This document shows, piece by piece, positions 1 through 64,000 of a stretch of 64,000 bases of DNA; positions within the stretch are counted from its first letter, which is position 1; every line of letters starts with the position of its first letter. Both the position numbers and the translations under genes were made by a program. The notes beneath the pieces were generated by a model. It did no database searches and was not told the DNA's origin. It saw only the letters and a program-made list of their open reading frames with translations. The DNA lies in NCBI RefSeq assembly GCF_000003815.2, contig NC_049990.1, positions 20,137,002 through 20,201,001 on the forward strand, read 5' to 3'. Origin of the DNA: Branchiostoma floridae (taxonomy: Eukaryota; Chordata; Leptocardii; Amphioxiformes; Branchiostomatidae).

Positions 1-280
1 TACGTATACGCTGATCATTTATAATGTTCGGATGAAAAGGCCACATTGAAAACGAGATGGATAAAACGGAAGAATTGTTATGCAAATGCAATCAGTATGA
101 AAAACAATATCAGTACAATGTCTTATCCAACTTAATCCTTCGACACTGCCATAACAACTTTTTGCAGAACAACACTAAGCTGTTTGAAAGAACAGGATTA
201 CAAACATCGGGAAAATCCAACCGAACAAAGGAACAGTCCTTGATTGTCTGGCGGTGTAAAAGGCGAATGCCATAATATGC

Positions 281-287
281 TATATAA
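281..287 (+). promoter_or_regulatory. TATA box of TM-NHL copy 1
   Basis: TATATAA lies 107 bases before the MSEED start codon. It is conserved in context at copy 2 (27985-27991, - strand) and copy 3 (32611-32617). A CACGTG E-box follows about 30 bases downstream in all three (317-322 here), close to where transcription would start. No transcript start is known from the sequence. Confidence 0.5.
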
Positions 288-393
288 CTTGGAGGTATCT
301 CCTCCACACATCAGACACGTGTGTGTCATATTATCAAGAGCTGCCAGACGACCACATCGCAAAGAACTCACACCAAGGCTGCCCATAGACAAA

Positions 394-3300
394 ATGTCAG
401 AAGAGGATATGATGGAAGCAAAGGGGGAGGCAAACATGACTGAAGGAAGCGTCTGTAGGCAAGCTAGCAGTGATGGGGATCCCTGCTCTCAGTGTTATTC
501 TATGCATCCCTGCACGCAGGTTTCGTCCGTGAAGTCCTGCAGGCAGTGCTATTCTCTGAATCCCTGTGACCAGGCCTGTTCTCGTAAATACGGGAGAAAA
601 GATGGCGATGATCTAATCGGCAAAAGTGGGGCCAAGTCCTGTAGTCAGTGTTATTCTCTGAATCCCTGTGACCAGGCCTGTTCTCTTATATACCAGCGAA
701 AAGATGACGATGACCAGTACCTCAATATTGGGTCCGAGGCTAGAAGCGGACAGGATAACAGCATCAGCCCTGTCGAGCACAGAGACGAGGATCACAAAGG
801 GTTTCTGGAGACAAATTCAGAAGAGCAGGAGGTAAACGAGACATTGGACGAGACGAACACAGCTTCAAGCAACAGCAAAGACAGACCTTTGAATTTGAAG
901 GGATGTAACGCGGAGATAGTTGTTACAGTCCTACGACAGGAAAATGAGTTACTGCGCCGGAGAATCCAACACCAACATCCAAATATTGTCGACGTCGCCT
1001 CAGATAATGAGACCATAGAACCTTATATCATTTCGTATATGTGCCCGAATCTTACGCATGAAGAAGCTGAGTGTCACTCATCGATGNNNNNNNNNNNNNN
1101 NNNNNNNNNNNNNNNNNNNNNNNNNNNNNNNNNNNNNNNNNNNNNNNNNNNNNNNNNNNNNNNNNNNNNNNNNNNNNNNNNNNNNNTGCACAGAAGAATT
1201 GTGCACATCCAACTGTACCGGAAAATGTACACAGCCTCAAATCCGGAGATGTTTGCACAGCCTCAAAGTCCGGAGAACGTCCTGGTGTCCAACCCGTTAT
1301 ACGTGCCGAGAATTCCAAAACAAGCAGCTTACGGTAAGAAATGTCTACTTTTTATCTCCAGGAAAAATTGAAATATTGTTTGGAATGTGGCTCTGTGTGT
1401 GTGTTTGTTTGTCTGCTTTTGTTTCTTGATTTTTTGTGGTCAGCATAACTGTAGGTGTTGGGTCAAGATGAAAGTCAAGGTAGATTTAATTTTGGGCCTC
1501 CTAGTATATAACCTTGGTACTGCAGCAGAACACGCCATGGTCTTGATATTTTGGTGGAAGATGTCTTGTGATGTAAAGGTGCATTGTCATTACACTTGCG
1601 TCAAGTTTGCGTCACAGCGTGGTTCGAAAGATACTCAACGAATTTCAAAGATAAAGAACGAATTTTCTTTACTTTTGTGTATTTTGTCGTCTTCTAAGTC
1701 ATACTTTTTTATATACCATAATATCAAAATTATTTTAAAAATCTGAGAAAATAACAAAACTTCGACGCAATGAACGAACTCCATTATGCAAATAAGTTCA
1801 TGATTTTCATAATTAATGCAAAACTGCTATAAGTCTAATAAAATCTAAATGATTGGATTGTCAAAATTTGACCTCTGCAAGTTCGTTAAAGGTGCACATA
1901 ACCAAGCATAGATTATGCAGATGTAAAAGACATTTGCAGAATCAGAGTATTTCATGGAGATATGAGCTCTCTAAACTCTTGTATTACTTAACCCTATTAA
2001 AGATGTTTCGTTATCATGTTTTTGATACATATGGATCAGACAATAGATCAAATGTTTCATTTTTTTAAATCTATAGAAGAAATTTGGTGTATTTTGGCTC
2101 TGCATAGATGCCTTTCTGTTTTAAATTGTGATATGTATAGTGTTACTAGACTGATCTTGTAGTATATGGGAAGGTATCCCTTGTCAACATACTTTTGTTA
2201 TTTTGACTGTATCCGGCTGTTTTCGGCTTAATTCTCTACTAACGCCTTGAAACTGTTGTGAAATTTTGCAGGATTAACTTGTCGGCGTGTGAACGTTGTT
2301 GCATCAGTAGCCATCTTATGTGTGATGTTGATTACGTGCTGCCTCTTTGTCGGGTTATACATCAACACCGACATCCAGAACGCTCAAAAGGTAAGCCTAC
2401 ATCTTGTTTTCCTTCCTTGATAAGTATTGATCTTATGTTGGAAATATTTGTTTTGGGTAGACATATTTCAATGTGAAACATTATGCACACTGCAAAGAAT
2501 GTTGGTTTAAAGTTTATTGCATTTAAATTCAACTTAGAGAATAATTTCTGGATAATTTGTCTTTTCTCCACTAAAAAGATAAATTGCATTCATTAGAATT
2601 CCGACTGAATTACTCGGTTTTCTTCAGCTATCTAACCCAATCGCTCTGACCACATGGATTTAGGACAAGTATGAAGAAAAAAAGCTGATATCACCCCCCG
2701 TCTCGGTTAAGAGAAATTTGGTGCTCTCTGACGCTCTGCTTTATTAAATAGATATTACAAAACATTTGTGTTATAAAATGTTAACACCCTCTAACAAAAC
2801 TGTTATAGGACTCAATATGAATATGTTGTGAAACCTCTGATGACAAAAGACTGGGTGTCATGTGGTCTAAGAATCTGGTACAGAACGGTTCTCAATATAA
2901 GACTTACATCTGTTGGAGGAGTCAATTCTATATTACGGGTGGGGACTTTGTTGCCGTTTTTTGCTAAGATTTTGACAACTTTTTCCATCTGAGATATCCA
3001 ACTATTTAAACATTTTTGTCACCTCCATGAAATGTCATGGAGGTTATATTTTCAATAGCGTTTGTCTGTCAACAAGATAACTCAAGAACGGCTAGATGGA
3101 TTGGTTTCATACTTGGTATGTTGGTCGGGTGTGATGAAAGCTGGTAATGATTACATTTTTGGCCTCCCTAGCGACTTTCCTTGGTACTGCAGCTCCACTT
3201 TCGGTGTTGCTATCTCGTGCTCTGAACAAGCTATGGTCACGAATTTTGAGGTCGCCGAACTCTAGTTTCTATGACTTTCTAGATATTTCATGTAGTATTC

Positions 3301-6300
3301 CCGTAGGTTAGAGTAGTTCTAATGTCGAATTTAATTAGTTTATAATGTACTGCAATAAGATTCACCATTCACTGTAACATGTTAGAACATTTTGTAATGA
3401 TTCAGTGGGATGATAATAATTAAAAGCAATTTACATATTCTAGAAATATACACCTGCAGACAATAAAACCAGCTTAGCACCTACCTTCTATGGGCTATCT
3501 ACCATTATTTATTTATTTATTTATTTCTGTTTTATTTAGACAGGGTGGACAACTCAGTACTATGCGTTCTGCTTTTCAGTTGTGCCCTGTACACAAAATA
3601 GCATAACAAGAAATAAGATACAAATCAAATGAACAAATCAAAGTAACAATATATACATAAACATAAATCAAAATCATAACTCATTAATCGAAGTTAGTGC
3701 CGGGTCAGGAGGTCAGGGGTCAGCAGTGATTACCGTTTCTTATCAGTTTCTTGGACGACAGTGCAGAACTGGCCACTTTAACCGTTGGCGGCAACTCGTT
3801 CCATGAAAATGCACCCCTGTATTCGAATTTTCTACGGCCAGATTCAAGTCTGACTTTCGGTAGTTGTAGTGATAGGTTTGAATTAAGCCTTGTTGCGTAT
3901 GTGTGACATTGATGGTCTGGCAGGGTCAGAAAAGGAACTCTCAGAGCTTGTAAACAGCCTGGACACAACATCAGCTAAGTATGGAATGGAAATTAGTGGC
4001 GAAAAAACAAAACTAATGACCAATAGTGACAAACCTATCCAGACAAAAATTACAGTAAAAGGAGAAGAACTAGAGTCTGTAAAGAAGTTCAAATACTTAG
4101 GTGCAATTATGAGTGAAGAAGGCTCCAAGCCTGAGATCCGGGCACGTGCAGCAATGACGCTAAAAGCACTGGATAAACTGAAACCAATCTGGAGAGACAA
4201 AAACATTAGCATGAGGTCCAAGCTTAGATTCCTACAGGCCCTTGTACTCTCCATCTTCCTTTACTCCTGTGAATCATGGACGCTAAATGCAGAGCTCCAA
4301 AGAAGGGTACAGGCGGTGGAAATGAAGTGCCTAAGAAAAATCCTCGGGATAACTTATCTGACCACATTACAAACGAAGAGGTCATAAACAACATACGGCA
4401 ATACGGTCACTATGAAAGACTCCTAACAGTAGTGAAGAGAAAGAAACTTAAGTGGTATGGACACGTAATGAGGTCAAATGGACTGTCCAAAGTCATCCTT
4501 CAAGGAACTGTAAATGGAGCCAGGAGAAGGGGAAGGCAGAAGAAAAAATGGGCAGACAACATCAAAGAATGGACGGGAAAGAGCTTTGCAGCGTCCCTCC
4601 CGCTGACGCAGGACCGAATGGGATGGAGGAACCTGATTCACAGTGCCACCATGCAGCGCCCCCACGACCCGGGAATACTGGGTTAAGGGACCAAGGTACA
4701 AGGTACAAGGTACAAGGCGTATGTGTGAGATGTTCTGTTAAATATTTGTAAGTATTCTGGTAACTGCCGATGGATTGACTTGAAGACGGTTTGCAGGAGG
4801 TGCATTTTCCTACGAGATGCCAGAGATTTCCAACCTAATGTAGACAGATGGTCATTATCTACATGTGATCTACGTGACAGACCGAGCACAAGCCGTGCTG
4901 CACGGTTTTGGAGTTTCTGGAGATTGTCAGAGAGAGATTTTCCGCAGTTGCCCCATACAGTATCACAATAATCAATCTTAGGAAGAATCATACAGTTAAA
5001 CAGCATGGAAAGTGTCTTAGGTGGTAAAATGGGTACTAAACGTCTTAACACTCCCAACCTAGAGGACACCGTACTGCATAGTTTGTTAATGTGTATACTC
5101 CATGTAAGACAGGAATCAAACCAAACACCTAGATATTTAAAACATGCAACAACTTCCAAATAAGTACCAGAAAGGGTAAGATTTAGTTCTTCTGTTTCTA
5201 GACGCAGCCTTCTTATAGTGCCAAAAAGCATAGACTTGCATTTACGGACATTGAGAGTTAGCCTGTTTGCATCCAACCACTTCTCAATATTGCAGAGATC
5301 AGCATTCAACGCTCTGTTTATATCAGCGACAGACTTTGATGCGTAAAACAGTGCTGTGTCATCAGCATAGAGTACTATTTGACCATGGCTTATGTAGTTT
5401 GGCATATCATTTATGTACAATATAAACAATAGCGGTCCGAGAACAGACCCTTGTGGTACGCCTTCAGCTATACCAAGACAATCACTTATGGTGCCGTCTA
5501 CAACTGTTACCTGACACCTATTTGACAGGTATGACTCAAACCACAGCAATGCGTTGTCTTGTATGCCATTTATCCGTAGTTTGTCAAGAAGAATTTCATG
5601 AGACACCGTATCGAAGGCCTTTTTCAGGTCCAAAAAGACAGCACCTGTCAAAAGCCCCTTGTCCATGTTATCTAGGATCGTGTCTGTCACATTGATTAAT
5701 GTTGTTGTTGTTGAGTGTTTTGGTCTGAAACCTGACTGTGAAGGATTCAGAATCTTATGCTCGGTAAGGAAGTTGTAGACTTGTGTATGTATTGCTTTCT
5801 CCAATATTTTCATAAAAGATGGAATTACTGATATAGGTCTGTAGTTACTGCAGTCAGTTTTGTCCCCATCTTNNNNNNNNNNNNNNNNNNNNNNNNNNNN
5901 NNNNNNNNNNNNNNNNNNNNNNNNNNNNNNNNNNNNNNNNNNNNNNNNNNNNNNNNNNNNNNNNNNNNNNNNNNNNNNNNNNNNNNNNNNNNNNNNNNNN
6001 NNNNNNNNNNNNNNNNNNNNNNNNNNNNNNNNNNNNNNNNNNNNNNNNNNNNNNNNNNNNNNNNNNNNNNNNNNNNNNNNNNNNNNNNNNNNNNNNNNNN
6101 NNNNNNNNNNNNNNNNNNNNNNNNNNNNNNNNNNNNNNNNNNNNNNNNNNNNNNNNNNNNNNNNNNNNNNNNNNNNNNNNNNNNNNNNNNNNNNNNNNNN
6201 NNNNNNNNNNNNNNNNNNNNNNNNNNNNNNNNNNNNNNNNNNNNNNNNNNNNNNNNNNNNNNNNNNNNNNNNNNNNNNNNNNNNNNNNNNNNNNNNNNNN

Positions 6301-8609
6301 NNNNNNNNNNNNNNNNNNNNNNNNNNNNNNNNNNNNNNNNNNNNNNNNNNNNNNNNNNNNNNNNNNNNNNNNNNNNNNNNNNNNNNNNNNNNNNNNNNNN
6401 NNNNNNNNNNNNNNNNNNNNNNNNNNNNNNNNNNNNNNNNNNNNNNNNNNNNNNNNNNNNNNNNNNNNNNNNNNNNNNNNNNNNNNNNNNNNNNNNNNNN
6501 NNNNNNNNNNNNNNNNNNNNNNNNNNNNNNNNNNNNNNNNNNNNNNNNNNNNNNNNNNNNNNNNNNNNNNNNNNNNNNNNNNNNNNNNNNNNNNNNNNNN
6601 NNNNNNNNNNNNNNNNNNNNNNNNNNNNNNNNNNNNNNNNNNNNNNNNNNNNNNNNNNNNNNNNNNNNNNNNNNNNNNNNNNNNNNNNNNNNNNNNNNNN
6701 NNNNNNNNNNNNNNNNNNNNNNNNNNNNNNNNNNNNNNNNNNNNNNNNNNNNNNNNNNNNNNNNNNNNNNNNNNNNNNNNNNNNNNNNNNNNNNNNNNNN
6801 NNNNNNNNNNNNNNNNNNNNNNNNNNNNNNNNNNNNNNNNNNACTGATTACCTTGATGTCCCTGTAGCTCACCTGGCAGGTAGAAGCTTCACAGTTGAGG
6901 TCCTGGTTGGTAACTATGAAGGGAAGGGCATCACTTGTTTGGGCTGCTCCCATCTCACTGAAGAGACATATAAAATGGGGTCTTGTTTTCACTTTTAAGG
7001 AGATGAGCTAGCAACCCTTTCCTGTAAAATAAACCTTACTACTGAAATAGGAAGGACCTCCTCGTCGACTTATTCTACGTTACTTTGTAGAACTGTATGG
7101 TCCAGTGACTACCCAAACTAATGAAAGTATTCATGGGTGTACATGTTCGAGTTTCCTTAGAATGTATTGGGGATAGGACAAGCCGTAGATAATCAGCTAG
7201 TTCGAAGTTACCACACGAACCTTACAACCCAATCTGTTGTGCATCTGTAGCTTCTACACCTAAGGAAGACCCCTTAGAGAGGCCATACCACACGCCATCT
7301 ACAACGATGCTAGCGAATTTTACATCGGCAAGGATGTCCACCCGCCAAACGACTAGTACTATGCCCTTTGGCACAAACAAACCGGAACCGGAAGTTTACA
7401 CCAATGGTGTACTTACACCGACACCATCCACGCATAAGGGTATGTCATCTTTAACAAAAAGATAGAATGGAATTTTGATATTTTATAGACACATTGTATT
7501 TTAGCGCTGTCTAATTTATCCACCTGGTAATGGGAGTGGTAGCTTCTAAGCTGTCTGTTTGTTTGTTTGGTTACTTTAGTCTGTATGGGAATGAACGTGA
7601 CTGAAACCCTGGGCTCTAATTTCAACTACCTAAATGAGCAAAGATGATAGTTCTGTTTTACTGTGCGTCAACATCTTGATTGTTAACATCATTAACGGAA
7701 TACAGTATTTGTATCTTCGGTTTAAGTTCCATGGCCAATTGTATCATTACAGAAAGCCGTGGCAGCATCGTGAACTCGAAGAAGAAGATCACTTTCGGTG
7801 GGAAGGGAACAGGCCCAGGGAAGTTAAAAGGTTTTACTAAAGTGGTTGTGTCCAGATACAATGAAATATTTGTAGCTGATGGAGGCAACAGACGAATCCA
7901 GGTCTTCGGCATGAATGGGACCTTTCTCCGCCTCTTCCCAGCGGTAGTACCCGGTGTAACTGCACAAACAATGTACCCTACCGATGTCACCATTGACGAA
8001 AAGGGAAATGTATGGGTAGTGGGTTTCGTCGATGACTCAAAGCGTCGGGAAAAATGTGTGTTAGTTAAGTACAATCGGGAGGGTCAACCAGCAATCAATA
8101 GCGCAAACTTGCTACCATGCACATATGAATACTTGGTAAGCGTTACCTTTGACGCGGTAAACAACAAAGTCATTGTGGCTGCGGACACTGATATCTATAT
8201 CTTTTCACCAGACGACTCCAGGTATGATAGAAAGTTCAAATCATTGAAGTTAGCAAGGTGCGTTACATCGGACAAAGAGGGTAATATAATTACGGCAGAA
8301 GGGGTTGGAGTTCACGTGTACAATCACACTGGACATCTGCTGTTCAGGATCCTATGGAAGGCAAAAGGCATGGGTATTGATTATCCACAAGGTGTCTACA
8401 GAGACAGTTTGGGGAACATCATCATAGGGAGCTGGACATACCACAGGGTAGACATGTACAGATACAATGGGACGTATGTCCGCACCGTCGTTGAGGTTAG
8501 ATCGCCATGGGACTTTGCTGTAGGACCCGACGGACAGTTGGTGGTGACTACAAGGAAGTCCAAAAAACAAATCATAACAATTTTTTCTCGCCATACTTTA
8601 TTTCCGTAA
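394..8609 (+). CDS. TM-NHL protein copy 1 (single-pass membrane protein with NHL beta-propeller), exon 3 hidden in an assembly gap
   Basis: Visible exons are 394-1333, 2272-2390, 7251-7439 and 7753-8609. Junction phases are 1, 0, 1, 1, with GT-AG borders, as in the complete copy at 22604-27889. The product has a Cys-repeat N-terminus (C-x-Q-C-Y-S motifs), an acidic/Gln-rich region with an NPLY motif, one hydrophobic segment in exon 2 preceded by Arg-Arg, a Thr/Ser-rich stalk (exon 4) and an NHL propeller (exon 5). The start is the ATG of MSEED, shared by all copies; the same reading frame is open further upstream but less conserved. Exon 3 (about 100 nt) is not visible. Skipping it would break the frame, so it should lie in the gap at 5873-6842, next to a LINE that entered intron 2. 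Exon 1 contains 100 N at 1087-1186 and two one-base deletions just after it relative to the other copies. No signal peptide, so probably N-in/C-out. Function unknown; extracellular recognition is an inference. Confidence 0.75.
1087..1186. other. Assembly gap (100 N) inside TM-NHL copy 1 exon 1
   Basis: Exactly 100 N, a conventional gap size. Aligning the flanks with copy 3 (TCGATG before, TGCACAG after) shows only about 11 bases are really missing, so the 34 undefined residues in a conceptual translation are an artefact. Confidence 0.9.
1576..1782 (-). repeat. MITE-family fragment in intron 1 of TM-NHL copy 1
   Basis: Begins AGGTGCATTGTCATTACACTT and runs to a CGACGCAATGAACGAAC end. The same family is present in the opposite orientation at 16901-17138, where both terminal inverted repeats are preserved, and as a near-identical copy in TM-NHL copy 3 at about 33677-33890. 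Here one terminal repeat is lost. Because it lies at the same place in intron 1 of copies 1 and 3, it predates that duplication. Confidence 0.5.
3023..3265 (+). repeat. High-copy interspersed repeat with palindromic head (family R1)
   Basis: Starts with a near-palindrome, ACCTCCATGAAATGTCATGG, followed by the conserved phrases AACAAGATAACTCAAGAACGG and CCTTGGTACTGCAGC. Relatives occur at 9515-9960 and 35143-35385 on the same strand, and inverted at about 15905-16265, 16390-16720 and 26130-26840. Classification is uncertain; the fold-back head suggests a non-autonomous DNA element. The copies at 3023 and 35143 are at equivalent positions in the duplicated TM-NHL genes. Confidence 0.6.
3907..4716 (+). 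mobile_element. 5'-truncated RTE/jockey-type LINE nested inside the first LINE
   Basis: The + strand encodes the C-terminal part of a different reverse transcriptase: FKYLGAIMSEEGS, LYSCESWTLN, KLKWYGHVMR and a RRRGRQKKKWADNI block, ending at the TAA near 4685. The frame changes near 4365, so the copy is decayed. The 3' end is a short tandem tail of GGTACAA units. It is bounded by a 12-bp direct repeat, GCGTATGTGTGA, at 3895-3906 and 4717-4728. Removing the insert plus one repeat restores the reading frame of the surrounding LINE. Confidence 0.85.
5873..6842. other. Assembly gap (970 N)
   Basis: Lies between LINE reverse transcriptase and sequence homologous to intron 3 of TM-NHL copy 3. It should contain the LINE 5' end and exon 3 of TM-NHL copy 1. 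Confidence 0.95.
6855..7060 (+). repeat. tRNA-like SINE
   Basis: Begins GATGTCCCTGTAGCTCACCTGG, which resembles the 5' part of a tRNA-derived SINE with an A-box, followed by a B-box-like GAGGTCCTGGTTGG and a CCTTTCCTGTAAAATAAACC tail. The same element is in TM-NHL copy 3 at 36078-36285, and a relative is at 43049-43280. No cloverleaf can be completed, so it is not a tRNA gene. Confidence 0.45.
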
Positions 8610-8999
8610 TTACTTTTGCCAAGAAGGTTGCTTAGGGGCCCTAGCAACTTTCTGTGGTACTGCAACGGGACTTTCTACTTTGGTATCTCGTCTTTTGGAC
8701 GAGCATTTGGTCCTTTTGTTTGGGGCCTATGGACAAAATAAGTCAAGATTGTGAATTTTCGTGATTTTTGACCTGTAGGTTACTTTAATGAAGACCAACG
8801 TAAGAACTTGATTTTACTGTTTGTTGAGGAAAATTATATTTAGATTGTGCTTAATGGCAGGAACTTCATACTCAGTGGGGGCAATTTTCTTGTCATCACA
8901 TATGGTTCGAGAACTTGATTGAGCAAAATATAGAACAGTGTCCTAATTTGCTTAAATTACTACAGGAATGCCACAACTCCCTAGTCGCAAATTATGCGA

Positions 9000-11040
9000 A
9001 CTTCATACCCGTAACATATGATGGTTAGTTGTTAAAGGTGCTCTATCAGTCCCCTATCATCATTTTCTATTCGGCCAGGCCGAAGTCTGGTAAAGACTAC
9101 ATGATTTTGACGAAGCACTTTGAAAGTTGCTCTGGAAAGTACAACAATGTACATTATTTTATTGTTACCTTCGCCAAGAAGGCTAAGATGTTTCTGAGTA
9201 ACATTCGTGGGTTTGTTGGGAACACACGTTCATGCAGTCGTTTGCTACTCGGGTAGGTACTCTTTAGTAATATATGAATAAAGGGTTAATGCCCCGGCCC
9301 GAGGTGTATATGGTGAGATAATCCCTGGGATGTGTTTGGGAACTCTAGTTTTTATCTGATCTAAATGTGGTGGAATTGTATCAAGTCAAACAGAATGTAT
9401 TTTTCTAGACACAAATCTAGTGAACAGGAATGTCATCAAACGACGGCAGCGATAGCTTCAGCTTTTATCCTAAAAGCACAATGGTTATAGTATTTGTAGA
9501 TTCTAATAGTATTTACCTCCATGAAATGTCATGGAGGTTATATTTTACCCCGCGTTTGTCTGTGTGTGTGTCTGTTTGTGTGTAAACAAGATAACTCAAG
9601 AACGGCTGGGTGAATTGTTTTCATACTTGGTATGTTGGTAGTGTGTGATGAAAGCTGGAAATGATTAGATTTTGGACCCCCTAGCGATTTCCCTTGGTAC
9701 TGCAGCGCAACTTCCGGTTTTGCTATCTCGGTGTTCTGAACATGCTGTGGTCACGCTTTTAAGGTGTAAGATAGCTCTTGTGCTCAGGAAGAAGTGACAT
9801 AAGTTTGGGCCCCCTAGCGGCTAGTTTTGGGAAAGCAGGGCCATTTTTGTCAAAAACTTCTGACGAGGATAACTCAAGAAGGGAACAACGGATTTTCATC
9901 ATTTTTGGTATGTAGGTACATTAGACAATGTTGTACAAGATAAGATACTAATTATGCAAAATAGGCGTACATTTCCATAATTAATGAGAATATTCTATCA
10001 TAGCAGTTTTTTTCAATGTATCTCTTGTCCCGGACGTGATATGGTCGTGACATTTGGGTGGTAGATAGCTTTTAGCATCATGAAAAAGTGGGGCAAGTTT
10101 CAGTCCCCTAACATTCAATTGTGGAACTGCAGGGGCGTTTTTGTCAAGACACTCCAAAGAGGATAACTGCAGAAAGGAACAACGGATTGCCTGCATTTTA
10201 GGTATGCATGTAGCTTGGGCAAAGACGTTTAAAATGATATGCATTTTATGCAAATGAGGACTTAATTTGCATGATTAATGAGGACATTGTATAATTCCAT
10301 TGTTTTGAATAACTGGGATTCAATATATTTAACACATGTAGATTATTGAATGAATGAAGACCTTTATTGCACATTTTTGCCCCACTGGGCTAAGTACAGG
10401 TCACACGGTAAGAATCACATATATGTAACAATGGAAACAATCATACACATCTATATATGTAGATGTGCGTCTAATCTATTCTAAGACATTCGACTTCCTC
10501 TCGCTTCTTGGTAATTGTATAAATGTAGCTAGCTGTATGGTTGGTTAGAGTTGGTTTGTCAAAAGGTGTCAGGAATATAAATTTCTCTTTACTATTCAAG
10601 TATCTGAAGTGGGGATATTTACTTGACACATAGTCAAATAGAATGCTCCTATCGCTATCATACAAAGGACAATCCATAGTAAAATGTACTTCATCTTCTA
10701 CTTTCCCTAAACTACAAAATTGGCATATTCTTTGATCTAGAGGAGTGTGGTTATGTCTTCCTGATTCGATTCGTAATTTGTGGCAACTGATTCTTAGTTT
10801 GGTGATGGTAGATCTGTGTCGAACATTGGCAATCTTAAGATATTCTTCTTCTTTATAAGATTGTTTTAATAGTCTGTATGTTCGTAGTTTGTTTTTCGCA
10901 GTCGCAACTCTTTTATCGTTGTGGATTTCAGATAGAAAGGTTATTAATAGGTATAACATAAGTGGATACCAAATATGCAAATGTTGAACTGATTTGCATA
11001 ATATATGCAAAAATGGCAAAACAGCTTAAACGATCAATGT
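9000..11040. other. Intergenic region between TM-NHL copy 1 and lectin copy 1
   Basis: No gene seen. 9000-9260 is duplicated at 38330-38580 and ends in a phrase (CCTTCGCCAAGAAGG) that recurs as an interspersed repeat. 9515-9960 is an R1-family repeat absent from the paralogous block. 10344-11019 is a LINE 3' end. Confidence 0.6.
10344..11019 (-). mobile_element. LINE 3' end with zinc-binding C-terminal domain
   Basis: The - strand encodes about 160 residues ending at the stop near 10471. They include the motif RICQFCSLGKVEDEVHFTMD and a following CPLY, the Cys/His-containing C-terminal domain common in metazoan non-LTR elements. Downstream is an AATAAA-containing 3' end with an (ATTC)n tail at about 10344-10360. 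Only the C-terminus is present, so it is 5'-truncated. It is absent at the equivalent site near 40600 in the duplicate block. Confidence 0.75.
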
Positions 11041-11282
11041 TTGGCGTGTGTTTGGCGTGTGTTGGAGTGTCAGACTGTCAAATATCTATCAATTCCCTTG
11101 GTGCAATATTAGACAATATTCTGTAAAGTCCTGAAATGCCCCTTGGTCTACTATGTCCAGCTTCTTGCCATACCTCAGGATATTGCTGAAAATACAGCTT
11201 TTGCATTGAAGAGATTAATTAGTCACGTATGTACACAGTTAATAGAATTTTCATCAAACAGTGACTGCTTTCTAAAGTTAAA

Positions 11283-11385
11283 CACACGTACCTCAGAATT
11301 TTCGATGGCTATCAGTCCATCTTCTTCACGGAGTAACCTAGTTCTCGCGAGAGTTGCGAGAACTAGGTCGAGACTTGCTTTTGCA
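11283..11385 (+). repeat. Repeat with perfect 12-bp hairpin
   Basis: CCTAGTTCTCGC and GCGAGAACTAGG form a hairpin with a 7-base loop at 11337-11367. The same segment is at 40880-40985 in the duplicate block, and a diverged relative (TTTTCGAT, TTCACGGACTGACCTAGTCTC) is at 48500-48615 in an SLC5A7-like intron, so it is a dispersed element. Confidence 0.5.
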
Positions 11386-11924
11386 TGTATTGTCTTCTCA
11401 GAGGGTTTTGGTGAATATTTCAACCATCACAACACCAGCACTTGATTTAAATCAACAAATCTTATAATCTTTTTAATCTCTTAAAGACGACAAAAATCAA
11501 TCACAATATTTCTAGTCTGGATACCAGAACCCCACCGGATCTCAATAATATATATCATGTTTATCAGGGTCTAACTCAGGGGGCCTTCCTGTAGGTTTTC
11601 CTTGTTGGTCCTAGAGCCGAGGAGTCGGGCTGTATAGGCCCTCGAAACAGTCTGACATCCAGGCTACCATATTTCGAATTAGAACGATAACGTTTTCCAT
11701 TTGTGTCACTTTAAACGCATATCCTTTTATTCTGACTTAAGTTATGGCTTTGACATTTTACATAGGACTAGCAAAAGTTATAAGCATGAACATCTAGGCC
11801 TATACGTATGTCTTGTTTTAGTTTTATGTTGTCACAGTGCTAGTATACTTGTCATTATACAGTTGTAGTCTACATGTAGTAGCTGGCTATATAGTCTACA
11901 TGAAGTAGCTAATGTTAGCTAGCC

Positions 11925-13769
11925 TTAGATTTCACAGATGTAGTAGTAAGAGCTTGGGCATGTACTATCATTCCAGCGGTAGTCCTTATCAGGATAGATG
12001 TGAATTTCCCTTGTGCCACCATTTGGTTCCTTTGCACCCCAGAACCCATCACCAACCCGCAACGTACCATCATCCCAAACCCACAAACCATCTGTCGCCT
12101 CATCAGTCAGCCCAATCCAGGTGTGTGCTTTGGTCGTAGCTCTCACGCGATTGGCCAGGAAGTTGTGGGTCTCATTATTCTTCACCGTTGCTAGGCGACC
12201 ACCTTCTTCGTGACAAGTGGCCCGTGATTCGTTGTACGATTTATGGTCGACGGAGAAGCGGTAACACCTCCCCATGAACAGCTCATAGCGAGTAGGACAG
12301 CTGATGGCAGAGCCTGCAGTGTCAAGAATGAATAGTTTTCCCAATAATAACGAATGAAATTTATTGCACGAAATTTGTACATGGTACAGTGTAAGGCAAA
12401 AAATGATAAAATAATCAATACACATGATGAAGCAACCAAAATCCATTGTTGCCTTTCTCTTTGAATACATTTTCAGCCATATATATGCATACGAATATCT
12501 TCACATTACGGTGTCATATCAACAGTGTCGAACTGTTAGGATACTCTGCCCAGAGACTAGAGGTCAAGTCCTTTGACATGCATCGATGGTGTGCCCTTGG
12601 GAAAGCTTAAGGCACTTTACACCACTCCCTCACGAAACTTCGGTGAATGACTACGGTTAGAGACGTCCCTCGGCTAGACGTTAACAGGGGGTTCCTTGTT
12701 TAGGCTTAGGTCACATTTCCAAAAAGCGAGGCCCGGCCGCCGCTCAGCTTTCGGGAGCGAAAAGAATGATATAAAATACCTCAAAATACACAAGATGTCA
12801 AACTAAGATTCATGGGCATGATTTGTGTATATTTCTAGGCATACATTTTAATTTTTCTTTTCTTAAAACATGCCGGCCGGGGCCCGCTTTGGAATGTGAC
12901 CTTAGCCTTAATACCCCCCTCATATTAGGCGAAAATCGATCGGACGACGAGTCTGCGAGCTCTAAATTACGAGGAGGCATGACCCTGACGGGAAGGGGGG
13001 GAACTCTGCCATTTCTTCGTCGGCATCAGGGTCATGCCTCCTAGTAACTTAGAGCTCTCAGACTCATCGTCCGATCGATTTTCACCTAATGTGAGGAGAG
13101 CCACACCTGGAACACGTTAAAGAACCCACACACCTCGAAAAAAGTAGGAGTCCTTCCCGGTGTGAGTGGATGATATAGATCGTCCTCCAATCTCAAACGG
13201 ACCAACCAGGTGTGTTCGGCCGTGAGTTAGCACAACCCAGTATGCAATACATGTACAATGTAGTTATACACGTAACTTTTATCCTCAGATAGGACGTTAA
13301 ATGGAGGTCCCGTGTATGGGGAGAGCCACACCCCATGCACGTTAAAGAACCCCCACATGTGCGATGGTGCGGTGTGTGTTGGTGCAAATCCTTCTGTGGG
13401 AGTTGGTGATTCACTTCAAATCACCCGGATGGAGGCCTGGCGAACCTCTGTCTCGTGCCAGCCACATGGTGATTTACATCATTCACCCGGACGGGAGACC
13501 TGGCGCATCCCCGTCTTGTAATTAGCCAGCGAAAGGGTATGTCACCCCGTAAGGGGCGGTATAACCCCGTCGTGTGTAAACATGTGCGATCACGTCGACC
13601 GATGATGATGAACTTTTAGCAATTATACAATATGGAAATGGATCCATGCAGCAACACAAAGGAAAATTATGATACCTGTGTTCCTGATCATTTGCTCGAG
13701 CTGTGAAACTCGCTCTTTCAGGCTGTCTGTGATCGTCTTCTGTTCAGCCAAAAGACGTAACAGTTGATT
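11925..13769 (-). CDS. C-type lectin copy 1 (CTLD with EPN motif), one conserved cysteine deleted
   Basis: The last exon, 12313 to 11925, encodes a full C-type lectin-like domain: paired Cys in CPTRYELFMGRC, ATCHEEGGRLATV, WIGLTDE, WVWDDG, EPN, WND and the terminal ICE. EPN and WND are the usual residues of calcium site 2, typical of mannose-type specificity. The preceding exon, 13769 to 13676, encodes an amphipathic heptad-like neck (LLAEQKTITDSLKERV region), phase 0 to 1. Relative to copy 2 the lectin exon is 6 bases shorter, removing the cysteine before HIYPDKD, so its usual partner in DSTCPSS is unpaired. The further upstream neck exon of copy 2 is not found here; that area is replaced by a fold-back element and LINE debris. 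The 5' end, including any membrane anchor, is not identified. The intron 12314-13675 has gained at least three insertions. Confidence 0.7.
12701..12910. mobile_element. MITE with GTCACATTTCC...CCCGGCC inverted ends
   Basis: The left end, TAGGCTTAGGTCACATTTCC then CCCGGCC, mirrors the right end, GGCCGGGGCCCGCTTTGGAA then TGTGACCTTAGCCTTA. A shorter relative is at 46312-46400. The paralogous lectin intron (41917-42357) lacks it, so it inserted after the segmental duplication. Confidence 0.7.
12925..13089. mobile_element. Fold-back MITE with about 65-bp arms
   Basis: The left arm, from TTAGGCGAAAATCGATCGGA to GGAGGCATGACCCTGACG, is mirrored by the right arm, from CAGGGTCATGCCTCC to TCGATTTTCACCTAA. 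The RNA or single strand would form a long hairpin. It is absent from the equivalent intron of lectin copy 2. Confidence 0.75.
13280..13605. repeat. Interspersed repeat with GCACGTTAAAGAACCC phrase
   Basis: Contains GGACGTTAAATGGAGGTCCC and GGGAGAGCCACACCCCATGC followed by ACGTTAAAGAACCC. A related segment is inverted at about 53265-53355, and the shared ACGTTAAAGAACCC core also occurs at 13105-13130 and 42180-42200. It is missing from the paralogous lectin intron. Family unknown to me. Confidence 0.45.
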
Positions 13770-13787
13770 CTGCGAAAACAATCCATA

Positions 13788-14269
13788 TACAGTCAAACCT
13801 GTTTTAGCGGCCCCCTTTGCATAGTGGCCACTTTTTCTCGGTCCCTTGGATTTTTTCCCATTGACCTAAGCATTAAGAAACAGTCTATAGCGGCCATCTG
13901 TCCAACGCAGCAACGGCCACACGATTTCCGGTCCCGTAGATGCAGAAATACTGCCTATGCAACCATACGGTGGCGTTATGCCATCCTGGCCGAGTTTGAA
14001 ATCATAGTTTGTGAGGATTTGAAGTTCCCAACAGGATCATTTTGGCGGTATCGGAAGGTACGCTCGCCTTGAGCGTTAAAGTGCAAGTCTTTGTCGGCGA
14101 ATTTACCGTTCGAGACAATGTTACTTGGTGAGAAATATTAGTGGGAACTGAAATCATGTGCAACTTGCTCGTGGTCAATTGATCAACATTTTTTCTATAG
14201 TGGCCACCTGTCCATAGTGGCCATATTTCTCCAGTCCCTTGAGTGCCCGCTATAGACATTTTGACTGTA
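13788..14269. mobile_element. Pogo/Tc1-like MITE
   Basis: Ends TACAGTCAAACCTGTTTTAG and, inverted, GCCCGCTATAGACATTTTGA followed by CTGTA, flanked by TA. Internal repeats of TAGTGGCCAC type are typical of pogo-related non-autonomous elements. It sits in the intron just upstream of the neck exon of lectin copy 1. Copy 2 has the empty site near 42465. Confidence 0.65.
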
Positions 14270-14507
14270 TATCATATTTGTACATACGTATTATGGGTAT
14301 TGGACAGCTTAGTTCCCAATTGCACAGGTGTCCGTCGGGGATGTAGCCCCTACCGGGCTCTGAAGCCACAAATTTGTCCCGGTAGACTGCCGGATACAGG
14401 GGGTAACACTCGATGTTCCACACGGGTAGGTCACCACGTCTATTTGCTACCGGGTCCCGGGTTCATTTTAAATCGGGTCCACGTAGAGGTCACGCCCGAA
14501 GGTTTAA

Positions 14508-14709
14508 AGATGATTAAGTCTATACTTCTGGATAATTATCAAATTTCAATTAGACGTTTCGAACGGTGTCCATCGTTCCTTAAGAATTATTCCTTGTTCC
14601 GAAAAATTGTACAACTTCATTTTCAATTCACTGATAAAGAACGGTGGACACCATTCGAAACGTCTAATTAAAATTTGATGATTATCCAGAAGTATAGACT
14701 TAATCATCT
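14508..14709. repeat. Fold-back element with hammerhead-like core
   Basis: The arms, AGATGATTAAGTCTATACTT at the left and its complement at the right (AAGTATAGACTTAATCATCT), extend about 70 bases inward. The right arm carries CTGATAAAG, then a GAACGGTG/CACCATTC stem, then GAAACGTC. That order resembles the hammerhead ribozyme core known from Penelope-like elements, but the core reads CUGAUAA instead of CUGANGA. Confidence 0.5.
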
Positions 14710-14829
14710 CCAATTTACTTCTATGATAGTTCTTATTTTAGCATTTTATATACGTGAAATGTCGTACAGTTTACCATCAGCTATTGGTGATACAAAAATT
14801 AAAAATTTTGCAGTTTCTGGTGTAGTGGG

Positions 14830-15270
14830 AACCTCTACATGTACGTACAAACCAGACAGACATCACTCCTAAACAAACCCTTTTTCAAGACCACAACAGG
14901 ACAGCGTACATTTGCCTACAGAGGTGCTAAACACTTTAATTCACTACCAGCCTACATTAAGCAAATTCCAAGCGTGAATTCATTTAAGTCAGCTTTGAAA
15001 GACCTAACATAGTCTCAGTACTGAGTAGTGACCTCTGACCTCCTACACTGTTGACCTTGGTTCGGATTATGATTTTGATTTATCTGTCTTGCATTTTTCA
15101 GTTGTACTTATATGTTCCGACGTGTATGTCTACTTTTCTCTCTGTAAGTTGTTTTTTTTATTTCCATGTATGTATATGTGAAACTGGGCCCTATCGAAAA
15201 ACAGTGTATTAGCACTGAATAGGCTACCCAGGTGTTTCAAAATAAACAAACAAACAAACAAATAAGTATT
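14830..15270 (+). mobile_element. CR1/L2-like LINE 3' fragment
   Basis: Encodes only the C-terminal end of a reverse transcriptase (TFAYRGAKHFNSLPAYIK motif), stopping at the TAG near 15012. A 3' untranslated region ending in CAAAATAAACAAACAAACAA follows. It replaces sequence that in the duplicate block carries the 81-base lectin neck exon. Confidence 0.7.
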
Positions 15271-15405
15271 GAACTTGATCACAAGGACATTAAGATGGCT
15301 CACGTACCCCGTCGAAGTAACAAGCCTGGCCCCCAACCATTACCAATTGGTTACAGACACATTTCTCTTCCTGGCTCCGGCAATTGAAAACTGGTTGGCC
15401 GGTGC

Positions 15406-15505
15406 NNNNNNNNNNNNNNNNNNNNNNNNNNNNNNNNNNNNNNNNNNNNNNNNNNNNNNNNNNNNNNNNNNNNNNNNNNNNNNNNNNNNNNNNNNNNNNN
15501 NNNNN
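15406..15505. other. Assembly gap (100 N)
   Basis: Exactly 100 N. The sequence just left of it (ACGTACCCCGTCGAAG and following) is duplicated with divergence at 43797-43900. I could not assign that sequence to any gene. Confidence 0.95.
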
Positions 15506-15985
15506 ACCAGACCCAAATAATTCAGATACATTGTTGAAATTCTACAATATTAATGCGGTCTCGTACAACAGCCTTGACATGGAAGGAAGTTAGTAGGACA
15601 TATAGTTTTAGTTCTGTGTAGATCTGAAGGTTTGCGTATAACCCCATAACCTGCCTGTTGTTTAGGTTTCTGCTTCAGCCAATGGGCAGCCATGTTCACT
15701 TAGATTTGCATACATTTTTAAGTTGCGTCAGCGTCAGGTAACCAGTCAAGCGTTATTGTTTGGTGGGGTATTTGGATCCCCTCGCTTCCCAATTGTCAAC
15801 ATCAAGGTTGTTTTGTGTTTTACTTAGCAAGACAAAACTGTGCTTACCCGTGTTATAGACCTCCGGATCCCCAAATGTGGACTTTCGAATTTAGTAATTT
15901 TGAACAATTTACAATTGCAGATCCGTGGGTTGAACCCACACACCAAGTATGAAACGAATCCACCCAGCCGGTCTGAGTTATCTTG

Positions 15986-15987
<2 letters not shown>

Positions 15988-16031
<44 letters not shown>

Positions 16032-16051
16032 ACACACACACACCACACACA
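15988..16051. repeat. (AC)n microsatellite
   Basis: A dinucleotide run with a few interruptions, embedded in an inverted R1-family repeat. Confidence 0.9.
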
Positions 16052-16900
16052 AACGCTAGTGAAACAAGAGATCGGAGACATCTCCATTAAATATTCTAAT
16101 TATGCAAATGACCTTACATCTGCATAATTTATGCTTGATTATGTATACATAATGTACTTATGTATACATCAATAGGTTCTTGAGTTATGCTGACCGCAAA
16201 TATCCGGACGTCCTGACACACAAACAGACCAAAAACTATACATTCATTTTTCATGGAGGTAACAAGCCGACGCATACGTGTAACGTTTTTGCCCTAGGAT
16301 GAAACGCGCCCTAAAATGGTACGGATTTTGGCGTTGTCACGTGGAGAGTCTCATAAACAACGTGGATACAGCTGTTATCCAACAAGGTTACGGAGAGCTC
16401 AAATCTCCATGAAATAGTCTGATTATGGAAATTTCTTACAACGGTCAAAATGTTGATTGTCAAGACCATAACACATCCAGGTCAAAAGATTTTAAATGGC
16501 AGAATTTCTGCTGCAGTACCAAGGTCACATATCAGGGGTCCAAAAATGACCTTAACCAAATTCGCCTTCCTAACACCTACCCACATACGAAATATCATTT
16601 TAATCCATCCACATGTTTTTGAGTCACATATGCTGACTACAAAAATCCGGAACAACAACAGACAGACACACCCAAAACTATATCTCCATTTTTAGGAAAT
16701 AACAAGCCCCTACGGGACTACCTCTACCCTATATGTAATGATTCAATAAGATGCTGCAAAGGAGGACACGGGTATTATTAACTCCTGGCCATGGTCTGGA
16801 ATCATTTATACTTTCTACTCCAACTGTTGGAAAACGGGTGAATAATGGTATCAAAGACGGGTAAGCTGTACAAAATCTAACGCTGATTCTCAAAACTAAA

Positions 16901-17138
16901 GGTGCATTCTCACTGCACTTGCGTCACTGCGGGGTTCGTTCACTGCGTGTACATGTTTTGTTATTTTCTCCGATATTTTTATAATTCAGATATTGCGTAG
17001 TACGTAAAAGTATGGCTTAGAAGACAACAAAATACAAAAAAGTAAGAAAATTCGTTCTTTATCTCTGAAATTCGTTGTCAATGAGTATTTTTCGAACCCC
17101 GCAGTGACGCATGCGTGACGCAAGTGCAGTGAGAGTGC
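16901..17138. mobile_element. MITE with GTGCATTCTCACTGCACTTG inverted ends
   Basis: The left end, GGTGCATTCTCACTGCACTT then GCGTCACTGCGGGGTTCG, is mirrored at the right by CGAACCCCGCAGTGACGC then GTGACGCAAGTGCAGTGAGA and GTGC. Fragments of the same family sit in intron 1 of TM-NHL copies 1 and 3. Confidence 0.7.
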
Positions 17139-17366
17139 TTTTCACGGTTCGAATATCCATACAGATCAGACGGTAGGTTCAAACTATATCAATAGTGAGT
17201 TCGAACTATATCAATATTGATTAGTAAATGGAACAGGTCATCAGACGTATTTATCACATCAATGTATCCTTGGGGGAGGAGTGAACAAGGACAGGGAATT
17301 TGATTTTCATGCATTTCATCATGAGGTCCAGACCCAAGACGAATTCCGCCAAAGCATAGCACCAAG

Positions 17367-20148
17367 ATGGTTGGACGGAAGGCACTGTTCTGGCTCCTTC
17401 TTGTCTCCAATCACCTACTTCTCGCACCAGAAGCTGCCAAACGATGCCCAGACGACTGTTTTACTAGAGTGGTCTTTTCTTGTCGCTGCCCCAATCCAAA
17501 TGGGAAAGGTTCGTCCTGTAGCTGGGTTGGGCATGGAGGAACATATGTCTTTCCCGTATGTCTTGACGCTATACCAACCGACTTCCCAAGAGAGACCCAA
17601 TCAATCATCATTGAACATCTTTCCTCTTCGACGCTCCTTGAGCAATCTTTTCAGAATCTTCGCATCGAGCGCCTCAACCATCTGAACATCCGAAAGTCAA
17701 ATGTTTCAGCTATACAGCCAATGGCTTTCCGCGGTCTACAGTACTTAGCTCATCTTTACCTTGCTGACAACCGCATCTCCCGACTAGGTAAGTCAGAAGG
17801 GCATTTCGTTTTAAAGTGTTTGTACCCTGTCATAGTAAATTTGGCCAAATAGGTAGATTCAGCAAATCAAAGTCCCCTAGAATATGACATGAAAGTATAA
17901 ATCATAGCATGAGATTTGTGAGAGAAGAACATTTTGTTTTGCAGTTTTTGTACCCTGCCATGGTAAATTTGGCTAAATAGAGTAGATTCAGCAAGTCAAG
18001 GTCCCCTAAAATATGACGCGAAAGTACAAATCATAGCATGAGATTTTCGATAGCTTATTTCTTCGGAAGGTGTATCGAGACACAGCAAATGTTGATCAAA
18101 GTTATTGATGTTAGATTAACGCAAAGCTGTAGAGTATATTAATGTTTTAACGGAATCCGGATGTAGGTGTTTCAGTAGCTACACGGTATCATAAGGTTTA
18201 TAACACCCAACACCACCTACCTAAACATCAAGTAAAATGTCTAGAATAAAATTACGTCAACTAATCATTTCCATGCTATAGTTGAAACACTACGAATACG
18301 GATTTTGTTTGTACATCTAATCGAAATTGTATTTCCTCACTTATATCTATTAACCATCAAACACCCGAGTGGGGTCCGTTTGGACCCCAGGCGTAAATTT
18401 GGAAGTGCCATTGGAACATTTTTGATCTGAAGAAAAATCAAGTCCGTGACCTTATTATCACATATCTGTTATACCATCTCCTAAATCTTTACAGAGATTG
18501 GCACAATTTGGGGGAAATTATAAAGGAAAGTATGTGTTTAGTCCGTCTGGGGTCCAAACGGACCCCAGCAAAATAAGCAGTTTTTGAATCAAAGTTTAGA
18601 GACTCCTAAACTACTTATCATTTTTGCTAACAACATTTTGTGATGTTTTACCAAGTTTGGTAGCTTTAGCGTAATCCGCTCAGGAGTTGTACGACATGAA
18701 AGTTGCCGAAGGCCTCAACCCCCTCCTTGATCTGAATAGGTTGAGGGCAAAATTTGGTCCTTCTGATCTTTTGCATAAAATATGATAATGAGTGGGAATT
18801 CGTTACATCTTACATTGACCAAGCTTTGTATGTACAATCATCACCCATAAAAATTGGAAAGGAGATTCTTTCAACAAAACATTTTAGGGTCCGTTTGGAC
18901 CCCACTCGGTCATTTTAGTCGCAAAATATTCTGGTGCTTGAGGGTTAAGTAAGTTATCTTTCGTATCATTAGTTGTCATCGCGTACCTAAGAGTAAGAAT
19001 CTAGTATTTCTCACCATTCACGAGAAATCTTCTATCTACCTTCAGAAGCAGATACTTTCCTCGGTCTTGTGAATTTATATATCCTGATCCTGGAGAAGAA
19101 CACGATTTCCACAATATCGCAACATGCCTTCCGTGGCCTACGCCTACTACAACATCTGCGATTGTCTAAAAACCGCCTGACTTCAGTGCCTGTTGACGCG
19201 CTTCTGCAACCTGAATCCTTGTGGGCGGCGGACCTGCAGATGAACCACATCACAACGATCGGCAGGGATGTCGTGCGGTTGACGCGACAGCAACACTTGG
19301 CTCTTCAGATCGGACACAACAAGTTGACGTGTGACAAGAATCTAACATGGTTGGTCTGCTCCCTGTGGAATCTTACGTTCATTTCTCAACGCGGCGCTCT
19401 GAGGTGCGCACTTCCTCCTGAACTCTCGGGAACCAACCTAACTACCATGAGAAGATATTTCTGCCAAACTAGCACGGAGTGGCCGCAACGTGGGATAGGC
19501 TCCAAAACACTTAACGAACTTTCTCTGACACCAACTTCAAGGATAATGGACTCAATAAGTCCTCACATCTTCAACACCCACCCGTACACCGATACCATCC
19601 CAACTGAGAGCTATACAGAAATGCCGCACACCATGCCAGTCACTGAACACACGACACAGATGGAGTACGTCATTATTCTTGGGGGAAAACTATTCATCAA
19701 CGAGGATGTCAACTACGCCATTGCCATGGCCAGTGCTGTTGTCGTTCCCCTGTCGATGGCAGCCGCTGTCCTCTCCATCTTTAAACTCTGTGGTGTAAAA
19801 GATCTGCCTCACGAACAACCTACATCCACTGAGGCGAAGACCCATGACAACCAACCGTACGCAGTGGCTTATGCCGACTCCGGAGAAATTCGAGGATCTG
19901 ACGGAAGCTCAACCACAAGCGGACAGAACATCCCTGATCGTGACGGAACCCCGACAGAAGACAACTATACCATTCAACCATATGCAGTGGCTTATGGAGA
20001 AGACATTCAGCCATATGCAGTGGCTGACAATGAAGACCCAGGACCACAGTTTTTTTCTCGAGCAGCTGCCAGGTGCATTGATGACCAAGAGCAAGACGAC
20101 AACTATAAGATCCAGCCGTATGCAGTAGATTACCCGGACTCCATATAA
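17367..20148 (+). CDS. LRR transmembrane receptor with repeated QPYAV(A/D) cytoplasmic motifs
   Basis: Two exons, 17367-17787 and 19046-20148 (phase 1, GT-AG), give a predicted 507 residues. The start ATG is in a good context (accaagATGG) and begins a signal peptide (KALFWLLLVSNHLLLA). Then follow a cysteine-rich N-cap (CPDDC...CRC), about six leucine-rich repeats (for example AFRGLQYLAHLYLADNRIS and AFRGLRLLQHLRLSKNRLT), a Cys-containing C-cap and a Thr-rich stalk. A membrane helix lies at about residues 362-387 (AIAMASAVVVPLSMAAAVLS). The tail of about 120 residues contains four PY motifs with Tyr near 412, 453, 464 and 499: NQPYAVAY, IQPYAVAY, IQPYAVAD and IQPYAVDY. These are spaced, acidic-flanked tyrosine motifs that suggest kinase/adaptor binding. 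The ligand is unknown. No second copy is seen in the window. Confidence 0.85.
18350..18948. mobile_element. piggyBac-like MITE in the LRR gene intron
   Basis: Flanked by TTAA on both sides (18350-18353 and 18945-18948). Terminal repeats run TTAACC(A/C)TCAA inward and are followed by the sub-terminal palindrome GGGGTCCGTTTGGACCCC, which recurs internally near 18550 and at the right end. TTAA target duplication is the signature of the piggyBac superfamily. No transposase is encoded. Confidence 0.75.
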
Positions 20149-20379
20149 GCTACAACTTTTAGTACAAAAAGCAGAAAATGCGAAGATGTTTAGGATTCAA
20201 AATCGCTGCAAAATGGTCCTGACGAGCTGACAGAAAACGACAATCAACCAATTGTTCAATCAGAGGACCACTGTTAATTATTTTGATTATGTATTATGAT
20301 AACAGTTGTATCTGTGCATTATGAAAATGTGGTTCAAAGCTGCTCCGTTGTTTAGTTCAGTAATGACTATCATTGTTAG

Positions 20380-20720
20380 CATGAAAGTTCATCTGTGTTG
20401 GTGGAATACATTATAGAAATTGCTAAACTTTCTTTCCAACACTGAATTAATATAGGGACTTACCCTAAATTTTCGGCCAACTCCGTCGACCTTGTTCACA
20501 GAATGACTCTATCTCCAGCAGTGACGTCAGGAACACGCCACTTTTGCAGGAGGGGGTCATAAGTATCAGAGAGTCTGTGCCGCCCCCCGTCTCTGTTGAG
20601 TGTGGGCCGGTGGGCTCTAATGTACACTGCCTCCTTCACTCCTCGCGCGAAGAAATCCTGTTCTGAGTCTAAGATTTTTACTTTGTCCAACGAAACGGAA
20701 TGTCCCGGAGACTCTATATG
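20380..20720 (-). mobile_element. Penelope-like element 3' fragment (GIY-YIG endonuclease C-terminus)
   Basis: On the - strand, 20690 to 20496 encodes a segment with RGVKEAVYIRAHRPTLNRDG followed by SDTYDPLL. This matches the C-terminal part of the GIY-YIG domain of Penelope-like retroelements; the Glu of KEAVYIR and the Asn of TLNR are the expected conserved residues. Downstream (20495-20385) is a 3' region, GGCCGAAAATTTAGGGTAAGT and CACCAACACAGATGAAC, shared with fragments at 40217-40345, 46775-47070 and 62500-62690. The element is truncated. Confidence 0.6.
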
Positions 20721-21424
20721 TATATAATTTCTATAATGACTATCATTGTTGTTTTATCTCCAAAAGTAGATATATCAATATGGATATAATGAACATGTGG
20801 ATGATTGCTTTTGTCAATAGTTGACATATATGAAATAGTCACATATATGAAAGATGCAATATCATGCACACCGGAAATTTTATTCAAAGGTTCATCCATT
20901 TCACATATGACTACAATCGTGATTGCAGTTATCATTTATCACATGCATTGAATTGTAACCAGATGCAGCAAACAGCAATAAAAAGCATTGCTTGGATAAA
21001 TGATTTCAAACATCTTTGTTAACATAAACATCACAGCCTAACAGTACATTAGATACGTGACAGAACAAGTTTGCCCAGTTTTTTGCCTGTAAGGCTTAAC
21101 AGTAGAGCAGCTTTAGCTTGGAAGCTTGCGTACAGATTTGCTCTTTTACTCAGCACACCAGTTAAAAAAAACACTTCTCGCTATTGTGAACAACATATGT
21201 AAAAATGAGTTTGGATGAATGAATGATAGTGGCTAGACAAATCAAATTCATTTGCGAGATAATTACCTCCATACTGGAAATAGAGCACCTACATATGTGC
21301 CCCAAAAACACATTCATGCACACGTGTATATACAGATGTCACGTGTCACCAAGCAATTCTACAAGTAATGGGGACAGCCTTTTGTCTAAATCCGGCAGGG
21401 CAACCGAAACTTTGGGTTGAAAAG

Positions 21425-21425
<1 letters not shown>
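20721..21425. other. Intergenic stretch, nothing recognised
   Basis: AT-rich sequence between the Penelope-like fragment and the microsatellite. I see no open reading frame with family features, no RNA gene and no clear repeat structure. Confidence 0.5.
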
Positions 21426-21426
<1 letters not shown>

Positions 21427-21466
<40 letters not shown>

Positions 21467-21640
21467 TGTGTGTGTGTATGTATGTGTGTGTATGCGCGTG
21501 TATGTGCGTGTGTATGTGTGTGTGTGTGTGTGTGCATGTTTGTTTTTGTTTGTGTGTGTTTGTATGCGTGTGTGTGTGTGTGTGTGTATGTGTTTGTGTG
21601 CGTGCACGTGTGCGTTTGCTTGCATGTGTGTTGCCAAGTG
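21427..21640. repeat. (GT)n-rich compound microsatellite
   Basis: About 210 bases of GT dinucleotides interrupted by TA, TT and GC variants. It creates spurious Cys-Val or Thr-His reading frames on both strands. Confidence 0.95.
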
Positions 21641-21858
21641 ACGCACCCACTACAGCCTTTAGCTAATAAACAATCCCGCAAGCTGGAAGTAGGACGACGC
21701 CTGGGCGGCCACAGAAAACCAGACTGAGGGACAATAATCAAGGAATGGAGTCCTTCGCCCATCCAGGAAGGCTGACTGCTGCGTCACACTATGATGAGTC
21801 TGGCGTGAAATTTCCATCTTTATCATTCCTTCCAGAGACCGAGGGACTTGATAGATAC

Positions 21859-22082
21859 NNNNNNNNNNNNNNNNNNNNNNNNNNNNNNNNNNNNNNNNNN
21901 NNNNNNNNNNNNNNNNNNNNNNNNNNNNNNNNNNNNNNNNNNNNNNNNNNNNNNNNNNNNNNNNNNNNNNNNNNNNNNNNNNNNNNNNNNNNNNNNNNNN
22001 NNNNNNNNNNNNNNNNNNNNNNNNNNNNNNNNNNNNNNNNNNNNNNNNNNNNNNNNNNNNNNNNNNNNNNNNNNNNNNNNNN
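21859..22082. other. Assembly gap (224 N)
   Basis: Run of N between the microsatellite and the 3' side of TM-NHL copy 2. Confidence 0.95.
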
Positions 22083-22603
22083 GTAACGTCATGAGAAGCC
22101 AAGATGGTGGTATATTTGACAGCTGCGGTAAGTTTCACTGATTGGAATCTTTAAAAATCAGACTTTTGGACACTTGAGATAGCAAGCTGATGTGTGGGAT
22201 GATTTCGTATGACCTGGAATGTTCACGGATGAGATTATGACATCCTGAACTTACTACTTATTTTTTTACATTATCGCCAATGCAGATTTCCATTTGTGTT
22301 CTAGGGCCTTAAGCCTTTTTATGGTGAGTTTACTCACAGTCAGAAATCGTTATCTACTGATCCGCCTCCTATCGGTACAAAGGGACCACATGCTCGTCCA
22401 AAACACGATATATCAAAGTAGATAGGTCCGCTGCAGTACCATAGAAAGTCGATAGGAGGCCCAAAGTCTAATTGCTTTGAGGTCTTCTCAACATTGACCA
22501 ATTATTCATCAAGACAATCCATGCCTTCTCTAGTTATCATCTTTATAGACGGAGAGACACACGGATGCTACTGAAAACAAGTAGACCTTCTTGGCAAAGG
22601 TAA

Positions 22604-25600
22604 TTACGGCATCAAAGTATGGCGTGGAAAAATTGTTACAAGGTTTTTGGTCTTCCTTGTAGTCACCACCAACTGTCCGTCGGGTCCTACAGCAATGTCC
22701 CATGGTAATCTAACCTCAACGACGGTGCGGACATACGTCCCATTGTATCTGTACATGTCTACCCTGTGTGCCACGCTCCCTATGATGATGTTCCCCAAAC
22801 TGTCTCTGTAGACACCTTGTGGATAATCAATACCCATGCCTTTTGCCTTCCATAGGATCCTGAACAGCAGATGTCCAGTGTGATTGTACACGTGAACTCC
22901 AACCCCTTCTGCCGTAATTATATTACCTTCTTTGTCCGATGTAACGCACCTTGCTAACTTCAATGATTTGAACCTTCTATCATACAAGGAGTCGTCTGGT
23001 GAAAAGATATAGATATCAGTGTCCGCAGCAACAATGACTTTGTTGTTAACCGCGTCAAAGGTAGCGCTTACCAAGTATTTATATGTGCATGGTAGCAAGT
23101 TTGCGCTGTTGAGTGCGGGTTGACCTTCTCGATTGTACTTAACTAACACACATTTTTCCCGACGCTTTGAGTCAACGACGAAACCCACTACCCATACATT
23201 TCCCTTTCCGTCAATGGTGACATCGGTAGGGTAAATCGTTTTTGCAGTTACACCGGGTACTACCGCTGGGAAGAGGCGGAGAAAGGTCCCGTTCATGCCG
23301 AAGACCTGGATCCGACTGTTGCCTCCATCAGCTACAAATATTTCATTGTATCTTGACACAACCACTTTAGTAAAACCTTTAAACTTCCCTGGGCCTTTTC
23401 CCTTCCCACCGAAAGTGATCTTCTTCTTCGAGTTCACGATTCTGGTACGGCTTTCTGTAATGATACAATTGGCCATGGAACTTAAAACCGAAGAAACATA
23501 TATTTTAAGATATTAGCAATCAATATTTGATGTTGACACGGAGTAAGCTAGAATTGTCAACTTTTTTTACTATACTATATCATGCAGTTATAATTAGATG
23601 TAATTATTATCCTAGACATTCAGTCATTACAGTCCCATTCAGTGTAAAAAAAACAATTAGCTTCATCATCACAATTAGCTTAGAAGCCACCACTCCTATA
23701 AACTGGTGGGTAGATTAGACAACGCCACATACAATTGTTAATCAAATATTAAAATATTACATGATCATTTTGTTGAAGATGGCTTACCCTTGTAGGTGAC
23801 TGGTGTCGGTGTGACGACACCATTGGTGTAAAGGTCCGGTTCCGGTTTGCTTGTGCCAAAGGGAATAGTACTAGTCGTTTGGCGGGTGGACATCCTTGCT
23901 GATGTAAAATTCGTTAGCATCGTTGTAGATGGCGTGTGGTATGGCGTCTCTAAGGGGTCTTCCTTATTTGTAGAAGCTACAGATAGCACAACAGATTGGA
24001 TTGTAAGGTTCGTGTGGTAACTTTAACTGAATACATTATTTCATATAAGTTTCATCTATTCTTTCTATATGTTTCATCAGCTTGGTCACTGAACATTCAA
24101 GTTTTATGAACTTCGAATAGAATGGTAGGTTTATTCATACATATACATACACACATACATACATAGGATATACTTTAACAAAATTTCGGCCTGATTGAGT
24201 GTAACATAATGTTGTTATGTTCAACTAATACATGTGTATTTCAATTTTAAAGTTATGGATGGTAATAATTTAAAGATTATATTCAGCAATTCATTAATTG
24301 TAAACATGAAGTAACTCTAAATGTAGCAACACATAATTTACATGTTGTCTCTCCTTAGCCTACCCAATTTAATGCTAAATCAAATCACCTTGGGAGCTGT
24401 TAGAGATCGCAGACATTGTGGCCTCTTGCATGTTCCCGGAAGTTGATGTTAATCTTGTACCCCCGAATCCACCACTATCAGCCAAAGCCTGTTACGGGAA
24501 TTCAATACACAAATACAACATTTATGAGAATCTGTCTAAGAATTTGAATCATTTTTCAAATGGTAGATAGCCCATAGAAAGTAGGTGCTAAGCTGGTTTT
24601 ATTGTCTGCAGGTGTATATTTCTAGAATATGTGAATTGCTTTTAATTATTATCATGCCACTGAATCACTACAAAATGTAATGACATGTTACAATAAATGG
24701 TGAATCTATGATGTATATTATAAACTACTGTAATATAAAATAACGTAATCTACGTTAGAACTCCTCTAGCATGTGAAAATACTGTGTAGATTATTTTGAA
24801 AGTCAAACAAATTAATTTTTTTTCATATTTAGATATCTCAGGTAGAATGGCAAAAAACGGCTACAAACTCTCGCCGTAACATAGAATTGACTCCACCAAC
24901 AGATGTAAATCTTACATTGGAGAAACTAAACGTTCTCTACCAGATTCTTGGAACATAGGTCATCCAGTTTTTTGTTATCAGAGATTTCACACCATATTCA
25001 TGTGAATTCCAGTGGCTCACAGTTTTGTTAGGGTGTTAACATTTTGAATAACATGAATGTTTGGTAAGATTAGTAACGTAGGTCATCTACACCAGAGCCC
25101 ACCAACATTCTAGATCTCTTTCCCGAGACGGGGGGCGATATGAGCCACCAACGACATTTAACTTCACACTTGTCATAATTCCATGTGTTCAAAGTGTTCG
25201 GGTCATATAGCTGAAGAAAATTCAAGGATTTCAGACGAAATTTGTATTAGTGCAATTTATTTTTTTGAGTGGAAAAGAGTAAACAAAATCCCGAAATCAT
25301 TTTCTAAGTTGAACTTAAACGCACTTTGAAACCAACATTTGATGGCAGTGTGCATAGTGTTTTACATTGAAATATATCTCCCCAAAACAGAAAAAAAGTT
25401 TCAAAATACTTATATATCAATGCTTATCAACAAAGAAAAGCAAAATTACATATTGTTCTATCAAGTTAATTTCCATTATTTTCCTGTACAATGATAGGGG
25501 TACTCACGGCATTTTATGATCATACTCCTTGTTCTTGGATTTTAAGTTTCAGTTTTGTTGTTACACATGTGCATTTATTTTCTGTATGTTTGCCACGACT

Positions 25601-26884
25601 TTCTTTCTGTAAAATTATGTTGTTTATAAACAATAAAAAGAGTGATTTATATTTTAAAAAAAAGCAAAATTTAGGCTTACCTTTTGAGAATTTTGGATGT
25701 TGGTGTTGATGTATAACCCGACAAAAAGGCAGCACGTGATTAACATTGCACATAAGATAGCTACTGATGCAACAACGCTCACACGCCGACAAGTTAACCC
25801 TGCAAAATTTCACAACAGTTTCAAGGCGTTGGCAGAGATCTTGAACCGAAAACAGCAAGGCAAAATAATAAACTTTGAGATAATGTTGACCAGATTCATC
25901 TTTCCTGCTTATTTTTTTTCCAGTACGAGGGCACCAGTGACACTATACTTAATTCAAAACAGAAAGGCATCTATGCAGAACCAAATTACACCAAATTTCT
26001 TCTATAGGATTTGAAAAAAAATCAAATTTTCATCCATTGTCAGATCCACATGTATGTCATTTCCTAGTTTGAAAATAAAAGCATGATAAGAAAGCATATG
26101 AAACGGGGGGTAAGTAATGCTTTTTATCAACAAGAATTCGGAGAGCTCATATCTCATGAAATATTCTGATTATGAAAATTACTTTCGCATCTGTATAATG
26201 CATGCTTTGTTATGTGAACCTTTAACAAACTTAGTAATATAATAATACATAGATCACAATGTTGACAATCCAATCATCTACAATAGAATAATGAAAGTTT
26301 TGCATTGATTACAAAAAATTATGGACATTTTCAGAATAAATGATTGCTAATTTTTGCCTCCCTGGAACTGCATAGGCCACATGCGCACTCTCGGTCACAT
26401 GAATTTGAGTCCTATAATGGGAAACACTGTATAGATTTTCATAATGAAATATTCAAATGATTCCTATTTTGCATGATTTCCACTTTGTTGTGTTCACCTT
26501 CTACCTAAGATACCTGCATACTAAATATCATGAAAATATGCCTTTTCTTTTGTACCGTTATTCTCCTCGGAAGATTGTGACACAAACGCCCCTGCAGATC
26601 CAGAGCAAGCTGCTAGGGGGACCAAGCACACACCACGTCTTTGAAAACATCACAAGATATCTGCCTTCAAAAAATCAAGACCATGATATGTCCAGGTGAA
26701 AAGATACAAAACGTGAGTTCTGCTGCAGTACCAAGGTTACTTGGGGCCTCAAAATGAATCTTGACCATGATCTTTTCAACACCTACCGACACAACAAATA
26801 TCATTGCAATCCACAAAGAGGTTTTTGAGTTATGCTGACCAAAAATGAATCCGGAAACAAACACACATACACACACACGCACAC

Positions 26885-26955
<71 letters not shown>

Positions 26956-27889
26956 CCCCCCCCCCCCCAATAATATTTCCATTTTGTCATGATATAAAGA
27001 GTAGACATTTCTTACCGTTAGCTGCTTGTTTTGGAATTCTCGGCACGTATAACGGGTTAGACACCAGGAAGTTCTCCGGATTTTGAGGCTGTGCACCATT
27101 CTCCGGATTTTGAGGCTGTGCACCAATCTCCGGATTTTGAAGCTGTGTAACATTTTCCGAATTTGTAGGATGTGCACAATTCTTCTGTGCATTATTTTGG
27201 CGCATCGATGAGTGACACTCAGCTTCTTCATGCGTAAGATTCGGGCACATATACGAAATAATATAAGGTTCTATGGTCTCATTATCTGAGGCGACGTCGA
27301 CGTTATTTGGATGTTGGTTGTTGGTTCTCCGGCGCAGTAACTCATTTTCCTGTCGTAGGACTGTAACAACTATGTCCGCGTTACATCCCTTCAAAGGTCT
27401 GTCTTTGCTGTTGCTTGAAGCTGTTTTCGTCTCGTCCAATGTCTCTTTTACCTCCTGCTCTTCTGAATTTGTCTCCAGAAACCCTTTGTGATCCTCGTCT
27501 CTGTGCTCGACAGGGCTGATGCTGTTATCCTGTCCGCTTCTAGCCTCGGACACAGTTTTGGCGGTTTGGTCATGGCTACCTCTTCGCCGGTAAATAAGTG
27601 AACAGGCCTGGTCACAAGGATTCAGAGAATAACACTGAGTACAGGACTCGGCCCCACTTTTGGCGGTTAGATCATCGCCACCTATTCGCCCGTATATACG
27701 AGAACAGGCCTGGTCACAGAGATTCAGAGAATAGCACTGCCTACAGGACTTCACGGACGAAACCTGCGTGCAGGGATGCATGGAATAACACTGAGAGCAG
27801 GGATCCCCATCACTGCCAGCTTGCCTAAAGACGCTTCCTTCAGTCATGTTTGCCTCCCCCTTTGCTTCCATCATATCCTCTTCTGACAT
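22604..27889 (-). CDS. TM-NHL protein copy 2, complete five-exon reference copy
   Basis: Exons (- strand) are 27889-27016, 25799-25681, 24488-24389, 23976-23788 and 23454-22604, all GT-AG, phases 1, 0, 1, 1. They sum to 2133 bases, 710 residues plus stop, with no break. Residues 31-96 hold C-x-Q-C-Y-S-(M/L)-(H/N)-(P/L)-C repeats. About 178-190 is a short Leu/Glu helix. 202-213 is DNETIEPYIISY. 250-273 are Q-N-P-E-x-G-A-Q-P repeats, and 278-281 is NPLY. The membrane helix is about 299-318 (VVASVAILCAMLITCCLFVG) after Arg-Arg, predicting N-in/C-out. A Thr/Ser stalk precedes a six-blade NHL propeller (about 429-710; blade signatures NEIFVADGGNSRIQVF and GNVWVVGF) with N-glycosylation sites NGT, NHT and NGT. 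NHL domains bind protein, RNA or ligands. An external placement, as here, is unlike TRIM-NHL proteins. Function inferred as a surface receptor. Confidence 0.88.
24989..25600. other. Intron 2 of TM-NHL copy 2, no separate gene
   Basis: Diverged counterpart of intron 2 of copy 3: shared phrases such as GACGGGGGG near 25130 and the AGAAACTAAACG region. It lacks the R1 repeat found in copies 1 and 3. Nothing coding is seen. Confidence 0.5.
26855..26968. repeat. (AC)n microsatellite plus C tract in intron 1 of TM-NHL copy 2
   Basis: About 95 bases of AC repeats followed by about 14 C, ending about 45 bases from the exon 1 donor site. Confidence 0.9.
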
Positions 27890-27984
27890 TTTGTCCATGG
27901 ACAGCCTTGGTGTGAGCTCTTTGCGATGCGGTCGTCTGGCAGCTCTTGATAATATGACATACACGTGCCTGATGTGTGGAGAAG

Positions 27985-27991
27985 TTATATA
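27985..27991 (-). promoter_or_regulatory. TATA box of TM-NHL copy 2
   Basis: TATATAA on the - strand, about 100 bases before the start codon, with the conserved CACGTG at 27962-27967 just downstream, exactly as at copies 1 and 3. Confidence 0.5.
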
Positions 27992-30868
27992 GCATATTAT
28001 GGCCTTCGCCTTTTACACCGCCAGACAATCAGGGACTGCTCCCTTGTTCGGTTTGATTTTCCCGATGTTTGTAATCCTGTTCTTTCACACAGCTTAGTGT
28101 TGTCCTTCGAAATGTTGTTTTAGCAGAGTCGAAGGTTTAAGTTAGATAAGAACATTGTACTGATTTTGTTTTTCATACTGATTGCATTTGCACATCAATA
28201 CATTTTGGATCTAGCTCGTTTTGAATTTGGCGTTTTCATCTGGACATTATCAATGATTTTGAAAGGTTAACGGAAGATATCTATAAGCCCACAGTGTTTG
28301 ATGTGAACATGGAAACCAGTGATTGTCTTCACTGTATTTAATCCCTTTTCGGCGTGTCACACATCGGTTATAAGTCTGGTAGATTATAACGTTCAATACT
28401 AGTAAGCCTACACATACGTGCCAAAGTTAAAGAAAGGAAAACCGACTTGAGATAGCAAACTTTGTCTTAAACTACCATGTTCAAAACAATCTATGGCGGT
28501 TTTCCTTTTTTCCCAAGTATTTGTGGTCCATCTTTGGACCCATCTTCGTAGAACAGTTTCAGCAACGTTGGTGAACTTGGAAGATTTCATCAAGATCGTT
28601 TTGTATTTCAACAAATCCACTAAAATGATTTCACATCGGTTTCCCGTTGTTTGTAACCCTTTACTTCCACACAGCTTAGTGTTGTTCTGCAAAAAGTTAT
28701 TATGGCAGAGTCGAAGAATTAAGTTTGATACGGCATGGTACTGATTTTGTTTTTCATATTGATTGCATTTGCACAACAATTCTTGTTGGATCCAGATGGT
28801 TTTGAGTTTGGTGTCTTCATCCGAACATTATAAATGGATTTTAAAGGTTAACGGAAGATATCTATAAGCCCATAGTGTTTGATGTGCACATTCGAACCAG
28901 TGATTGTCTGCACCGTGTTTAAGCCTTTTTCGGTGTGTCACACATCGGTTATAAGTCTGGTGGATTAAAGATGGATTTGAAAGGTTAACGGAAAATACCT
29001 ATAAGCCCATAGAGTTTGATGTGCACATGGAAACCAATGATTGTCTTCACTGTATCTAAGCCTTTGCGGTGTGTCACACATCTGTTATAAGTCTGGTAGA
29101 TTATAACGTTAACAACACTAGCACGCCTACACAAAGGTGCCAAAGTCAAAGAAAGGAAAACCGACTAGAGATAGCAAAATTTGGCTTAAACTACGATGTT
29201 CAAGAAAATATATGGCGGGTTTCTTATTTTTTCCCCAAGTATTTGTGGCTAATCTTTGGGCCCATCTTCGTAGAACAGTTTAAACAACGTTGGTGAACTT
29301 GGAAGATTTCATCAAGATTGTTTTGTATTTCAGCAAATCCACTAAAATGATTTCACATCGGTTGTTAAGTCGTGACGATATGGCGAACTAATGAGCTCTT
29401 GAAAATATGACATATACCAGTCTTGTGTGTGGACTAGACCTAGAGCTTAGGTTATATAAAGGTCTGAGCTGTTTACACCGCCAGACAATCAGGGACTGTT
29501 CCCTTGTTCGGTTTAATTTTCCCGATGTTTATAATCCTGTTCTTTCACACAGCTTAGTGTGTTCTGCAAAAAGGTGTTATGACAGAGTCGAGGGATTAAT
29601 TTGTAGTGGTCTTGTTTTTCATGCTGATTGCATTTGCACAACAATTCTTGTTGGATCCAGATGGTTTTGAGTTTGGTGTCTTCATCCGAACATTATAAAT
29701 GGATTTTAAAGGTTAGAGGTGGGTATCCTGTAGCGGGTTTGAGGGGGTATTTTAAAGATATCTATAAGCCCATAGAGTTTGAAGTGGAAACCAGTGATTG
29801 TCTTCACTGTATCTAAGCCTTTGCGGTGTAACACAGATCTGTTATAAGGCTGGTAGATTATAACGTTCAATACAAGTACGCCTACACAAACGTGCCAAAG
29901 TCAAAGAAAGGAAAACCCACTTGAAATAGCAAAATTTGGCTTTAACTACGATGTTCAAAAAAATATATGGCGGGTTTCTTATTTTTTCCCCAAGTATTTG
30001 TGGCTAATCTTTGGGCCCATCTTCGTAGAACAGTTTAAACAACGTTGGTAAACTTGGAAGATTTCATCAAGATTGTTTTGTATTTCAACAAATCCACTAA
30101 AATGATTTCACGGCGGTTGTGAAGTCGTGATGATATGGAGGACTAATAGCTGTTGAAAATATGAAATATCCGAGTCTTGTGTGTGGATGATCAGCTCAAG
30201 GTTATATGAAAGTCTAGGCCTTTTACACCGCCAGACAATCAGGGACTGTTCCGGATCCCTTGTTCGGTCTGATTTTCCCGATGTATGTGATCCTGTTCTT
30301 TCACACAGCTTAGTACTAGTGTTGTTCTGCAGAAAGTTATTATGGCAGAGTCGAAGGATAAGTTGGATAAGACATTGTACTGATTTTGTTTTTCATACTG
30401 ATTGCATTTGCACAACAACTCTTGTTGGATCCCGTTGGTTTTGAATTTGGTGTTTTCATCCAAACATTACAAATAAATTTGAAAATTTAAAGGAAGATGT
30501 CTATAAGCCTATAGTGTTTGATGTGAACATGGAAACCAGTGATTGTCTGCACTAGCTGTTTTAAGCCTTTTTTGGTGTGCCACACATCGGTCATAAGTTT
30601 GGTAGATTAAAAATGCTCAAGACTAGTACGCCTACACAAAAGTGTCAAAGTTAAAGAAAGGAAAACCGACTTGAGATAGCAAAATTTGGCTTTAACTACG
30701 ATGTTCAAAAAAATCTATGGCGGTTCCCCCCCCCAAGTATTTGTGGCCAATTTTTTGGACCCATCTTCGTAGAACAGTTTCAGCTATGTTAGTGAACTTG
30801 GAAGATTTCATCAAGATCGTTTTGTATTTCAACAAATCCACTAGTGATTTCACATCGGTTGTTAATAA

Positions 30869-31615
30869 TTAGCCCTATCTAGACCAGGCTTTTTCGGGAT
30901 TCCTGGGACGGGGGGGTCTCTTTTGACCCCCCCCCTTCGTAATTTCAAAACGGCTTAGGTTACGATCCCCAAATTTGATGGAGATGATGTACTAGTACAG
31001 TTTTCTATTTTCTGTAATTTTGGTGTCGTTATGACGTAATATGGCGTAATTATGACGTCATAATGTCATATTTTGGGCTAAAATCGTCAAAATATGAAAT
31101 TTCCGCTATATTTAAATGAATTGAACAAAACGACGACTATAAAGGTTATCTTATTGGTGTCTAAGTCTGCCAAGTCTTTTGTTGCCAGTGACGACGACAC
31201 TGACGTCTATATGACGTCAGAAAATGACGTCATTTGTCCGCCATCTTGGATCGACAAGCTTGAATTTTCTACAATAAGACTTTTTCCACATATAAACCTA
31301 AAACCAAAAAGAACTGGAGTAAAAATGATCAAGTGATTGGGAAAATGAAAGATTTTGACGATATTTGAGTAAGAATAACATGTATTTATCGTTGAAAATG
31401 GCATTGTCCGCCATCTTGGATTTTGGCCCATGACGTCATCAAATTAGCATAAATTATGAATGTCTAATTAGAAATGTAACTTACAATTGCACAGGATGTT
31501 AATGATATAAATAAACAAGTTCGATCTAGCAATCAAACTATGAAATCCCATTATTCAAACTGAAATTAGTAAATTTGGGAAAATATGCCAGCCAGAAACC
31601 CGTTGCCATGGCAAC
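30869..31615. repeat. Interspersed element rich in TGACGTCA palindromes
   Basis: Interrupts one upstream unit between TCGGTTGTTAA and AATAGCTCTTGAAAATAT. It contains four perfect TGACGTCA sites (31053-31060, 31212-31219, 31225-31232, 31431-31438) and two copies of TGTCCGCCATCTTGGAT (near 31236 and 31406). TGACGTCA is the classical CRE site and GCCATCTT resembles a YY1 site. Whether they act on the flanking promoters is unknown. Confidence 0.55.
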
Positions 31616-32153
31616 AATAGCTCTTGAAAATATACGAGTCTTGTGTGTGTTCCCTTGTTCGGTTGGATTTTCCCGATGTTTATAATCCTGTTCTTTCACA
31701 CAGCTTAGTGTTGTTCTGCAAAACGTTGTTATGGCAGTGTCGAAGGATTAAGTTGGATAAGACATTGTGCTGATGTAAAAAGCTCAGACTTTTATATAAC
31801 CCAAGTTCTAGGTCTAGTCCACACACAAGACTCGTATATGTCATATTGTTAAGAGCTGTTAGTCCGCCATATCGTCACGATTTCAAAACCGACGTGAAAT
31901 CATTTTAGTGGATTTGTTGAAATACAAAACGATCTTGATGAAATCTTCCATGTTTACCAACGCTGTTAAAACTGTTCTCCGAAGACGGGTCCAACGATTG
32001 GCCACAAATACGTGGGGAAAAGAGGAAAACCACCATAGATTGTTTTGAACATGATAGTTGTTGCCAAATTTTGCTATCTGAAGTCGGTTTTCCTTTCTTT
32101 AACTTTGGCACGTTTGTGTAGGCGTACTAGTCTTGAGCGCTATAATCTACCAG

Positions 32154-32225
32154 ATTCTTGAGAAAGACAATAAAGTCGAAACCGGTCGAATACCGTCTCT
32201 TGTCGTCATCCCATAGCTACGAATG
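32154..32225. mobile_element. 72-bp insertion with 10-bp target duplication
   Basis: AATCTACCAG is present at 32144-32153 and 32226-32235. The parallel units (for example near 29085) have it once. The insert contains TTGAGAAAGACAATAAAGTC then GAAACCGGTCG, resembling the decayed hammerhead-like 3' region of Penelope-like elements. Confidence 0.6.
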
Positions 32226-32610
32226 AATCTACCAGACTTATAACCGTTGGGTGACACACCGAAAAAGGGTTAAACTCAGTGAAGACAATCACTAATTTCC
32301 ATGTGCACATCAAACACTATGGGCTTATAGGTATCTTACGCTGATCATTTATAATGTTCGGATGAAAAGGCCACATTGAAAACGAGATGGATAAAACAAG
32401 ACTTGTTGTGCAAATGCAATCAGCATGAAAAACAAAATCAGTACAATGTCTTATCCAACTTAATCCTTCGACTCTGCCATAACAACTTCTGCAGAACAAC
32501 ACTAAGCTGTGTGAAATAACAGGATTACATACATCGGGAAAATCAAACCGAACAAGGGAACAGTCCCTGATTGTCTGGCGGTGTAAAAGGCGAAGGCCAT
32601 AATATGCTAG

Positions 32611-32617
32611 TATATAA
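32611..32617 (+). promoter_or_regulatory. TATA box of TM-NHL copy 3
   Basis: TATATAA, with the CACGTG E-box at 32645-32650, at the same spacing from the MSEED start (32724) as in copies 1 and 2. Confidence 0.5.
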
Positions 32618-32723
32618 CTTGAAGGTACCTCCTCCACACATCAGGCACGTGTATGTCATATTATCAAGAGCTGCCATATGACTACATCGCAAAGAGCTCA
32701 CACCAATGCTGCCCATAGACAAA

Positions 32724-35700
32724 ATGTCAGAAGAGGATATGATGGAAGCCAGGCCTGTTCTCGTATATACGGGCGAAGAGGTGGCGATGATCTAACCGCC
32801 AAAAGTGGGGCCGAGTCCTGTAGTCAGTGTTATTCTCTGAATCCCTGTGACCAGGCCTGTTCTCGTAAATACGGGAGAAAAGATGGCGATGATCTTACCG
32901 CCAAATAGAAGCGGACAGGATAACAGCATCAGCCCTGTCGAGCACAGAGACGAGGATCACAAAGGGTTTCTGGAGACAAATTCAGAAGAGCAGGAGGTAA
33001 AAGAGACATTGGACGAGACGAAAACAGCTTTAAGCAACAGCAAAGACAGACCTTTGAACTTGAAGGGATGTAACGCGGACATAGTTGTTACAGTCCTACG
33101 ACAGGAAAATGAGTTACTGCGCCGAAGAACCAACAACCAACATCCAAATATTGTCGACGTCGCCTCAGATAATGAGACCATAGAACCTTATATCATTTCG
33201 TATATGTGCCCGAATCTTACGCATGAAGAAGCTGAGTGTCACTCATCGATGCACCAAGATGATGCACAGAAGAATTGTGCACATCCTACAAATTCGGAAA
33301 ATGTTACACAGCCTCAAAATCCGGAGATTGGTGCACAGCCTCAAAATCCGGAGATTGGTGCACAGCCTCAAAGTCCGGAGAACGTCCTGGTGTCAAACCC
33401 GTTATACGTGCCGAATATTCCCAAACAAGCAGCTTACGGTAAGAAATGTCTACTTTTTATCTCCAGGAAAAATTGAAATATTGCTTGGAATGTGGCTCTG
33501 TGTGCGTGTTCGTTTATCTGCTTTTGTTTCTTGATTTTTTGTGGTCAGCATAACTGTAGGTGTTGGGTCAAGATGAACGTCAAGGTAGATTTAATTTTGG
33601 ACCTCCTAGTATGTAAGCTTGGTACTGCAGCAGAACATGCCATGGTCTTGATATTTTAGTGGAAGATGTCTTGTGATGTAAATGTGCATTGTCATTACAC
33701 TTGCGTCAAGTTGGCGTCACAGCGGGGTTCGAAAGATACTCAACGAATTTCAAAGATAAAGAACGAATTTTCTTACTTTTGTGTATTTTGTCGTCTTCTA
33801 AGTCATACTTTTTCATGTAACGTGTTACCATAATATCAAAATTATTTTAAAAATCGGAGAAAATAACAAAACTTCGACGCAATGAACGAACTCCATTATG
33901 CAAATAAGTTCATGATTTTCATAATTAATGCAAAACTGCCATAAGTCTAATAAAATCTAAATGATTGGATTGTCAAAATTTGACCTGTGCAAGTTCGTTA
34001 AAGGTGCACATAACCAAGCATAGATTATGCAGATGTAAAAGACATTTGCAGAATCAGAGTATTTCATGGAGATATGAGCTCTCTAAACTCTTGTATTACT
34101 TAACCCTATTAAGTATGTTTCGTTATCATGTTTTTGATTCATATGGATCAGACAATAGATCAAATGTTTCATTTTTTCAAATCTATAGAAGAAATTTGGT
34201 GTATTTTGGCTCTGCATAGATGCCTTTCTGTTTTAAATTGTGATATGTATAGTGTTACTAGACTGATCTTGTACTGGAGTATATGGGAAGGTATCCCTTG
34301 TCAACATACTTTTGTTATTTTGACTGTATCTGGCTGTTTTCGGCTCAATTTTCTACTAACGCCTTGAAACTGTTGTGAAATATTGCAGGATTAACTTGTC
34401 GGCGTGTGAGCGTTGTTGCATCAGTAGCCATCTTATGTGCGACGTTGATTACGTGCTGCCTCTTTGTCGGGTTATACATCAACACCAACATCCAGAACGC
34501 TCAAAAGGTAAGCCTACATCTTGTTTTCCTTTCTTGATAAGTATTGATCTTATGTTGGAAATATTTGTTTTGGGTAGACATATTTCAATGCACACTGTGC
34601 ACTTATGCACACTGCAAAGAATGTTGGTTTAAAGTTTATTGCATTTAAATTGAACTTAGAGAATAATTACTGGATAATTTTTCTTTTCTCCACTAAAAAG
34701 ATAAATTGCATTCATTAGAATTCCGACTGAATTACTCGGTTTTCTTCAGCTATCTAACCCAATCGCTCTGACCACATGGATTTAGGACAAGTATGAAGAA
34801 ACAAAGCTGATATCACCCCCCGTCTCGGTTAAGAGAAATTTGGTGCTCTCTGACGCTCTGCTTTATTAAATAGATATTACAAAAATTTGTGTTATAAAAT
34901 GTTAACACTCTCTAACAAAACTGTTATAGGACTCAATATGAATATGTTGTGAAACCTCTGATGACAAAAGACTGGGTGTCATGTGGTCTAAGAATCTGGT
35001 ACAGAACGTTTCTCAATGTAAGACTTACATCTGTTGGAGGAGTCAATTCTATATTACGGGTGGGGACTTTGTTGCCGTTTTCTGCTAAGATTTTGACAAC
35101 TTTTTCCATCTGAGATATTCAACTATTTAAACATATTTGTAACCTCCATGAAATGTCATGGAGGTTATAATTTCAATAGCGTTTTTCTGTCAACAAGATA
35201 ACTCAAGAACGGCTAGATGGATTGGTTTCATACTTGGTGTGTTGGTCGGGTGTGATGAAAGCTGGTAATGATAACATTTTTGGCCTCCCTAGCGACTTTC
35301 CTTGGTACTGCAGCTCAACTTTCGGTGTTGCTATCTCGTGCTCTGAACAAGCTATGGTCACGAATTTTGAGGTCGCCGAACTCTAGTTTCTATGACTTTC
35401 TAAATATTTCATGTAGTATTCCCACAGGTTAGAGTAGTTCTAATGTCGAATTTAATTAGTTTATAATGTACTTCAATAAGATTCACCATTCACTGTAACA
35501 TGTTAGAACATTTTGTAATGATTCAGTGGGATGATAATAATTAAAAGCAATTCACATATTCTAGAAATCTACACCTGCAGACAATAAAACCAGCTTAGCA
35601 CCTACCTTCTATGGGCTATCTACCATTTGAAAAATGATTCAAATTCTTAGACAGATTCTCATAGATGTTTAATTATTGTTCTAAATAAAGATTTATTTGT

Positions 35701-37821
35701 GTATTGAATTCCCGTAACAGGCTTTGGCTGATAGTGGCGGATTCGGGGGTACGGGGTTAACACCAACTTCCGGGAACTTGCGAGAGGTCACAATGTCCTC
35801 AGCAACCTTCAACAGCTCACAAGGTGAATGGGTAGCCTGTAGGCTAAAGAAAGGCAATGTGTAAATTATGTGTTCCTACACTTACTGTTACTTCATGTTT
35901 ACAATTAATGAATTGTTGAATATCTTCCCTAAATATTTTGCATCCATAATTGTTTTAATAAATATGTACAAAATATACATGTTAGACATAACAACGTTCT
36001 TTATACCAATTATCTGTAACTAGCCTACGTTTCGCTGAGTGCATGTCGAATTCCTCATGGTAAAAACTGATTACACTTGATGTCCCAGTAGCTCACCTGG
36101 CAGGTAGAAGCCTCACAGATGAGGTCCTGGTTGGTAACTATGAAGGGAAGGGCATCACTTGTTTGGGGCTGCTCCCATCTCACTGAAGAGACATATAAAA
36201 TGGGGTCTTGTTTTCACTTTTAAGGAGATGAGCTAGCAACCCTTTCCTGTAAAATAAACCTTACTACTGAAATAGGAAGGACCTCCTCGTTGACTTATTC
36301 TACGTTACTTTGTAGAACTGTATGGTCCAGTGACTACCCAAACTAATGCAAGTATTCATGGGTGTACATGTTCGAGTTTCCTTAGAATGTATTGGGGATA
36401 GGACAAGCCGTAGATAATCAGCTAGTTCGAAGTTACCACACGAACCCTACAACCCAATCTGTTGTGCATCTGTAGCTTCTACACCTAAGGAAGACCCCTT
36501 AGAGACGCCACACCACACGCCATCTACAACGATGCTAGCGATTTTTACATCAGCAAGGATGTCCACCCGCCAAACGACTAGTACTATTCCCTTTGGCACA
36601 AGCACACCGGAACCGGACGTTTACACCAATGGTGTACTTACACCGACACCAACCACGCATAAGGGTATGTCATCTTTAACAAAAAGATAGAATGGAATTT
36701 TGATATTTGATAGACACATGTATTTAGCGCTGTCTAATTTATCCACCTGGTTATAGCTTCTAAGCTGTTTGTTTGTATGTTTGTTTACTATAGTCTGTAT
36801 GGAACTGAACGTGACTGAACACCTGGGCTCAGAATTACAACTACCTAAATGAGCAAAGATGATAGTTCTATTTTACTGTGCGTCAACATCTTGATTGTTA
36901 ACATCATTAACGGAATACAGTATTTGTATCTTCGGTTTAAGTTCCATGGCCAATTGTATCATTACAGAAAGCCGTGGCAGTATCGTGAACTCGGAGAAGA
37001 TCACTGTCGGTGGGAAGGGAAAGGGCCCAGGGAAGTTGAAAGGTTTTACTAAAGTGGCTGTGTCCAGATACAATGAAATATTTGTAGCTGATGGAGGCAA
37101 CAAACGGATCCAGGTCTTCGTCATGAACGGGACCTTTCTCCGCCTCTTCCCAGCGGTAGTACCCGGGGTAACTACAAAAACAATGTACCCTACCGATGTC
37201 ACCATTGACGAAAAGGGAAATGTATGGGTAGTGGGTTTCTTCGTTGACTCAAAGCGTCGGCAAAAATGTGTGTTAGTTAAGTACAATCGGGAGGGTCAAC
37301 CAGCACTCAATAGCGCAAACTTGCTACCATGCACATATGAATACTTGGTAAGCGTTACCTTTGACGCGGTAAACAACAAAGTCATTGTGGCTGCGGACAC
37401 TGATATCTATATCTTTTCACCAGACGACTCCAGGTATGATAGAAAGTTCAAATCATTGAAGTTAGCAAGGTGCGTTACATCGGACAAAGAGGGTAATATA
37501 ATTACGGCAGAAGGGGTTGGAGTTCACGTGTACAATCACACTGGACGTCTGCTGTTCAGGATCCTATGGAAGGCAAAAGGCGTGCGTATTGATTATCCAC
37601 AAGGTGTCTACAGAGACAGTTTGGGGAACATCATCATAGGGAGCTGGACATACCACAGGGTAGACATCTACAGATACAATGGGACGTATGTCCGCACCGT
37701 CGTTGAGGTTAGATTACCATGGGACTTTGCTGTAGGACCCGACGGACAGTTGGTGGTGACTACAAGGAAGTCCAAAAAACAAATCATAACAATTTTTTCT
37801 CGCCATACTTTATTTCCGTAA
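32724..37821 (+). CDS. TM-NHL protein copy 3, 5' coding region damaged by two deletions
   Basis: Exons are 32724-33438, 34389-34507, 35721-35823, 36476-36664 and 36968-37821; exons 2-5 are intact. The original start at 32724 runs 23 codons and stops at the TAA at 32793-32795. An out-of-frame deletion after MMEA removed the first Cys repeats, and a second deletion near 32905 removed another segment. The region between is readable only in another frame (CSQCYSLNPCDQ). Downstream of the second deletion the frame equals that of the original start. The first in-frame ATG after the stop is 32883, in a good context (agATGG), and from it all exons join in frame to 606 residues, keeping the PY motif, NPLY, membrane helix, stalk and propeller but losing the Cys repeats. 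It is either a pseudogene or a shortened isoform. Confidence 0.7.
33677..33890 (-). repeat. MITE-family fragment in intron 1 of TM-NHL copy 3
   Basis: Near-identical counterpart of the fragment at 1576-1782, including the loss of one terminal repeat, so it was present before the segmental duplication. Confidence 0.5.
35143..35385 (+). repeat. R1-family repeat in intron 2 of TM-NHL copy 3
   Basis: Same palindromic head and body as at 3023-3265, at the equivalent position, so inherited through the duplication. Confidence 0.6.
36078..36285 (+). repeat. tRNA-like SINE in intron 3 of TM-NHL copy 3
   Basis: Matches 6855-7060 nearly base for base and is at the equivalent intron position. Confidence 0.45.
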
Positions 37822-39471
37822 TTACTTTTGCCGAGAAGGTTGCTTTCGATAGAATTCATGTGACGTGTCTGTCCGTCTGTAAAGATGATATCAGGAATGG
37901 AAGGAATGGATTGTCTTGATAATTGGTTGGTGTTCATAAGACCTCAAAGCATTTGATTTCGGGCCCCTAGCAACTTTCTGTGGTACTGCAACGGGACTTT
38001 TTACTTTGGTATCTCGTCTTTTGGACGAGCATTTGGTCCTTTTTTTTGGGCCTATGGACAAAATAAGCCAAGATTGTGAATTTTCGTGGGTTTTGACCTG
38101 TAGGTTACTTTAATGAAGACCAACGTAAGAACTTGATTTTCCTGTTTGTTGAGGAAAATTATATTTAGATTGTGCTTAATGACAGGAACTTCATACTCAG
38201 TGGGGGCAATTTTCTTGTCATCACATATGGTTCGAGAACTTGATTGAGCAAAATATAGAACAATGTCCTAATTTGCATACTTACTACAGGAATGCCACAA
38301 CTCCCTAGTCGCAAATGATGCGAACTTCATACCCGTAACATATGATGGTTAGTTGTTAAAGGTGCTCTATCATCCCCCTATCATCATTTACTATTCGGCC
38401 AGGCCGAAGTCTGGTAAAGACTACATGATTTTGAGGAAGCACTTTGAAAGTTGCGCAGGAAAGTACAACAGTGTACATGATTTTATTGTTACCTTCGCCA
38501 AGAAGGCTAAGATGTTTCTGAGTAGCATTCGTGGGTTTGTTGGGAACACACGTTCATGCAGTCGTTTGCTACTCGGGTAGGTACTCTTTAGTAATATATG
38601 AATATTAAAGTCTTGAAAAAAAGCATGATTAGCTTGCGAAGGGATGTGTTCGTGCGTGGAACTCTAGTTTCTTTTGAAATAAAAACTTGTACATTGTTTA
38701 TTTGTATAATTAGAACATGATGTTGAGAATACAAGCGTCCTGGTGCATTTCATTTTGATGTTGTTGAATAGTGTTTGATGAATCAATTCGGTAGAAATCT
38801 AAGGAAAATAGAAAAAGAATGTAAACAAAGAGGTGATGTTGATGACGGTACATATAAGCAACTGAGTCATGGGAATCAGCTTGTATAAAATAATTTATCT
38901 GATCTGAATGTGGTAGATGAATTGTATCAAGTGTAATAGAGAGTATTTTGAAATGTGTGACGTGGTCATTTTCAATAACCGGGCGATTTAGAACGCTGTA
39001 GCCATGGAAGCATTTATCTTTCATACCTTGAAAACATCTCAGTAGTCCATTCAACAGGTCTTTGTTGGCTGGACTCTAGATGGGGAAACCTATGCCTACG
39101 GTTTGCACGAACTCTCGTCAACTCTGAAAAATTCGGTAATTGGCTTCCATGCATCTAGACGGGGGGATACTCATAATAGGACGACCACACATTCTCGCAC
39201 TTCCGACGTAGAACTGCTCGTTTCGCTAACAAAGCATTGCCGTACTGTGTAGAGCTCCTGAACCAGGACGGGTAATTTGTGTAATGAATTTTTGTGTAAT
39301 AATTAATCAATTATTGTAAACATTTGGAAGCTATATCGATATCGTTACTCGAACTTATTTTAACTATGTTAAGTTAGTGGATCAAATGCTAAATGTGAAA
39401 AAAACGACAATTCAGCCTTTTGTACATGTGCTGCAAGAGTTTTTAAAGACAATAATGTCAATGTCAATAAA

Positions 39472-39474
<3 letters not shown>

Positions 39475-39548
<74 letters not shown>
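39475..39548. repeat. (CT)n microsatellite
   Basis: About 74 bases of pure TC dinucleotides, absent from the equivalent place in the first block. Confidence 0.95.
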
Positions 39549-39551
<3 letters not shown>

Positions 39552-40216
39552 CTGGCCACAAGACATCAACTCAAGACATATATAGTCCGGTACCTGGTCA
39601 CAAATGCAGTGTACAGAAATGTCATCAAATGACGACAGCGATAGTTTCAGCTGTTATCCTAAAAGAACAATCGGTATTGCATTTGTAGATTTTAAGAGTA
39701 TTAATTGATATATACGATTTGCAACAATTCTTGTCAAAGTTTCCAGCAACGCTACAATGATGTTAGACCGGTACGTAATGCCATGCATGTTGATTGTATC
39801 TATAGACGTTCATCAATTTTCGCTCTTTTTGAAAAGAAAGTTAACATTTTCGACCATTCTATAAATTTTGTAAATTTATATAATTGTTTGGAGATTTCTT
39901 TATCGTTTAACACATAATAGTTCAGCCAACATACTTTAAAATGATCTGGATATCTCGTTGTCTCTACCGCAAAAGGGTTAGTAAGGATGATAAACTACAG
40001 CAGAGCTTGTCGCAAAATGCGGCTTGTACATGTATGGTCATCCTAGAGGTCTTGTCTTTGTCTGATGATCTCAAGAGTAATAAGCTTAATAAAGATACCT
40101 CATACGGATATCCTTATCTGACCATCATTTTGCCTATAATTGTTATGCCACAGTGGGTGATACCCAAACACTAGAGCCCTTGTGAATGAGAAAGAATCTT
40201 GACTATTAACCTTAAC

Positions 40217-40345
40217 TGGAAAGTTCATCTGTGTTGGTAGAAGTCATTATTGAGCTAGTTAAACTGTAATATTCAACACAAAAATTAAAACTCACCCAAA
40301 TTTTCAACTGAACAGCACCAGTCTTTGTCAAGGAAGTAAAATCTT
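40217..40345 (-). mobile_element. Penelope-like 3'-end fragment
   Basis: On the - strand it reads CTTGACAAAGAC, CAGTTGAAAATTTGGGTGAG and ends in CCAACACAGATGAAC, matching the 3' region that follows the GIY-YIG coding fragment at 20380-20720. Confidence 0.5.
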
Positions 40346-41521
40346 GTCTATTCTTTAATAGCAGAAACATAATGCGGAACATCTTGAAATCATTTTGGTT
40401 GATAAAAAAACGCACAACGCTTCATTAAAAAACTTCTATATATTTCGTTACATCGTACGATACCTTGGCTATTATATAAATGAGTTTTCGGGATAGATAC
40501 CAGAGCATATGCTACCGTAACGCTTGACTCCCCACCTTGGCGTTACTTTAACATTTCTAAAAAGACCTGTAACAGTGTAGCAAATCCCACATCTGTAGAC
40601 GACATCCCGCGGTGGATTCAGTTTATGATGGGCGTGTGTTTGGCGTGTGTTGAAGTGTCAGACTGTCAAATATCTATCAATTCCCTTTGGTGCAATATTA
40701 GACAATGTTACCTATTCTGTAAAGTCCTGAAATGCCCCTTGTTCTACTATGTTCAGCTTCTTGCCATACCTCAGGATATTGCTGAAAATACAGCTTTTGC
40801 ATTGAAGAGATTCATTAGTCACGTATGTACACAGTTAATAGAATTTTCATCAAACAGTGACTGCTTTCTAAAGTTAAACACACGTACCTCAGAATTTTCG
40901 ATGGCTATCAGTCCATCTTCTTCACGGAGTAACCTAGTTCTCGCGAGAGTTGCGAGAACTAGGTCGAGACTTGCTTTTGCATGTATTGTCTTCTCAGAGG
41001 GTTTTGGTGAATATTTCAACCATCACAACACCATCACTTGATTTAAATCATCAAATCTTATAATCTTTAATCTCTTAAAGACGACAAAAATCAATCACAA
41101 TATTTATAGTCTGGATACCAGAACCCCACCGGATCTCAATAATATCTATCATGTTTATCAGGGTCTAACTCAGGGGGGCTTCATGTAGGTTTTACTTGTT
41201 GGTCCTAGAGCCGAGGAGTTGGGCTGTATAGGCCCTCGAAACAGTCTGACATCTAGGCTACCATATTTCGAATTAGAACGATAACGTTTTCCATTTGTGT
41301 CACTTTAAACGCATATCCTTTTATTCTGACTTAAGTTATGTCTTTGACATCTTACATAGGTCTAGCAAAAGTTATAAGCATAAACATCTAGGCCTATACG
41401 TATGTCTTGTTTTAGTTTTATGTTGTCACAGTGCTAGTATACTTGTCATTATTATACAGTTGTAGTCTACATGTAGTAGCTGGCTATATAGTCTACATGA
41501 AGTAGCTAATGTTAGCTAGCC

Positions 41522-41968
41522 TTAGATTTCACAGATGTAGTAGTAAGAGCTTGGGCATGTACTATCATTCCAGCGGTAGTCCTTATCCGGATAAATGTGA
41601 ACACAGTTTTCCCTTGTACCACCGTTTGGTTCCTTTGTACCCCAGAACCCATCACCAACCCGCAACGTACCATCATCCCAAACCCACAGCCCCTCTGTCT
41701 CCTGATCACTCAGCCCGATCCAGGTGTGTGCTTTAGTTGTAGCTCTCACGTGATTGGCCAGGAAGTTGTGGGTCTCGTTATTCTTCACTGTTGCTAGGCG
41801 GCCACCCTCTTCGTGACAAGTGGCCCGTGACTCGTTGTAGGGTTTACGATCGACGGAGAAGCGGTAACACTTCCCCATGAACAGCTCATAGCGAGTAGGA
41901 CAGCTGATGGCAGAGCCTGCAGTGTCAAGAATGGATAGTTTTTTTTCCAATTAATGAGTGAATGGATG

Positions 41969-42000
<32 letters not shown>

Positions 42001-43007
42001 TACGTTGTCATCAGTGGCGAATTGTTTGTTAGGCCCAGAGACGAGATCAAGTCCCCTGACATGCTCCGATGGTGTGGGAAAGGGCACAAGTCAAACTCGC
42101 TACCTAGCTTTAATTTGGTTATGGACGTCCTTCGGATAGACGATAAAAGGAGGTTTATTGCTTAAGGGTCACAACTCGGGCACGTTAAAGAACCCATGAG
42201 ACTTATCAGAAAGAGTGCTTTCCGATGTGAGTAAATGATATAAATCGTCCTCTTCAGCTCAAATGAACAAACCTGGTGTGTTCAGCCATGAGGTGGTTCA
42301 CTGGGTACACTTGACAAACAATGAAGTTATAACTTATGACAAGGACAATTATGATACCTGTGTTACTGATCATTTGCTCGAGCAGTGAAACTCGTTCCTT
42401 CAGACTGTCTGTGATCGTCTTCTGTTCAGCCAAAAGACCTAACAGTTGATTCTGCAAAACATCCCTATACATTGAATTTTTATATACAAAATTAATAATG
42501 AGTTTTGGACAGCGGAGGCTTAGGTCCCAATTGCTCCGGTTCCGTCAGAGATGTAGCCCCGGTCGGGTCCAAAAGTCACAAATTTGTCCCAATGGACTGC
42601 CGGATACCGCAAATTACATATCGGTACCGGTGTTCGCGGGTAGTTCACGGCGTATCTTTGTTACCGGGTCCCAGGTTCATGCACAAGTCTGTGCGGGCCC
42701 AAAAATACCCAGGGAATCGGCAAGATGCCCTATAGGGCCACGTAGGCGGCACGTCCGTAGGTGCCCCCCCCCCCCCCCCCAAAAGCCCGTGAACTGCCCA
42801 ACAGGGATCAATTATATATCCAGGACTTTTTCCAACACTTATGAACAAAGATTTACATGGATTTTTAAGTTCACTTGCCTTATAAGCTACTTGTATAAGA
42901 TACCAGACACCTAGGAGATAAATTACCTGAGAAGTTTTTGAGTCGTTCTGGAGTCTTGTGATGTGCGCCTGTTGAGCAATCAGCACTGTCTGGAGGTCTG
43001 CAATGTG
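41522..43007 (-). CDS. C-type lectin copy 2 (CTLD with EPN motif, six cysteines), 5' end not found
   Basis: Exons (- strand) are 43007-42927 (phase 0-0), 42451-42358 (phase 0-1) and 41916-41522. The first two encode a coiled-coil-like neck (HIADLQTVLIAQQAHITRLQ, then LLAEQKTITDSLKERV). The last is a complete lectin domain: C-x(10)-C at its start, ATCHEEGGRLATV, WIGLSDQ, WVWDDG, W-G-T-K-E-P-N, ENCVHIYPDKDYRWND, DSTCPSS and ICE. All six cysteines and the EPN/WND calcium-site residues are present, predicting a functional calcium-dependent, mannose-type lectin. Exons for an N-terminal cytoplasmic part and membrane anchor, or a signal peptide, should lie further right but I could not identify them. 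It is convergent with TM-NHL copy 3, as in block 1. Confidence 0.78.
41975..42001. repeat. (AT)n microsatellite
   Basis: Short AT run in the intron just upstream of the lectin exon of copy 2. Confidence 0.9.
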
Positions 43008-43048
43008 CTGTAATCACCAGAATTATGGTACATGTATTTATATGAAAT

Positions 43049-43280
43049 GGATGTCTCATTAGCTCGACTGGTAGCAGCCTTAAAGTTGTGATCCTGGTTC
43101 TAATTGTCTAAAGTTGGTAACTGGCTGGGAGACCTCGGTTCAATTCTGCGTAGGGCACCTCGGTTGGGGATGTACCCGTCTTTTAGAATGGCCCCTTGTC
43201 CGAGGAAGTACCTTAAGCATGTAAAAGGGGAAGGACTGGCCACCTCTCCCTGTAAAAAATGGTACAGAAACAGCAAGGAC
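43049..43280 (+). repeat. tRNA-like SINE
   Basis: ATGTCTCATTAGCTCGACTGG then a GATCCTGGTTCTAA B-box-like segment, followed by a conserved body (GGGGATGTACCCGTCTTTTA, TGTCCGAGGAAGTACC) and a CCCTGTAAAAAATGG tail. It is related to 6855-7060 and 36078-36285. Confidence 0.5.
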
Positions 43281-43299
43281 GCGTGTTAACCTATGTGCC

Positions 43300-44770
43300 A
43301 CGGTACCTGCAGTATCATTTGCGTTAACTACCAAAATATAAGGAAGTATATATACATGTCTTTGGTACAACAAAGTACTATGACATATGTATTTCAATTC
43401 GTTCGAAACATGGACATACATTTATATCAGCGCGAAAAATGCAAAAATGATAAATCATGCTCATTGCAACCAATGGTCAGCTAAATAGCTGTCGTGATAC
43501 GACATCACAGACCTTAGACCTTATAATCAAAGTCAAGCAACCTCACGATCTAGCCCTGTAGCTGGCTTCCACAATCCACCGACATTGTGAGAGAAGTGCT
43601 AGTTGACAGTTTGCCAAGTCAACAGATCAAAAACTAGGCACTGCTAGACTCCCTGTTTCCACCACTTCTACAAACGCTATCTTTATGTCCTCATTTTGTC
43701 ACTAATTACCCGTATTTGGTACACTAACAGCGTTGTTACTACTTGCGTAGCGTTTGAGGAGAAAGCATTTCGTAACATTGTTAAATTTCCAGACATACAA
43801 AAAATGGCTGACATACCCCGTCGAATTGACAAGGCTGACCTCCGACGTTCACCACCGGATTGCAGACGCATTTCTCGTCAGATCCTCCTTCATCGGATGT
43901 TGAAGGCAGTCCCTGGCACCCAGTGGCCAAAACCACGAGAAACAAATACACCAAAAACATTGTGCAATGATTCCACTGTACGGCTGTTTTGCGAACACTG
44001 AATGAAGTGAAATGGTTCAGGAAAGACTTGAAGGAATTCAGTTGTGTCTGGAATACGTGGCGACTGCGTCAGTGCTTATGGCAAACAGCCAAGGGTTCAC
44101 AGTGTTCAGATCGTACCTTGTACCTTGCACTGTTGTACCTTACCCAGTAATCCAAGGTCGTGGGGAGGGGGGCACTTCATGGTCGCGATCAATTTTAATC
44201 ACATGAAAAAAAAAGTCTTTTCATCTGTCAAGTTCAAAGATAATGAGTAGAAAGTAAATAATCAATGGAATGGATGCATGAAAAAATATCTGATACGTGT
44301 TTATTACATTTGACTTGTTACAACTTCGTATCAAAGACGACCATAAAAAGTACGTGTTGCTAATGGTAGTTTCATCCGTTAAAGTGCATTCGTGTAAGGT
44401 TATCAAAAGCTGGCAGTAGTAGTAGTAGTGCAGTAAATAGAATGAACTTAAACATTGAAAAGTTATTAATTACTTTAACGTTATATAATTATGAAATATA
44501 AAACTCGTGTAGTTGGCAAAGTTTGCTTTAAAAATACAACGGATATCTTTTGACATCTATTGTGGTTAACTGAAATATGAAATTAATGTAAATATCCCAG
44601 TGTACATGATAGATAATAACCGCCGTGGTTCTCTTAAGTATAGTACATATAGAACACCTATTCTAATTTCTTTTAATACATTATAGTTCACATGCTAGAA
44701 GCAGTAGGTGCAATTTCAACCATATCTGTTAGGAACGTTATGATTTTGATTTGTTTGTTTTTCAAATCAT
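43300..44770. other. Region between lectin copy 2 and the transporter cluster, no gene assigned
   Basis: 43797-43900 is a diverged duplicate of 15290-15400. The rest is AT-rich without a convincing exon. The missing 5' exons of lectin copy 2 would be expected here, so absence of a call is not proof of absence. Confidence 0.4.
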
Positions 44771-44771
44771 A

Positions 44772-45000
44772 TAACGCCAGTTCACCTTTATCCGCAGGGT
44801 AACCTATATCCGTTCTTTTGAAGAACAAGGTATTCAGGGATATCAAGGCGACGAACGGTGGTTTCAAACTGCAATATTTTGTACTGCTGAATTTTGCATT
44901 TAGTACAATTTGAAATCGCCGTCCGTCGATATCGCTATTTACGCCGTTTATCATCACAACGGATGTAGGTTACCACGCGGATAAAGGTGAGCTAGCGTTA
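44772..45000. mobile_element. MITE with TAACGC...TTCACCTTTATCCGC inverted ends
   Basis: The left end, TAACGCCAGTTCACCTTTAT then CCGCAGGGTAACCTATATCC, is mirrored by the right end, GGATGTAGGTTACC then GCGGATAAAGGTGAGCTAGC. A second copy is at 57414-57633. Confidence 0.7.
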
Positions 45001-45054
45001 TATTCATTGTCACATTCTTGAATACGAAACATGGGACAAAAAACGCATGCTGGC

Positions 45055-45068
45055 GGGGGGGGGGGGGG
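45055..45068. repeat. Poly-G tract
   Basis: Fourteen G in a row; prone to sequencing error. Confidence 0.8.
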
Positions 45069-45344
45069 TCATAGGGCTTGTTCTAGTTCTCCCTCCATCG
45101 AAGTTAACAAAAAATACCAAGGAGCAAACAACAATGATATTATACAATAGCAGATGACAACATTCGAAGTTCTAATTGACGTGCATGACAACCGAACGAC
45201 CTGGAGGTCAATTGACTAGGTAGGTAGGAAGCATGTTAATGTTTTAGCTAAGTCATGCATCTTGGATTACATATTGGGGTACTAGTACATCTTGGGGTAC
45301 ATCTTGTGGTACATCTTGGAGTACATCTTGGGTCAGATCTTACA

Positions 45345-48300
45345 TTACACGCATTCTTCCCTGAGAAGTGGTGGGTGCTCACTAGGAACACTACTCCTCC
45401 TCCTCGGCTCCTCCGTCCTATCCGACAGTACAATGTCCGACCGGTGTCCGAGTGGCAGAAGCACGACTTCGGTATCCCTCGGGTGCTCGGGTCGTCGTTG
45501 TTCGGCCTCACTTCGGAAGCAGTCGGCGACGTCGTACTTCATCGGGATCTTCTCTCGTTCGAAGAGCAGCTTGAGCAGGAGGGAGACGACGACGATCGTG
45601 AGGAAACTGCACAGCATGGCGAAGGCACGGAAGGGGAAGAGCTGTAGTCCTTCTGCCTCGTCATAATACGGGTACCTTGCAGAAATAAATGCATGGAGTT
45701 ACAGGGAGACTAATTCTAAACTAATTTTAAACTAATTTTCAAAGCACACCTCAGTATGATAAAGACACCTTTATGCCGGTATCTCACTAATAGAGACTGG
45801 GTTGCCATCAAATTTGAACATTTCTGGCTAACACAAAGTAGCATAATACGAAACTTCAACAATGGGTCAAAGGTCGTTAGAAGTCGATTTCTGTGAGCGG
45901 GACGGGGCCGATATCGACTTCTAATGACCTCTGTATCTCATGAAAATATCGATTCACCGATCGTGAGTATCGACAATTGACTTTTTTACTTGGACAACAC
46001 AGAGTAGACTCGACCGGTCGACCAATCCAACGGCCTTAGTCAAGAATATTGATACATGTTTCATGCAAATTAGCCATGAGAAACCGTTGCAAGCTTACTT
46101 GATGACAGGATCGATGGATAGCAGACTCTCCCCTCCGCATATCCTGAGGACCATCCCCACGATGTAACCGCACAGAGAGCCGTAGGTGTTGGTGAACTTG
46201 AGGTGCACCACGCACACCAGCTGGGGAAACAGGATCACAAACACCAAGTCCCCGCACAGTAAAAACAGCCCTGTGGTCAATAAAAAAGGTGTAGATAGCA
46301 TTTAGTAAAGGACTACGTCACATTTCAAAACCGGGGCCCGGCCGGGGTTTCGTTTTCACAAATAGCCCGGCCGGGTCCCGGTTTGGAAATGTGACGTTAG
46401 CCATGCCCGGTCAGGAGATCTGTTAAAAACAGGCGTCATTGAAATAAGCTGTGACGGCAATAGGGATATAAGGTGACTATTGCTCTCCTAGCTCTTACCA
46501 TAGATGGATTTGACAGTCAGCGCCAGAGCCGTTGCCATGGTTCCCACGACAAAGAGTGACAAACGTATCACCCACACGAGCTCTGTCTCCGTCGCCTAGA
46601 ATATAATGGAAAAACAATATATTTCCCTCCTACGGTGGTATGGAGTGAAATATAAATATTGCGATTCGAGTGCAGGTGCATCCCTCTGTTTCCAGAAGTA
46701 GCGGTTATCTGGCAGACAAAACATTCTTTTGATGGGCTATTTTCATAGTAAAGGATATGAAATTGTAAATTGAAAGTTTATCTTTGTTCAATGGTAGAAG
46801 TCATTATTGGACTAGTCAAACTGTAATGTCCAAAACAAAAAGATTTACAACCATTTCTGAACAGAGACGGTGGGCGCCATAGAATTCCTTCAACTTATGA
46901 TCCACTGCTTACTGAGTCACGTGTTCTATCTGCATAACGTGACGTCACGACAGCAGTGGATTGTTGATTCTTTGACTAGTCACTGCTAAGTCGAATATTT
47001 GGGTGAGTCCAATTTTTGCGTTGGATATTGTAACAGACTATAGTCCAATAATGATATTAAATTTTTTTGAAAAATCGCCAAACAACTGCCTTCTGTCTGA
47101 AGATGAGTTTGTAGACGTTCCGTGCGAAGAGTGAGCTGGACGCCAGGACCGAGGAGTCAGCCGAGGACATGACCGCTGCTGACACGGCGCCGAGTCCGAA
47201 GAACGACACCCACGTCGGAGTCAGGTACTGCAGGACTAGGGGCAGGATCAGGCTAGCTTGTCCTTCAACAGCCGGGTCCTTGCCGTATGCTGTTTTGGGC
47301 CAGTCTGGAACAGTCCGATGAAGGAATGTTAATTTTTAGCTACCAGTGGCGAAAGAACCTGTATACGTAACTATTGTATTTCAAAACCGGAATGCATTTC
47401 AATTCTAAGTGTCTCTCTAACGACCAGGAAAGAAAAGAGCTATCGAGCAGAACCCACAAAATGTTCCAAACGTTTACTGACGAAAGAAAAAGTACTAGTG
47501 GGACACTCCGTCTTGAAAGAAGTCGAAGTCAAAATTCTTAGATTGTAGCTCTCAGCAGTTCATTTATTACTAGAAAAGTCACTTGTTTCCACTTGTTACC
47601 ATTGTTATCTATGCCAAAGTCTTCCATGTTCTCTATATGTTTGCATATATTCTGTATGTTCCATGTTGCAGTTAGCCCTCGGGCAAGAAGTAGCAAATAC
47701 ATTAACTTTCCATGTGAATCAGTCGTTTGCCTTTGCTCCGACTGAAACAAAAAAGCTAGAGAAAGTAAGAAAAGTTAAATGTAATCAGAAACTCCAAGGG
47801 GGAGGGGGGCATCTTCCTTACCTGTTGAGGCGCCGATGGCTCCGATCAGTATAGACGGGATGGACATGATGACGCAACCCAGGCCGGCCGCGATGGACAA
47901 CCACTGCGCACGCGCAGGAGACTTGGAGGAGAGGACACGTTGGAAGTAACACTGCCATGGAATCCCGCCGCACATCTTGATTAAGAACATAAGGAAAGAA
48001 ATATTTATCAACCCCTTTATTTAGCCTTAGGGCCACAATACAACAGTGCGAGCACTAGAGCAAGTTGTCTAAGTCTTGCAGTTGTGTATGTGCTCTACAC
48101 ATTACAGGCCATTGCAGCATTATGCCTGCCGAAGTACTTAGGTAAAAGCCTGGTCCCTTCCTTATTTCCGTCAAGAATCTCTATGTCCCACGGTCGTCTC
48201 TAGTTTCCGCAGTAATGGTATGTACTTTTAATTTATGCAATATGAAAACTCAGAAGCTATCTCAAGGGGTGTTTGGTTCATGTTTTTAGATTAGTAACAC

Positions 48301-51300
48301 AAAGGTGAATTTTAAAAGATTGCTTTAAAAAGCCTTACAAAAAAGGCATTGAAAGCGCTTCAAAATCCACTTTTCATTTTGATGCAATTGTGGTTAAATG
48401 CAGGTGAATGCTAATGGTTGTTGCATCTGTTTCATTTGCAGAAAATATTTCGATCCAAAACATAATAGAGTTACTACAATATTTTTCCAGCAGTTACAGT
48501 TTGTAGATGCATAGTTACATACCTCCAAATTTTCGATGTCTTGCAGTACATATTGTTCACGGACTGACCTAGTCTCGCGAGAGCACGAGACTTCGTCCGA
48601 GACTTGCGCAGATGATAATAAAACAAAACGATAATCACCAAGAGCATGGCAAAGTCTATCCACACCCCCGTGTACTTCATGTCCCACGTCCCGTACCAGC
48701 CCGCCGTCTCTGTCTCGTTGAATGTTCTGTTGTAGACGGAGGCGTTTACAGGTGTGTACAGGAGCCGTGTCAGGGTGGTGGTCCCGATTTCCGACACCAG
48801 GGGGTTCGTCAGGGCGAACGGGATGGAGATCCACTACAGCGTTACAAAGGATGCAACGTTAGCAATGTGACATAACAAGGGTGCCTTACGTCTAAATAGG
48901 GTCATGAGGATAAAGGTTGTAAAATAAACTTCTTTGATGCTGTATACGTACCTTACCACCCACCCCACAAACGGAGTCCCTTCCTCCCTCCATCTCTTCC
49001 GTTCTTGTAACGCTTTTACCTCCCCAACTGAAATCAGGTACCCATTTTTACACCTGAGTGTAGTCAGGAAAGTAGTGTTAAGTGCCTTTCCTGGGGACAG
49101 AGCGTCCTCACCACTAGGCCATTTGATGCCACCAATGGCTGCATTTACTCTTATCGCTTCATGAAGAATATATTGTTATCTTCTAGATGGCTGTGAACGT
49201 TACGTTTCACTAATTAGAACTGTAAAAAGTCTGAAATCTCCTAAGCGACTAATCCTTTACCAATAGACAGACCATACGTTTCCATCAGAACCTTCACCCC
49301 GAGTACGCATGTACAGCGCCAGGAATTGTGGGTAATATATCAAAGGTGAATGCCCCTGACTTGTATAAAAGTTCTGCCAGTGTCTCAAGTCTCATTTATG
49401 TTTCAGGGGCCTTCACATTTGACATATATATATATATTACCAATAATTCCTGTCGCTGCGTACTATAGGAACGGTAAAAACGGACATACCAGCCCGACAA
49501 ATATGCAGAACAGTTGTAGGACGTCCGTGTAGACGACGGAGTACAGCCCTCCCAGTAGGGTGTAGAAAACTGCGATGGCGGCTGAGATGATGACTGACAG
49601 GGTGAAGTTTAGCCCCAACACTACGCTCAGGGTTGCACCTGGACAGGACAAAATACAATGCAACTCTAGATCTTATTTTGTAACAATGTATTCTTAAAAC
49701 AAGTCACGTAGTACGTGCTTTGATTGAGAAAGCTTGAAAGCGTTGATGGCGCTACGTACACTCATTGATCTTGAACGAAACAAATAACGCTAGAAGGCTC
49801 CAATTTCTCCATAACCCCGGTCATTAATATCCTATACACTACCCGCATCCGGGATATAGGTCTCGTTCTCAGGGTATTGTGCTGTTTCAATAAGCGCGTT
49901 CTTGGCTCCAAGTACGCATGTGCTGTGTTGTGGTTGTGGGTAGTGTGGGTAATTTGTCAAATGTGAATGTCCCTGAGACGTAAACAAGACACATCTGGTC
50001 ATTGTTATGCAAATCTAGACAATGGTCGAGAGAGAGAATTGTTTACATTACCCACAGTTCCTCAGCACATGCGTACTCTGAATTCAAAGTTTAACGTGCT
50101 TTGATATTGAAAAGATTGAGAAACTGTGAGCTTACCGAGAGCTGCTAGGATAGCTCCGCACCAGCAGACGTCAGCCAGCAGGGCGGGGATGAAGAGCAGC
50201 CCGCCCATCCTCTCTCCGTACCGCTGCTGGAACGGGTCCAACATCGTCACGTACCCCTCGGCTCGCATCTTCTTGGCGAAGAAAAGTCCCCCTGTTTAAA
50301 AGACCATGTCATTACCTAACGCCCTTTTTCACGCAGCAATGCATTTCTTCGAATCAGAATTTTTAATTCTAGGATCAAGGAGGTTAAAAATTGTTTTTTT
50401 TATCTCCTTGCTAGGATCAAAGAAATATATCTTCATCTTGATAAAAGAATCTGATTACAAAGCGTGGCTTAACTTTCTTTCAGAAATAATGTTCAAGAAT
50501 TACTTGTATTTTGATCACTGCAACACAACAGAAATGGCGGATTATGTAAATCTATCATATGAGATTTCTACTTGCCCAGAACGAGACCAATGGAATAGCC
50601 AAACGGTGCTTGACACCAGATGAACCCTTGCAGGGGGTCAAAGATCACTTCCGCTGTTCCATTAATGTAGCCTCCACCCACCCACGTCGCTGTGAAAGAA
50701 TAGCGAAAAACAGTGAAAATAGAGCAATACGGAGATGTTTGTATTCTTCACTACTTGTACATTTTGTAAATAAAGGCACAACTGTTACAGAAAACTACCT
50801 TAGCACACAAATTACATAGCAACACAACATATGTCAGCTGGACTTATAACACCGTATTCTTATGCGTGTCTGGTATCTACAGAGGGCACAGATAGTGAAA
50901 TACCGTTCCGCTGTACGTGTGTACAATCTAGTTAACAGAAAGTGTCATTGAGTAAACCAAGCCAAGTGTGAGTACCATATCTTAAGTTATTATAACAATC
51001 TAATGCAAGGTCACGCTTCTACAAGAATTTTGCCAGACTAGCTCTTCGTTTTGCAGGCGTGCAGGCAATTTTCCGCACTACTTTCAGCAAATTATTCTTT
51101 TATTTCTTTTTCGAAGACAGGACTGCGTAAAGCACATGCAAGGCACAAAAATCAAAACAGTTTACACACAAAACTGATAGATAAAAACAAAACTCATATT
51201 TATTAATCACGAAACTTTGGACCCCCTTTAGACTGACAAAGATGGAGTGTAAGTTATGTCTGTTAGCAGAACTATGTTTGTGTCAACAGCGTCCAAACAG

Positions 51301-52294
51301 AGGTCATGCGTTTCTGTGTAAACAACACGCGTGCTTTACGATTAAGGTCATCTCAGGACACGCGACAAAGAAACCGTTTACGAAGCCATATAGAAGTGTC
51401 ATTGTACTATAGACCACACCTGGCCGTCTTGGGATAGAAAAAACTGGACACCTGTTACTGGGAAGGGTTTAATAGTTCACTACATCCTTTGGATGGGTAC
51501 GGATGCGTAAAATGTTCTTGTCTTGTCCAAATTGAAAGCAATGGGTGTTAACACTCATCAATGTTTTTGTCTACTTAAAAGACAAATCTTACGTTCATAA
51601 GTTTTCAACAAAAGTTCTATAATAAAAGGCCAAACGGATATATGATATTCTATGAGGCTATATTATGAGACTTTACGTGAAAAAAAATATCACAAATACT
51701 GATCTAAAATTTAGATGCGATGTGACAGGTGTTCAATATAAAAGAGAATGTCACCACTCATAATATGATCATTATGTTAATACAGAAGGTGGTTAGACCT
51801 GCAGCAAAGTATGTAGATATCAGTACGTAGGTATCATGAACACTTCCCGGTACCAGAGACGACTCAGTCTTGTAGACATCTTCGAATCACGACGCGACCG
51901 GCTGATTATTTTTCTTATTTTTTTCTCTCTTAAAATTGGGACCAAAACACACTGAGACTAGTTCAAAATTCAAGTCAAATCGAACAAAGACATGTTTCAC
52001 ATTGGACATCGGATCAAGGAAATTTGGGTATAACGACGCCGAAAAAAACCCACACAAACCTAGCCATACAAAACCGTGCCCTACCTGAAAATGTACAGCA
52101 ATACAGCACCTACCAGTCATGGTCATAATCCCGACGAACACCCCGATGTCCCGTCCGGCCAGCATGACACGTTCGCTCCGAGGGGTGCCCTCTGCCTCCT
52201 TCGATGCCCCGCGACGTGCAGCCCACACCCCGATAGCCAGAATGGCCAGGTAGAAAATAACAATCGCGATAATTCCTGGGATATTTACAGCCAT
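45345..52294 (-). CDS. High-affinity choline transporter-like protein (SLC5A7 family), gene A, complete
   Basis: Ten exons on the - strand: 52294-52114, 50689-50576, 50291-50136, 49638-49490, 48833-48639, 47975-47822, 47304-47090, 46595-46499, 46270-46099 and 45675-45345. They total 1764 bases, 587 residues, close to the 580 of vertebrate CHT1. Hallmarks in order are [94 protein letters not shown] and [10 protein letters not shown]. The family couples sodium influx to choline uptake across the plasma membrane, in vertebrates for acetylcholine synthesis. An external loop in exon 5 carries NAS, NRT and NET glycosylation sites. The C-tail has Leu-Leu pairs as in endocytic signals. Two introns have GC donors (after exons 2 and 7). 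Substrate identity is inferred from homology. Confidence 0.93.
45876..45932. repeat. Imperfect hairpin in intron 9 of gene A
   Basis: GGTCGTTAGAAGTCGATTTC pairs imperfectly with GATATCGACTTCTAATGACC around a G/C-rich loop. It could be a small fold-back repeat; function unknown. Confidence 0.35.
46312..46400. mobile_element. Short fold-back MITE, same family as 12701-12910
   Basis: ACGTCACATTTCAAAACCGG then GGCCCGGCC is mirrored by CCCGGCCGGGTCCCGGTTTG then GAAATGTGACGT. It lies in intron 8 of SLC5A7-like gene A. Confidence 0.7.
46775..47070. mobile_element. Penelope-like 3'-region fragments in inverted arrangement
   Basis: 46990-47065 contains GGGTGAGTCCAATTTTTGCG and TTGGATATTGTAACAG. 46790-46840 is its inverted relative (TCATTATTGGACTAGTCAAA). 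Between them lies CACTGAGTCACGTG-type sequence. It is in intron 7 of gene A; gene C has a related fragment in the same intron. Confidence 0.5.
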
Positions 52295-52398
52295 CTTTCT
52301 CAACTCACAATCTATACTCTATCGAGGAAAGGTTAACAATGATGACTAAGTCCAAAAAGTTGTCATGTACCTCCTTATGCACTCTCTTGTCGCCTCCT

Positions 52399-52421
52399 AT
52401 TGGTTGTTCCATATGACGTCA
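52399..52421 (-). promoter_or_regulatory. Candidate CCAAT box and CRE upstream of gene A
   Basis: On the - strand CCAAT (52399-52403) and the palindrome TGACGTCA (52414-52421) lie 105-127 bases before the start codon of gene A. The spacing is plausible for a proximal promoter, but there is no expression evidence. Confidence 0.35.
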
Positions 52422-53418
52422 CATTGATTGACAGTAAGTCGGTCGTCTCGGCTGACTACCGGTCATGTGTAACCAGGTGCACTCACCGTGTAATTTCATT
52501 AAAGCTGTCCTTGAGGTGTTGACACAGTCTGGGGTAAGACCTGTTCAAGGGCACATTTCTTAACATGGGGCAAAGGCATTAACCCCTGCCCCATTTGTGA
52601 TTTGCATTTTGGGGGCTGAATTGACCCTATTCGATGGCAACACTTTAACAATTTTAACTCTAGAAAAGGTTAAGAATCCACATAAAGAGCCAAAATCTGA
52701 GTGCACGTTAATCTGGTATATTGTCTAGTCAATGTGTTACACACTTTTCTTACACACATTTTCAAGTTGCACGTAATGGTTGAATCTTGTATGTTACCTG
52801 CAATTAGCCCACGGGCAAGAATTTGCAATAAAACTTGTATAATCTCTTTCTTACCATTAGTTATATATTGTTATATAGAACAATCCTAAGTTTAGTCCTG
52901 GGGGTCGCTTACAAGAAGCAAAATATAATCAACAATTCTTTCTTTCTTTCTGTCAAAAAGAACATTCTACTGATAGAAAAACACAAACGACGCGAAAAGC
53001 TCAGTTGCATGCTATAGCAATGCTGGATACAGAAAAAAAACCCGCTGCGAATGCATAGATTTGATAAAGCTATATTTTCAGTGAGTATTGAAATAAAGCA
53101 TACAATTACAATGGTCATGAAGTCACGATTGCAAGATCACAGTTTGTTTTGGTTTGGTTTGGTTTGTTTGGTTATACAGATCTCCATTAGGGACTGATAT
53201 GTCACTATTCTTCCTGGATTCCGGTTGATTTGTAGAGAATCACCAATTCTAAACGGAAAGATTTTGCACCATCACACACCGCACCATCGCACGTGTGGGG
53301 GCTCTTTAACGTGCCTGGGGTATGGCTCTCCCCAGACACGGGACCTCAATTCTACAGTTGACAGCGGTATACATAGTGAAATTCTATGTATCATTTGTGA
53401 AGGCGGCGATCTCTGTAA
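52422..53418. other. Spacer between gene A start and gene B stop
   Basis: Contains 53265-53355, an inverted copy of the GCACGTTAAAGAACCC repeat family, and a TTTGG run near 53145. No coding sequence is seen. Confidence 0.5.
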
Positions 53419-56400
53419 CTACAGGGCTGTAGTCCACATCGTCTCTGGCTCAAAATGTTCGTTAATAACCCCGTTAGCCATGTTTGGTTCCTCGGTATGT
53501 GTGAGCATTTCTTCCGCTGTGTCGCTGAAGCATCCCGCAATGTCGTACTTCATCGGAATCTTCTTCTTGACGAAGAGCAGCCTGGTTACGTGGGAGACGA
53601 GGATGATCGTCAGGAAGCTGCAGATCATGTCCAGGGTCCGGAAGGGGAAGAGCTGCTTTCCGGTGGTCTCGTCATAAAATGGGTACCTTTGTAGAGGGTA
53701 TAGGAGTAATCAGACAGTGTGTGGCACTAGTATTTGTGGCAATGCAATTAATTGTTGACAACTAGCCTGGGTAACATCCTACAGTGAAGCCGTTGGCTCA
53801 ATCTTTTTGTTTGCTATCCACGTCGTTAGCAAGTGAAAAGACTGGGGCAGAGGTTATACTGTGGTGGATTGTACCCAGGCGCTTAGACTAGTTGACAGTT
53901 TGATGATATAAAAGTTGCCATAGCAAATCTATTTGCTAAACACACACACACAAATCTGTCAACTTTCAGTACCGTCTAGCATCACATTTGGCCTGTAAGA
54001 ATTCTTGCAGAAGTTTACAAATCCCAACGTTGCACTACTATTCCAAAGCCCATGTGTAATGAACTAACGTTCTTTCAAGTAAAAATGATACACATACTTA
54101 CTTGATGAAAGCTGGAATGTACAGAAGATCTTCTCCTCCCCCTAGCCGAAGCACCAGCCCGATGACGTAACCACACAGCGAGCCGTACGTGTTGGTGAAC
54201 TTCAGGTACACCACGGACACCAGCTGGGGGAAGATGACGACAAACACCAGATCCGAGCACAGCACGAACAGTCCTACAAACAGGAAGGATCTTTGTAGTA
54301 GTGACGGCTCATGTAATAAAGAGTGATGTACTAATGTGGGATTTAGTTGAATTTCAGATCATGTTCTTGTTTAATCCTGTGTTCTAAAGTGGCAACCACC
54401 AGATATCATTGAACGTAATCATAGCACCACAATGAAAAGGGGTGTAATGAAGGTACGCTATGTACAAGTAACGCTATCAGATTGAGTTAAAAGAAATCAG
54501 ACATAATGACGTCATATTAAGCCATTACGACGTCACATTTCTTACAAAACTCATTTTTGCGTCTACATCAGTCTTCTAAAATTTTGTGGCTATATGATAA
54601 GTCGTTTACGAGTTACAAGAGTTGCAACAATTAGAAGAGGTTGGCCTCAAAAGCCTCCCCCCCCCATGTCCCTGATTGACAAAAAATACCGGTCTGAATA
54701 GTGTTCAAGACACAGAAGACAGAAGAAGAAAGTCATGGGGAATCTGCTAAAAAGGAAGTAGAGCATAAAGTAACTCTATGTTTATGATTTGCTTCCTCCT
54801 TACCATAGACAGACTTGACAGTGATGGCTAGAACAGACGCCAAGGCAGCCACGACAAAGATGGCGGCACGCATCACCCACACAGTCTCTGTCTCCGAAGC
54901 CTACAAAAACAGTTATGCCATCGTTTATGCAAAAAACTACTTTAAGTTAAATCTTGTTTTCATATGTGAGTCCTCGCCACTGTTGAACAGTCAGGCGCTG
55001 ATGAGAGAATCAAAGGCACGATGCCACTCGATTCTAGGGGAGCTTTATTCAATATGATGCTTTTACACAATCATACCATGGTGGAAGAAAGAGACAGACA
55101 GAGAGAGAGACAGAGAGAAAGACAGAGAGACAGAGAGACAATGAGACAATGAGACAGAGAGACAGAGAAACTGTGTGACCCTTGACATCACTCATTAACA
55201 TAACTTTAACATAGTGGCGCCTCATCTTCCATGATTTGTCATCGTGGTGTTCTCCTACCATCTTTCCATCTCGCAACAGTCTTCTCAATTTTTTTTTCAC
55301 ATAGATCTGTATTACTAAATCACAAAGTTCTTCATACATAATGACCATCTGTCATCTTCGTAAGGGCTATATATACTGACTGGTTTACAGTGCACTGGAA
55401 CCAGGTGTTACAGGTTTACAGTACACTGGAAATAGGTTATGCAGTCCCAAACGTAAAGTATTGCTACATCAATAGATTGTCAGGTAACAGTGGTTAGATG
55501 ATGCGGTTCCAAATGTTAAGTATTGTTTTGTATATGTATATACAAAAAAAACAAACACATAGAGTTAACAATGCTGATCTATACCTTTTGCCTGAAGAGA
55601 GGCTTGTAGACGTTCTTGGCAAACATGGAGCTCGAGGCCAGGACCGACGAGTCCGTGGACGACATGACGGCAGCTGACACGGCACCGAGTCCGAAGAACG
55701 CCACCCACGTCGGAGTCAGGTACTGTATCACCAGCGGCAGGATCATCCTCTTTTCTCCTGCAATGGCTGGGTCTTTTCCGTATGTAGTCTCCGGCCAGTC
55801 TGTTGTAGGAGAACGCAATAACAGGAGCTTATAAGAAAGGCGACAATGTTTAAAGTCTCTAATTGGTCACTTTAGGCTAGCTATGACCAATACCCCTGGC
55901 ACAAACAAGACTCATTTTCATATCATGACAAAGGTAAAAGATAAACTAAAGGGGAAACTTTTTAAAGCCCATTCTCCTACGCAGAGACATCCAACTGCGC
56001 CAGCAAACCGCCTCTTGTCTGTACTCTGCTATCTCAGCGGTCACCATCAAACCAGTTGTCAGCCAATCAGACAATAGGCCTTTCAGTTTTCAAAATGGAT
56101 CTCACATATATAAAGGGTACGCTCATTGATATTTATAAGCAGGGAGGCCAGGAACTGATGCTGACGGTTGAGATAACAGAGTACAGATAAGAGGCGGATT
56201 GGCTGCCGCTGTTGGATGTCTCTGCGTATGTAGGAGAATGGTAGAGCTACTCGTACACAATATTATACCATTAGGCTCGCCCTATAGTATTGTGTGCGAG
56301 AACAATGAAATAAAATACAATAAAATAGAAATTTTACAAACACACCTGTAGAAGCACCAATAGCACCGATCAGTACAGAGGGGATGGACATGATGAAGCA

Positions 56401-59400
56401 ACCAATGCCAGCCGTGATGGACAACCACTGCGCACGCGCAGGAGACTTGGAGGAGAGAACTCGTTGGAAGTAGGCCTGCCACGGAATCCCGCCAAACACC
56501 TTATACACGAGAAGAGAAAAAAACAATAGATCTTAGAGTACATTACTCTAAGTCACTGCTGCCAATCTATGTTTTTTCCCGTAGGAAAAAAAAAATACTG
56601 ATTTTACGAAAATTCTTTTTGTTTCTTCAGTTTCTGTCACTACTCAATCAGAGCTTAGATTGGATACTAGCTGTTTATTGTAACTATAAGGATTATTTCA
56701 TATTTTTCGTTGTGCCAATTTTTCACTCATACATGTACATAACATAATATAGTATAGTCTATAATTCGCACATACTACAATAGGGTCTGATGATATATAG
56801 TAGTGTGTGTGAGTAACGTGACAAAAGGCATCGGGGAAAAACATTCTGCATTTTCAAGAAAATTTTGTCTTTCTCGCATTCTGGCAGTCCTTCCTACGAA
56901 CATTAATCGCTAACATTGTTTTTACGTATAGAATCTCAATTATTTGTAGGAATCTCGGCTCATAATCATTATATTTTAAATTTATTTTTTGAAGAAGTGA
57001 ACACTTAGCCTGTGTTTACACAATATCTCGCTGGTGCTGGGTTTAATGACCCCTTCTAGGTGGTTGCAAGTGTAAGGCCGGCCGCTAGGAGCGCGATTTT
57101 AGTCAGGCTTGTACATTGTGTACTTGTTCACACGTTTGCAACACGCGTAAAAAAAAAACAACATCTGTACCCACCAGCAGCATGGCATGGTCGATCCAAT
57201 ATCCGGTTCTCTTGATGTCCCAGACGCCTATCCAACCATTGGTCACTGTCTCGTTGAAGGTTGTATAATTCGCGGATGCATTGACAGGTGTGTACAGGAT
57301 CCGAGTCCACGTGGTGGTCCCGATGTTGGCTACCAGAGGGTTGGTCAGAGCAAACGGGATGGAAATCCACTGAGAAATGAGAAGCAAAATGACATATTAT
57401 TGTCCGTTTGACGTAACGCTACTTCACCTGTATCTGCGAGTAACCTATACTCGTTGTTTTAAAAAACAGAGCATTTTGGGATATCAAGTTGACGGCCGCG
57501 CGTGGATGCTAATTTCAAATATGTTCACTTTTGCAGTTTGAAAACGCGCCCAGTCAACTTGATATCTCTAGATACCCTGTTTTAAAAGAAAACGGATATA
57601 GGTTACCCGCGGATAAAGGTGAACTAGCTTTATTATTGCATAATGCGGCTGTATTTGCTCAGCAAACAGATATGATACTTATATCTAAGAATGTAAAAGT
57701 GAAACAATAAACACTAGTTTGAATAAAACTATTTCTAAGACATCCTAATAATGTTAAGAAAACTTACCAGTCCGATGAATATGCAAATGAGCTGGATAAC
57801 GTCAGTGTAGATGACAGAGAACAGTCCACCGAAAAGCGTGTAGGAGACGGCAATGGCGGCTGATATGATGATGGACACGTTAACGTCCAGCCCAAGGATG
57901 ACAGTCAAGGTCGTGCCTGAAGACGGAAATGATCCGCATTTACTGGCGAATGGATGTGGAAACCATGACGAAAAACGGTTATGTTAATATGGATTATGGA
58001 CTGCATTGCAAAATTCATTCAGTCCGCTGACAACGATGGTTATTGCAAATGCCAGGTCGTTCATACAGCGGCTGTTGTACCTTTAATGCTTTGGTCACAA
58101 TTGAGAAAAAGGGCCCATCCGGGCACTTCACGAGCTGTTTTCTTTCACTTACGGGCGTGATCCCTACGTGGTCCCGTGGGACACCCTGCCTCGACTGGGT
58201 CTCGGGTCGATTTCAACTTGGAGTTAAAATCAAACCCGGAACCCGGTAACGAATGAACGCCATAAGCTAATCGTGAACTCATCGAGAGGTACCCCATCGG
58301 CATCCGTTAGTCCATCAGGACAATTTATGGCTTCCAGGCCTGGCCAAGATTACACCCACTATCGGCACCGGTGCAAAATTTGACCAACGGATTAGTACTT
58401 GTGTTGTCTGATGCCGTTGCGCCGGNNNNNNNNNNNNNNNNNNNNNNNNNNNNNNNNNNNNNNNNNNNNNNNNNNNNNNNNNNNNNNNNNNNNNNNNNNN
58501 NNNNNNNNNNNNNNNNNNNNNNNNNCTACCCTATTTGTATAGAATTTGCACGTTCCAACGGATTAGTACTTGACTGAAAACCTATTGTGCCTTCTACCCA
58601 CTGTTTTCCTCAATGGTGTAATGTCTTTTGCTGCATTTTGACAATGATAGTATTTTACATGCACTCTTTAGCATTCTCGTTACAAATCTTATTAAAAAGA
58701 CCATACCGAGAGCAGCCAGAATGGAACCGCACCAGCAGACGTCAGCCAGCAGGGCGGGGATGAAGAGCAGCCCGCCCATCTTCTCTCCGTACCGCTGCTG
58801 GAACGGGTCCAACATCGTCACGTACCCTTCAGAACGCATCTTCTTTGCGAAGAAAAGTCCTCCTGTTTGTTAAAACAATATATACATATCAATGATGACT
58901 TTATTGCTCAACACAGTTGTATATGATAATTGTACAAATTCTGTAAACTATTCTACTCTGCAAAATACAATGAATGTAATGGGTCTTTTTAATCCAAGTA
59001 AGTTGAAAATGCATTTTTTTGTACAGTTTTGGTGGAATTTCTGTTGCCAATGCACTTAACTACATTATTTGTAATATTTTCAAACAAGAGAATATCACAA
59101 GAATTATCAATGCCATACGATAATTGTATTATCCCCTGCTTATCCTATTGGATCAGTTAGTGAGCAGCAGTTCAGTCAATCTCATGATGTTTCTGACCTA
59201 GGGAAAAGAAATGCTGTTAGTCCTTATTCATCTAACCATAGCTTTAGAGTTGCCTTCATGGCACTTCGAGAAGAGATCAGAAGTGACTTTCGGGTCTAGT
59301 TACGTGGTGACCACTGAATAAGAAAAGAAACCAATGATATTAAAACTGAAGGCAAACAAGGCTCTATTTAACAGAAAGGAGGTGCATATTGAAAGAATCA

Positions 59401-59568
59401 CATTGATTTCTGTTTCTTTCAACGGTTTATTGAACTTCCAACGACAACGCTTACCGAGAAGAAGGCTAGTGGAGTATCCGAAAGGGGCTTGGCACCAGAT
59501 GAGCCCTTGCTTGGGGTCAAAGATCACTTCCGCTGTTCCGTTGATGTAGCCTCCTCCCACCCACGTTG
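53419..59568 (-). CDS. High-affinity choline transporter-like protein (SLC5A7 family), gene B, exon 1 not found
   Basis: Nine exons on the - strand: 59568-59455, 58862-58707, 57916-57768, 57369-57175, 56499-56346, 55799-55585, 54900-54804, 54273-54102 and 53686-53419. Lengths and phases of exons 2-9 equal those of gene A. The family motifs [43 protein letters not shown] and [13 protein letters not shown] are intact and there is no internal stop. The first exon (about 60 residues, with the first membrane helix and GRDIG) is not recognisable between 59569 and the end of gene C at 60717, which holds Penelope-like debris. B may use a diverged or distant first exon, may be assembled incompletely, or may be a 5'-truncated copy. 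The C-tail differs from A and is shorter. Confidence 0.85.
55088..55168. repeat. GA-rich (GAGACA)n simple repeat
   Basis: Imperfect GAGACA/GAGAGA run in intron 7 of gene B. Confidence 0.85.
57414..57633. mobile_element. MITE, same family as 44772-45000
   Basis: TAACGCTACTTCACCTGTAT then CTGCGAGTAACCTATACTCG is mirrored at the right by GGATATAGGTTACCCGCGGA then TAAAGGTGAACTAGC. Inner arms ATATCAAGTTGAC/GTCAACTTGATAT are also inverted. It is in intron 4 of gene B. Confidence 0.7.
58120..58400. repeat. Interspersed GC-rich repeat
   Basis: The segment with ACGGGCGTGATCCCTACGTG and GAACCCGGTAACG shares wording with the CCGGGTCCC-rich repeat at about 14320-14500 and 42520-42780. It is in intron 3 of gene B beside an assembly gap. 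Confidence 0.4.
58426..58525. other. Assembly gap (100 N)
   Basis: Exactly 100 N in intron 3 of gene B; no exon is lost, because exons 3 and 4 are both intact. Confidence 0.95.
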
Positions 59569-59923
59569 CTGTGAAAGTAGGGCAATGTTGTTGTTTTTTT
59601 AAATGCGGATCTTTCCCCAAGACAAACATGTTGACAACACAGTGACAGGTCATTCGTCTTATTTTCTATCGCAACTGAATCATACATTCCAATTCACATT
59701 TCTCACCAGCGGTTTACTCTATTTGTGGTTTCCGCAATAAATTAAACACGGAACGCCCCCGCCCATATAGGGTACTTACCTCCTGGCCATGAACTTAGAT
59801 AAAATGATATATCCGAAAATAATTTCATCAGGTTGCGTCAAGTGTAGAATATTGGAGGTTTATTTTTCTGTATCTGTATCTATATAGCCGGTATAACCGC
59901 CCTTCGATGTAACACACCTGCTA

Positions 59924-60215
59924 GTGAGTCTTTCCTGCCTATGTTTTGATGCCTATCAGACATCTTTCTTAGAGCTTCTAAATGGAGTGCTGCAACAGAT
60001 ATATCCAGTAAATAAGGAGGCGGTCTGTATAAGATTAGGCCCAGTGGTGAACCGGGACCAGGGGAGATGCAAACCTAGACGTTTTCACGTTTGGAAATGT
60101 GTTCTCACCGCAAAAGTGTCACATCAATATTGGTTACATAGGGCGTCGAGAAGCAGCACTCCAGTTAAAAGCTCTGAAGATGTCTGACAGACATTGAAAT
60201 TCAAGCAAGTAATAA
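59924..60215 (+). mobile_element. Penelope-like fragment with hammerhead-like motif
   Basis: The + strand encodes a degenerate GIY-YIG end (NKEAVCIRLGPVVNRDQG), alignable to KEAVYIR...TLNRDGG at 20496-20690. Downstream, 60175-60201 reads CTGAAGA, a TGTCT/AGACA stem with GAC loop, then TTGAAA, the layout of a hammerhead core (CUGANGA, stem II, GAAA). It lies between genes B and C. Confidence 0.55.
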
Positions 60216-60716
60216 TCACTGTTTGTGAAGAAGAATTATCCAACATAACCTGCAGATAATAAATACAGTATATGGTTCAAATTACATCAAAACCATTTAA
60301 TTGTGTTCAAGAAAAGGACACAGTTTGTCGATTTGGCACATCATATTGATGGCCGTAAATACAAACAAGAAAAAAAATCTTCTACATATATACATCAAAT
60401 AGTCTTAAAGTTTGTTTTTTTCCCGATACGAAATCCTTTATTATAATAATAGAAAGCCAATAACAACGCAAAAGCACAGTTGCTCTAATAATGTAAACAC
60501 ACGACAAAGCGGCAACAAAAATAACGATATTACGAAGTTATGAAGCTAAGCAATTAACAGGTATAAATGCACGCGCGAATATGTCATCGACACAATTGTC
60601 ATCAAGGCATGATCTACATTACATCTCAGTGGGTAATGGTATAAATAGTGAAAATGTATGTATCCTTTGTGTTGTTCTCATCACCTATAAGGTCGAATAC
60701 ATTTAGAATCATATAT
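60216..60716. other. Spacer left of gene C stop
   Basis: AT-rich sequence; no exon with CHT first-exon features is visible on the - strand. Confidence 0.5.
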
Positions 60717-63657
60717 TCAATTCATGGTCTCTAGTTCATGGTGTTCCCCAGTACTCTTCCCGTTAGCCGTGTTTGATTCTCTGGTAGGTGCCTGCTTTTC
60801 TTCCGCTGTGTGGAAGCATCCCGCGATGTCGTACTTCATCGGAATCTTCCCCTTGAGGAAGAGCAGGCGCGCTAAGTGTGAGACGAGGATGATCGTCAGG
60901 AAGCTGCAGATCATGTCCAGGGTCCGGAAGGGGAAGAGCTGCTTTCCTGTCGTCTCGTCGTAATATGGGTACCTTGGAGAGGGTACAAGAACAAGAGGTG
61001 TACGTTGATCTGCATGTTGCAACAATCGGAATGTCAAGTGTTAACAATACGATGGCATGAAATTGCATAAGGAAATCAAATACTAGTAGCTACACATTTG
61101 TAGACGCACATGTGAATCTGTCTACTTTCTCAGACCGGTAGCCTTACGTTTTAGAGAGTACTAGAGAATAAGTGTTATTGTGTCTCATTACTTCCATGAC
61201 ATCCACAATTAAGAGAGAAAGGAACATTGATAGAATCATAGCTATCATAATGAATTATGCAAGTTTGTAAAATTGTTCAGAAATTTCTTCAATTTCAATG
61301 TTTTCCATAAAAATACTTGAATACATATTATGATTAATGACAGGAGTAACATTAGCAGATATCAATTATGCAAGCAGGATCCTGATTTTTACAATAGATG
61401 CAAACATGCCATAATTCCTATAAGTAGTAAATGATAAGAATTTCATACTTGTAACATGTAAGTTAATAAGATGTGAACGTCACTATGTATGGATCAGATA
61501 TAGACGCAGAAAATATTTGTATAGTAAAAACTTTTTAAAAACTATAATATTTCATAGAGGTATGAGTTCCCCGAGATGTTTTTCTTACAGAAGGCAGGAC
61601 TTTACAAATCCCATTAATAACTGATCCAAAGCTCGTTGTATTGGGTGTCTGGCATGCTCTCTCAAAACGATCAACTGACAGGCTTACTTGATGACGGCTG
61701 GAACATGCAGAAGATCTTCTCCGCCTCCGAGCCGAAGCACCAGCCCGATGATGTAACCACACAGCGAGCCGTACGTGTTGGTGAACTTCAGGTACACCAC
61801 GGACACCAGCTGGGGGAAGACGACTACGTACACCAAGTCCGAGCACAGCACAAACAGTCCTACAAACATAAAGAATTCAACTTATGTGTTAGATAAGATA
61901 GAGAAAACTGATCTAAAGCAATGCTATACTAATCTGTGGTACAGTTCAATTTTAGGTAATTTTTCTTGTGTTATCCGGTGGTTATAGTGCCAACACATGT
62001 AGTATGATAACGCAAAGAAGATGACCATAACGACAATATCTCTAGGTTTTGATTTTATATTGATTTTGTATACAAATCAGACAAGCTGCCTACAGTTGAA
62101 ATGATTATTAAGGGCCAATGAATAATTTGAAAGGAAGAGAGCAAATATAAAAGATAAGATAGGATGTTAAGATTAAGGCAAGCTCTTTTTCTTTCTATTT
62201 GTTTATGTTTTTCTTACCGTAAACGGACTTGACAGTGATGGCAAGAACAGAAGCCAAGGCAGCCACAACAAAGATGGCAGCACGCATCACCCACACTATC
62301 TCTGTCTCCGACGCCTGTAACACAGATGGGTAATGCCATCTTGTATATTAGCTAATATGTTTAGAAACATCTATTCATGTATGATCCACATCCCCAGTTG
62401 AATATTCTTAACCTTGTGTGATCGCTCATATGCATTCACAATTATTTTCTCATTTCATTTCACATTTGTTTTTATTGATGACAAGATTGTGATCGTTTGA
62501 ACTGATGATCCACTGCTCACTGAGTCACGTGTTCTATCTGCATAACGTGACGTCACGGCAGCAGTGAACTGCCCATTCCTTGACAAACACTTGCTGTTCA
62601 GTCGAAAGTTTGGGTGAGTCCAATTTTTGTGTTGGATATTACAGTTAAACTATTTGACTGATATCTACCAACACAGACGAACTGAAGTTATAGAATTGTA
62701 CTATTTGAACTGAATTTTTTTTGCCATCCATTTGATTATAGATTGCTTTCGAAAATGGCGATCTGCACCTTTTGCCTGAAGAGGGGCTTGTAGACGTTCT
62801 TGGCAAACATGGAGCTCGAGGCCAGGACCGAGGAGTCCGTGGACGACATGACGGCAGCTGACACGGCACCGAGTCCGAGGAACGCCACCCACGTCGGGGT
62901 CAAGTGCTGTATGACCAACGGGAGTATCATCCTTTTCTCTCCCTCAATGGCTGGGTCTTTACCGTATGTCGTCGCAGGCCAGTCTGTTATGAACAAAGCA
63001 AGAAAAATTGAGGAAAATTTGCCTTTTTTCTTAGAGATACTCTCTTTCTAAGTTTTTTTTTCAGGAGTGCATTGCGTTTCTGCTATTCTGTATCCACACT
63101 ATGAATCTAGTACAATGAGTTGTACAATTGCGATTCCAGACCTTGGAAAATGTCGAATAACAGGGAATGAGATACCGTTCGGTTCTTGCGTATAGCATTT
63201 ACAGTCTGCAATTAGTCACTTCCCGCTACAGGCACTTTTTGCATGTAAGCGCACTGACGCACCACTCAGATCCCAGGACTGTGTACCTGCACTCTAGTGC
63301 GCAGCTATATCAAACATTGTCTGCTAATTTATCTAATTACAAACTTTCACCGATCTAACGTTTGAGATGGGAAGGTTTCACTGCTAAAACCACTCGTCCG
63401 TGCAGCCGTTTGTGTCGGAACTATTTTATGTTCCCACTCGGAGTAGTACACGAGTGAGACCTTCAATGGTGACATTTGCTGAAAGATTTAATACCATACG
63501 CACCTGTAGAAGCACCAATAGCACCGATCAGTACAGAAGGGATGGACATCAGGAAACAACCAATGCCTGCTGCGATGGACAGCCACTGCGCACGCGCAGG
63601 AGACTTGGAGGAGAGGACACGTTGGAAGTAGGCTTGCCACGGAATACCACCAAACAC
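60717..63657 (-). CDS. High-affinity choline transporter-like protein (SLC5A7 family), gene C, exons 6-10, runs off the window
   Basis: Exons on the - strand: 63657-63504, 62983-62769, 62314-62218, 61859-61688 and 60972-60717, with the same sizes and phases as exons 6-9 of genes A and B. They encode [85 protein letters not shown] and [11 protein letters not shown]. Exons 1-5 must lie beyond 64000 if the gene is complete. At the protein level it is much closer to B than to A, indicating that B and C are the more recent duplicates. No internal stops. Confidence 0.88.
62500..62690 (+). mobile_element. Penelope-like 3'-end fragment in intron 7 of gene C
   Basis: CTTGACAAACACTTGCTGTT, CAGTCGAAAGTTTGGGTGAG and TTGTGTTGGATATTACAGTT match the 3' region of the fragment at 20380-20720. 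The neighbouring GAGTCACGTGTTCTATCTGC and ATAACGTGACGTCACG recur in intron 7 of gene A. Confidence 0.5.
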
Positions 63658-64000
63658 CTTAAACATAAAGACGAAAGTGGGCTAACGTGAAGACATTCAC
63701 ATCAATTCACTGTCGCCTACAATTGATTCATTTGTTGCGTGTCCTCACTACGAACATTGCTCATGTTTTGAGCTACTACAAGAATCAGTTGATAATGTTT
63801 CTGGCCAAGGAGGATGCTGGAACTGTCCCAGCATTCATTGCAATATACCTTCTACAATACGCATCCAAGATGGCTGACCGTGAGCAACAAGCATAAAGGC
63901 TTGTAATATTGCCTTTGACCAAGCGTAGCAACTGGTACAATTTGATCAGTGAAATTTTTTTATTAAATGGTCAATAAACTTATTATGATAAGTAGTCCAC
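63658..64000. other. Intron 5 of gene C (partial)
   Basis: No exon of the transporter is seen to the window edge. A short + strand frame here has no family features. Confidence 0.5.

Follow-up and report, generated by a model that had tools for sequence, protein, structure and literature searches.

Short tyrosine motifs, often repeated, occur in otherwise unrelated receptors of both type I and type II, where they are known as ITIM, ITAM and ITSM. Other arrangements are NPxY, a PTB and clathrin adaptor motif of the endocytosis signal type, and the substrate domain of p130Cas, a multi-tyrosine array, while teneurins carry an extracellular NHL propeller. To our knowledge, most of the expanded receptor families of lancelets have no established signalling output. 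One LRR transmembrane receptor of Branchiostoma belcheri, BbLcLRR, has been described. In that report, immune stimulation raises Lck-inhibitor-sensitive tyrosine phosphorylation in the gut, and BbLcLRR is found together with BbLck. Expressed in Jurkat cells, BbLcLRR inhibits signalling via three tyrosines; Lck reportedly phosphorylates these, and they reportedly recruit SHIP1 and, to a lesser extent, SHP1/2 (PMC8211107). Its sites are given as DDYATV, HDYSEV and HDYDDP, which differ from the motif described below, and it is assigned a WSC domain (PMC8211107). None of the 81 proteins found by us contains the strings DYATV, DYSEV or HDYDDP.

Here, one tyrosine motif, IxPYAV with a frequent second tyrosine, is common to two unrelated, expanded lancelet receptor families, the type I LRR receptors and the TM-NHL proteins, predicted to be type II. 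Both are present in the window, the whole 64,000-nucleotide stretch of DNA analysed and very probably from Branchiostoma floridae, as predicted gene models whose exons were joined by eye from splice-site letters. The LRR receptor has 507 amino acids and two exons on the forward strand. Exon 1 (17367-17787) encodes a presumed signal peptide, with a 19-residue hydropathy maximum of 1.44 at residue 6 (TM threshold 1.6), and the N-terminal part of the LRRs. Exon 2 (19046-20148), placed by its donor and acceptor letters, encodes LRRs, stalk, a TM segment at about residues 365-388 (19717-19788, by hydropathy prediction), the entire cytosolic tail and the stop. The LRR domain matches PF13855 in Pfam (E 6.6e-21) and hydropathy has one peak; LRRs and a single TM segment class the gene as a predicted LRR transmembrane receptor. 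Its tail holds four near-canonical PYAV sites on the forward strand: NQPYAVAY with Tyr412 (19849-19872), DNYTIQPYAVAY with Tyr453 (19960-19995; genome site G000:C12:20156973), (D)IQPYAVAD with Tyr464, where the second Tyr is replaced by Asp (20005-20028), and DNYKIQPYAVDY with Tyr499 (20098-20133). An earlier sequence-only reading had named the Tyr453 and Tyr499 sites plus two shorter versions.

The second of the three TM-NHL copies in the window encodes 710 amino acids in five exons on the reverse strand, between 27889 and 22604. A predicted cytosolic domain (exon 1, 27016-27889) contains the motif DNETIEPYIISY at residues 202-213, with the PY tyrosine at Tyr209 (27251-27286), and an NPxY-type NPLY with Tyr281 just before the TM segment (27047-27058). 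There follow the TM segment at about residues 298-320 (exon 2, 25681-25799), a stalk (exon 3, 24389-24488) that becomes Ser/Thr-rich in exon 4 (23788-23976), and an NHL beta-propeller ectodomain (exon 5, 22604-23454). DNETIEPYIISY recurs on the forward strand in copy 1 (1003-1038) and copy 3 (33168-33203), and its 12 residues are identical in all three, just as the same reading had claimed. Copy 1 has an assembly gap within exon 1, with the frame shifted after it, and copy 3 a frame interruption in exon 1 upstream of the motif. All three match PF01436 above the cut-off, and propeller-type families alone are found among the Pfam matches of the ectodomain, which places it in the NHL-repeat class. 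A six-frame scan of the window with [ILVM]xPYxxxY gave six flags, namely the three NHL copies, two of the LRR sites and one stop-containing match.

Sharing of the motif, first claimed for this locus, is confirmed there and extends genome-wide. A DNA pattern for IQPYAVAY hits at least 82 genome sites and a relaxed pattern at least 175, with 0 for either reversed pattern. Of the 82, we read and assigned 69, to 50 LRR-type tails and 19 TM-NHL exons; the remaining 13 are neighbours of assigned copies on C3, C4 and C6 and are spaced like them or nearly so. An LRR ectodomain match lies on the same strand at 49 LRR-type sites, the window's own included, and the other (L027) has an LRR-type TM segment and tail without an LRR match. 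All 19 TM-NHL sites have an NHL propeller downstream on the same strand, with PF01436 in 5/5 of the stretches scanned against Pfam; one stretch with an in-frame stop (L063) was left out of that scan. Family assignment rests on IQPYAVAY sites, so other receptor families may carry variant motifs, such as those of the IEPYAV type. The suggestion that lectins also feed a common pathway is unsupported: no C-type lectin match occurs among the 69 assigned stretches; in the window, where lectin N-terminal exons are only partly resolved, no lectin frame was flagged by the motif pattern. The two families prefer different codons for the same peptide, which argues against recent exchange between them. This codon evidence favours convergence or long-standing common use over recent exon transfer.

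Comparison of 71 lancelet LRR relatives narrows the constrained part of the motif to the core [I/L]-[Q/E/K]-P-Y-[A/S]-V. The core Tyr is present in 293/300 anchored LRR sites and Phe in 0/300, whereas the second Tyr is kept in 193/293 and is replaced by Phe in 12 and by His in 67; these counts, like the LRR counts below, take in close paralogues, and the sites are not independent. Phe that is tolerated at the second Tyr and absent from the first suggests that the hydroxyl matters. The core Val, which is also position -2 of the second Tyr, is V in 283/300 sites; position -2 of the core Tyr is Q/E/K in 293/309, and position +3 is T/A/S in 248/293 and V/I/F in 25/293. The pattern D-N-x-x-I-x-P-Y-x-x-x-Y of the sequence-only reading has to be redefined: the strict D-N form occurs in 26 of the 71 relatives, and D-N, like the second Tyr, is dispensable. 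When 38 of these relatives are aligned, six motif residues are the only tail columns conserved at 90% or more. Diverged paralogues from several Branchiostoma species (at least two) keep the core at two sites outside the repeats, in tails whose remaining columns are mostly not conserved. The core Tyr is present at 53/53 sites in TM-NHL exons, a count that is partly by construction as the exons were picked for IQPYAVAY. LRR tails often contain several sites (a loose count gives a maximum of 18); the 19 TM-NHL exons contain 1 to 7.

The motif lies on one side of the membrane in the LRR family. A TM segment was called in 66 of the LRR relatives; their tails (16,801 aa) contain 273 occurrences of the core and their ectodomains (23,023 aa) contain 0, which bears out its placement in a predicted cytosolic tail. 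For P0001, an LRR relative with a fold like those of the Nogo receptor, Slit2 and AMIGO, pLDDT is below 50 over tail residues 393-588 and above 90 for most of the LRR domain; by prediction, then, the LRR-family motif is in a disordered cytosolic location. In the window TM-NHL protein the motif is N-terminal to the TM segment, as had been proposed. The flanks of this segment carry 4 K/R on the N side versus 2 on the C side and there is no hydrophobic N-terminal segment, both of which favour a cytosolic N-terminus. Cys-rich repeats and four N-glycosylation sequons in the same N-terminus are odd for a cytosolic domain. The predicted TM-NHL model, with a mean pLDDT of 40, was not used for fold claims. 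The motif probably faces the cell interior in both families, which are built in opposite orientations. Teneurins resemble this predicted arrangement in having their N-terminus inside the cell and one TM helix; unlike them, the lancelet TM-NHL gene model encodes a short protein made up of TM segment, stalk and NHL propeller.

The lancelet motif resembles ITIM, ITAM and ITSM in being short, often repeated and common to unrelated receptors, but its tyrosine is without a hydrophobic residue at -2 and mostly without one at +3. Given these residues, the core Tyr does not fit the ITIM consensus [SILV]xYxx[ILV]; at the second Tyr this consensus is found at 48 sites in 20/71 LRR relatives, none of them in the window. 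The paired YxxL/I of an ITAM is absent, the +3 residue of the core Tyr being I in 2/293 sites and L in 0, and so is the ITSM TxYxx[VI], with T at -2 of the core Tyr in 1/309 and the core Val at -2 of the second. PPxY, the WW ligand, does not fit either (P at -3 in 2/303, at -2 in 1/309). NPxY corresponds only to the separate NPLY of TM-NHL copy 2 and not to IxPYAV; in its strict form it occurs in two of the 71 LRR relatives and in 14/19 TM-NHL exons. As in p130Cas, many copies of one tyrosine peptide lie in a disordered region, a likeness that suggests multivalent docking; unlike p130Cas, the lancelet motif is on membrane receptors and not on a soluble scaffold, and YxxP occurs in 2/293 sites. 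We know of no SH2 consensus that fits Pro at -1 plus Ala-Val after the Tyr.

We consider it fairly probable that IxPYAV-(Y) is a phosphotyrosine docking site for a shared SH2 or PTB adaptor, carried by disordered cytosolic segments of LRR and TM-NHL receptors. The constraint on the core Tyr, without Phe, is consistent with phosphotyrosine docking, and BbLcLRR offers a precedent. Its different tyrosine sites count against the model, as do the poor fit to SH2 consensus sequences known to us and the diverged NHL site of the window. Under this model, ligand-driven clustering of receptors would lead to phosphorylation of the Pro-Tyr tyrosine by a Src-family kinase, and the phosphorylated site would be bound by one SH2- or PTB-domain protein. 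Receptors with different ectodomains would thereby feed one pathway and its presumed output, with the copy number of sites acting as valency. A bolder version, which we put forward tentatively and with slightly more doubt than belief, is that IxPYAV arrays form a private lancelet pan-receptor tyrosine code, parallel to ITAM and ITIM with another consensus, that wires two repertoires of opposite topology to one adaptor and tunes the signal by copy number.

Docking need not depend on phosphorylation, and the peptide could instead serve in trafficking, endocytosis or cytoskeletal linkage with its Pro-Tyr packed in a pocket. Constraint on the neighbouring I, P, A and V is similar to that on the Tyr itself, the frequent His at the second Tyr implies that paired phosphotyrosine is not required, and NPxY is present in most TM-NHL exons. 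However, such a pocket sits poorly with a Phe that replaces the second Tyr and never the first, and with sites that generally fit neither YxxPhi nor PPxY, and we regard it as improbable. A by-product of coding tandem repeats, expanded by slippage and devoid of selected function, could explain the long runs of a 15-residue repeat in several tails (P0020, P0025, P0052) and the nine PYAV-type sites in P0001 versus four in the window LRR gene, the two genes being 85% identical. It does not account for the core conserved at the two non-repeated sites, nor for the presence of the same peptide, encoded mostly by different codons, in an unrelated family, and is very improbable.

The window TM-NHL motif raises a narrower doubt. 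It has Ile-Ile at the place of mostly Ala-Val in both families, the +1 Ile being found at 0/297 LRR sites and 0/54 NHL sites, and copy 2 has this one diverged site whereas two or more core sites are present in 16/19 other TM-NHL exons. It is a diverged copy, which may be weaker or altered, and it could be a decaying relic that no longer binds the LRR-tail partner, in which case the locus would feed no single pathway. The TM-NHL cytosolic part as a query retrieved three relatives among 2287 candidates, all from B. floridae, and one of them (P0079) has Ser for Pro; exon 1 of copies 2 and 3 gives a dN/dS of about 0.5 (0.055/0.112), a value that leans the same way but is not informative. Against decay, DNETIEPYIISYM is intact in the three window copies, which are close paralogues, and in both of the other B. 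floridae proteins retrieved. Moreover, it is the best site in the NHL cytosolic part under the LRR-tail weight matrix, with 0/20,000 shuffles reaching its score, and under a matrix of the other TM-NHL exons 2/20,000 do so. We judge a relic to be rather unlikely, though less so than the two readings above.

If both receptor families carry a phosphotyrosine docking site, the common motif suggests that a single signalling partner may serve them both. The peptide common to LRR and NHL proteins would offer a direct handle, in that the name of one adaptor could serve dozens of receptors, and it would add a case beside ITAM and ITIM of one tyrosine motif across unrelated receptor families.

A protein search with the LRR tail alone gave no match, and for PYAVAY, QPYAV and EPYAV we found no relevant paper among the open-licence papers searched. 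A dN/dS for TM-NHL copy 1 was discarded as invalid owing to the assembly gap and shifted frame. A second candidate common motif, LYNP of the LRR tail versus NPLY of the NHL protein, was not significant, with 982/20,000 shuffles reaching it. Lastly, in a BLAST comparison with the 19 TM-NHL exons, used for positional alignment only, made with no composition correction and with a best alignment (L022) that overruns the exon end, NPLY of TM-NHL copy 2 lines up with the NPMY found in other TM-NHL genes.

Rebuilt gene models place the tyrosine motif where the sequence-only reading had put it, in the LRR tail and at residues 202-213 of TM-NHL copy 2. The LRR gene (17367-17787 and 19046-20148, + strand) encodes 507 aa, with tail PY tyrosines at residues 412, 453, 464 and 499. 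TM-NHL copy 2 (five exons, 27889 to 22604, − strand) encodes 710 aa, with DNETIEPYIISY at residues 202-213, a transmembrane segment at ~298-320 and an NHL ectodomain. The same twelve motif residues are also encoded by copies 1 and 3. As assembled, these two lack the complete N-terminal domain of copy 2, because exon 1 of copy 1 is interrupted by an assembly gap (1087-1186) and the reading frame in exon 1 of copy 3 (32715-33440) changes and meets a stop before it reaches the motif.

A protein search with the window's LRR protein retrieved 78 relatives. Seven were left out: P0069, P0070 and P0075 (other animals or a microsporidian by name), the nameless P0072, P0077 and P0078, and P0073, a B. 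floridae TLR3. P0077 does contain PYAV-type sites. The remaining 71 all come from lancelets, represent several Branchiostoma species and include many paralogues; 70 of them contain PYAV, PYAI or PYAM. When other residues served as anchors, the residue after Pro was Tyr at 293/300 sites (His 4, Ser, Asn and Ile 1 each, Phe 0), Pro preceded the first Tyr at 293/296 and position +2 was Val at 283/300. The D-N...PYxxxY motif originally proposed stands in its PY core but not at full length: the strict form DNxxI[QE]PYxxxY occurs in only 26/71 relatives (40 sites), compared with 65/71 (199 sites) for the looser [ILV][QEK]PYxxxY, and the second Tyr is retained at 193/293 sites (His 67, Phe 12). From these residue and pattern counts we take the constrained unit of the LRR tails to be [IL][QEK]PY[AS]V.

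Among the 66 relatives with a hydropathy transmembrane call (the other five fall outside the count), tails totalling 16,801 aa hold 273 copies of this core and ectodomains totalling 23,023 aa hold none, which supports the predicted cytosolic placement in the LRR relatives. When 38 of the 71 relatives are aligned, 6/98 well-occupied tail columns reach 90% conservation and all six are motif residues; 34/317 ectodomain columns reach that level. For the same alignment, AlphaFold scores are mostly >90 in the LRR domain and <50 in the tail (393-588). A fold search with the LRR model returned the Nogo receptor as top hit, with LGR4, 5T4, AMIGO-1 and Slit2 among the best.

A matrix built from the LRR tails picks out DNETIEPYIISYM as the best-scoring site of the predicted cytosolic part of the NHL protein. 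None of 20,000 shuffles reached its score, and ~4% of LRR sites themselves score lower, which supports the claim that both receptor types carry the same motif. The window's TM-NHL site has Ile at +1, a residue seen there in 0/297 LRR sites. Only three protein-database matches to this TM-NHL subfamily were found, all from B. floridae, and in one (P0079) the Pro of the motif is replaced by Ser.

The sharing extends genome-wide. In the 513 Mb genome the IQPYAVAY DNA pattern gave 82 sites and its reversal 0; a relaxed pattern gave 175 and 0. Among the 69 IQPYAVAY sites whose loci were examined, 50 are LRR-type and 19 NHL. At 49, including that of the window, an LRR ectodomain match lies on the same strand; the fiftieth, L027, has an LRR-type transmembrane segment and tail, broken by stops, with no LRR match in the 7.5 kb examined there. 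At the 19 NHL sites an open exon is followed by an NHL propeller on the same strand, within the locus (13) or in the adjoining stretch (6). PF01436 was matched in all five of the 19 NHL stretches given to Pfam; that of L063 contains a stop. These exons hold 1 to 7 core sites, with more than one in 16/19, and NPxY occurs in 14/19, in 11 of them between motif and exon end. Several loci have hydrophobic stretches between motif and propeller, candidate transmembrane exons. Further receptor families may carry the motif at IQPYAVAY sites beyond these 69 or at variant sites. On C6 (85647-113106), five IQPYAVAY site groups within ~28 kb suggest five tandem LRR receptor copies; two were examined, both LRR.

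Aligned with the loci L022, L017 and L024, the window's NHL exon has DNETIEPYIISYM opposite the IQPYAVAY site and NPLYVP opposite NPMYVA, NPMYVP or NPMYQP. Given these alignments and the genomic TM-NHL exons with IQPYAVAY, the window's copies are most readily explained as divergent representatives of a wider TM-NHL family bearing the canonical motif. The LRR and TM-NHL families mostly encode the shared peptide with different codons, so that a recent exchange between them, by transfer or gene conversion, is unlikely: the LRR sites (48) use CAG for Gln (41), GCA for the first Ala (41) and GTG for Val (43), the NHL sites (19) CAA for Gln (17), GCT for Ala (12) and GTT for Val (13). Convergence or old common use would fit the shared peptide.

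The proposed inclusion of the lectins in this group is not supported. A C-type lectin query matched at none of the 69/82 IQPYAVAY loci examined, and the tyrosine pattern was flagged in no frame of the window's two C-type lectin exons (PF00059; 11925-12470 and 41522-41950, − strand) or of the coiled-coil-like open frames upstream. Elsewhere in the window, threefold repeated gene-like units (~45000-64000, − strand) matched PF00474 (sodium:solute symporter) in one of three exons tested and gave no match in the other two; presumably these units are choline-transporter-like.

The TM-NHL N-terminus is predicted to be cytosolic from its flanking charge (4 K/R versus 2 K/R) and from the missing hydrophobic N-terminal segment (hydropathy maximum 0.1, versus 1.44 in the LRR protein). 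It also holds Cys-rich repeats, together with four sequons. The Cys-Tyr units repeated within it (CYSMHPC, CYSLNLC, CYSLNPC; 27614-27790, − strand, and also in copy 1) are odd for a cytosolic segment.

We suggest that IxPYAV probably acts as a phosphotyrosine docking site in disordered cytosolic segments, which would fit a Tyr not exchanged for Phe, the disorder, the cytosolic placement and the repetition. One reader protein might then serve both LRR and TM-NHL receptors, consistent with the presence of the sequence in both. At LRR sites the first Tyr matches none of ITIM, ITAM, ITSM or PPxY, and YxxPhi at most 25/293 times (+3 V, I or F). In some LRR paralogues it is the second Tyr that fits an ITIM (48 sites in 20/71 relatives), and some second tyrosines form an ITIM-like V[ST]YMDV. 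Experimentally, the nearest case known to us comes from B. belcheri: the LRR receptor BbLcLRR, with three tyrosines reportedly phosphorylated by Lck, is reported to bind SHIP1 in Jurkat cells, as well as SHP1/2 to a lesser degree; its motifs differ from IxPYAV (PMC8211107). FrLRR, another lancelet LRR protein, is described as associated with Grb2 (PMC10199209).

The PYAV array in LRR tails seems to expand and contract fast, as close relatives carry very different numbers of sites: the database relative P0001 has nine, whereas the window's gene, 85% identical to it, has four. Further repeated tyrosine peptides, of GKGKNGKL[AP]PYATTS, LYNPAHGQ and IPLYAAG types, occur in the tails of P0018, P0039, P0046 and other relatives. 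Outside lancelets, the C-terminal tail of P0075, a Lingula slit-like protein, contains the I-x-P-Y-x-x-x-Y-like YINPYGPTYETI; it is not the top-scoring matrix site of that protein, and the likeness may be due to chance.
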